From Bolinopsis microptera (Eukaryota > Ctenophora > Tentaculata > Lobata > Bolinopsidae), in assembly GCF_026151205.1 (NCBI RefSeq), contig NW_026971794.1, forward strand, positions 1 through 51,790: a DNA stretch of 51,790 nucleotides. Reading direction: 5' to 3'. The position numbers and the translations under genes are program-made. Shown here piece after piece: positions 1 through 51,790 of this stretch (positions are counted from its first letter, which is position 1; each line of letters begins with the position of its first letter). The notes beneath the pieces are model-generated. The model did not search any database and had not been told where the DNA came from. It saw nothing but the letters and a program-made list of their open reading frames with translations.

Positions 1-148
1 TTAGATACGATTCGATGGATTTATATTTTGTAATCTTTTAGTATTGGTTAACTTTTTAAAAGGCTCGCCGCGAATTAAGGTGATTATGATTCAGATATTT
101 AAATGTTTCATTAATATTACAATCTTTTCTTGATTCGATTGGCTCTTA

Positions 149-657
149 CCTTACAAGACATATTTATGGCGGCCTAATTTGCGACGACCGAAATTTTGGC
201 GGTCCGAAAATATGGCGAAATTGAACAAAAACCGTCAAATTTCGGACGTCACAGAAAATAAGGGTATTTTTCATCATTTTTGTGACAGTAAGCAGTAAGG
301 AAATGTCTGAAATTCGGTAAAATCATGTTCAAACTTAGTCTGTATTAAGACTGTAAGACTTTCATGTTAGCACATACGTACATGTATTTTAATGCAAATT
401 TAAACTGTATTGCTTGACATTCAATTCGTCATTGGTGTGGTGATAATTTGTCCCAAGATGCCAGAATTTATTTATTTATTTTACTTGATATTACTTTTTA
501 GAAACAAAATAAAGCAGTGAAGGCACAGTCATTGAAATAAGCTAAAAGATAATGCGACGGATTCTATTACGACGACCGAAATTTTAGCGGTCCGAAAATA
601 TGGCGAAATGTTCGGAAAACCGCCACATTTCGTACGTTATAAATATGTCTTGTAAGG
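149..657. mobile_element. TA-flanked MITE, copy 1
   Basis: The ends are inverted: the left end reads CCTTACAAGACATATTTAT and the right end is its reverse complement. Each end abuts a TA dinucleotide (147-148 and 658-659), the target duplication expected of Tc1/mariner-type elements. Inside, a stretch of about 40 bp beginning GACGACCGAAATTTT occurs twice in the same orientation, near each end. There is no transposase reading frame, so this is a non-autonomous element. A diverged second copy lies at 43617-44050. Confidence 0.75.
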
Positions 658-659
658 TA

Positions 660-1720
660 GATGGAAACTGGAAAGTATGAAATCTCAAAGAGCACTTTAT
701 AGTACAAATTGAACATTGACATTAAATAAATTAAGTTTAAGCTATAGAGTACTAGAGTATAGAGTTTGATTTTGTGTTTTAGTATTTTACATAGTTCACG
801 AATTTTTAAGTATTATTGATTATAAAACAGGAGATGGACTATTGACACATTCTAGGCTACCAAAATTAAATATTTTCATTTTCCCATCTTTCTTTCAATT
901 AAAGGTTTTGTTTTCTAACACCAAGAACAGCCACCGTGAGTGAAGGAAGCAGCTGGGCAAAAACAGCCATGGCCCCATTTGAAATTCGGATGGTAAGTTC
1001 AAAGTGTGGTTTGGCCCCACCAGAAATATGTGCACCAAAATTTGACCAAAATCTCGCGGTTTCTAAATAGAGTGGTAGGACCTCATCGCCAGGAAAAGAA
1101 AAGAGAGGTATTGCGATGTGGTAAGACATGTAAGGACAAGAATAATATTCGCTATGTTAAGAACCACACTCATAGCTCTACGAGGGTACAGAGGAAAAAA
1201 ATGGACAGCAAATATGAGACACCACTATCAGAAGTCTCTTATAACCTCATCCCTGCCCCTATGATGGAGTAGATGTGTATATATCTGATTGTTGATATTT
1301 CATATTATATAATATTGGTAGCACTAGCAGTGCCCAGTGGACAATTTCCGTTACCTCTGTATTGTGCTCTGCCAATTGCAACACTTGAATTACTTTATTG
1401 TATATATACTGTTGTTTGGTTATTTTCTAACTATATTTCTTAGATAAAAAGAAAAGAAATCTCACGTGTTTGTAACATTTTCAAAAATACTTTCATTACT
1501 CTCAAGTAATAACTTTACCGCAGATGTACAGTTTCCAAATTATAAAATATAACACCCTTTCCTTAAGGGGGCCGGGGTCTACATATATATATGTAGTTGT
1601 TTCTGGTAGAGGGGAGTGATATCTATCAAATGCTTTTGGTCCCATGGAAAAATTTTGTTTCTCAGTAGAAATTATTGCCGGTCAAAGGTCAGCGCTTATG
1701 TGTAATTTTTAATTAATTAA
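660..1720. other. AT-rich region with one weak exon-like stretch
   Basis: No convincing gene. On the plus strand about 900-991 is open, includes SEGSSWAKTAMAPFEIRM and is followed by a strong donor (GTAAGT at 992). On the minus strand 899-1129 is open for 76 codons (ends AVLGVRKQNL). Both cannot be coding and neither has a partner exon that I could find. The rest is AT-rich with no recognisable structure. Confidence 0.2.
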
Positions 1721-2053
1721 TTTGACCAAAACCCATATCATGGGTAGAGTGTACCGCTGCCAGTGTCTCTCTTTTCCAAACAAAAGGAAATGATATTAAT
1801 TTGAATAACCGTCCGCAAATGCAAATTGATACCGAGAATGAAATCGGTCGCTCGCTTTTTCCATTCGATCACGGCTTATATTATTACAAATTGTAATAAA
1901 GCTTATTGATTGGAAAAAGCGAGCGACCGATTTCATTCTCGGTATCAATTTGCATTTGCGGACGGTTATTCAAATTAATATCATTTCCTTTTGTTTGGAA
2001 AAGAGAGACACTGGCAGCGGTACACTCTACCCATGATATGGGTTTTGGTCAAA
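1721..2053. repeat. Perfect long palindrome (142-bp arms, 49-bp loop)
   Basis: Bases 1721-1862 are, as far as I can read, exactly the reverse complement of 1912-2053. The loop (1863-1911) contains a smaller palindrome, TTACAAATTGTAA. The outer ends read TTTGACCAAAACCCAT and its complement. The 66-codon open frame at 1906-2106 lies on one arm and is judged a by-product. It may be a foldback MITE, or a template-switch artefact of sequencing or assembly, because no mismatch has accumulated between the arms. Confidence 0.85.
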
Positions 2054-3540
2054 TATCATCTCTTTTTGATTATAATGTCAGGATAATTTACAAAGCCGAA
2101 ATGTAAACTCATAACTTCATTCATATTTATATTAATAAATAGGAGGTAATTTCATCGATTTCGAAATTTTACCTGACTGAATATGGCACTTTTTACTCAT
2201 TCAAGTTGGCATTAAATTCATATATAATGCCATTTAAATATCGTGGGAAAGCAGAATTTATTCGAAATCACGAATGAGCAAAATTCTCACCTTTCGCACG
2301 TGCAAACTTTGAGCGGACGTTGCGTGCGCATACAATATTGAATCACCGTAAATTTTTGCATAGCAGTATTTTATATATAGTTTAATAAGCATGCAAAGTT
2401 TCAGAAGATTTCATATAGAACTTGGATCACAACGGGACTCCAAAGTTGATAAAAATGGTGAAAACAGCAATTTTCAGTAATTTTAGCAATTTTCTATCAA
2501 TTTGGGCGTGTCCCCACGTGTGCAACTTTTCGATTTCCAACTTTAAAACTATCCTATAACACAATTTAGACCTTTAAAAAGCAAAATTAAGCTCCACAAC
2601 TCAAGGGATGGCCCAACACCAGAGAATACTAATTCACAACTTTTGTGTTTTTATAAAATTATTCTTCAAAAAAGCACTTACTTCAATAGCGAATATCTTT
2701 ATGAAGGAGCAAAGTAAGAAACTTTTCCGGTAGATTTTCAGAATGCTTGAACAATTATCTAAGATGAAAATGTCCTCAGATTTTGAATAAAATTACTCCT
2801 TAATGGTTTAAAATCGATTTGAAAAGTTATTACTTTGTCAAAAATCAAGTTTTAAAAACACCTAATTTGATAACGTCATCAAGTGATGATGATGAAGATA
2901 AATTATTTTTTGATATAATGTAAACTAAAGTATAAACAATTATCTTTAAAACCTGTGGTTCGAAATGACTGTATCTTTTATACTATTGGATCTACAGACA
3001 CTTAAATGTAGGCTATAATTGACTATAATTGACTGCAAAAGCGTCTATACTATACTTCACGACAATCTGTTGTAAAACAGGGGTTCCAGAAAACCCACTT
3101 CCCGATACTCCTGAAACATGAAATTTTTTTTGCAGTCGATTTGGACAAGGTCTAGACGCCCTGCAAAGTTTCAGATCTCTAACTCAATTTTAACATGGTT
3201 TTTAAGGCACCTGAATATGGCGATTTTGGGTTTTTTACCTAATTTCGTATAACATGCTGGCGCGTATTTTGCGCAAATTTCTTAAAAACCTCCACATAAC
3301 TATTTCTTATTCCTGTCATCTTTAACATTGAATTAGAATGTTTTGAACTTAAATATACCTGCTGAACTACTTTCGATGAGTCTTAATGCCTGGAAAACAA
3401 TAAAGGGGATATACTAGTATAGGGGTAAATAGTATTGTGAATATAAGGGCGACGGTAATGCTTACCAGCATTGTGATTATATATGCATGTCATGTGGCGT
3501 AGCCGTAAACAGTAAGTTAAAATAATTTAATTTAATTAAT
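2054..3540. other. AT-rich intergenic sequence, no gene seen
   Basis: No exon, RNA gene or clear transposon end could be recognised. The text is AT-rich with scattered homopolymer runs, and open frames are short. Confidence 0.5.
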
Positions 3541-3830
3541 TTAATACGGCTGTTCTAGCGTGGATTCTAATCCGATAGGATTACGCCATTCCTGGTTGGA
3601 CGACGTTCGCTGTCCTAGGGCGATCCTATCGCATTTCAGATCGTCGTCCGATCGCTCCCGATCGCTAGGCGCTCGCGGCTCGGATTTTATTTTTGAGAGG
3701 CGATAGGATAGAAAAATCCGAGAGCCTAGCTCTAGGATTTTACGTTTCCGAGAGGTGTGCTCTCGGATTTATGTTTCCGAGAGGTGTGCTCTCGGATTCA
3801 TCATTTCCGGGAGATAAAATGCGTGTTGCG
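3541..3830. repeat. Element end with repeated GATAGGAT and TTTCCGAGAGG motifs
   Basis: Starts with TTAATACGGCTGT, followed by GGATTCTAATCCGATAGGAT. From about 3736 a 28-bp unit containing TTTCCGAGAGGTGTGCTCTC repeats about two and a half times. The beginning matches, in reverse complement, the sequence around 32320-32384 (TAATCCTATC, TTAGAATCC, ACAGCCGTGTTAA), so the two are probably copies of one dispersed family. The family is unnamed here. Confidence 0.45.
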
Positions 3831-3965
3831 CGTTTCCGAACTCAAATAAAATTCCATCGAGATCGAAAACATGAAAAAAAAAATTTAAAATATTAACTTT
3901 TAGTATGTTTTCATTCTTCCGTAAAATTAATGAGAAAATATATAGAAGCAAAATTCATCATCATT

Positions 3966-4034
3966 GGATACGGCCATACTCGGTTGAAAACACCCCATCT
4001 CGTTCGATCCGGAAGTTAAGCAACTGCAGGCCGG
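3966..4034 (+). rRNA. 5S rRNA gene, 5' half (interrupted)
   Basis: Reads GGATACGGCCATACTCGGTT and continues through the conserved GAAGTTAAGCAACTGC to CCGG at 4034. This is the 5' 69 nt of a eukaryotic 5S rRNA. GGATACGGC can pair with GCCGTATCC of the 3' half at 7395-7403 to form the terminal helix. A 3.3-kb foldback element follows immediately, so the gene is split at about nucleotide 69, inside the internal Pol III promoter between the A-box and C-box regions. It is unlikely to make functional 5S RNA. Confidence 0.88.
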
Positions 4035-7000
4035 TAGTAAGGGGAAAAGTGGTCGATTTAAGGGTTCCGTTGGATTTGAATGTTCACAAGGATTTCTCAA
4101 CGGAATATGGTAGTTAGGACCCCTACGAACATAATTAGACTTGTCACCAATTTTGTATCTCACGGAAACACCTCTTTTTACCACTTTTTACCACCTTCTT
4201 ACCACCTTTCTGGTTTGCCAAATATCTTTAGTTGTGAACGTCGTAGAAGGTTGCAAATTAATCGAGGATGTTCATCTCATCAAAGAGAAAAACTTTTGTT
4301 AGAAAACTTTTTACGTTGGATAATCAGCTAATTGGATAATTACCAATTAGCTAATTACCAAAAAAAGTGAAAATTTTTTATTGGCTCAGAATGATTGAAA
4401 TCGTTTGAAACACGGAGAAATGTAGTTTTTAGAAAAACTTCAAAAATTGTTCACTTAAAAATTTTTTCGAGACTTGAAAAAAAGTTTGAAAATTTAAAAA
4501 TATATTATTCCGCCAAAAGTGATCGAATTGCATGAAACGTGGATAAAATGCTTTGGAGAAAAACTTCGAAGATTTCTAGATTAGGGAATACTAAAATCAT
4601 CAATATTTGAAGTTGGAGTTCAGTAAATCTCGACATATTTTATTAATTAGGAATAGCTCAGCGGAAAGGGCTGAACCTGAAAAAGGTTAACCACACAATA
4701 TTAGAGTTTCATAACTAATTACAATACAGCTTTATCAAATTCCACATAAAGAAACAGCACAAAAAGACCATTTAAGATCGAACCGATTTTACCTGCTGTA
4801 CTATCATTTTATTGATTTCAATGATCAAAACCTCTGTACCGTCAATCTTGCCAATCTATACCGGGTATCTGAATGTACCGGACCTCTTATTTACCTCTAT
4901 AATTAGACCCAGTTGTGCAAGAAATGCGATTTCTCACAGGAGTTTCTTTTAGTTTTAACTGTGCACTTTTTGTCACTCTCGCAAGAGGCCCGGTATTATA
5001 GGTAGTATAGGAAGCGAGTGTAAATATACCTTCCATCATCCACTGTGGCTTTATTGTATTGTGAATGCGCATGCCGCTTCGTTTGTTATGCCATATACCT
5101 CAAATAATCCCCATATCTCATTGCCAGGGTCGAGATAGAGCTGGAGATAGCATCGAGAGGTTGCTAGAAATAGCTAGATTTAGAGTAAGAACTGATGGTA
5201 GCTGGGTGGTGCTAGCATGGATGTAGCAGAACGTAGCTACACGGGGTTTCATTGGAGTTGGTTATTTTAATGGCCAAAGAGTGCCGGAACTAAAGTTACT
5301 TAAGATTGCAGTTGAGGGGAAGTGTAAACCACGGTGTAGTCAAGGACACAGAGCTACAGTGCAGGAGTACTACAAAAGAACAGTGCAAGTGATACAGTCT
5401 GCAACAGTAAAACGCCGAAGGAGATAAGATTGTGGCTGCAGAGGAGGAGAGGAGCAGGAACCTGATTGTGTTGGTTGAAAGAAGAGGAGGAAGGAGGGTT
5501 TCCTGCTCAGGTATTTTTGGAAGAGGTGGGGTGAGAACTTATACCCAAGCGACAAGGGTGGGCTGAAAGCGACCAGGTACAGCTATCCGACCTATTAAGA
5601 TCACCGTCCTGAGCTTAACAGCCTTTCATCAGAATCTGATGAAAACAGAAGGACTGACCCACCCTTTTTAGATACAACGAAACCCTTCATATAAATCGAC
5701 TTTTCCGCATGAATTACTTCATGGTATCTTCTTATCAAGGCTACAGACCTTGCCGTACCGGATTTATTGATCGAAGTGAGTCTCTTTAGCCCTCTTCTTC
5801 TTTAGAGCTTTAGGTTAGTGATCAAACTCTTCGCTACTCGCTCTTCACTGGATCTATCAGGACAGATTCACATCTTTTTAGGTCTCAACCAGCCTTAGTT
5901 TTCCTGTTTTCATCATGTAGTACGTTCTGCTACCTCCATTTTAGCACCACCCAGCTTCCATCAGTTCACTCTAAGTCTAGCTTTGTCGGCGTTTTACTGT
6001 TGCAGACTGTATCACTTGCACTGTTCTTTTGCAGTACTCCTGCACTGTAGCTCTGTGTCCCTGACTCCACCGTGGTTTACACTGCCCCTCAACTGCAATC
6101 CTAAGTAACTTTAGTTCCGGCACTCTTTGGCCATTAAAATAACCAACTCCAATGAAACCCCGTGTAGCTACGTTCTGCTACATCCATGCTAGCACCACCC
6201 AGCTACCACCAGTTTACTCTAAATCTAGCTATTTCTAGCAACCTCTCGATGCTATCTCCAGCTCTATCCCGACCCTGGCAATGAGATATAGGGATTATTT
6301 GAGGTATATGGCATAACAAACGAAGCGGCATGCGCATTCACAATACAATAAAGCCACAGTGGATGATGGAAGGTATATTTACACTCGCTTCCTATACCCC
6401 CTATAATACCGGGCCTCTTGCGAGAGTGACAAAAAGTGCACAGTTAAAACTAAAAGAAACTCCTGTGAGAAATCGCATTTCTGGGTTTACTTTTAATTAT
6501 AGGGGTGAATAAGAGGTCCGGTACATTCAGATACTCGGTATAGATTGGCAAGATTGACGGTACAGAGGTTTTGATCATTGAAATCCATAAAATGATAGTA
6601 CAGCAGGTAAAATCGGTTCGATCTTAAATGGTCCTTTTGTGCTGTTTCTTTATGTAGAATTTGATAAAGCTGTATTGTAATTAGTTATGAAACTCTAATA
6701 TTGTGTGGTTAACCTTTTTCAGGTTCAGCCCTTTCCGCTAAGCTATTCCTAATTAATAAAATATGTCGAGATTTACTGAACTCCAACTTCAAATATTGAT
6801 GATTTTAGTATTCCCCAATCTAAAATCTTCGAAGTTTTTCTGCAAAGCATTTTATTTACGTTTCATGCAATTCGATCACTTTTGGCGGAATAATATATTT
6901 TCAAATTTTCAAATTTTTTTTAAGTCTCGAAAAAATTTTTAAGTGAACAATTTTTGAAGTTTTTCTAAAAACTACATTTCTCCGTGTTTCAAACGATTTT

Positions 7001-7352
7001 AATCATTCTGAGCCAATAAAAAATTTTCAATTTTTTTGGTAATTAGCTAATTGGTAATTATCCAATTAGCTGATTATTCAACGTAAAAAGTTTTCTAACA
7101 AAAGTTTTTCTCTTTGATGAGATGAACATCCTCGATTAATTTGCAACCTTCTACGACGTTCCCAACTAAAGATATTTGGCAAACCAGAAAGGTGGTAAGA
7201 AAGTGGTAAAAAGTGGTAAAAAGAGGTGTTTCCGTGAGATACAAAATTGGTGACAAGTCTAATTATGTTCTTAGGGGTCCTAACTACCATATTCCGTTGA
7301 GAAATCCTTGTGAACATTCAAATCCAACGGAATGCCACTTTTCCCCTTACTA
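4035..7352. mobile_element. 3.3-kb foldback element inserted in the 5S rRNA gene
   Basis: The outer ends are TAGTAAGGGGAAAAGTGG and its reverse complement. The left arm (4035 to about 5417) and right arm (about 5988-7352) are inverted copies roughly 1.37 kb long, nearly identical with scattered substitutions and small indels. The spacer (about 5418-5987) carries a partial extra copy of arm sequence at 5925-5990, in the right-arm orientation. The triplet CGG flanks both ends in the 5S gene (4032-4034 and 7353-7355), consistent with a 3-bp target duplication. Short open frames are mirrored in both arms, but there is no transposase. The superfamily is not assigned. Confidence 0.85.
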
Positions 7353-7403
7353 CGGGTTAGTGCTTGGATGGGTGACCGGCTGGGAATTCCCGGTGCCGTA
7401 TCC
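7353..7403 (+). rRNA. 5S rRNA gene, 3' half (interrupted)
   Basis: Reads CGGGTTAGTGCTTGGATGGG then TGACCGGCTGGGAATTCCCGGTGCCGTATCC, the conserved C-box region and 3' end of 5S rRNA. TTTT at 7404-7407 is a Pol III terminator. Joined to the 5' half with one CGG removed, the gene would be about 117 nt, close to the normal 119-121. Confidence 0.88.
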
Positions 7404-7407
7404 TTTT

Positions 7408-8410
7408 GTTATATTTCCGAAGAATTGTTTTACTGAACAGAAGAAATTGTGTATGGCTTTTTCAGAATTGCAGTGGTTATTAAGAATAGCATTTTATCCT
7501 TAGCAATATAGTCTATGTTCAAACGCAAGGAAATGTTTCCAAATGTCAGAATAACATGGCTTAGAATAGCTACAAAGTTTTGTCTGAAAGTGAAAGGGCT
7601 TAGTTGTTTCATTCTAAGATCTATCTGAAACATTCTGCCAGGGGGTAGGAAGCGGGGGGCAGGGGGGGCCATCGCCCCCCTTACCTGAGGACCCCAGGCT
7701 ATTATGTTCATTAACATAGCCTGGTGAGACTGAACCCTCTAATACGCGCAGGTCTCTCGGACGGGCGCGTTTTTGCGCGTGGAATGCTGAGCGCGCAAAA
7801 TATATGTTTTGTAATGATAATCGCATATCGGTAGACCTTTTAAAAGCAGTATGTGACAGAGTGGCAACAAGCCGACAAGCGACATGTTGTAAGTTACTAG
7901 TGCGGTAGCGTTGTGATACTTTATGAAGTTTCTCATTTGTTTTGGTCAATTTGCAATTGCAATTGCAATCCCGAACTTTGACGGATCAAAGGTTTCATGA
8001 TGGTATAACTAGTATTACTATTACTGAATTGTTAATGATCACACGACAACTCGCCTAGCATTCCACACCAAAAACGCGACCAATGTCATTCCACCATATT
8101 ATATATCAATCGTGTTAAAGAACACAAAAGCCGGAGGTCTAAAGGTTAATACAATCAAGTGGAAAAAGGTGGTAGACATATCACAGAATTTATGTCAACT
8201 TTCATATTTTAATCATTTTATTACATAATTTAAAGATCATATTCTAATAATTTTATTACATAATTTAAAGAGAACGGTTAATAATGGAGTCATTCGTAAA
8301 CTATTGACAAATAGCTATTCACGAGAGTGCTCAGTTCACAGTTGTCAGTGCTATAGCCAGTACCATTACCAAATACACAAATCACTCAGAATATTTTCAG
8401 CTTTAACTTA
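7408..8410. other. Unassigned sequence with one transposon-like end
   Basis: A GC-rich patch at 7639-7695 is followed by TTACCTGAGGACCCCAGGCT (7681-7700). That motif recurs inverted at 20699-20719. A small hairpin (CCAGGCTAT with ATAGCCTGG) lies at about 7693-7724. Overlapping short open frames on the minus strand (7430-7949) have no recognisable motifs and are not called as genes. Confidence 0.35.
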
Positions 8411-8528
8411 CCCGGGGACCCCGGGCTTTGTGTTCTCAAACACAGTAGTTATATTAATATTAGATTTTAGTAAATATGCTTGATTCATGACTGATACGTG
8501 TATGAAAACCTAAAACGGGGTCCCCAGG
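8411..8528. mobile_element. Short TA-flanked MITE
   Basis: The ends are CCCGGGGACCCCG and CGGGGTCCCCAGG, imperfect inverted repeats, each abutting TA (8409-8410 and 8529-8530). It is about 118 bp long and non-coding. It appears related to the CCTGAGGACCCCAGG ends at 7684 and 20704-20718. Confidence 0.5.
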
Positions 8529-8530
8529 TA

Positions 8531-8940
8531 CTCAATCGATTAGATATGTAAAAGATTCCGATACGAGGGATTATCATACCTCATGCTAGCTATGCATTTT
8601 CGTATGATACAGAATGACATTAACTGCGGAGCACCGTACTGAGTTTCTACAACAAGGTCTACACTAAACTGAAACAGTAAACATGTGAAGATGATTGATC
8701 ACTCAGTACTCGACCAACTGCACGTAGCATACTTTAACACGTACTACTTCAAGTAGTCCTTAGAGACTATTAAAAATCTAAACCCAAATTAGAGTGTAGA
8801 ACGTATGTTGAAAACCATTACCCGTACGACTACGACAAATTATACCAACATCCTTATTTGGTCATTATAAAGAGGTTCATAAAAGGAAAACATATCCAAA
8901 TAATTTTTTATCAATTAAGATAATTTTACGTTCATAAGGC
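8531..8940. other. AT-rich spacer
   Basis: No coding, RNA or transposon feature could be recognised. Confidence 0.4.
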
Positions 8941-9950
8941 TCAAAGAGTTTGTTGGCCTATTCTTGCTGCAAGGAGAGCTCTTCGCTCTAGAGGTAGGTC
9001 TTTATCAAACAAGGATTGTGGGACGAGCTTTTCAGTCAGGTCCATGTTTGCCTCTTCAGGACTGCCGTGGTGATGGCTGATACTATGTCCACACTCTTGT
9101 ACCTTTGAAGACTCTGTAACAAACGGGTGTCGGCGGAGGCTGTAGAACCAAGCTCTCAAATAAACGAAGACAACAAAGTGAGCCATCTTCTGCACGTTTC
9201 TCTTCTTCGTACAGTGAATTGGTATCTAGTGAAGAAAAGCCATCTTCATAATGTAGAATGTAGATGGACTTAGCCATCCATCTGGCATGGTGGTCAGCTC
9301 CAGGTCTTTGTATCTGGAAGACGTATCCTTTCTTCATATCTATGCTTTCTCTATGGATTAGTTTAGCAAGCTCTAGGAATTCCTTGTAATGTTCTGGGCT
9401 GGTTGTTGAGTTGACGGATGTGATTAATAAAGGATAGAATATCTCCTACGTCGTTCCTTTAGCGCGTAGGGATATCGGGAAGGACGATGTTCTGCAGATC
9501 GATTCCCAGGAGGTCTTCATGATCTTGAAGAGGGTTACTTCGAGTGATATTGTGTCACCGAACAGTTGCTTGGAGGCAGATCCTCTTACAAGCTCCGCCT
9601 CCAGGACGTGATGTCTGCAGGCCATCCAGAGGATCTGTCGATTGAGGACCTGCTGAAGAGAAGTACATGCTCTTTTGTGAACTCCAGTATTGGATGATGT
9701 CGTATCAAATCCAACGGCTATTATTTTATCTGCTAGGTCCGGTCGTCGAGAATCTTCTTCACTTTGTCTGCTTCGTCCTAGTCCTTTTAGACTGGAGAGT
9801 AACTAGTCGTACAGATTGCGAGTATCTTGTTCTCCTCCTCTTGTACTAGGACCATAGCCAGTCTGTTTACTTTACTAAACCCTCCGAGGTCTGTTTTCGT
9901 CAAAATTTATCTGTCTGACATCAGAGGTAAAGTCTCTTTTTATCTTTGCT
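8941..9950 (-). pseudogene. Transposase-like relic with CRHH motif
   Basis: Reading the minus strand across several frames gives ordered fragments of one protein: TSDVRQINFDENRPRRV, VNRLAMVLVQEEENKILAIC, DEADKVKKILDDR, ADKIIAVGFDTTSSNTGVHK, LWMACRHHVLEAEL, GADHHARWMAKSIYIL, KMAHFVVFVYLRAWF and LTEKLVPQSLFDKDLP, ending at a stop at 8941. Frameshifts near 9215 and 9470, and stop codons near 9730, 9795 and 9885, break the frame, so it is a pseudogene. From memory, the FDTTSSNTG and CRHH arrangement recurs in many uncharacterised repeat-encoded proteins of invertebrates. It resembles the second catalytic Asp and CxxH of hAT-type DDE transposases; that assignment is inference. No matching terminal repeats were found around it. 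Confidence 0.6.
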
Positions 9951-10810
9951 GCTTACTCTGATCGGACTGTGACAACGTTCAGTGGACTTTGAGAGGGAAA
10001 ACTGCTTCATATCCCCGTGTCTCCACTGAGCAGTGAGATGCAGTGTCTCCTCAAACCGTCACTGAGGGAAAGAAAATAAGCTACTACGTGTGAAAATGAG
10101 GAGAAAATGTTCAACTTCTATCATGAAATTACCAAATTAACAAATCTGATTCATTTCTAATCAAAGATGAATATGCAAGGCGGCTTTTAGTTTTAACAAC
10201 CAGGGTTTAAGCCAGGAAGGATAGTTTTATTTTAAAATAATGTATACCTGATTTTTAGAGATACAACTGCAGCCAAGACTGATATCAAGACGATTGAACT
10301 CCGCAAATTTCTGGCCAGAAATAGATCATCTTTCATTATTGTAGATCAGCTCCTGAAAAATAGGTGTGCGTTTAGAAATCTATTTAGAATTTATAAGCTA
10401 AGTCTTATAATATTCCAGTTACGTGGGATGAGTTGCATGGGTACAAATTGTCGGAAAAGTGATTGATTACGTAATATAAAGTGGTTATGTAATATACAAA
10501 CAAACATAAACACAAATTCATGGGATAAGTGCGTGGCTGTATTAATTGACGTTGAATGATCCATGTTACGTGTCATATGGAATGTGGTATCTTGAAAATT
10601 CCCAACACGTTTGGGATGTAAAATAAACTGTGTCCTTAACAGTGAACATTCTTTTTAAATTTTTGACGGAAATTACCAGTAAGTGAAGAAAAAATAAAAC
10701 ATTGTAACCCAAATATCAACTACCGTCTTCAACCGGCGAAGTTTTTCTTTCTCTTAGTAGGGGTGAGCGATTGAAGGGGTGATAGAGGTGGTAGCGTAAC
10801 TAAGTCTAAA
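9951..10810. other. Spacer, possibly upstream remnant of the pseudogene
   Basis: The first few tens of bases may continue the N-terminal part of the decayed transposase-like gene. The remainder is AT-rich and shows no gene. Confidence 0.3.
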
Positions 10811-10818
10811 GGGTCGAT

Positions 10819-12451
10819 CAGGAGGTGACCGGGACATGATTTTAGGCCTGACCGGGACCGGGACCGGGACCGGGATACAAAATGTGACTTGACCGGGACT
10901 GAGATTATCAATTTACCGTGACCGGGACCAATAATTTCTGGGATTTCTATCTTACCGGGACCGGGACCGGGACCAACAATCCAATTTTACCGGGATGACC
11001 GGGATGACCGGGACCAAAACTGTATTCTCATATTGAAAGCTGCAACTTTCATTTACATTATAATTGAACAATTTGAATAAGTAATAACTAGAATATTAAA
11101 TTAGAAAAAACTTTTAAAAAACCGTCAATATGGGGCATGGGCCTAATGTACTACACCAATAATGTTCATGTACTGATTACTCAAGTTCACCCTCATTCCT
11201 CACTCCTCAATCAATGATCCCTCAAATTATTCAACAGTTTCATTCTCCAATTCCAATTGACAATTGGGCGTAGCCCGAGTTGAAAACTTGATGTTAGTTT
11301 GCACTTATGAGTTATGTAACGATATTAGTTACCTAAACTTGTTTAGGCAATTTTAAACATTGTGTTATTTGGCTCAGAGGTTGTTTAAAGATGAAATTCA
11401 CAATGAATGAAAGTAAAAACTTATAAATCACAGTGAATGAATTATGTGAAAGATCCCGGTCAAAATCCCGGCAAATTTGAGTGCTTGACCGGACCGGGAC
11501 CGGGACCAAGAATCCTGAATTAACCGGGACGGGACCGGGACCGGGATCATAAATCAGCATTGACCGGGACCGGGTGGGGGGTGATTGCAACGTCAATTAA
11601 TGTCAATTAATGTCAATTAATGTCAATTAATGTCAATTAATGTCAATGTCAGTTTGGCAAAATTTGGAATACTGACATTAATTGACAACGATTATTTTTC
11701 GACCAGAGATTATGTAGTTCTACCATATTTTTAGCACTTTAGAACGTTTATATCATCAATTTATTCACTACTTTTACATATGGAAATGTGAAATGTGAAA
11801 AATTCAGATCATTAAACAATAAAACTAAAATAAAACGGTTTTCCGAAATTTAATTTTCTTAAATGGGCGTGGCCATCCAAGGGCGTGGTTCTCAACATCA
11901 TCAGAACTTAAAACCCACATTAACGAAATGCCTTCATGACATTTATATTTGAATAACGAATCTTAAACAGCTAACATTACTCCTTCATGCTAAAAAAGCC
12001 GATTCTAGATATTTTACCTGTATAAGATACCAATAAAATATGGGCGTGGCCGGTGGGGACCGAAGATGGAAGAGTTGGAAGCTAAATTTTTTTTGGTGGT
12101 CTTTGAACCTCAGGATCAACAGATAAGAACATAATCATAATTATTCAAGGACATTTTGTTTTTTTTTTGAACCGGTCTAACTTACATAGACGTGAATATC
12201 TATCGAATAATGATAATCTCAAATTTCAAGACAAATTAATGTCAATTAATGTCAATTAATGTCAATTAATGTCAATTAATGTCAATGTCAGTTTGGGGTT
12301 TTATGGAATACTGACATTAATTGACGTTGCATCACCCCCGGACCGGGACCGCGACCGGGATGAAAAATGTGACTTGACCCGTTGACCGGGACCGGGACCG
12401 GGATAGCTCAAAATTGCCAATCCCGGTACCGGGATTCCCGGTCACCTGCTG
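10819..12451. mobile_element. hAT-like non-autonomous element with 8-bp TSD
   Basis: The ends are CAGGAGGTGACCGGGA and, inverted, CAGCAGGTGACCGGGA, matching the CAG-type termini of hAT elements. The octamer GGGTCGAT is duplicated exactly on both sides (10811-10818 and 12452-12459), the hallmark 8-bp hAT target duplication. Many GGGACC units sit near both ends (10827-11007, 11450-11574, 12340-12450), which could be subterminal transposase-binding sites. There is no transposase gene. A second element is nested inside at about 11575-12339. Confidence 0.82.
11575..12339. mobile_element. Nested element with 10-bp repeats at both ends
   Basis: The ends read GGGGGTGATTGCAACGTCAA and, inverted, GGGGGTGATGCAACGTCAAT. 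Both ends carry a 10-bp tandem repeat, GTCAATTAAT (about five units each, at 11592-11646 and 12235-12285), followed by TGTCAGTTTGG and TGGAATACTGACATTAATTG in the same orientation. The flanks are GGACCGGG on both sides, which may be an 8-bp target duplication, but they lie in low-complexity GGGACC repeats so this is not decisive. No open frame. Confidence 0.6.
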
Positions 12452-12459
12452 GGGTCGAT

Positions 12460-12840
12460 CACTTTACCGTCTGTACGCGACAATTCACGTAACGTACTTA
12501 AATAATAGTTATTGACACGGTATTGTGTCGAATGATTTAGGGACAGTTCACATATTACGTAATTAGGTTATCACTATTGGCCAATTCTTACACCTCCCCA
12601 CCCCCACTACGTTATCAATTTTACAGATAGTATAGCTATTGTTATGTGTCATAATAACACTAGCGTAATCTAAATCATTTGATGATTTGAAACCCCCGCC
12701 CTGCCCCATCGGCTGATCGGCACGCCCGAGAGCGCGGTAAAATATAGAAATATATGCTGAAGTGAGTGTGGTTTATTAAAACTTTCGGATACATTTTATG
12801 AATGAATTTGTGCGTGACTATAAAATTATGGCATGACTAG
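12460..12840. other. Intergenic spacer
   Basis: No feature recognised. The sequence just downstream (12841 onward) is duplicated at 16966-17198. Confidence 0.35.
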
Positions 12841-13092
12841 AGCCGCGCACACGTGCCAGCTACCACACATTTGAAACTTATTCTTACAATAACACTAATT
12901 ACAGTGGAATGTGTAATGTCAATGGGAGCGGTGTGAACAGAGCTGAGTGTAGCCGTGTGTACGGAGGAGCTGTATTAAGTGTCATCTAAGAAGATAATAT
13001 GCCATTATTCCGTTTTATTAATATTATAGTATTTGGCGACTGGCTGGCCGATGGTGCTGTGTATCTTTTGGAAGGACAATACAAGGTCAGCA
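12841..13092. repeat. Duplicated segment D2, copy 1
   Basis: Matches 16966-17198 in the same orientation (landmarks CACGTGCCAGCTACCACA and GTGTATCTTTTGGAAGG). The second copy lacks many single bases. This copy contains the candidate exon at 12999. Confidence 0.7.
12999..13085 (+). CDS. Candidate first exon, 29 codons
   Basis: An ATG at 12999 opens a frame that contains FGDWLADGAVYLLEGQYK and ends at an AAG|GTCAGC donor after 13085. The stretch is conserved at amino-acid level more than its surroundings would suggest, because a diverged copy of the segment at 16966-17198 keeps the same landmark sequence, although that copy has base losses. An alternative start of the exon is an AG acceptor at 13028-13029. 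No downstream exon could be linked and I do not recognise the protein. If unspliced, the frame stops after 54 codons. Confidence 0.33.
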
Positions 13093-14066
13093 ATATAAAG
13101 TATATCCCGGGTCAAAATCGGAAAAAATTAGAATATTTATATTCTTCGTTAAGATTTACATGATGAACTATATTTTTCGCTTAGATTCGCAAGATAAGCC
13201 TGTTTTAGGACTAGTACATGGATTTACATCCAAATTGGTCAAAAATTGGCTGAGTTATGAGCTTTAAAAAATATGCCCACATTTGGGCATACGATTTTGC
13301 CCAAATTTGCTTTTGCCCTAAATTCGATCAAACTTCAATATTTTTTAATGAGACTAACTCTATGTGAAAGATATACCTCAGTGTTTGTTGAATATAGTGA
13401 TTACTAAGTAAAAAGACCTCTATGAAAAAAATTGGGAAAATTGCACATAATATTATCTCGGTTCGGAATACTAGCCAAAATTATGACTTTATTAAAATTG
13501 AAATAACTCTATCAGTTTTCAATAGTTTTGCAAGAACTTTTGGAATCGATTAAGAATTGCATTTCAAGCTTATTGTGCCGGCAAAAATTGTTGATGTAGG
13601 CCTCCAAGGAGATATCCGGGTCAAAATCGGAAAAAATCCTATATTTTAATATACTTTAATATGGTTGCCCCCCCCCCCCCCCCCCCCCCCCCAATGTTTG
13701 AGTGACACACTAACTATGCAGTTTTACCTGTTTAGAGGGGTTTTCAAAGAAAGTTTTAGTTCCCAAAGTCCGTCTCAAATACCAAAAGCAAAACTACCAT
13801 ACCATTAGCTTTAAACCTGGGATATCACTAATTTTACAAATAATAACATAATATCGAGTATGGAGGCCGGAGGGGTTAGAGGATGGTATTAAACTAAAAG
13901 TATAACAGCTAGGCTGTAATAATATCCAAGATTGTCAGAAAATATCGTCTAATCAAGCCAGAAAAGTTTGGTAACTTATCGACTATCGAGTAATCGCACG
14001 TACGACAGGTTTCTCGTTTATCTCACCAAAAACTTCAGCAGCTTTTTTTCTCATCGTCAGATTCAC
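13086..14066. other. Non-coding sequence with a 25-C run
   Basis: CCGGGTCAAAATCGGAAAAA occurs twice (about 13110 and 13617), suggesting a short dispersed repeat. A run of 25 cytosines lies at 13668-13692. No gene was recognised. Confidence 0.45.
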
Positions 14067-14991
14067 TTATTCCATACGTAATGACCCTCCTGCTTCTATA
14101 TCGTCCTCTTCAGCTTCTGTCTTTACTGCTCTCACCGCGGCCATCTGTAAATGGGGGGTTGTAAAAAGATAAAAAAAGTAGTATACAGTTTTCAGCCAAT
14201 CAGAAGACAGAATGAATCAAACGGTTTTTCTTTCCAAACTGATCGCTTGTTCAGGTTAGACGATACGAAATTTCAGTGGCCTTTTACTCCCAAGTTATAG
14301 ACATATTTCATTAAAAACACTGTTTGTGGCTCTCGCAAGCTGATCTGCAAATTTTATAGCAAACTTAATATTGTGATAGTGAATATTTTACCTTGAGCGG
14401 GCCCGTCACAGTTGACAAAAATAAGTATCTCGACGAGGGAGCTGGGAGAGATAGAACTTAGCTAAAATGATAGGGAAAGGGTTAAACAAAGTTTTGAAAA
14501 CATTAAAAACGAAATAAGCAGCATTAATAACAAACATGATGAGCCATAATCAGAGTAACACACCACGTAACCAATTGCCATGGTTACGCGCAAGTTGAAG
14601 TAACACAGTTACGATAGATATTGATATAATTTCATAAATATAGCCGAAAAGACAGACAAGTAAGTATTTTAGTTGAGGTTATGATATGTTAAAGAGTAAA
14701 AGGTTTTGCAATTCAGCTGGCTGCCAAAATCAGCGGTCAATCCAAAGATAGATTTTAGTGACGATCGTATAATAAACTACATCGTCACTAAAATCTCATT
14801 ATATGTAACTACTGACAGTTCTGCCGACAGTTCCGCCCAATCTAGATCAATTGCTTCCATGGGATGATGCGACGAATCAAAACCAAGTTTTAAAAACAAC
14901 CTTTCGTTGGTTGTACGTAAATCCGGTCCTCTGTCAAGGAGCTGGTCGGATCCACACTTGCCGGTGAGGAACAATTACTGAAAACTGTCAT
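14067..14991 (-). CDS. Probable three-exon microprotein gene, 72 aa
   Basis: Exons, minus strand: 14901-14991, 14392-14441 and 14067-14144. The 91, 50 and 78 nt join in frame (phase 1, then phase 0) through GT-AG introns. The second exon has a good pyrimidine-rich acceptor (TTCTATCTCTCCCAG) and a GTAAAAT donor; the third has TTTACAG. The product starts MTVFSNCSSPASVD, contains DRIYVQPTK, SRYLFLSTVTGPLK and an acidic stretch EAEEDD, and ends GGSLRME before a TAA stop. It has no signal peptide or membrane segment. The internal acidic tail and Ser/Thr-rich head suggest a small soluble protein. I do not recognise the family; the three-way agreement of frame and splice sites is the main support. 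A small inverted repeat lies in intron 1. Confidence 0.5.
14750..14796. repeat. 16-bp-arm hairpin
   Basis: AGATTTTAGTGACGAT at 14750-14765 and its reverse complement at 14781-14796 form a perfect stem with a 15-nt loop. It sits in intron 1 of the candidate microprotein gene. It may be a short MITE remnant. Confidence 0.7.
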
Positions 14992-15730
14992 GATATTTCA
15001 CTTTCACTGCTTTTTACTAAAAAAATGGCTTAATTTGCATGATTTTAATCCATCCACCCTATTGTTACTAGTAACATAGATTACTATTGAAAATATAGGT
15101 AGAGTGAATGGGTTCAGCCACAGACCTCAAATTACATTGCCCGTATGCATGGAAACGAGTCATCTTTAAGCAATCTAAGTAGTTTTGTATGTATCATCGC
15201 GTCTGGATCTGTCAGCATTGATTTACTTTAGCATATTATGACGTTTATACTTGTCCGGCTAAACACGGCTTTGTATAGATACGATAGGAAGTCTGTCTCA
15301 TTAGGAAGAACTAATAAGAATTATTAAGAACTCATGCAGACAATTTTTAGAAGTGCAGCAACGTGTGTCAAGGTGTGCTACAAATAGAATTATCATTGTC
15401 AGGTATATTACAGCAGCTTCCTGTCTTTTAGCTTTGTTTTCTAAGAATTGCTACGATGTTGCTAGGGGACCACTATGGCGTTACAATGGTGTTGCTGTGG
15501 CGTTGCTAAGGTACCCTTCAGGCTCTGTTCAGACCATAAGTTGCTTTAAAAGGTCAAATAAATATACTCATGGTTTACTTTAGGAAGTTTCTGGAGTCAA
15601 AGAAATAACAACACAGATTTTGGCTGAATTTGCTTGAACTTATTCAAAACAATTCATTTCGGCGTCCGGACTCTACGGCTTGAGACACTCTTAAATGCAC
15701 TCGCTGTTTACATTTGAAAGTTTGCATGAT
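14992..15730. other. Putative upstream region of the microprotein gene
   Basis: AT-rich, no RNA gene or transposon end seen. A 76-codon plus-strand frame (15353-15583) has no recognisable motif and is not called. Confidence 0.3.
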
Positions 15731-16811
15731 AATAACGACCCAGGAATATCTATAATGTATAGTACAGTATGACTATCGTTTTCAGAATAAGTTCAAACCC
15801 GCTATGTGTTCAAATCAGTGTTTCATTTCATCGGCTGTATCATAGGTCAAGATAAATATTTCTTGATGAGATAAAAGCTTACTTTCGAAGAACATTTCCT
15901 GTAACCATGGGCACCCTAATTTGATATGGAATTCTATCTATTGTGTCGAAAATATGAAACAAATATTTCCCGCCGTAGAGTCCTAGTCTCTACTGCGCCG
16001 CCGTAGAGTCTTACGTCGTTGAGTCTCACACCCTATAAGAGTACCGGTAACCGGTACCCATCGTTTAGATGGATACAGGCACCCTGGGATCTCCAAATAA
16101 TATGTAGATGCTGAAATCATTGGATGATGATTAATCACTCTACACTCGACTGTCACGTGACTTTTGAAACCTGTTCTCTAGGTGGCCATGAATAACCCTA
16201 TAATCTGATTCCAACCCTAATCCAACCCAATCTCTAACAAAAGCATATGCCAAAACCCTAACCCTTTAGAGCGAGATATTTGACCAATTTCCTTATATAA
16301 TGGACATATCACGTGATCAAGACAGCTATTCGTCAATATCTCGCCAGGGGAGCATTTTAATGTCATGAGGGGTGATTCGGAATCAGCGTTCCAACTGTCG
16401 GGGGGGCTTTTTAGAAAAATCTTGAAGGTTTGACTGTAGAGTGATTTAGCACGCCTCGGCAACCATTCACCCTACATATATTGTCAATAATAATAAACAT
16501 TCATCAGTAGTTATAGGGTGTTAGAGATCATAATGATACAAATTAAACCATTTTTTGATTAAACAAAGCAAAAAAAACGGCCCTTCGTAAACAGGCGGGG
16601 AAGTGAGTGATTTGAACAAAGTTACCGTACCATAAGTCGAAAACTAAAAGTGATGGCAAATCCTCGAAAGAGGTGTTTGATCACCAAACACTGTGCAGAT
16701 ATTAGGAAAATATATTATTATTATCTGTATCAGGTATTCTTATAAACCAGAGGGCAATGAGATCTGGCGTCTCTTGATTCTCTATAGCGGTTTGCGACTA
16801 ATAGTTACTGA
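15731..16811. repeat. 1.08-kb duplicated segment, copy 1
   Basis: Direct duplicate of 17323-18397. The two copies differ mainly by single-base insertions and deletions. It includes a near-palindrome GTACCGGTAACCGGTAC and degenerate CCCTAA-type tracts near 16200-16262. Confidence 0.85.
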
Positions 16812-16814
16812 TAA

Positions 16815-16964
16815 AAAAGAACAACGAAGGACCACTAATAAATGAAGTAAGTGCACGCCAGTATACGATATCCCTCACCTTCTTCCTGAGTCAGGGGTCT
16901 GTTGCCATAGGCACGAGGGAAGAAGAGCGCAGCGGTTAGGGTGGGTTTAGCAATGGTTAATGAT
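16815..16964. repeat. Duplicated segment D1, copy 1 (degenerate)
   Basis: Matches 19313-19465 in the same orientation (landmark TCCCTCACCTTCTTCCTG). The short coding start seen in the other copy is frameshifted here by a missing base (ATGGCAACAGAC). Confidence 0.7.
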
Positions 16965-16965
16965 G

Positions 16966-17198
16966 AGCCGCGCGCACGTGCCAGCTACCACAATTTGAAA
17001 ATTATTCTTACAGTAAGCTAATTATAGTGGAATGTGAATGTCAAATGGGAGCGGTTGAACAAACATGTACCGTGGTAGAGGAGCTGTTTATTCAACTAAG
17101 AAGTAAAAACCCTTATTCCTTTTATTAATTTACAGTATTTGGCGACGGCTGGCCCATGGTCTGTGTATCTTTTGGAAGGGGAAAAACAAGGTCAGCAA
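16966..17198. repeat. Duplicated segment D2, copy 2 (degenerate)
   Basis: Matches 12841-13092, but many single bases are missing, destroying the candidate exon frame. It abuts D1 directly here, whereas the intact copies of D1 and D2 are about 6 kb apart. Confidence 0.7.
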
Positions 17199-17322
17199 AT
17201 TTTAAATTTGTTTTTTCCTAAACCTTTTAAACAACAAGAATAGAGATTAGAAAAGGCGGGCCACTGATTAAAAACCTGAGCACTTGCCATGATTGTGCGT
17301 GTTATGGGGTCTTAAAATGGGT

Positions 17323-18397
17323 ATTAACGACCCGGAAAACCCATAATGTATAGTAATATAACTATCGTTTCAGATAATTCAACCCCCTGATATTTTTCAA
17401 ATCAGTGTTTCTTTTTATCGCTGTACTAGGTCAAGATAAAAATTTCTTTATGGATAAAAACTTACTTTCAAGAAACATTTTCCTGTAACCATGGGCACCC
17501 TAATTTGTTATGGAATTCTATCTATTTTGATCGAAAATATGAAACAAATATTTCCCGCCGTAGAAGTCCTAGTCTCTACTGCGCCGCCGTAGAGTCTTAC
17601 GTCGTTGAGTCTCACACCCTATAAGAGTACCGGTAACCGGTACCATCGTTTAGATGGATACAGGCACCCTGGGGATCTCCAAATAATATGTAGATGGCTG
17701 AAATCATTGGATGATGATTAATCACTCTACACTCGAACTCACGTGACTTTTGAAACCTGTTCTCTAGGTGGCCATGATAACCCTATAATCTGATTCCAAC
17801 CCTAATCCAACCCAATCTCTAACAAAAGCATATGCCAAAACCCTAACCTTTAGAACGAGATATTTGAACAATTTCATTATATAATGGACATATCACGTGA
17901 TCAAGACAGCTATTTCGCCAATATCTCGCCAGGGGAGCATTTTAATGTCATGAGGGGTGATTCGGAATCAGCGTTTCCAACTGTCGGGGGGCTTTTTAGA
18001 AAAATCTTGAAGGGTTGACTGTAGAGTGATTTAGCACGCTCGGCAACCATTCACCCTACATATATTGTCAATAATAATAAACATTCATCAGTAGTTATAG
18101 GGGTGTTAGAGTCATAATGATACAAATTAAACCATTTTTTGATTAAACAAAGCAAAAAACGGCCCTTCGTAAACAGGCGGGGAAGTGAGTGATTTGAACA
18201 AAGTTACCGTACCATAAGTCGAAAAAACTAAAAGTGATGGCAAAATCCTCGAAAGAGGTGTTTGATCACCAAACACTGTGCAGATATTTGAAAATATATT
18301 ATTATATCTGTATCAGGTATTCTTATAAACCAGAGGGCAATGAGATCTGGCGTCTCTGATTCACTATAGCGGGTTTTATCGACTAATAGTTTACTGT
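17323..18397. repeat. 1.08-kb duplicated segment, copy 2
   Basis: Second direct copy of 15731-16811. It has more homopolymer-type differences, suggesting that this copy comes from lower-quality consensus or a second allele. Confidence 0.85.
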
Positions 18398-19312
18398 TAA
18401 CAATGTAGGGTCAGTGAAATATAAGTCTTAAATTCTTAAAAAATTGATCGGGAAATTAAATATTTATCTTAGATTACAGACATTTTTCGTAGACTAAAAT
18501 ATTTTAAAGATACCTTAGTATTACTGCCATACTGTAAATTGATTAAAATGTCCTCGCCTACTAGTTTGCCTGGGAAACAGCTGGACTGTCATCGAACTGC
18601 GGGCGAAACGGCCGTTTTCGTGAGTGAAAATACTAAAACATGCCGTGAAATGGTATCAAAAACTAAGGTTTTTTGTTTTCTGTTTCGACCCAGCCGTCTA
18701 TAAGCTCGTTGACAGTTGCAGTCTCAGCTATTTTTTGTATCACGTGAAAGTTGCATCCTGGGAATTGGATTTTGAACGTGGTCGGGACAGATTATCCCGG
18801 TATGGACCGGTTTGGTTTCCTTTCACTATTGATTTTTGGCAAACCTCGAAATTAAAAGCCTATTAGTTGTTCTGTAGATCTAATGATTCCAAGTTTACTC
18901 CCGTTTAATTCTCCACATGAACTAGTGAGTTAATGGGTTCATAGTTATGAATCGTCAAATACTCGTGAAATATCCGTGTAGTGGAGCATTTGGGACAGGG
19001 CCATTTACTTTGTACTCAGGTCACAACAGAGATATTTTAGAGGTTCATCGGCTCACTCTTGAGTGTCGTTTCATGTAGAATCATTTTGTAGACCAGCTTG
19101 TGTTTTGGTCAAATCTATGAATCTGAGTGCACTTATTTCCATAATACTCTCGAGACCTTTAATTCGAGGGGATTTCCCTCCCCACTCTAATGTAGCCGTC
19201 CAGCTCGTATAACAAACTCATGACGAAACATTAGCTAATAAGGGGATTAAATAAATTAGCAAACACCTAGACCCCTAGACGATCAGCCAAGCAGCCAGGG
19301 CTGCGCTACAAC
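18398..19312. other. Unassigned sequence
   Basis: An 80-codon plus-strand open frame (18624-18866) shows no family motif and has no supporting splice structure. Nothing else was recognised. Confidence 0.3.
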
Positions 19313-19465
19313 AAAGAACAACGATGGACCACTAAATAAATGAAGTAATGTGCACGCCAGTAAACGATATCCCTCACCTTCTTCCTGGGTCAGGGGTCTG
19401 TTTGCCATAGCAACGAGGGAAGAAGAGCGGCAGCGGTTAGGGTGGGTTTTGCAATGGTTAATGAT
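19313..19465. repeat. Duplicated segment D1, copy 2
   Basis: Intact counterpart of 16815-16964. See those entries for the rearrangement. Confidence 0.7.
19378..19408 (-). CDS. Candidate 10-codon first coding exon
   Basis: The minus strand reads ATG at 19408, MANRPLTQEE, then a strong GAAG|GTGAGG donor. A following exon was not found. The same segment at 16815-16964 is frameshifted, which suggests only this copy is usable. It is short, so chance is a real possibility. Confidence 0.3.
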
Positions 19466-20642
19466 TTTACCGAAGTTTGCTAAAAACGTCGGTGAATAGT
19501 ATTCTATGTCATAAACAGCCAATGATCAGCTATAATAGTACGGTTTATTTACACGGTGACTCGTCTACTTGAAACTGTCTCAATGGTAACAGAGTTTAAA
19601 ATGTTCTTTACTCTTAGTCTTAGTCTTACAGGAGATCTACACGGTGAATGTAAGTGGGTCTGGAATCTATGGCGTAAGACTCTACGGTGGAAAACTTTAC
19701 GGTGGTGCCGTACAAAAACAACAGGTGTAAAAAACAGGACTATTAGTGGCAAAGTCTATAATCAGGCATGAGATAGTAAGATAAAGAACTTAAAGAAATA
19801 ATGCGAGCAAACAAATGTTATATTTTTTATCGATATTGATAAATTGGCAGGTTGTCCCTCATTAAATTTATGAGTTACAGGAGTTGCAAGAGTGGCAAAT
19901 TCGAATTCGAAACAATAATTTGGATTAAACAGTTGTTTGCCTAAAATTTGTGACAAAGAACAGGCAAGGGGATATACAAGGATTTCTAAAGTTTGATATT
20001 ACACGATATAATTGTGTCAGTGATCACAAACGCCTGTCCATCCCAGGTAAATATCAATATATAATCAGGTACTAGATAGTAAGAAATAATGCGAGCTCTC
20101 AGCATATATCTCAGAGTCAGTATCACTATCGCAATATATTGTGGATTGTACGACTGAAAGATGATGAAGTTTTATTAAATTCCGAGACAAAAGATTTAAC
20201 TGCAGCTTCCTGAGAACAGAACACGGGGATTTGAAACTTAAAACACACGAGATCGCCGGAACCAGTACAAATGAGTGTAGCTATATTTTAACTAATTATC
20301 TTAGAAGGACCTGTTTATGGTATAGTTGACTCATGAGATCAAAACCTTCACTACAAGTGCTTCGTCATAAAAGTAAAAGTTGAAAGTATACGTGATCCGG
20401 ATGCAATAACAGATATATTGAACGTTCAAATCATTTTACACCTACGCTAAAAACTTGTCCACCAACACTGTACAAACTACAAAAATATTTGATTGGCAGA
20501 CGGAAGATAAAGAACGAATTATGAACTATAGACCACAGAGTGATCGTTGAATATCATAAAAGAACGGCACAAGTGGCACAACACACAAAGGCGATCTGAA
20601 CTGATATGGAAGTAGACCTAGGCAAAATTGAAAGAATCGCAC
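19466..20642. other. Unassigned intergenic sequence
   Basis: Overlapping short open frames on both strands (19549-19771) mirror each other and lack motifs. No RNA gene or transposon end recognised. Confidence 0.3.
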
Positions 20643-20645
20643 TAA

Positions 20646-22475
20646 CTGGGCCGCGCTCAGCCTGTCATTCCGCCTAATCTCTATTAATGAACATAATAGC
20701 CTGGGGTCCTCAGGTAAAAAGCAAGCACTGATAACAGAAACAAAGAATCATATTTCACTTGGGTTGTTCCGTTGACCAAAACAAGTGCTAACAGACTAGA
20801 TGGTTGATGAAATAAGCCTCTTGACTCCCATTGTGTGAAATTACTAACACTAGCAGTAACCGGTGTTTTCTTTAAGGTGGGGTCAAGAGACATTAGACAA
20901 TAACACACGGATTAAAGAGGAATTAAAGAGGAATTAAAGAGGAATTAAAGAGGAATTAAAGAGGAATTAAACAGGAATTAAACAGGAATTAAACAGGAAT
21001 TTAAGATGAAATTACCAATGAGAACACCAACGAACTCGTCTTGGCTATACATCAATTAGAAAATGTTATTTATTAAATTTGGGTTTTTACACAAGCCCAT
21101 TTAGATGAGCTATACAATACTCTGTAAAAGATACATAATATAGAATGTTAATTGTCTGGGGGATGACTGTAAAATTTGGGAAAAAAAGTATCCTGTGGTT
21201 AAACAAAGCACAGATACTAACAGAAACAAATCAAACGTTTGGTTTGATCCACACTACTGATATGTGAGATCAGACACAACAAATTATGACGCTCTCAAAG
21301 CATTTCACAATAAAGGATAATGATAATATAGATTAACTCCCGATTTCAATTCAGGGAGACTAATCTATTCTTGCAAAAATGTTAAAACAAACTAAGAATA
21401 TTTTACAACATCTAGGATTAAGGGACAAAGTGACTAATATAGAGTACGAGAACACATGATTTCCATCACAATGCAATCTATTAAATAAGTAATAACTAGG
21501 ATTAAATATCTTAATCCATCATCAAAGATTGTACAGTATGAATATCAGACATTAAAGTGTTTTTCTACGATCCAATTCAGAATTTTGACACTAACTGTCA
21601 AGGAAAAAGGTGCAGGGCATCTATAGATCTATCTATCTATAGATCACATCTAAGAGATTTCTTTCGATCACATGCCTTCTTTGAAAACGACAAAAAGTAG
21701 CCGGGCCCGAACAGGCAGTCCGAAAGAAATAAAAACTATAACAACAGACAGTATAATGGTCAACATCAATCTGACATATTTTGTCCTTCTAGTACCCCTG
21801 AACCTCTGATTTGGATTTAAGTAACACGACCTTAGTTCGGAAATTTAATTCAAATGCATAGCATGAGTATATAAAAGAAAATCTTCAGATATAACTGCAA
21901 ACTGATTGACAAACTAAACCATCCCTCATCAGAGTGGTAGTCATGACAGGACCATGTTACTTTGATATTAAGTAAAGCTAACATCTTTCGCTAGGGTCTT
22001 TAAAAACGAAGTAAATGTCGGGCAGCTAAATATAAACAAGTGTAGACAACTGGACGATTTTTAAAAAATGTCGTACGAGCAAGAAAAGGTCATCAAAATA
22101 TATTTTAACTACAGGAACAACATAAACATGAAGAGGTACCGATGTAACTGTGCAGTGTGATAACACGAGGTGCAGTGAGCAGCACATCACTGATGACACT
22201 CATATCGCTCGATTTTACAATCCAATAATCAAATTTTACAATCTAACTCATCGCGCGGCTCCTCTAGCTAATACGTTACTTTTCTCCAATTGGCAGTTTG
22301 CGTGCACGTGTCTTTTCTGAGGCCCCAATTGGTTCTAAATGATCACGTGAATGCTGGTCACGCGCACATCAACTTCCAATGAGCGTACTGCCATTGTTTT
22401 CTGAGGCGATGGAGGATCGTAAATCACTCAGCCCGAATATAGATTTGGCGGAATGACAGGCTGAGCGCGGCCCAG
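20646..22475. mobile_element. TAA-flanked, Harbinger-like non-autonomous element
   Basis: The inverted ends are about 29 bp, beginning CTGGGCCGCGCTCAGCCTGT and continuing CATTCCGCC. TAA flanks both ends (20643-20645 and 22476-22478). A 3-bp TWA duplication is typical of PIF/Harbinger elements; the superfamily call is inference. There is no transposase. Inside are an 11-bp tandem repeat (20910-21003) and one end of another family (20699-20719). Confidence 0.75.
20910..21003. repeat. 11-bp tandem repeat, about 8 units
   Basis: The unit GAATTAAAGAG is repeated, with the last three units changed to GAATTAAACAG. It lies inside the TAA-flanked element. Confidence 0.9.
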
Positions 22476-22509
22476 TAACGCCCCCCATGAAATCTGGACA
22501 AGGGGCCAA

Positions 22510-23490
22510 AAAGGGCCAACTTTTTAATTTTGGCTTCTAAAAATTTTTGGGACAAATTTTTTTTCCCCGAAAATTTTAAAGCCAACATTTTTTTAAGTCC
22601 AAATTTTTCTAAGTCAAAAATTTTCAAAGTTTTCTTGAAAACTGATTATGTTCATGTTTCATGCTACCCTGATCATTATGAGCCAAAAATATTTTTTTCG
22701 GTTTTCGAAGTTCGATATACGATTTTGGACTCGAGGGTTCACCTTTGTAATGCGATCTCGGAAGGCAGGCCTCCCCTTCGCAATACGAGCTCGGTAGTGG
22801 GAGCTCTGCTTTCAGAGGTACGTATCGAGAAGACTCGGACCGAAAAATTTCAAATTTTTCAAAGTTTTTTCTGGAAACTACTTTTGTTCATGTTTCATGC
22901 TACCCTGCTCATTCTGAGCCGAAAATATTTTTTTCGGTTTGCGAAGTCCCGCACCTACCCTTCGATAACGATTTTTGGACTCGAGGGTTCCCCTTTGTGA
23001 TGCGATCTCGGAAGGCAGGCCTCCCCTTCGTAATACGAGCTCGGAAGCGGGAGCTCTGCTTTCAGACTCAGAGTTACGTATCATGAATGACTCGGACCGA
23101 AAATTTTCTAAGTCAAAATTTTTAAAAGTTTTCTCGGAAACTACTTTTGTTCATGTTTCATGCTACCCTGATCATTCTGAGCCGAAAATATTTTTTTCGG
23201 TTTTCGAAGTCCGCACCTACCCTTCGATATACGATTTTGGAGTCTAGGGTTCCCTTTGGGATGCGATCTCGGGAAGGCAGGCCTCCCCTTCGCAATACAA
23301 GCTCGGAAGCGGGAGCTCTGCTTTCAGAGGTACGTTTAGAGAATGACTAGTACCGAAAATTTTCTATGTCAACATTTTTCAAAGTTTTTCTGGAAATTAC
23401 TTTTGTTCATGTTTCATGCTACCCTGATCATTCTGAGCCGAAAATATATTTTTCGGTTTTTTGAAGTCCGTACCTACATTCGGAAGGTTG
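22510..23490. repeat. Roughly 250-bp tandem repeat, four copies
   Basis: The landmark TTCATGTTTCATGCTACCCT recurs at 22651, 22887, 23150 and 23406 (spacing 236, 263, 256). Each unit also has GGAAGGCAGGCCTCCCCTTC and GGGAGCTCTGCTTTCAGA. Partly open frames run through it (for example 22530-23000, 156 codons) and repeat with the unit, so they are treated as by-products. The piece CATTCTGAGCC also occurs in the 5S foldback arms, a possible distant relationship. Confidence 0.85.
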
Positions 23491-23499
23491 TGGATGTAA

Positions 23500-23829
23500 T
23501 ACTGATTGGTTTCATATACTAATTATAGAAAACGTGATATTTGGCCCACAGATTTATAGGAAAATACGCGAATTTGGTCCTCAGATTTAAAGGAAAATGC
23601 GCATTTGATGCGGAGAACTGAAAAAATCGCGATTTGTCGTGAGGCCAGGATCTGAAAAATCGCGAAAAAACCGCACAGGGGGGGAAAATTTTTTTTATGT
23701 CCTTACCCTAAAAATTCAGGTTTTTTGGGGGGCAAAGGGCCCCAAAAAAATATTTAAAATTTGCCCCCCCATAAAGAAAATCATTCCTAAAACCCCTGCT
23801 TTCCTGCTAAAAATTGATTAGAATATACC
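23500..23829. other. Transition into low-quality satellite sequence
   Basis: AT-rich text with increasing homopolymer runs. No gene. Confidence 0.4.
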
Positions 23830-26800
23830 CTTAAGTTCCCCTTAAAAGATTACTAAAAGGTATCATAAAGTTAACTTGAAGGGAACAAACAAATTTATCC
23901 TAGATTTCCCCAAAAAAAGTACTTAAAAGGTACCAAAGTTGACTTAAAGAGTCCTACAAGTTTTTTTCTAGATTTAAACCCCCAAAAAGTACTACAAGGT
24001 TAAATCCTGAATTTTTAACTTGAAGATTTACTAAAAGGTACCCTAGATTTAATTTGAAGAGTACTACAATTTTAACCTGAACTTAACCTGAAGGGGAAAA
24101 AAAGGAAACCTAATTTAATTTGAAGAGTCCCTACAAGGTTTTTAATCCTGAACTTAACCGAAGAGTATTTACAAGGTATCCATGGTTTTAAACCTTGAAG
24201 AGTGCTACAAGGTACCCTAGATTTATTTTGGGGGGGATTTTATTTTGAAAAAAAGGGGTACCTATTTTTAAAACTTAAAAGAGTACTAAAAAGGTATCCT
24301 AGTTTTAAACTTGAAGAGTACTAAAAGGGTTTATCCTAACTTCACCTGAAGAGAACTAAAAAGGGTACCCTGGGATTTAACTTGAAGATTTACTACAGGT
24401 ATCCTAAACTTAACCTAAGAGTACTACAAGGTTATCCTAGATTTAATTTTAAAGGGTTGTACAAGGTATCCTAGATTTAACTTGAAGAGTATTTGGCAAT
24501 GAATCCTGGGTTTTTAAACTTGAAGAGAAACTAAAAGGGTTTATCCTAGATTTAACTTGAAGGGGGACTAAAAAGGTATCCTAGTTTTAAACCTTAAGAG
24601 TACTAAAAGGTTTTCCTAAAATTTAACCCTTAAAAGAGTTTTAAAAGGTATTCTGAATTTAAAATTTAAAGGTACTAAAAGGTACCCTAAATTAAACCTT
24701 GAAGAGAAACCAAGAAATCCTGAATTAACTTGGGGGAGTAAACAAATTCCCTGAATTTAAACCCAAAAAGAGTACCTAAAGGAAACCCTTTAAAAATTAA
24801 CCGAAGATTTACTACAAGGGTATCCTGAACTTAACCGAAGAGTACTAAAAGGGGTATCCTAGTTTTTAACTTGAAGATTACTAAAAGGTACCCTGAACAA
24901 AATTTAAAGGTGCTACAAGGATCCTAGTTTTAAATTTTTGAAGGTACTAAAAGGTACCCTGATTTAACTTAAAGGAGTACTGAAAAGTATCCTAGTTTTA
25001 AACTTAAAGGGGTACTACAAGGAAATCCTAGATTTAACTTGAAGGTACTAAAAGGGGTATCCTATATTTAACCTGAAGGTAAAAAGGTATCCTAAATTTA
25101 AAATTTGAAGAGTACTAAAAAGGTTTTCTGAATTTAAACATGAAGGGAAAAAAACAAGGTATCCTAGTTTTTAACTTGAAGAGTACAACAAGGTATCCAA
25201 AACCCTTAACCTGAAGATACTACAAAGGTATCCCTGAATTTAAACCCTGAAGAGTATCCCGGGTTTCCCCTAAAACTTAACCTGAAGAGTACTACAAGGT
25301 ACCCGAAAAAAACCCAAAGAGTATTTTAAAAAAAACCCTGCCCTTAACCTGAAGAGTACTAAAAGGGTTTCCCCCAAAAGTTAATTTGAAAGTACTAAAA
25401 AGGTACCCTGAATTTAACCTGAAGGGGACTAAAAAGGTACCCTGAATTTAAAACCTGAAGAGTATCCCAAGGTATCCTGAACTTAACCTGAAGAGTACAA
25501 CAAGGTATTTTAAATTTAACTTGAAGAGTACTACAAGTTACCCGGGGGGAATTTAAAATAGGAGTATAAAAGGTATCCTGAACTTAACCTGAAAAAGTCC
25601 TAAAAGGGTACCCTGGAAAAAAACCCTTTTGAAGAGTATTTCAAGGTTTTCCGAACTTAACCTGGGGTTTACTCCCAAGGTACCCCTGAATTTAAACCCT
25701 TTAAGAGTACTACAGGGTACCCTAAATTTTAACCTAAAGGAGAAACTAAAAAGGTACCCGAAGTTAATTTTGAAGATTTACTCCAAGGAACCCTTTGAAC
25801 TTAACCTGAAAGTACTAAAAAGGTATCCAAAACTTAAATTGAAGAGTACTAAAAGTTACCCTGAACTTAACCAAAGAGTATTTCAAGGTATCCTGAATTT
25901 AAACCCTGAAGAGAAAATAAAAGGGTTTATCCTGAATTTCCCCTTTGAAGGTACTAAAAGGTACCCTGAACTTCCCTGAAGAGAAACTAAAAAAGGAACC
26001 TGAATTAACCTGAAGAGTACTACAAGGTATCCTAATTTAAACCTTGAAGAGTCTAAAAGGATCCTGAATTAAAACCTGAAGAGTAAAAAACAAGGTATCC
26101 TGAATTTAAACCTTTAAGGGGGAAAAACTAAAAGGGTTTCCCCTAGATTTAACTTGAAAAAGAAAAACACAAGGTACCCTGAATTTAACCTAAAGGTACT
26201 ACAAGGTTTTCCTAAATTAACCTTGAAGATACAAACAAGGTATCCAAAATTTAAACCCGGGGAGTCTAAAAGGAAACCTTTAATTTAAACCCTAAAGAGA
26301 AACACAAGGTACCCTTAATTAAAACTTGAAGGTGCTACAAGGAATCCTAAACTTAACTTGAAGAGAACTAAAAGGTACCCTGAATTAACTTGAAGATTTC
26401 TACAAGGTATCCGAACTTAACCTGAAGATACTCCAAGGTATCCTGAAAAAAACCCGAAGAGTATAAAAAGGAAACCAAAAACTACCCTGAAGAGTACAAC
26501 AAGGTATCCTGAACTTAACCTGAAAGTACAACAAGGTTCCGAATTTAAACCCGAGGATCCAAAGTTCCTGAACAAAACCTGAAGGTACACAAGGAATTGA
26601 ATTTAAACCTGAAGGGAGTACTAAAGGTACCCGAATTTAAACCCAAAAAAAAGCTAACTACAAGGTACCCTAAAATTTAACCCTTAAGAGTACAAAAAGG
26701 TATCCGAATTAAAAACCTGAAGAGTACTAAATTTTCCCCAAATTTAATTTTAAAGATTTACTACAAGAATTTCCCTGAATTTAAAACCTGAAGAGTACTA

Positions 26801-29800
26801 AAAGTACCGAATTAAAACCTGAAGAGTACTAAAAGGGTTATCCTGAATTTAAACCCAAAAAGAAAACTACAAGGAAACCTAAACCTTAACCTGAAGGTAT
26901 TTAAAGGTACCCTGAATTTAAAACCTGAAAGTAAAACAAGGTACCTGAATTTTAACCTGAAGAGAACTCCCAAGGTATCCTGACCTTAACCTAAAAGAGT
27001 ACTACAAGGTATCCTGAAAAAAAACCTTTAAGGGTACAACAAGGAAACCTGAAGTTAACCTGAAGGTACAAAAAGGTATCCTGAACTTAACTTAAAAGAG
27101 TGTTTAAAGGTATCCGGAACTTAACTTAAAATTTACAAAAGGGAAACCCTAAACTTAACTTGAAGAGAAAACTACAAGGTACCCTTAAACCTTCCTTTTA
27201 AGAGTACTAAAAGGTATCCTGAATTTAAACCTGAAGATTACTAAAAGGTACCCTAAATTTTTCCCCCAAGAGTACTAAATTTTCCCTGAACTTAACCTGA
27301 AGAGTCCTAAAAGGGAAATCCTGAATTAAACCCTGAAGGTACTAAAAAATTCCTAAAATTCCCCCCTAAAGAGTACTACAAGGTATCCGAACAAAACCCT
27401 GAAGAGTCCTCCAAGGTATCCTGAACTTAAACCTGAAGAGTACAAAAAGGTATCCTGAACTTAACCTGAAGAGTTTTTCAAGGAATCCCTGAACTTAACC
27501 TGAAGATTTACTACCAAGGTATCCTGAACTTAACTTGAAATTTTACACAAGTTATCCGGGAACTTAACCGAAAGTACTAAAAAGGAAACCCTTTAATTAA
27601 ACCTAAAGAGTATTTAAAAAGGTACCCTGAATTAAACCAGAGTTACTAAAAGGGATCCAAAAACTTAACCTGAAATCTAAAAGGGTTACCCTTAATTAAA
27701 CCCAAAGGGAGTACCCCAAGGAAACCCTTAAATTTAAACCCCTAAAGGTCCTAAAGGGGTATCCAAAAATTAAACCTGAAAGAAATCCCAAGGAACCCCT
27801 GAACTTAACTTGAAGATTTATTTACAATTTAAACCTGAACTTAACCTGAAGAGTACCCCAAGGGAACCCTAAATTTCCCCCTGGAGTCTAAAAGGGAATC
27901 CTGAACTTAACCTGAAGAGTACTACAAGGTACCCTGAACAAAACCCTTAAGAGAAATAAAAGGAAACCAAAATTTTTAAATGAAGAGTATTTAAAAGGTT
28001 TTTTAAATTTTAAACCTGACGAGTATACAAGGTATCCTGAATTTAAACCCCGAAGAGTACTAAAAAGGAACCCTCATTTAATTTAAAGGGAGAACTAAAA
28101 AAAACCTGAATTAAACCCTTTGAAGGGTACTAAAAAGGTATCCTGAATTTAAACCGAAGATTACTAAAAGGAAATCCTGAATTTAAAAACCTAAGAGAAC
28201 TACAAGGTACCCGAACTTAACCTAAAGAGTACAAAAAGGGTCCCGGGAACAAACCTGAAGATTTATTTAAAAGTTACCCTGAATTAAACCTTGAAGAGTA
28301 TTTACAAGGTATCCGAACTTAACCGGGAGAACTACGGGGGTACCCTGAACTTAACCTGAAGAGTACTAAGGAAACCTTTAACTTCCCTGAAGAGTATTAA
28401 AAGGTTCCGAACTTAACCTGAAGTGAATAAAAGGGTTACCGAAATTTAAACTTGAAGAGTACTACAATTTATCCTGAACAAAACCCGAAAAATTACTACA
28501 AGGAAACCTTTAATTAAACCCTTTGAAGAGTACAACAAGGTATCCTGAACTTAACCGGGACGATTTACTAAAAGGAATCCTGAATTTAACCTAAAGGTAC
28601 TAAAAGGGAAACCTTTGTTTTAAAAACTTAAAAGAGTCCTAAGGTATCCGAACTTCCCTTGAAGAGTATCAAGGGTTTCCCCTAAAACCTTAACCTGAAA
28701 GTACTACAAGGACCCTGAACTTAACCTGAGAGAAATAAAGTTTTTCCCTGAATTTAAACATGAAGGTCCTACAAGGTATCCTGAATTTAACCTGAAGAGT
28801 ACTAAAGGTATCCAAATTTTTCCCTTAAAAAGAGTACTAAAAAGGTACCCTGAATTTAAAAACCTGAAGAGTAAAACAAGGTACCCCAAGTTTTAAACCC
28901 TTGGGAAGATTTACTAAAAAGGTACCTAAACAAAACTTAAAGGGTACTACAAGGTTCCTGAACTTAACCTGAAGGTACTACAAGGTACCCAATGAATTTA
29001 AAAACTTGAAGATACAACATGTATCCGAATTTAAACCCAAAGAGTCCTACAAGGAATCCTGAACAAAAACCTGAAGAGAAAATACAAGGTATCCTAAAAT
29101 TTAAAACCTAAAGGGTTACTACAAGGTACCCCTGAATTTAAACCCTGAAGAGTATCCCAAAGGGAACCCTGAATTTAAACTTGAAGAGAAAACTAAAAAG
29201 TTACCCCTGAACAAAACCTGAAGAGTACTAAAAAGGTACCCTGAACTTAAACCTTAAAGATTTACTACAAGGTATCCTGAACAAAACCCGGAAGAGTACT
29301 AAAAATATCCGGGAATTTAAACCCTAAAGATTACTCCCCGGTATCCTGAATTTAAACCTTTAAGATTTTACTACAAGTTATCCTAAAATTAAGGGAAGAG
29401 TACTAAAAGGGAACCCCTGAATTTAAAACCGGGAAGGGAAAACTAAAAGGAACCTAGATTTAACTGGAAGAGTAATAAAAGGAACCCAGTTTTAAACTTA
29501 AAGGGTACTAAAAGGTATCCGAACAAAACCCTGAAGAGTACAAAAAGGGTACCCAAATTTTTTAACTTGAGAGTACTAAAAAAAACCTAAATTTAAATTT
29601 GGAAGGGGTCCCTACAAGGTACCCCTGTTTTTAATTTGAAGAAAACTACAAGGTTCCTAATTTAACCTAAAGGGGGGGAGTACTAAAAAGGTTTTCCTGA
29701 AATTTAAAAACCTAAAAAGTACTACAAGGTATCCGGAACTTAATTGAAATTTCTAAAAGGAACCAAATTTTAAACTTGAAGGTACTAAAAGGTATCCTGA

Positions 29801-30530
29801 ATTAACTTGAAGGAACTACAAGGTTTCCTGAACTTAACCTAAAGAGAAACCAAGGTATCCTAGATTTAATTGAAGGTACTCCCGGGTACCCTGAATTTAA
29901 CTTGAAGAGTACCCCAAAAGGTATCCTTTAATTAAACCTAAAGTTACTACAAGGTATTTTGAAAAAAACCGGAAGAGTACTAAAAGGTATCCTGAATTAA
30001 CCTGAAAAACTCCCAAGGAACCCTGTTTAAACCCCTTAAGAGTACACAAGGTTCCGGAACTTAACTTGGGTGTAAAAGGTATCCTGAATTTAATTTGAAG
30101 GGGTACTACAAGGTTTTATCCTGATTTAACTTGAAAGAACAAGGTACCCTGAACTTAACCTAAAAGGGAAACTCCCAAGGTACCAAAATTTAAACCCTGA
30201 AGGGTTACTCCAAGGTATCCCCTTTTTAATTAAAGAGTACTCCCAAGGTACCCTGCATTAAAACCTTAAAGGTGTTTAAAATTTCCCTAGTTTAACTTGA
30301 AGATTATACAAGGTACCCCGTTTACTTGAAGGGGGGCAAAAAAGGAACCCAAAAATTTTAAAACCTTAAAAGGGAGTCCAAAAGGTATCCTAACTTAACT
30401 TGAAGAAACAACAAGGAAACCTTAACTTAACTTGAAGAGTATAAAAATTTTCCCTTTAAAGTTGCCTTGAAGAGCCCTAAAAAGGTATCCTGGGTTTAAA
30501 CCCAAAAAAGTACTCCAGGTTAAAAATCCA
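23830..30530. repeat. 33-bp minisatellite array, about 200 units
   Basis: The unit is approximately AGGTATCCTGAACTTAACCT followed by GAAGAGTACTACA. Spacing of the CTTGAAGAG/CCTGAAGAG motif is close to 33 wherever the text is clean. The outer thirds mostly use the variant CTAGATTTAACTTGAAG and the centre (about 25.2-29.4 kb) uses CTGAACTTAACCTGAAG. Because 33 is a multiple of three, three of the six frames of the consensus unit have no stop, which explains open frames such as 25629-25979 (RYPEL-like repeats). The base calls are noisy, so copy number is an estimate. Confidence 0.9.
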
Positions 30531-31615
30531 AGGTTGGGAAATTTTTTTTAAAAAATTTTGACACGGTTTCCCAGTTTGAGTCTGAAAACGGCCCCTTGTA
30601 TTTTCCGATCCTTGTTTAACTTGCCGTCCGCAAGGTCCCACTCCCTTTTACCCCCGGCGATGCAAAAACCCCCTTACAACCCATGAAAAGTTTCATATAA
30701 AAACTAGCCGAGTTCACAAGTTAAATCCTTTTTTATGAGAAGAGCTCGTTAAACTGTTCCTTTCCCTTCATTATCCCCCGTCCTCGAGTTTCGAAACTGC
30801 CAGAGAACTCTCTTAAAAAATTTTAAAGACTCGGTGTTTAAAAAATCAAGAGGTTTTGGGAAAATTTAAAAAAACCTTTGCCCACGGGGGGCGGGAGTTG
30901 GTTTTGGTAGGGAAACCCTAGTGTTTCAGACCCCTTTTTTAACCTTGCCGTAAAGAAAAGGTTCATCCATACTTTAGCCCGGCGAGGCAAAATTAACTCC
31001 TTAAACTCCAGGACAAATTTTTTTCATTTAAATATACTACCCGGTTCCCCAATTTAAAACCCCTTTTGGTTTGGGGAAGAGCTCGTTAGAACTGTTTCCC
31101 TTTTTCCCTTCAGTATCCCCTTCTCCCCCGAGTTTCGTAATGCCAAAGGAACTCTTTTAAAACAATTACTAGACTCGGGATTAAAAACCCCGGGGGGGTT
31201 GCATTAATGAACATATTGAAAACGGGTGCAGAGTTGAGTCGTACGGAACCTAGTAGTTTCAATCCTTGTTTAACTTTGCCTTTACAGGCAAGGTCACCAA
31301 ACTACTTTAGCCCGGCGAGGCCATAACCCCCCTCTAAAAAACTCCATGACAAATGTTTATATATATACCCTTTTTTCAAAAAGTTATACCCTTGTGTTTG
31401 AAAAAGGGCTCGTTAAACTGCTTCCTTTCCCTTCAGTATCCCACGTCTCTAAAGTTTCGAAAATGCCGCCGAAACTCTTTTAAAACCCAATTACTAACTC
31501 GGGATTAAAAATCAAGGGGCTTGCTTTTAAAAAAGAACATATTGACACGGTGCAGAGTTGAGTCTGTACGGAAAACCCTAGAAGTTTCAGATCCTTGTTT
31601 TAACCCTTGCCCGTA
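30531..31615. repeat. About 325-bp tandem repeat, three-plus copies
   Basis: Landmarks recur: ACGGTGCAGAGTTGAGTC (clearest near 31221 and 31546; degraded near 30564 and 30885), AGCCCGGCGAGGC (30977, 31310; degraded near 30655), and GAGCTCGTTA (30742, 31080; GGCTCGTTA near 31407). It lies inside the 33-bp array, which briefly resumes at about 31616-31790. Confidence 0.8.
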
Positions 31616-31790
31616 ACTTTTCCCCTGAATTTTAAATTTGAAGGGTACTCCCAAAAAAATCCTTTAAGTTAACTTAAACGATTACAAAGGGTTTAACCTA
31701 ATTTAACTTGAAGATCCTACAAGGAAACCTTAAGTTAACTTGAAGAGTACTCCCAAGGTAACTAGAGTTAACTCTTATAGAGAACAAAAT
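31616..31790. repeat. Terminal fragment of the 33-bp array
   Basis: A few degenerate units with TTAACTTGAAGA spacing follow the 325-bp repeats. Confidence 0.7.
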
Positions 31791-32400
31791 TTTTAGCTTC
31801 AATTTATCATTTATCTATTAAATTTAAACCAAAAAACAACCCCTGTTGTTGTACCCCGCAGGCAACCGGGATCAATTTAAAGAAAACGATGATATAAAAC
31901 CCTAAAGGGAAAAGCAGAAAGCAAAAAAATTTTCCGCCTACTACAGCCTACAATACAGTTAGATATGCTTTCGTCCCCAAATTTAAATCGGTCCTAAAAA
32001 TTTAAATTTTTTTCGCCTCTGGGTTTTTTGCCTCGGATCCTTTTGGATTGAGATCCTATGGGGCCCGAGAGAAAAACCAAACGCCTCTGGGAATTTGGTT
32101 AAATCCTATCCCCCGGGCTGGATTAGCGTCAAACCGATAGGTTTTTTAATTTCCTTCGGGCCCGGAGCAAATCCTATCGACCTCGGAACTTACACCCCCT
32201 ATCGCCGTTTTTGGTGATGGGAAACATCGGAGGTAGCCGGGGGGGACTGGACCCCGGCGTTGGGATTATAAAATCCGAGGTTCCCCGGACGCCCCTTATA
32301 GGAAAAAACCAGGGTAATCCTATCTAATTAGAATCCCCAAAAATTTCGATTTTCTGAACATAAACCGACAGCCGTGTTAAAGGTTTTTTTTTTGGGGCCC
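31791..32400. repeat. Copy of the GATAGGAT-type element (inverted)
   Basis: Contains multiple ATCCTAT/GATAGGAT motifs and ends with TAATCCTATC, TTAGAATCC and ACAGCCGTGTTAA, the reverse complement of the start of the element at 3541. The text is low quality. Confidence 0.4.
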
Positions 32401-35400
32401 CCATACACACTGTAAAAAATTTCTACCGGGCTTTCCTAACATTGTCCCGTAGAACGTTTAGTAGATTGTTGTTGCCATTTCTGGAAACGGGGTATGCTAA
32501 ATAAAAAAAAAGGGTATTTCAGTCTGGGTAAAAGGGAAGTTTTGAAAAGGGTTTTTTCAGAGGGCCTATCATATCTCCCCCCCACTTATTTTTATGATGG
32601 GTAAAAAACTGTAACATAGAACATCTTGAGAAAAACGTATTTAAAACGTTTTTAAAAAAATTGTGAATTCAAATTTGCGTAACGAAAAAAATTGCGTAAC
32701 GAAACCCCTGAAAAGTCCCCCGTTAACTGTTGCTGAAACTTTTTTGGGGAAAAACTTCAAGAAATACTGCGAGGCAATTTTCAAAACAGCGGTATAAACA
32801 TGTTTTGGGAGCATAATTCCTCAAGTGAATTCCTTTAAGGGGTATCAAAAATAGCGATGTTTTAAAAATACAAGTATATGATTTTACCCACTCTTTATAC
32901 CAGATTAGACTTTTGAAGTAAAAATTTTTTTAAAGAAGTTGTTGAATTTAAAATTTTAAACCGTAATTGATAAATTTGTATTTCTAAAAAAGGGCAGAAA
33001 AACATGTTTCCCTTTTCCCAAAAAAATCTTTTATTCTCATGGGGTGCTTTTTAGTCAAGATGACCTAAAAGAGGGGTTTTTAAATTTTTTATTTATAAAC
33101 TTTTGTTTTCTTCGGGGGGGATGTATTCAAACAAACCAAGGGGGATCCTTTGGGTTTGGGAAAATTTAAAATTCCCCTATTGTGATCTCACTTTGGCAAA
33201 AAGGAATTTAATTATATGAAACGTTTACTTCAGGGAAAAAAAATGGGAATAGGGGAAAGAATTATCCAATAAAAACGATTTTGTTGACGGGTTTATCTTT
33301 ATTAACTTTTCCTTTAAATTTTTATAAAATTTATTAAAGATAATTTTTCCTAAACATTGGAGATGGAGGGGGCTGTTTTTAAAATAAAATCATTTTAAAA
33401 AATAAATTGATTTAAAAATTTAAAATTTCCACAAAGGACTAGAAATATCAGTGGGATAAAAAAATGTGATTTTAATTTTTTATGTTTTATCCCCTTCATT
33501 TCCCCCCAGTAACATCCCAACCGAGGGGTTTGGGTAACCCCGTTTTTTCAAGTCCAAATTCCCTTTTAAAATGGGAATGTTTGGGACTAGATTGGATATC
33601 TTTTCCTCCCCCCTTTACAAGATATTCAAAATTCTAATTTTATAGAGGATATAGCCGTGATAGACTTATTAAAGGTTTTAAACGTTTTCTGAGGAAAAAA
33701 TAAAACGTTTTCAGGAAATTCGGTATTCTAGTGGGCCATAACCTTTTTAAAGAACTCCCCTGTATCTTTTGATATTTTTGAAACACGGGGACCCAACTTG
33801 CTAAACGGGAAAAAAATTTTAAACTTAGGTGAATAAGGGACCCAAATGGGTAAACCCCAAGTTCAGACTGACCTTTAAAATGGGCGAGCGTAAACCCAAT
33901 TGGGCATTTTAATTAGATTTTTAGTAGTTTTTATTATTGAAGCTTGTAAAATTTCAAAACTAATGGCTCCTGTAAAATTTAATTAATTGTTTGTTCCGTT
34001 TTCTTTTTTTCCCTTTTTTCCTTTCCCTTTTCATCCCCTTTAGTTTTTAAAATTCTTGCTATAAATGGGCTACAGTAACACATTAAACTAAGTACCAAAC
34101 AACAAGGGGAGGTGGATCGTTGGATACCGTTAAAACCCGATTTAAAAACCGCAAATTCCCGTTTGCAAGCCCGGGGGCCACTCTGCATTGTCACAACATC
34201 TTTCAAAGCTGGGCCCTATAGCCTGACTGACAATGTTTCTTTGACCCGATGACAATGTTTCTTTTTTTCCCCATTTAGAAAACAAAGATTTGGTTTTATT
34301 TAGCTTATAAATATTTTTACCTAAAAGTTTACCCAGATTTTCAATTAAAAATCTTCAACTGTTAGATAGTAAAGTATTTAAATTTTGGGAAAAATTTTAT
34401 GAATTTTCAAAACAAGGTGTCTTTTTGAAGTATAATTATAGTTGGGATACAAATCAAAAAAAGTTTTTTACATCATTTAAATAGTTTGTATTTTGATCTT
34501 TAAAGGGTTTTAAAATATTTAAATTTTTCTTCCAAGATCAAATAACAAGAAAGGTTTTTTTTTTATGATTTCCGGGTTTAAAATAAATGCACATCATACA
34601 TTATAGGAAAACTTTGAAATATTTGGTTTTGATAATGGGGAAACAATTTTACGGAAAATAATAAGACAAATCGCAAGGGCAACTCGTTTAAAACTCGTAA
34701 TCGTAAACTCGTAAACTGTTAAAACTCGTAAAACAACTCCAATAGTTAGTTGGTGATATGAACTGTCTTTAAAAGATATGTTTCAAAATTAACTTTAAAA
34801 AAACTCTAAATATGATCCATAATACCCTTGGGTGTTTAGGGGTGGGGCGATCATGCACGGACCGAAGCTGGGGGGGGCGGGCACGAAAAATCAAGCCAAA
34901 GGGATTAAACATATTTTTAAAATTTTTTAACGTCCCGGAAGGTTTACAAAACCCCTAAAATTAGAAATTTCTAAAAAATAGACATGAAGAAAGAATCTCA
35001 CTCCAAAGGGATGTGGGTTTAACAAGACGGTTTTTTTAAGGGGCCCAAATTTAAGAGTTTTGAAACGTTTATCCCTTTTTACCCGCATTCGTGTTTTTGT
35101 GAAATTTAAAAAGGGAAATCCCCTGGTCAGGCAGGGGGTGGTGTTTTCGGGATTACTTCTGTATAGTTGAAATACAAATTTGGTGGGGGTCCCCAGTAGC
35201 CCAAAACCGCTTAAATATTGCTGTACAACTACTAGAGAAAAAAGGCGAATTCTAAAAAACCCGTAGAAAATGTAAGGGCTTTGCTACAGTTTAAAGTGTT
35301 TTAAAATTGTAAAATGTCACTTTTAAATTACACCCGAGTTGTAAACAATGCTAAAATTTTCGGGGTAGGCAGGAGGGATGGAATCTGAAAACCTTCCAAA

Positions 35401-35440
35401 AAAAGTTTGTTTTAAAAAAGGGCAAAACCGTTGGGGAAAA
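32401..35440. other. AT-rich low-quality consensus, no gene
   Basis: The sequence is dominated by AAA, TTT, CCC and GGG runs that look like consensus errors. A 75-codon minus-strand frame (33979-34206) has a lysine/glutamate-rich end and no motif. Absence of exons here cannot be trusted, given the quality. Confidence 0.5.
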
Positions 35441-35688
35441 AAAAACAAGCGATTAAGGTGAAGAAATTTTTAAGGCTTCTAAGGGGTTTTTAAATTGATA
35501 AAATTTTGTAGTACGTAAAACCCCCCACTTGGGGGAAAAAAACATCCCCGGTAAATCGGGGTTTTTTTTGTTTTGATTAAGCATGTTAAGGGCCCTAAAT
35601 TGGGGGAAAAGGGAAAAGGCCCCGGGGAAAAGGGGTTTGCGGGAAATCGGGGTTTGCAAATAAATCGGGGTTTTACTGTACCATGTAG
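35441..35688. mobile_element. Pogo/Tigger-like transposon end
   Basis: The right end, read on the minus strand, starts CAGTAAAACCCCGATTTATT and repeats CCCCGATTT and CAAACCCC units before TTTTACGTACTACAAAATT. TA follows the terminus (35689-35690). CAGTA-type ends with internal CCGATTTA-like repeats are characteristic of pogo-type elements. The left end was not found in the poor-quality text. Confidence 0.5.
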
Positions 35689-36036
35689 TGTGTACTATGT
35701 GGCATTGTAGTAACCTGTATCTCATCCCATGGGATTGTATGGAGGAACTATTTGACCAAACTTAGAGCATGCAAATAGGCAGTATTGTTACTATCTGTAT
35801 ACTGTCAATATGGAGTACTGCTGAACCTCAGTACAGACTACAAATCACTAATATCTATACCATTTAGATGTTACATGACGTACACATTATTGATTAGAGC
35901 GGTTCTTCAGCACGATTAGATGAGAAAAAAAACGAGTTATTTTAATTAATAGATTGATTAGGAGAGATCTTACGAAGCACAACAATTGCTCAATGCTCAT
36001 GTGCAGATCTTACTTGTATAGAAAATGTTATAGAAA

Positions 36037-39000
36037 CTAACCTGGTGTGGCTGCAGGAGGAGCAGTGTGCTGAACTTGAGCTGGAACCTGGACTTGTTGA
36101 ACATATTGTGGTGGGTCCTTGTTGAACATATTGTGGTGCTCCTTGTTGAGCATATTGTGGTGCTCCTTGTTGAACATATTGTGGTGCTCCTTGTTGAGCA
36201 TATTGTGGTGCTCCTTGTTGAGCATATTGTGGTGCTCCTTGTTGAATATATTGTTGTTGGCCTCCAGGATTACCTTGAACGTACACAACCTGCTGTGGTA
36301 ACTATGGTTACAGTGGGACTATCTAGATATTATCTAGATACTCATTCATTTAGGATGAACCAAGCTTAAAAAAGATCGTGTATATTAACGATATCAACTA
36401 TAATTTATAGGGTTTCTAAACTACGAAGCATATCACCTATATGGTTAAGAAAAAAAAAGTGATGTTAAAAATATTAAACCTGTTGTGGCCCAACGGCAGA
36501 TCCCTGTCCTTGAATGTTTAGACGGATCTGAGTCTTCACATTCTGTTCAAGGTTAGCATGTTTTTAATGTTTATGTCGTAAATTTAGGTGGAAATTGATA
36601 TTTTAAATGATAAAAACCTTATTTTACATATAATTTTAGGTTTAACCTAAGTATTCTATACAATATCGTTGATCGTGAGTGCTTTATAATCACTAGCAGG
36701 AACCCGTCTAACCCTAAAGTGGTGTCAAGATTCAAAAGACTAAAGTAATTATTACCTATTTAATTCGCGTTTTTAAATAGGTGATTTAAAATAGAATTGG
36801 TAATAAGAATAAGGTATATTACCGAGTTACAGCACGTATGTGTAGCGGAGTAGAAAGCCCAGGCTATAATGACAATTGCCTGGAGAGCCGTATAAACGGC
36901 TGAAAAGCCTCTCAGACTGTTGATTCCTGTTTGATCTCCTGCAGTTAGTAACCCGCCCAAGATAGCAGCAGCGGGGTAGATGATGAAACCAGAGAAGAAA
37001 CACATCACAGATAGTATTATTCCCTGTAAGTAACATCACTGTAAGTAACTGTTAGTAACGTAAGTAATATCAGTATGTGTACTCAGTGTAGTCTGTTTGT
37101 TTCTATTACGTGAATGTCTTTTTAATATGAAAAAACCTTTTTATTAAAACCTATCCTTTTTGGGACCTTTACCGATAGTTAAAATTCGACATCTAGCGTC
37201 ATCTAGCGACAGATAGCGCTATTTTCACAGAATTTTGGGCGACATTTATATAGCGGAGAATGTCGGTTTGTGACAGTTCACGCTAGATGTCTCAGCGCTG
37301 GCTTTTACTAATTCGCTCGCCCAAAAAATTATTATGTGACTTTGGTTTATATGGTTTTGCAGCCGAACAAAACGGTTTTACATAAACCCTAATTCCAACC
37401 CTAACCCTTACCTGGGGACCTCACTACCAAGTGATGATGCTGTGTTGACCTTCGACCAATCAAAGATGTACCTCATCATGCCAAGCAGTTATGCTTGTAG
37501 GTGAATATACACTTATAGAGTACAACAACTTTATAACACTCCTTATGGTGAAATTGATGATTTATTTGTAGCGCCGCGCGCCAACTTCAAACTAAAAATC
37601 TATCTTCTCCCACATTTTTTGAGCAATCACCCTAAAACTTTCAGGATATGTTCTAGGGACCATTTAGAAGAGATCCTCATACAAAATTTTGAGATAGGCC
37701 TTTAAAGATTTTTTATTCAATTTTGAAAATCTTGGACCTCGTTTTTTACGATTTTTTGAGGTCCAAGATTTTCAAAATTGAAGTTTATCTTGGGATAGTT
37801 TAAAAAGGTACGTTTTTAGAAGAGTTTTAAAAGATTCCAGGGATTGAGCTGAAGAGATGGTAACAGGCAGACGATTGTAGATCTTTGGAGCCACTACAGA
37901 GAAGCCACGCTCACCAAACTTCGTATTACAACACATGTTCCATGACATAAAGTAAAATTACTTTCCTGGAGAGTTACAGGCAAAAAACTGTTTTGGTCAC
38001 GTGACGAATTCTATTATTTAGGGTATATATATTTAAGTCTTTGTTTTAATGGTATATTAGAACCAGACAGAAACAAATTGTGAGGGGCCTGAACGAACCC
38101 CTCGGTTTCAGTTCCTTGTTTAAGGGGGCAGGGGTTTTTTGACGATTTTTCGAGGTCCAACATTTTAAAATCGAATAAAACATGTTTAAAGGCCTATCTC
38201 AAAATTTTGCCTGTATGATCTCTTCTAAATGATCCTTAGAACATATTCTGAAAGTTTGAGGATGATTGCTCAAAAAATGTAGGAGAAGATAGATTTTTAG
38301 ACTCGATTTTCAGGGCACGCAATTGAAAATCGCTTTCACAGTACAATTACACACAAGCGCTGACCTTTGACTCTTTGACCGGCGATAATTTCGGCTAAGA
38401 ACAATATTTTTCTATCGGACTAAAAGCATCTGATAGATATCACTCCCATCTATTAGAAACAACTAAAAAGTCGATTTTGAGAAAATTTCCATGAAGACCC
38501 CCCCTGCCCCTTAACACTGCCGTACAGGGTTAGAGTAAGGTTAGGGCAAGGCCAAGGGTTGCGGTTACTTGGTTAGGGTTCGGGCATATTACTATATTAT
38601 GGTCATGGATAGTTTCGGGCTTAATGTTATGGTTACTGTTAGGGTTAGGGTTCATATTAGGGGTTTTGTAAAACCGTTCGTCAGATTTCGCTGCAACATA
38701 CAGCGTTAGACATCGCTAGATGTCGCCCACAAAAAAGGCCATAAATTCTATGCACAAAGCGCCAGGTGCGTGGACTCATGTTGCGGAATGCAGCGCATGG
38801 TTTACCAAGCGGCTCTCTGCGGTATGTGTCCAACACCTGGGAGACAGTAGCAGTGCAGCTACCTGAAGGTGGGGGCTCGTCGACGGAGTCTAAACAGAGG
38901 CAGCGGATCTGGGTGGATGTCTCACCCTCGGGTGAGACATTCTTAGAGAGACACAGTTTTCTCCTAGAAACGCTGGTTGCTGCTAATCGTCTTCGGCCGG

Positions 39001-42000
39001 CCCCCCGACACAGTGCCCGACCCAAAAAGTCCTAGTACTCGTCCGGTGAGGGTATCTGCAGATGCTGCACGCCATGCCCCCAACACCAATACTAATCCAA
39101 CCAACACTACCCACCCAAACACCAACAACAAGAACACCAACAAACAACGAAATAAGACACAGAGAGGTGCAAAGCGCCGGAAAACCACCGCTAAAACTAC
39201 AAAAATAACAGGTAAAAATCATTATGAATATTACTCTGTTACACAAATTAACCTTAAACGCAAGTACAACGCTTGGAAAACCCTGCTGGTGAACACTCAC
39301 GGCAGGAAAAATCCTATTGTACTAGCGACCGAACCATACACCAATAACAAAAACCTTATCCCACCTATTAGCAAAGAACTAACCGAGTATTACTACAAAG
39401 CCGGGGACATTAGACCCCGTGCCGCCATAGTAATACACAAAAACCTAGCTGTAAAAAGCTGGGAACTATCGCAATTCACAACCCCGGATCAAGTAGCCAT
39501 TAAGATTCAACTTAGCTCATCAGAAGTCATTCTGGCAGCTTCGTACATGGATATTAATGGTCCAGCTCCATCACACGAAACAACACCTCTAGCCAAATAT
39601 GCTATTGACAACAACATACCGCTTATTATAGGCTCGGACACTAATTCCCAACATACCCTTTGGGGAAACAAGTTGTGCAATAGAAGGGGGAGGAACTCCT
39701 TGATTTCCTCTCGTCGCTAGGGCTCTCCTGCTCCAACAAAGGTTCAACTCCAACATTCCTCAACTCACGAGGTCATAATTCCATCATTGACCTCACTATC
39801 ACCAACCAACAGGGGGCTGAACTGATCAGTAACTGGCACGTTAGTGATCTTTACTCAAACTCCGATCACAGATATATCATGTTCGACATTACTTCTGGTC
39901 CCAAAAAAGAACCAAGACAAATACGCCTAGTCAAGAACACTGACTGGGCGAAATTTGACGAGATTCTTTACAACAACAATGATCTCCACAACACCTGCGT
40001 TAACACACCACACGACATTGATCACAAAGTTAACACCATTAATACTGCTCTCCGAGCGGCCTTCGAGGAGGCATGTCCCATTACTTACATCTCCAGCGCT
40101 GTCCGAAAACCACCCTGGCTAACTCGAGAAGTTGAGGAAGCACAGAGGGGTATAAGACGCAAACTCATCACAGCTCGTCGAATCAAAACTGATGCTTCAT
40201 GGCTCGCTCTTAGAGAAAGCAATAAGCAATACAACAAGATCCTGTCGAACTCCCAGCGCAATGCGTGGCGGAAATTCTGTGCAGACACAGAATCGGTTAA
40301 GGAATCTGGCAGGATGAACAAGATTCTGAAAACCTGTACAGACACCAATAACAAACTTGAAGCCGTTTATAAACCAAATGGCGAACTCACCAAAAACGCA
40401 GAGGAGACACTGGAGGTCATGACACAAACCCACTTCAGGGAGAGTGTTACTGATCCGCCAGTTCCGCCTCTCTGCCCCTTACCCATCTCCACAGACTTAC
40501 TATACAAAATCTACAGCCCTGAAAGAATCGAAAAGGCTCTCCTATCCTTCGATCCCTCGAAGGCTGCAGGACCTGACACTCTTAAACCTATCATATTCCA
40601 GAAAGCCTGGGCTCATATCAAAGACATAACAAAAAACATTATGACAAAAAACCATGAAACGCAACACATCCCAACTTTGTGGAGGGACTCTCTTGGAATC
40701 TTTCTCCCTAAGCCTGGAAAAACTGACTACAACAAAGCTAAGTCATTTCGAACGATCACTCTTTCGCCTGTGATGTTAAAGTTGCAGGAGAAAGTGATCT
40801 TATGGCATATGCAACATGACCTCAACATAGCTAATGATATCAACAAACGACAATTCGGCTTTAAGAAGGGCTGCTCCACAGAAGCGGCACTTCATAAAGT
40901 TACTCACACCATTGAGCGCAGAATAGCCAAGAAAGGATATGTCCTAGGTGTCTTTCTAGATATAGAGGGCGCCTTCGACAATGTCTCGTTCAAGGCTATC
41001 TCTGAAGCAGTCAAGGCTACGAAAGTGTACTTGGCTACAGCACAGTGGATCATCAACATGGTAACAAATCGATTCATCACACTAAATCATAAGGATAAGT
41101 CGAGAAGGGTACGGATCAGGCGAGGTTGCCCCCAAGGAGGCATTCTCTCTCCTTTTCTCTGGAACCTGGTAGTCGACGATCTCCTTTCCTTTACCGCAAA
41201 AGACATCCCGGGTTACCTGCAAGCCTTTGCGGATGATCTGTTGTCTCTAGCGGAAGGGGATGATTTAGACATCATCTGGGACCGAACATGCAAAACTATT
41301 AAAACGATAGAAAATTGGTGCAGAACCAAAGAGCTATCTATTAGCGCCCTTAAAACTCAGATAGTCATGTTTACCTGGAATAGTAAGTAGACTCTTAGAC
41401 CTATAACAGTTGGCAACAACATTATAGGTCTGTCCAAGTCTGCTAAATTTCTAGGAGTGACCTTGGACAGCAAACTCAACTTCAATGAACATATCATCAA
41501 CACCGCCAAAAAAGCCACGGCATCCCTCATGCAATGTCGAAGAGCTGTCGGCCCCACATGGGGTATGAGCCCCAAAACATGCAAATGGATGTACACTGCT
41601 GTCATCCGTCCAATCCTATCCTACTGCTGTAGTATATGGATCAGGGCCACTCAAACGGACTATAACGCGAAGAAACTCAAACGTGTTCAGGCATTGGCAC
41701 TCAGAATGATGTCCGGTGCCATGCCAAGCACACCTTTTATCGCATTGAATCACCTCACCGACACTTCTGACATCATACTGTTCCTGCAAGGCGAAGCAGC
41801 AAAGGGTGCGGCCAGGCTACAAGCTTATGGCAGCCTCACTCTTGAAACTATCGCCTTCAGGAAGGGAACTATCAAAAATCATACCACTATCAACAAACAA
41901 TTCATGGCAGATCTCATTATTCCACCTAGAGCAACGAGAGACCTAACAACACCAACCATGATGCTGGGACGGCACTTCACCGTCACAACTCCTGGAGCCG

Positions 42001-44701
42001 ATACCACTGAATATAGAAATTCACTTCAAAACACCATTGACAACATTACCAGTGAAACGATAACCTGCTACACTGACGGGTCACTCACAGACTCAGGATG
42101 CGGGGCTGGCTATATCATCACAACTGACAACAATAACACCACCCTTGAAGAAAGATCATTCAAGCTCCCTGATTATTGCACTGTTTACCAAACAGAGCTC
42201 ACCGCTATCATTGAAGCTTGCAAATATCTATCTACATATACCAACACACACATCATCATATGGTCCGACAGTCTATCATCTATTCAAGCTCTCTCCGCAC
42301 TTTCAACGCGGAGTAGAACTACAAGAGACTGTTACGACTCTCTTAATTCACTCGGATCCAACAACACGCTAGAAATACGATGGATTGCAGCACACATCGG
42401 ATTGTGGGGGAACGAAAAAGCAGATGAGCTGGCCAAGCTTGGCACAATCAGTGAATCCACTTTGAAGTGTCCAATTCCACAATCCTACATCAAGCGTCAA
42501 ATCGACAACAAAGTCAACAGACTGAATCAGGAAACTTGGTTAACTGACGGTCCCAGACACACCAAACTGACACTCGGCCACAAGCATGCCAAAATCATCA
42601 AAAACCTCAACACTACACTCAGCAACAACAGACAAGATTACAGAACTGCAGTTCACCTCATCGCGGGTCACTGCGGCCTAAATAAACACCTTCACACCAT
42701 TTGCAAATCAAACACCAGTGCTTGTCCTATGTGCGGCGACGGAGAGGAAACTGTCTCACACTTCCTTGGACAGTGTCCGGCTATTGCCCAAATTAGAGGT
42801 CAATATTTCCAGGACTACTACCTCTCTGTCAATGACATATTCGACAACCAACACATCACCACAATTGTCAATTTCGCAAACCGCACCAAACGCTTAATTG
42901 TGCCGGAAGAGCTGGATCAGACCGGGGTGACTTAAAGTATTATCTCATATGCTGTCTCGTCTCGTTTTACTTTTCCAAACCCAGCTGGCATTTAAGCGTA
43001 TCATTTTGACTCATATAACATCTTACACCATCCTCCACCAATCACTCTGATCTCACCGGCAACCTTCCCCAAGGTTGCCACACCCCAGAGGTAGGCAGAG
43101 CATCTCAATGCTATCCTCTCGTGGGCTATCTTGGCCCAGCCTCTCTTTAAAAAAAAGCGCCAGCTGTCGCGTAATTAGCGTTAAATGACGCTAGATAGCG
43201 TCATCTAACGTCATCTATCATTATCTGGTGCTATTTCACGCTAGTCGCTAGATGACGCTAGATGTCGAATTTCAACTATCGGTAAAAGTCCCTTTTTTGT
43301 TGGTGACATAACTCATAACTCATAAGCTACCAAGGTATTACATTTTAGCCGATGTTTAAAATAGTCGCTCATGCAAATCTATTTGTGTAGTTTGACCATA
43401 TCAGTTAATTGTAAGGTAAGAAATAATGACCAGAAAAATGTAATACGAGGAATTGGTAATACTTACATTAGACCTTGATCGATAACGATAAACTGAGAAA
43501 CCAAGAAGAGCCAAGATTATTCCCTGAGATTATAGTTAGATCTTAACATTAAACTTATAATAGGAAATTTACGAAAAATAACAATAAATAACTACAACTT
43601 ACTATAACTAGTAGTATCTTACGAGACTTATTTAAATGGTACGAAAGTCGGTGGTTTATCGAGAAAAAAAAACCATATTATTTTCGGACAACCAAATTTA
43701 GGTCACCATCATTAAGCAAGCTCTGTCAGTGTCACTACGTTAGTGGCCACGGCGGTGAAATTTCGGGAGTAGCTATAGTAAAAGATAACTAACACTGTCG
43801 GTATCTTATAAAACCCTCAGAAGGATTATAAATTAAGTTGAGGTTAACGTTCAAAGGCTCCAGAGAAATTGTTTATAAGATCTTTGTATTTAATTTTCTC
43901 AAATATTGAGTTTCATTTTTGTAAAATAAGGAGATGAAAAAATCCATGATTAAATTTGGGTTACAAAATGTGGCGGTTTTCGAAAAAAAAATCGTTCCCA
44001 AATCATTTAGGTCACCGTAATTATGTCGAACATAAATATGTCTCGTAAGGTAAATAGTGTGTTATAAAAGAAATTATTATTTTAAGTAATGATAAGTTAC
44101 AAGTGCCTCACCGCACAGCCGACATAAACGTGATCTGCAAAGTACCAGTTATCAAATCCTTCCCAGTACCTATTAGCATCCGTGTTTCTCATTCTTACTA
44201 TCTCCTTTATCTGCATCTCATTTATTATTATACCCAGGATTATCTGTAATTAATACGGTAGTTTACTTACTTTCTATCAAGTATATTAAATTTACTGTAA
44301 AACAAATTTCAGCCTGTACTAAAAATAACTAGCCCGGAGATAAGAGATCTGTGAGAGATAAAACGCCAGGTCTGTAGTAATGAGGTCTATATGGAGTGAG
44401 TTTCAGAATTCTTAAAACTTTAACAATAGCTAAACGAGGATGAAATAAACTAGTTATAGAAGTGTTTAGTTTTGAAATAAAGTTGGTTATAGAAGTGTTT
44501 AGTTTTGAAATAAACTCAGCTATAAAAGTGTTTAGTTTTGAAATTAATTTAGTAATAGAAGTGTTTAATTTTGTTGATTGTTGTTGTAATTTTGTTAAGT
44601 ACCTGTACCGTTGACATGACCCCCACTGCAATACTGAACCACCAGTGAATTTTAGCATTTTTAGATGTCACATACGGGTGTTTCGGCTCTGGATCTGCCA
44701 T
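36037..44701 (-). CDS. Four-pass membrane protein with PPQY repeat tail, gene B
   Basis: Coding exons, minus strand: 44603-44701, 44112-44243, 43467-43523, 36823-37023, 36480-36542 and 36037-36292. All introns are GT-AG and phase 0. The protein (about 268 aa) starts MADPEPKHPYVT and has four hydrophobic segments: about residues 17-41, 73-89, 97-124 and 138-158. The fourth ends in a CC pair at the membrane, where palmitoylation is possible. The tail is six 8-residue units of the QQGAPQYA type, then PPQYV and QVQVPAQVQH. The last exon is 256 nt, one base too many: an extra base near 36113-36115 breaks the frame between the repeats and PPQY, either a sequencing error or a real lesion. An AG acceptor sits immediately before the ATG, hinting at an untranslated first exon. 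It is a paralogue of gene A. The family is not recognised with certainty; MS4A-like or other tetraspan architecture is possible. Confidence 0.82.
36109..36255 (-). repeat. 24-bp coding repeat in the gene B tail
   Basis: Six units of 24 bp encode QQGAPQYA/V. They make antisense frames look open; those frames are not genes. Confidence 0.9.
37772..37921 (-). pseudogene. Fragment of a CR1/L2-type retrotransposon C-terminus
   Basis: The minus strand reads KFGERGFSVVAPKIYNRLP then TISSAQSLESFKTLLKTYLF and a stop. This matches the widespread C-terminal tail of CR1/L2/Rex-type reverse transcriptase proteins (GxRxFSxxAPxxWNxLPxxI...SLxxFKxxLKxxLF), known to me from family knowledge. Only this short tail is present, at the loop of the long-inverted-repeat element, so it was either captured or inserted there. 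Confidence 0.65.
38520..38665. repeat. Degenerate telomere-type tract
   Basis: Contains several GGTTAGGG and GTTAGGGTT units with interruptions. The mirrored arm carries CCCTAATTCCAACCCTAACC near 37386-37407. It is part of the inverted-repeat element and not a chromosome end. Confidence 0.6.
38778..39035 (+). pseudogene. Possible remnant of retrotransposon ORF1
   Basis: An open frame of 86 codons from the ATG at 38778, near the 5' boundary of the element, encoding a basic C-terminus (RPAPRHSARPKKS). It overlaps the start of the endonuclease frame by 59 nt in another frame. It has no zinc knuckle. It could be the tail of ORF1 or simply 5' leader. Confidence 0.3.
38977..42935 (+). pseudogene. 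Retrotransposon ORF2 (endonuclease-RT-RNase H), two lesions
   Basis: The endonuclease part (from about 39220) has ATEPYTNNK, SDTNSQHTLWGN and SNSDHRYIMFDI, typical of APE-type nucleases. RT blocks follow: SKAAGPDTLKP, RTITLSPVMLK, QFGFKKGCSTEAAL, LGVFLDIEGAFDNV, GCPQGGILSPFLWN, catalytic FADDLLSL at about 41227, and KFLGVTLDSKLNF. RNase H has CYTDGSLTDSGCGAG, YQTELTAIIEA, IWSDSLSSIQAL and HIGLWGNEKADELAK. A CPMCGDGEETVSHFLGQC zinc motif (CX2C, H, C) sits near 42722-42775. Lesions: a one-base deficit in the G run near 39686-39690 shifts the frame within the endonuclease, and a TAG stop at 41388-41390 lies between the RT core and the thumb. Otherwise the frame is open to 42935, so the copy is young. 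Confidence 0.85.
43617..44050. mobile_element. TA-flanked MITE, copy 2 (in intron 2 of gene B)
   Basis: The ends are TCTTACGAGACTTATTTAA and, inverted, CCTTACGAGACATATTTAT, with TA at 43615-43616 and 44051-44052. The ends match the element at 149-657; the interior has diverged. Non-coding. Confidence 0.7.
44441..44573. repeat. 33-bp tandem repeat in intron 1 of gene B, four units
   Basis: The unit is about AGTTTTGAAATAAAGTTGGT plus TATAGAAGTGTTT. Because its length is a multiple of three, an antisense-looking frame (44329-44658) is open in a frame different from exon 1, and is not called as a gene. Its sequence is unrelated to the 33-bp satellite at 24-30 kb. Confidence 0.85.
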
Positions 44702-46788
44702 CTAGATTCTAGGTGGGTTTACTATTTAAAGCTAACTCTAAATAATATGTTTATATAAATATACAAAATCAGGTTGTAAATTTATTTCGAATGATCTGGA
44801 CTTGGACAAACAGATAAAAACAGTTATATATATATATAACATTTGAAAACGATTAATTAAATTCAATTACACTGGGATTCATTCGAGTTTGGAGAATATT
44901 GTTACGCAGTATTTTAGTAGGGTGTTATTTGAGTACTTAAACCGAAAATCAAACCACTGCAATTTAGTATAATTATTAGAAAAAACATTTTTACAATATT
45001 CTAATAAAAGCAATGAAATGATAACATTCTGTCTACTGTGTGTTAACACAAATATCTTTAAACTAAACCATAATATATACGTAACTGTGACAAAATAATG
45101 GAATGAAAATCAGGCCCAGTTCTGAAAATGTTGTTTGTGCAATGTGTGGGATTGAGCGTGTCAACACCGGAATACTGACTGACCACACCAATATACAAGC
45201 TGTACTAACTGACAACTAACTGTACTGACATCAAATTTAGTATGCACACCATAATGTACACAATGATATTGTATACAAAGAAAATTCAATTGAACAACAA
45301 AGCTAAATATTTAAAAGAAGATTTCGAAAAGCTAAGCCACTAAAAATATGTACACAAGACTTGAATAGTAATTGAATTAAAAAGATTGTTATCGTTTTTA
45401 GGAATTTAAAAATTCCTAAAGTAAATCAATCTATTCGTTCATGATCTGCAATATACCAAATTTACATTCTGTGACGTAATAGTAGACTAATTTTACAACA
45501 GCTATGTAACATAATATTTGATAAGACATAATCTAATGTTATACGTTTTGGCGCAAGTTGAATAGAGAACTACTAAGGAAAAGTAAATCACCGTGAAAAT
45601 CATCCTAATAACTAAATAACATATTAATTATTTTCGTAATATAATGAAAGAAGTTAGTAGAAGTCACTTCTAGATGGGTAAAGATCATGAAGATTGAAGA
45701 CTGTGTAGTCTGCAGTGTACCATGTTGTCCTGGTAATGCACGTAACACGGGTTACTTATCACGTGACACAACTCGCGTCGGTGTGAGGTTTAGGGTAACG
45801 TGCTTTATTCGCTGTAAGACGGTGGGCTGTAATCTGAAACGAAACAAAAGTGTGAATGTAACCAGTGAATTCGGAAAATCTAACCACTTATGATTCGTTC
45901 TGATGAAATTAATTACGAGTTATTTGTGTAAAATGTACAAGTTTTTTTGGAATCACTAAATGTGTGTAATATTAGCTGAACTGATTACAAACATATTACA
46001 CATGTATATTAACAAAAGAAAAGCTCCGAATTATAAGTTAGATTTCAAGCTGACATGAGCTGTTAATAACGTTAGAGTTTGTACATATTTGTATTACACG
46101 AACAATGTGACCTGTTGAGGGGACTGTTAAACAACTAACCTCACTTAGTGTGAACAGTTCTCTAATAACACTGAATTTAACATGACCACGTGACATACTC
46201 GCTTATATAAGTGACTGCTCATGCTCGTAATGATGCCACCATCAGTGTAAGATCATTAGCACATGTACAGGAATAATGAACTAACTCATATAATGTAACC
46301 TAATACAGGGTGTAAGACGTGAGTAAGCTTCAGTTATGTGTGATCTAATACACCTGTATTATATATAATGTACAGGTATAGTACAATTCCGTTATACTTT
46401 ATTTTCTTTGGTGAACATGGTTTAAGTTGATACGCCTATAAGGGTCATTCACATATATCACGTTATAGGTTTTCGTAATGGCAGTGTGACTGCCAAGACC
46501 AAATTATGATATTTGAAGAACATCAATAATCAATAGAAATGTTGTGATATCATTAAATATGATTGATCAGTAGTAGCAAGCATTAATTAAGCACACGGTA
46601 CTTACAAAACACTAATATTCAGTCGCATATTGATGGTTAACAAAACCGCGATCTAAAATTCCTTTGTTATGTATTGCCAAAGGAAATGAGTTTAAAATAA
46701 ATCGAATAATGTGCAATGAACAAAAGATGCTAACAGAATATGGATCCCGGCCCTATGGTCTATGGTGGAAAACGTTTTCTATTTCGAA
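44702..46788. other. Intergenic region between genes B and A
   Basis: This is upstream of gene B and downstream of gene A. CTTATATAAG at 46201-46210 is a TATA-like palindrome, but it is 1.5 kb from the gene B ATG. A 68-codon Cys-rich plus-strand frame (45687-45893) has no signal peptide or known motif and is not called. No RNA genes seen. Confidence 0.4.
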
Positions 46789-49401
46789 TCAACAATACAA
46801 AATAAAACGGACACATAAGAAATTGAACTGACCTCCTCCTTCGGGCTGGGCAGAGGCTGGAGCACCGTGCTGAACTTGAACTGGAACTTGAGCCTGTGGA
46901 ACGTATTGAGGTGGTCCTTGAACCACATACACCGGTTGTTGACCCCCCATGTACTGAACCGGTTGTTGACCTCCGATATATTGAACCGGTTGTTGACCTC
47001 CAGTGTACTGTACCGGTTGTTGACCTCCAGTGTACTGTACCGGTTGTTGACCACCAATGTACTGTACCGGTTGTTGACCTCCAGTGTACTGTACCGGTTG
47101 TTGACCTGGCTGCTGGACGTATACGACCTGCTGATAGATTTTATTAAAATAAAACATTTTCAAACGATTTTAGTGCTGGACATTATGAATAACAAATATT
47201 TGTCATGCAAATAAAATGAACGGAAGAAAATAAAGGTGGACAAGTTGAGTGTAGACTGTAGAAAGATACCTGGTGATTTGAAGGAGCTTGCATCAACATC
47301 TGACCCCCAGGCATATTTAGACGCGTCTGCGTCTTTACTTTCTGTAATATTCCAAGTTATGAGCAGAACTACCAATATCTCGATATTTATTGTGTTAAAA
47401 ATTCCCAGAAAAAAATGATCGTCCATTGCCAAGTTTAAATAATCAGACGGATTTACCGAGTTGCAGCATGCATGGAAAGCAGTGTAGAAAGCCCATGTTA
47501 TAACCACTATTGCCTGTACTCCTGTGTAAATGGCTGAACCGATTCTCAATCTCGTAATTCCTGAAAATTGAAGGATAGTATAAAATCTGGTTAATTCAAA
47601 AAACTTACTATAATAATTATACACAGGTCCAAAAATATCGAATATGATATATCCTATAGAATGTTAGATTATTTTAATAAATTGCAGTCTTACCGTCCTG
47701 GTACTGACTTCCAGAATACCCAGACCACCCGACACCGGTGTAACCTCCACCCAATCCAGCAGCAACAGGGTATATGATGAATCCAGCAAGGAATAGTATT
47801 ATTGTTAGCATGATGCCCTGTAGAAAACAAAATCATGACATTAGAGTAAAGTGGATCAAAATATGATATCTTTCTAATCGACCAAGAGCTGGCTCCTAAT
47901 ATTTGAATGAAAAGAACAAGTTTATTATCTATTCTAATAATCTCGATCAATGTGTGGGTGGGTGTGTACGACGTACGTGTGTGTGTAATTTCTGAACGGC
48001 TTAATCAAGAAAACGGTTAGAGTTATGGGACTGGTTTTTTCGATATAGTGCCAACAAAACTATGAGGAAGCAAATAAGCAATTTTTTAATCGGCCGGTGG
48101 TAAACGGTTTAATTGATGGTTTTGTATCCCAAATGTAATTCTAAAGTGTCTCACTTTTCTCTTTTTCTCTCTCTCTCTCCCACATTACAGCTTTGCTATA
48201 TAATTAGGTAATTTGGCAGTGGACCTCAAGATTACCTATCAAGTATTACTATTACATACGTGAGGGGTACTAAAAGTTAAATTGTGGTCTGTTTGGAATG
48301 AGCGAGTTCATACTTTCGCACCGTTTTAAATACGAGAATGTAATGCATGTTTTTAATGTAATAGGCGGGTGCTGGGTATGCACTTTTGTATTGCAACTGC
48401 GATAGTGAAGTCCTGGCCGTAGGCACGGGTTACACTAGTAATAATCATACTTTCAAAACGATCGAATAAAATTGTATAGATCAAGATAGATGCACTGTGG
48501 CCTGTGGGGTGATAGATAACAATTATTGAATTTGGACAAACAGATTGGGATGAAGCTCTAAAAAGTGGTGCGAGATACTCACATTAGCTCTAGCACGAGT
48601 ATGCCAAACAGAAAAACCGAGAGCAGCTAGGGTGAATCCCTGAGACGATACATCTAGTTAACCTTCTTCACAAATAAATTTGGATATTGGCTGTTAGATC
48701 AAAAATGAAATAACCCTTGCAGTATAATTGTAGGAAGTAGTATTGTGGACTATGGACCCTACTGTTAACACTAAATAATATCGATTTGCAAAGGATACAT
48801 TTTATGAAAGAAGAATATGACATGTTAATTTGACTAACCACAAATCCAATCCAGACGTGATCCCCATGAAACCATTCATCAAATTCGTCTCTTTGCCCTC
48901 TGTTGGTGTTCTTGCCATCCATGTCCCAGGCGATCTCCTTTACCTCTTGCTCACTTATAACAATCCCAAGGATAACCTGAAGTTTCCAGTGGTGAACTGA
49001 TCTGATTTTTAAGGGTTAAGATGAATTTAAAAATGTAAATTTTTTGAACTGTTCATCTAGATGTGGCAAGATCCATTTTATATCAATTTTATGCCGATTT
49101 TATACATCAGACAATTTTATACATTGGAAATCTTTGCAAAGAAAAGTTAATTGAGGTTGCATACCAGTCAAACTGCAGACTGATAGTTGATGGGGCAAAG
49201 AAGGCCAGGGACAATCTTGCTATTTGCTTTCCGAAATATTACTTAAATATTAAATGTGAAATTTCAATGAATTCTAACAAAAATTAAATGAAATACCTGC
49301 ACAACAGACATTACAGTCACTACGATGCTAAATCCAAAGTGAACTCTACCGTTCACCGCAGTAACATAAGGATGCTTTGGCTCTGGCTCTGGTTCTGTCA
49401 T
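46789..49401 (-). CDS. Four-pass membrane protein with repeat tail, gene A
   Basis: Coding exons, minus strand: 49297-49401, 48839-48976, 48583-48639, 47694-47817, 47457-47560, 47270-47341 and 46789-47130. All introns are GT-AG. The product is about 313 aa and starts MTEPEPEPKHPYVTAVNG. Hydrophobic segments are at about residues 20-44, 77-95, 101-124 and 147-170, with an acidic hydrophilic loop (about 45-74) between the first two and CC after the fourth. The tail has about six 9-residue units of the GGQQPVQYT type, then GPPQYVPQ and QVPVQVQH. PPQY fits the PPxY motif bound by WW domains, so recruitment of NEDD4-type ligases or similar is plausible but inferred. If the last exon instead spliced at 46832 (GGTCAGT), the extreme C-terminus would differ. 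An acceptor at about 49411 suggests a 5' UTR intron. Family unassigned; a tetraspan or MS4A-like protein is possible. Confidence 0.87.
46914..47112 (-). repeat. 27-bp coding repeat in the gene A tail
   Basis: About six to seven 27-bp units encode GGQQPVQY plus T, I or M. The complementary strand also reads open; those frames are by-products. Confidence 0.9.
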
Positions 49402-51060
49402 TTCAAATTATCTATGGTAAGAAATTGAGAGTTTAATTGTTTTCTGTAATCATAAGGCAATAGATAATGTACTAAAGAAAAGGGTTTTAAAATGCTCTTC
49501 AAAATTAGTTAAATGATCATCCAGATTAAGCCGGATTTATTTACCGCATAAGTAAGTAAATATGAATCTATCAAATCAATTACAGGCTTTAAGATTAAAA
49601 CCGTCACCACCCTCAGCAGTCAACCAGGGCTCAAAAAAGCTTTACGGAAACTGGGTCATTTCACCAACTGTGCTAGAATGTGAATGACTGTGTGTTTAGG
49701 CCGACTTATACTTTTTATATGCAGCGCTTGATTAAGCGCATAATAATGTTCTAGCTAAAAAGTCATTTTCTCGTCTCAGGGTAAAGGTGACAAGAATACC
49801 TGGGCCCCTTTGGCAAACTTTCTGAACTCAGGCAGCTTGAACGACTAAATTTGAAAAAGTAAAACTTCTGGCCTGAATGAACTATTAGAACCTCAAGAAG
49901 CTGATCCGCATGTCTCCGCTACTAAAATGTTTAATGAGCTCAATCACTCATCACTTAACAGTTTAACCTTCAAAGTGAGTTGTACAATCTAGGTTGTTTT
50001 AAGTAGCTGTTGATAGTGTAAAACAGGAGTGACTTGATCGTTTTCATAACTTCGATTTACAATTTGTACCATAATAAAACTAGCACTGCCATGGGGTTCA
50101 AAAAGGGTCATTGTAAGCCTCCAGCGTAATGGTCCTAAGTCTCTGCCCCATGTGGTGCCTGTCAGCATCAGCTAACAGAATAGCCCTAACTTAACGATCA
50201 AGCCACAAATTAGGTTCTATAATGATTTAATATTGTTGAATAAAGAGATTTGAACATAATATTTGTTTTATTCTGAAATATTTGTTTTATTCTATACAAA
50301 ATCTCTATACATACCACAGAGAAAAGACAATTAAAAAACCCTGCCTTCTAATCTGTCAGGCAGACCCACCTGACAACCACAACACTAGATCAACTAACAT
50401 TTTTAAGTTCAGAATGACTGTCTTTACTACTACTTATACTGGAAAGCTAAAATGTGCACTATTAGCTAATCAACATAACCACGCCCTGCTTGTCTGGACC
50501 GTAAAAGATTTTGACGGCACAAATGTTATTTTCCAAACATTATAACTCAATTAAATTATCCTAGGCTACTGTTTTCCAAGTCTTGTCCTGTGAGAAAAGT
50601 ATGTGTGAGAAAGTTTTAACAAAATAATTAATGTATATTTTCGAATTTAAAAATTTAATTTGAGAATGAAGTATAAAGAAATTATTAATTAGCACTGTAT
50701 AGTTTAAGATATTTATAGCTTAATATAACCATTGATACAAAGGCCATAATCTTTCGCCGCGCCAGCTCTCCAATATCCACCTTGAAGATGTATTCTATAT
50801 CCTTGAACTTTTTGTCACAACAAGACCGCAACCTATAGTAACAACTATAAACAGAACCCCTAATATCTGCTAATGTTTTTTTTCTAGTCCTAATATGAGC
50901 CTTGTCTCTAAAAACTTAACTGAACTAGCGTTTCGGTGTGTGCAAAATCTTTCAGGCATGCGCATTCCTTGCGCCGTTAGTTACCTGTCCTTCCAAAACC
51001 AAACTAGCTGTCAAGGACAAAAAGTCATACACCAAATGGGCATCATATTTTATGAATTGT
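49402..51060. other. Upstream region of gene A, partly repeat-like
   Basis: Likely holds the gene A promoter and any 5' UTR exon. From about 50750 the text looks like the 3' end of a retroelement leading into a TAAG microsatellite. The 87-codon frame at 50282-50545 contains DNHNTRS but no longer motif, so a retroelement relic is only a possibility. Confidence 0.35.
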
Positions 51061-51066
51061 TTAATA

Positions 51067-51096
51067 AAGTAAGTAAGTAAGTGAGTAAGTAAGTAA
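51067..51096. repeat. TAAG microsatellite
   Basis: Seven near-perfect 4-bp units (one GTGA). Such tails are common at the 3' ends of some non-LTR retrotransposons, but no coding part could be linked. Confidence 0.8.
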
Positions 51097-51239
51097 AAAT
51101 TATGACATAACATCATCACAAGTGTCTACAAAATATCATTGCACTAAATAAAAAAATAATTTAAATAAATATATTTTTCCATCAACATTAATAATTTATC
51201 AAATTCAATTTAATAAATAATAAAATCTAATACATTATC

Positions 51240-51790
51240 TATCAATAATTCATTAATACTTCCCAGTGGAATAACCAAAGCCCTCTAGGTCGCTTGCAGT
51301 AGCGCGCGACCGCCGAAGGCAGCACAGGAGGGCTTAATATAACGGGTGGTACTCCTTAAATATTTTTTTCAAATATATCTTAATCGCGTCGACGAGTCCA
51401 ACTCGGCGCGTCTTGGTAGGTTATAAACCTACAAAGGAGGGCTCTATCCACAACCACAAACTGGCACCATTTTAATAGGTTAACGATGTCAACCCATCGA
51501 GATCGTTGCTCTGCGAAGCAGAGCAACGATCGACGATGCGAAGCAAAAATGCTAGAGCAAGAATGCGAAGCAAGAATGCTAGTTCGCGCGGCGCGTCGAA
51601 GCGGCGAAGTCCTCCAATGGCACCACAAATCATGGTGCCAGGTTTCAAGTTCCCTCTCACATTTCTGATGCCGCACGCGACGTGTTAATCATTTTTAGTT
51701 AGATCCGTCATCCGTGCATTGCAGATAATTGGTGCAGCGAATGCAATATTTTCTTGTCGGATTGCAGAGTGTTTTACTGTTTACTGGGCC
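51240..51790. repeat. Hairpin-rich, GC-richer repeat-like end of window
   Basis: A 14-bp-arm perfect hairpin (GATCGTTGCTCTGC, loop GAA) lies at 51501-51531, followed by repeated GCGAAGCAA/GAATGC motifs to about 51590 and a further small hairpin (GGCACCA with TGGTGCC) at about 51619-51641. Overlapping frames on both strands (51380-51688) mirror each other and are not called. The region probably belongs to a repeat that continues past the window. Confidence 0.45.

Follow-up and report, generated by a model that had tools for sequence, protein, structure and literature searches.

The 5S rRNA gene at 3966-7403 of a Bolinopsis microptera contig is split by a foldback element, and the broken gene is itself a passenger of a second DNA transposon. 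We name the foldback FB-1 (3318 bp, 4035-7352) and the DNA transposon family that carries the broken 5S gene 5S-TE. With a probability of approximately 90%, the arrangement results from three nested events: insertion of 5S-TE at a TTAA site, insertion of FB-1 into its 5S gene and insertion of a hAT-like element further downstream. Not only 5S-TE but at least one further family of DNA transposons, a foldback family termed 5S-FB, has complete 5S genes. The window is the whole stretch that was analysed (51,790 nucleotides, C35:1-51790, on the small contig C35); the assembly searched comprises 264.65 Mb in 232 contigs. L and C numbers are our handles for loci and contigs. The features of the window are as follows.

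3541..3544, unstranded: TTAA, 4-bp target duplication left of the 5S-TE copy, in an AT-rich flank
3545..32376, + strand: 5S-TE copy, left end TACGGCTGTTC, right end ..CAGCCGTG, interrupted by FB-1 and the hAT-like insert
3966..4034, + strand: broken 5S rRNA gene, 5′ part
4032..4034, unstranded: CGG, left copy of the 3-bp target duplication
4035..7352, unstranded: FB-1, a probably non-autonomous foldback of 3318 bp with terminal 18 bp and inverted arms
7353..7355, unstranded: CGG, right copy of the 3-bp target duplication
7356..7403, + strand: broken 5S rRNA gene, 3′ part (7353-7403 with the right CGG)
7404..7638, + strand: 5S-TE sequence 3′ of the 5S gene, 94.7-99.2% identity to six other copies in alignments that begin at 7353
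7639..23798, unstranded: nested hAT-like insert of approximately 16 kb, ends CAGGGGGTAGG ... AACCCCTG, imperfect duplication of about 8 bp (CATTCTGC / CTTTCCTGC)
23804..30502, + strand: 33-bp tandem repeats of 5S-TE, limits approximate, in sequence that looks error-rich
32377..32380, unstranded: TTAA, 4-bp target duplication right of the 5S-TE copy

FB-1 splits a 5S rRNA gene

The outermost 18 bp of FB-1, TAGTAAGGGGAAAAGTGG, are located at 4035-4052 and recur inverted at 7335-7352. Between them lie the inverted arms (4065-5418 and 5986-7332), which align in five long blocks with 95-99% complementarity; with approximately 1.35 kb each they make up most of the 3318 bp, the hallmark of a foldback. 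The longest stop-to-stop frame has only 83 codons, and therefore the element can rightly be called coding-less, as it had been in the initial annotation.

Joined with a single CGG, the two halves yield a 5S gene of 117 nt with 95-96% identity to the 118-nt 5S gene of the genome. Six uninterrupted paralogues were compared with the window. Five of them (L026, L028, L032, L038, L041) align to both flanks, and the two alignments overlap by exactly 3 bp; in the sixth (L033) the left alignment ends short of the FB-1 junction. Against the 118-nt 5S gene of L028, the window flanks overlap at positions 68-70 only, which are occupied by the duplicated CGG. We place these positions in the internal promoter, between its A and C boxes. 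These data confirm the structure reported in the initial annotation, namely a 3.3-kb inverted-repeat element between two halves of one 5S gene, with CGG on both sides and a normal gene once one CGG is removed. With the boxes so placed, they also agree with its statement that the break falls within the internal Pol III promoter. Rfam gave no match at the gathering threshold. At an E-value threshold, a match of 37.8 bits (cut-off 38) starts at 3966; its alignment extends to 4075 and runs into the end of FB-1, not into the true 3′ half of the gene.

FB-1 copies are located at unrelated sites

An exact search of the assembly with the FB-1 end identified 274 sites, 130 forward and 144 reverse. Among the 100 sites listed, 41 end pairs were matched by hand, giving element lengths from 374 to 7761 bp with a median of 3303. 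Both flanks were read for 35 copies (14 fetched whole, 20 with paired flanks, and the copy of the window). L012, where neighbouring copies abut, was excluded, and for L011, whose left end is duplicated, the outer one was used. A 3-bp target site duplication (TSD) is present in 34 of the 35 copies, the only exception being L075/L076; when right flanks were shuffled against left ones 2000 times, 3.0 copies on average and at most 11 had one. Eighteen different 3-mers occur on the left (TTA in seven copies, TAT in four, TAA in two), and the first base is T in 22/35. Because the TSDs lean towards T/A and one of the 35 copies is without TSD, target choice is not wholly random.

The copy in the window is the only one of the 35 with 5S flanks, according to exact 12-base words and to blastn with 44-60 bp from each side. 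Three other flanks have words of 9-12 bases in common with 5S (E 0.027), which we took as chance matches. When 40 of the 320 candidates for the FB-1/5S junction were scored, C35 was the only place that had it. At the insertion position, 91 5S-like cores are intact. The initial annotation had considered both a site-specific family and a chance insertion, and had named copies at unrelated sites as the observation that would speak against its reading. The flank collection that it had proposed showed just this (35 copies read of 274 ends): with one copy in 5S and 18 kinds of left 3-mer, a site-specific 5S family is not supported, and chance insertion is favoured by the 34 other copies outside 5S. 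Since the other copies examined are at unrelated places, the hit in the 5S gene looks like the chance insertion of a common foldback.

An ORF-bearing relative shares the ends of FB-1

FB-1 is non-autonomous and related to a 7.8-kb element that has identical ends. This element (L036, C2:15969825-15977585, 7761 bp, TSD TTT) has the same terminal 18 bp, and its outer 121-151 bp show 86-89% identity to FB-1. An asymmetry of the arms, CATTCC versus TCGATTTAAGGGTTCC, is common to both. L036 contains ORFs of 469 and 897 codons. At C12 and at C5 a single open frame of 1438 codons encodes the same protein, and the C5 frame is near an FB-1-type end at C5:1988330; two more places carry the protein at 99% identity, one with a stop and the other without a start in one piece. 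Because the protein recurs at 99-100% identity in several places, the L036-type family is young.

The 1438-codon ORF is a putative transposase of FB-1-type elements, a role that we can only infer because no known transposase domain was found in it. The protein has a C-terminal CXC domain (PF03638). Pfam DUF6589 was matched by three of five related proteins (best E 0.0004), the remaining matches were worse than 0.01, and Pfam returned no nuclease family. Five aligned proteins share the invariant acidic residues D547, E683, D685, D711, D713 and D770. Their order (E-x-D ... D-x-D ... D) resembles, in our reading, that of XPG/PIN nucleases; database matches are weak, the best PDB profile match being MARF1 (E 0.21), a NYN/PIN protein. 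A single protein searched against PDB gave a weak match to an unrelated chain (E 1.9).

Our best guess for the superfamily, as yet unproven, is that FB-1 is Academ-like. Academ elements have TSDs of 3-4 bp and encode an XPG-like nuclease. The 3-bp TSD in 34/35 copies, the TTT of L036 included, is similar to Academ, and the long ORF of the relative with its conserved acidic residues in the order given above may be so too; the assignment has no supporting Pfam or PDB match. Harbinger target duplications are TWA, whereas those of FB-1 are not limited to this motif (TTA in 7 and TAA in 2 of 35 copies, among 18 kinds of 3-mer). Searches with the FB-1-related ORF gave no transposase match to Zator or PIF/Harbinger. 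In length the FB-1 TSD equals that of Zator (3 bp) and is compatible with PIF/Harbinger-type elements, the PHIS group having none or 1-4 bp according to the available part of the source (PMC10045372). Long inverted arms in a foldback structure are also known from Tetris (PMC4079207) and Galileo (PMC3573991), which the accessible text of these reports describes as Drosophila families, Galileo being placed with P elements; the ends and the 3-bp TSD of FB-1 belong to another family.

The arms of FB-1 differ within one element by a median of 1.4% (0 to 2.8%; 12 copies) and between elements by a median of 3.3% (minimum 1.0%; 264 comparisons). Although the ranges overlap, the shift would fit a homogenisation of arms within an element.

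5S-TE carries the broken 5S gene

The ends of 5S-TE are CACGGCTGTTC...GAACAGCCGTG, with a terminal inverted repeat (TIR) of 11 bp, CACGGCTGTTC; in the window copy the right repeat is intact across 8 bp only. In L026, L028 and the window the 5S gene is located approximately 380-420 bp from the left end and is followed by the 33-bp tandem repeats. The left flank of the window gene shows 94.8-96.4% identity over 278-290 bp to L026, L028, L038 and L041, and 88% over 483 bp to L032. The right flank shows 94.7-99.2% identity over 238-284 bp to six 5S-TE copies. What the window has in common with the 5S arrays is the 5S gene and at most about 15 bp upstream, and downstream of the gene the arrays mostly read TTTTGCAAAT while the window reads TTTTGTTATATTTC. 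An origin of the window gene as array DNA was rejected, since its flanks are those of 5S-TE and the array match ends about 15 bp upstream. The broken gene is a passenger of 5S-TE, and the nesting and its boundaries are shown.

Altogether, 17 left ends of 5S-TE were found at up to 3 mismatches. Clean 4-bp TSDs are present in three copies only: ACTG (L026), GCGC (L028) and TTAA (window). L027 has a fitting TSD, AGCC, only on the assumption that 3 bp were lost on its left side, and the candidate ends of L093 have no TSD. L042 and L043 have the same left flank in opposite orientation. An allelic empty site of the window contig was not seen among 40 scored of 2112 candidates. The left flank at 2600-3480 is mostly high-copy repeat, and the last 65-80 query bases matched nowhere else among the 40 scored.

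hAT elements have 8-bp TSDs and CAGGG-type ends. The insert at 7639-23798 is called hAT-like from its terminal motif; its ends fit this type and the duplication of about 8 bp is imperfect. The region from 23 to 32 kb of the window looks error-rich.

History of the insertions and alternative explanations

According to the proposed history, 5S-TE (11-bp TIR, 4-bp TSD, 33-bp repeats) would have spread a complete 5S rRNA gene genome-wide, and one copy would have entered the window at TTAA. FB-1 would have been mobilised in trans by a transposase recognising its ends, most likely from the 7.8-kb family, which has identical 18-bp termini. Its insertion, with a 3-bp stagger and little preference for particular sequences, would have broken the 5S gene of this 5S-TE copy between the promoter boxes, and the hAT-like element would have been inserted further downstream, before or after FB-1.

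The window gene might instead be an ordinary dispersed 5S gene, with 5S-TE being no transposon at all but a segmental duplication of the flanking DNA. The shared left flank of L042 and L043 in opposite orientation, the modest number of left ends (17) and the restriction of clean TSDs to three copies would fit such an origin. We consider it very unlikely, however, as the copies are on different contigs, the inverted ends mark in each case the point where their differing flanks break off, and matching 4-bp duplications are present in three of them. Even less probable is an assembly chimera in which FB-1 was misjoined into 5S: C35 is a small contig with an error-rich region at 23-32 kb, and only one of the 40 candidates scored (out of 320) has the junction, but a perfect 3-bp duplication beside complete FB-1 ends, at just the place where five paralogous sites overlap, is not expected from a misjoin.

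The least probable of these explanations is that FB-1 is a 5S-targeting family like Dada-5S with the window copy at its typical site. FB-1 does lie within a 5S gene, and DNA transposons targeting 5S genes exist in fish, as stated in the part of PMC8869645 available. Dada elements, including Dada-5S, are like FB-1 DNA transposons within multicopy small RNA genes. In the available text of PMC8869645 and PMC3706591 they are described as mostly target-specific, with TSDs of 6-7 bp and, for Dada-U6 and Dada-U1, without terminal inverted repeats. FB-1 in contrast has 3-bp TSDs, unrelated sites and long inverted arms. Membership in Dada was rejected on the TSD length, 3 bp and not 6-7 bp, and on the single copy of 35 in a 5S gene, the flanks being compared with 5S alone. 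Targeting of 5S genes by FB-1 was likewise discarded, as the flanks are not 5S in 34/35 copies read and the 91 5S-like cores are uninterrupted at the same position. We retain the three nested insertions as the preferred history of the window; the insertion of FB-1 itself is a plain case of a transposon landing in a transposon.

A second transposon family carries 5S genes

Five elements of 4.5-5.1 kb (L021-L025) belong to 5S-FB, a foldback family with long inverted arms that begin with CAACCCTGGCGCG. Each arm contains a 5S gene and 33-bp repeats, and the two 5S genes face each other. The TSDs of L021-L025 are 5 bp long (ATATT, AATTA, CTTAT, ATATA and GAATA). The 5S genes of nine arms agree with the array gene at 117 or 118 of 118 positions; that of the tenth, the right arm of L025, has its first five bases disturbed and matches at the other 113/113. 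L029/L030 (10,364 bp) has the TSD TTATA by eye, and L050 has a 4-bp duplication, GTAA, unlike the mostly 5-bp TSDs of 5S-FB. L031, a relative of greater length, gave no 5S match, and its TSD is not clear-cut. Between 5S-FB and four 5S-TE copies, the 5S-bearing part shows approximately 90-93% identity, and because of this the 5S unit appears to have moved between the two transposon families.

The 10 arms of 5S-FB were compared with 10 of the 11 5S-TE copies; L027 was dropped, with an insertion just after its 5S gene. Divergence between the families is 0.022 in 5S, 0.095 downstream and 0.170 in the 35 bp upstream, with fixed differences in 0/119 columns of 5S, 8/255 downstream and 3/43 upstream; both upstream values are affected by the shifted L025 arm. 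Diversity within 5S-FB (10 arms, between-element pairs) is 0.0136 in 5S, 0.0111 in 830 bp upstream and 0.0198 downstream, the 5S value being inflated by the start of the L025 right arm and falling to 0.0051 without its five disturbed bases. For 5S-TE (10 copies, without L027) the values are 0.036 in 5S, 0.062 upstream and 0.048 downstream. The within-family contrast between 5S and downstream sequence is thus weaker (0.5% versus 1.6% in 5S-FB; 3.6% versus 4.8% in 5S-TE). A separate comparison of 5S with its flanks (Fisher p 0.001-0.009) was set aside, as its copies had been picked partly for array identity and are biased.

On these sequence comparisons, the 5S genes in transposons may be under constraint or may undergo gene conversion with those of the arrays, and the 5S gene may serve 5S-TE as a Pol III unit. 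A wider interpretation is offered tentatively and we regard it as doubtful: the complete 5S genes of both families would remain identical, or nearly so, to the array genes of the host despite divergence of the transposon sequence around them. Under this view, the 5S gene would function as a Pol III unit that selection or gene conversion keeps matched to the host copies, and new dispersed 5S genes would arise continually through cut-and-paste transposons.

Roughly a third of the 5S-like genes appear to be transposon-borne

SINE3 is a 5S-derived SINE and thus a retroposon; as in 5S-TE, the 5S sequence is inside a dispersed mobile family, but 5S-TE has terminal inverted repeats and 4-bp TSDs. Cassandra (PMC10886601) and Ajax (PMC10853983) are, according to the accessible part of these reports, LTR retrotransposons with 5S rRNA sequence, Ajax with only part of it, and in this they are similar to 5S-TE and 5S-FB as mobile elements bearing 5S rRNA sequence. 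The elements described here differ from them by the complete 5S gene, the terminal inverted repeats and TSDs of fixed length. L026 and L028 have one 5S gene near the left end and 11-bp inverted ends, and no long terminal direct repeats holding 5S, as a TRIM element would have. Among the matches listed in the openly licensed literature, as far as their text was available, none names a DNA transposon with a complete 5S gene.

The scattering of 5S genes away from arrays is an old question, and the vehicles are directly readable here: DNA transposons whose limits are marked by inverted repeats and target duplications, including a foldback with 5S in each arm. If transcribed, the transposon-borne 5S genes would allow a test of whether a multigene family is fed by mobile elements or just supplies them with a promoter.

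The 91 5S-like cores (uninterrupted, up to 3 mismatches) are divided into 46 within three array regions, which we delimited ourselves, and 45 outside. By their downstream sequence, 27 of the 45 are of the transposon type (<=2 mismatches), eight are of the array type and 10 are neither. The transposon type accounts for 21 of the 57 exact cores, and all 21 lie outside the arrays. Judged by these sequence types, roughly a third of the 5S-like genes seem to ride in DNA transposons. Identity to the array gene is complete (118/118 positions) in several transposon-borne genes, including those of L021, L023, L028 and L038, and goes down to approximately 95.6% in other full-length copies. L040 keeps just 88 nt of the 5S gene.

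ORF-bearing relative and abutting ends of FB-1

The non-autonomous foldback element FB-1, which splits a 5S rRNA gene in the window, has a relative with a long ORF, located at C2:15969825-15977585 (L036) with further places at C12:13745766 and C5:1989202. Its proteins are 99-100% identical among copies and the 1438-codon frame is open in two of them, which suggests that this relative has been active recently. At L012 (C7:6883424-6887356) a complete FB-1 copy directly adjoins two more FB-1 ends. The joints have TA alone in common (CCCCTTAC-TA-GTAAGGGG) and lack the 3-bp TSD, and the arrangement looks as if it could stem from joining of element ends.

Foldbacks carrying 5S genes

On C3, C130 and C11, five elements of 4.5-5.1 kb each (L021-L025) belong to a foldback family whose ends are CAACCCTGGCGCG and whose TSDs are 5 bp long. 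Both arms contain a 5S gene, the paired genes point toward each other, and nine of the ten are identical to the genome's 118-nt array gene at 117-118 of 118 positions. Another 5S-bearing foldback, L029, is 10.4 kb long; its interior (1874-6842) contains an ORF with a GIY-YIG domain (Pfam) and a second of 566 codons with no Pfam match, which by eye looks like a reverse transcriptase. We take these ORFs to be, perhaps, a nested Penelope-like element.

5S-TE copies and other repeats in the window

Further repeats in the window are:
2600-3480, high-copy dispersed repeat, a little to the left of the 5S-TE copy
7639-23798, hAT-like insert of ~16 kb, ends CAGGGGGTAGG...AACCCCTG, imperfect ~8-bp duplication
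38968-42935, LINE-type retrotransposon, whose part 39684-42935 shows Pfam domains of endonuclease, reverse transcriptase and RNase H

The dispersed repeat occurs in at least 39 other places at 93-100% identity (40 scored of 2112 candidates). The hAT-like insert breaks up the window copy of 5S-TE, a DNA transposon family carrying a 5S gene. Relative to other 5S-TE copies, 23700-32400 has an apparent excess of homopolymer-like errors; repeat coordinates there are approximate. Two further copies (L042 and L043, C6:3964500-3982000) are inverted relative to each other, ~16 kb apart, and share their left flank; the pair is probably a segmental inverted duplication.
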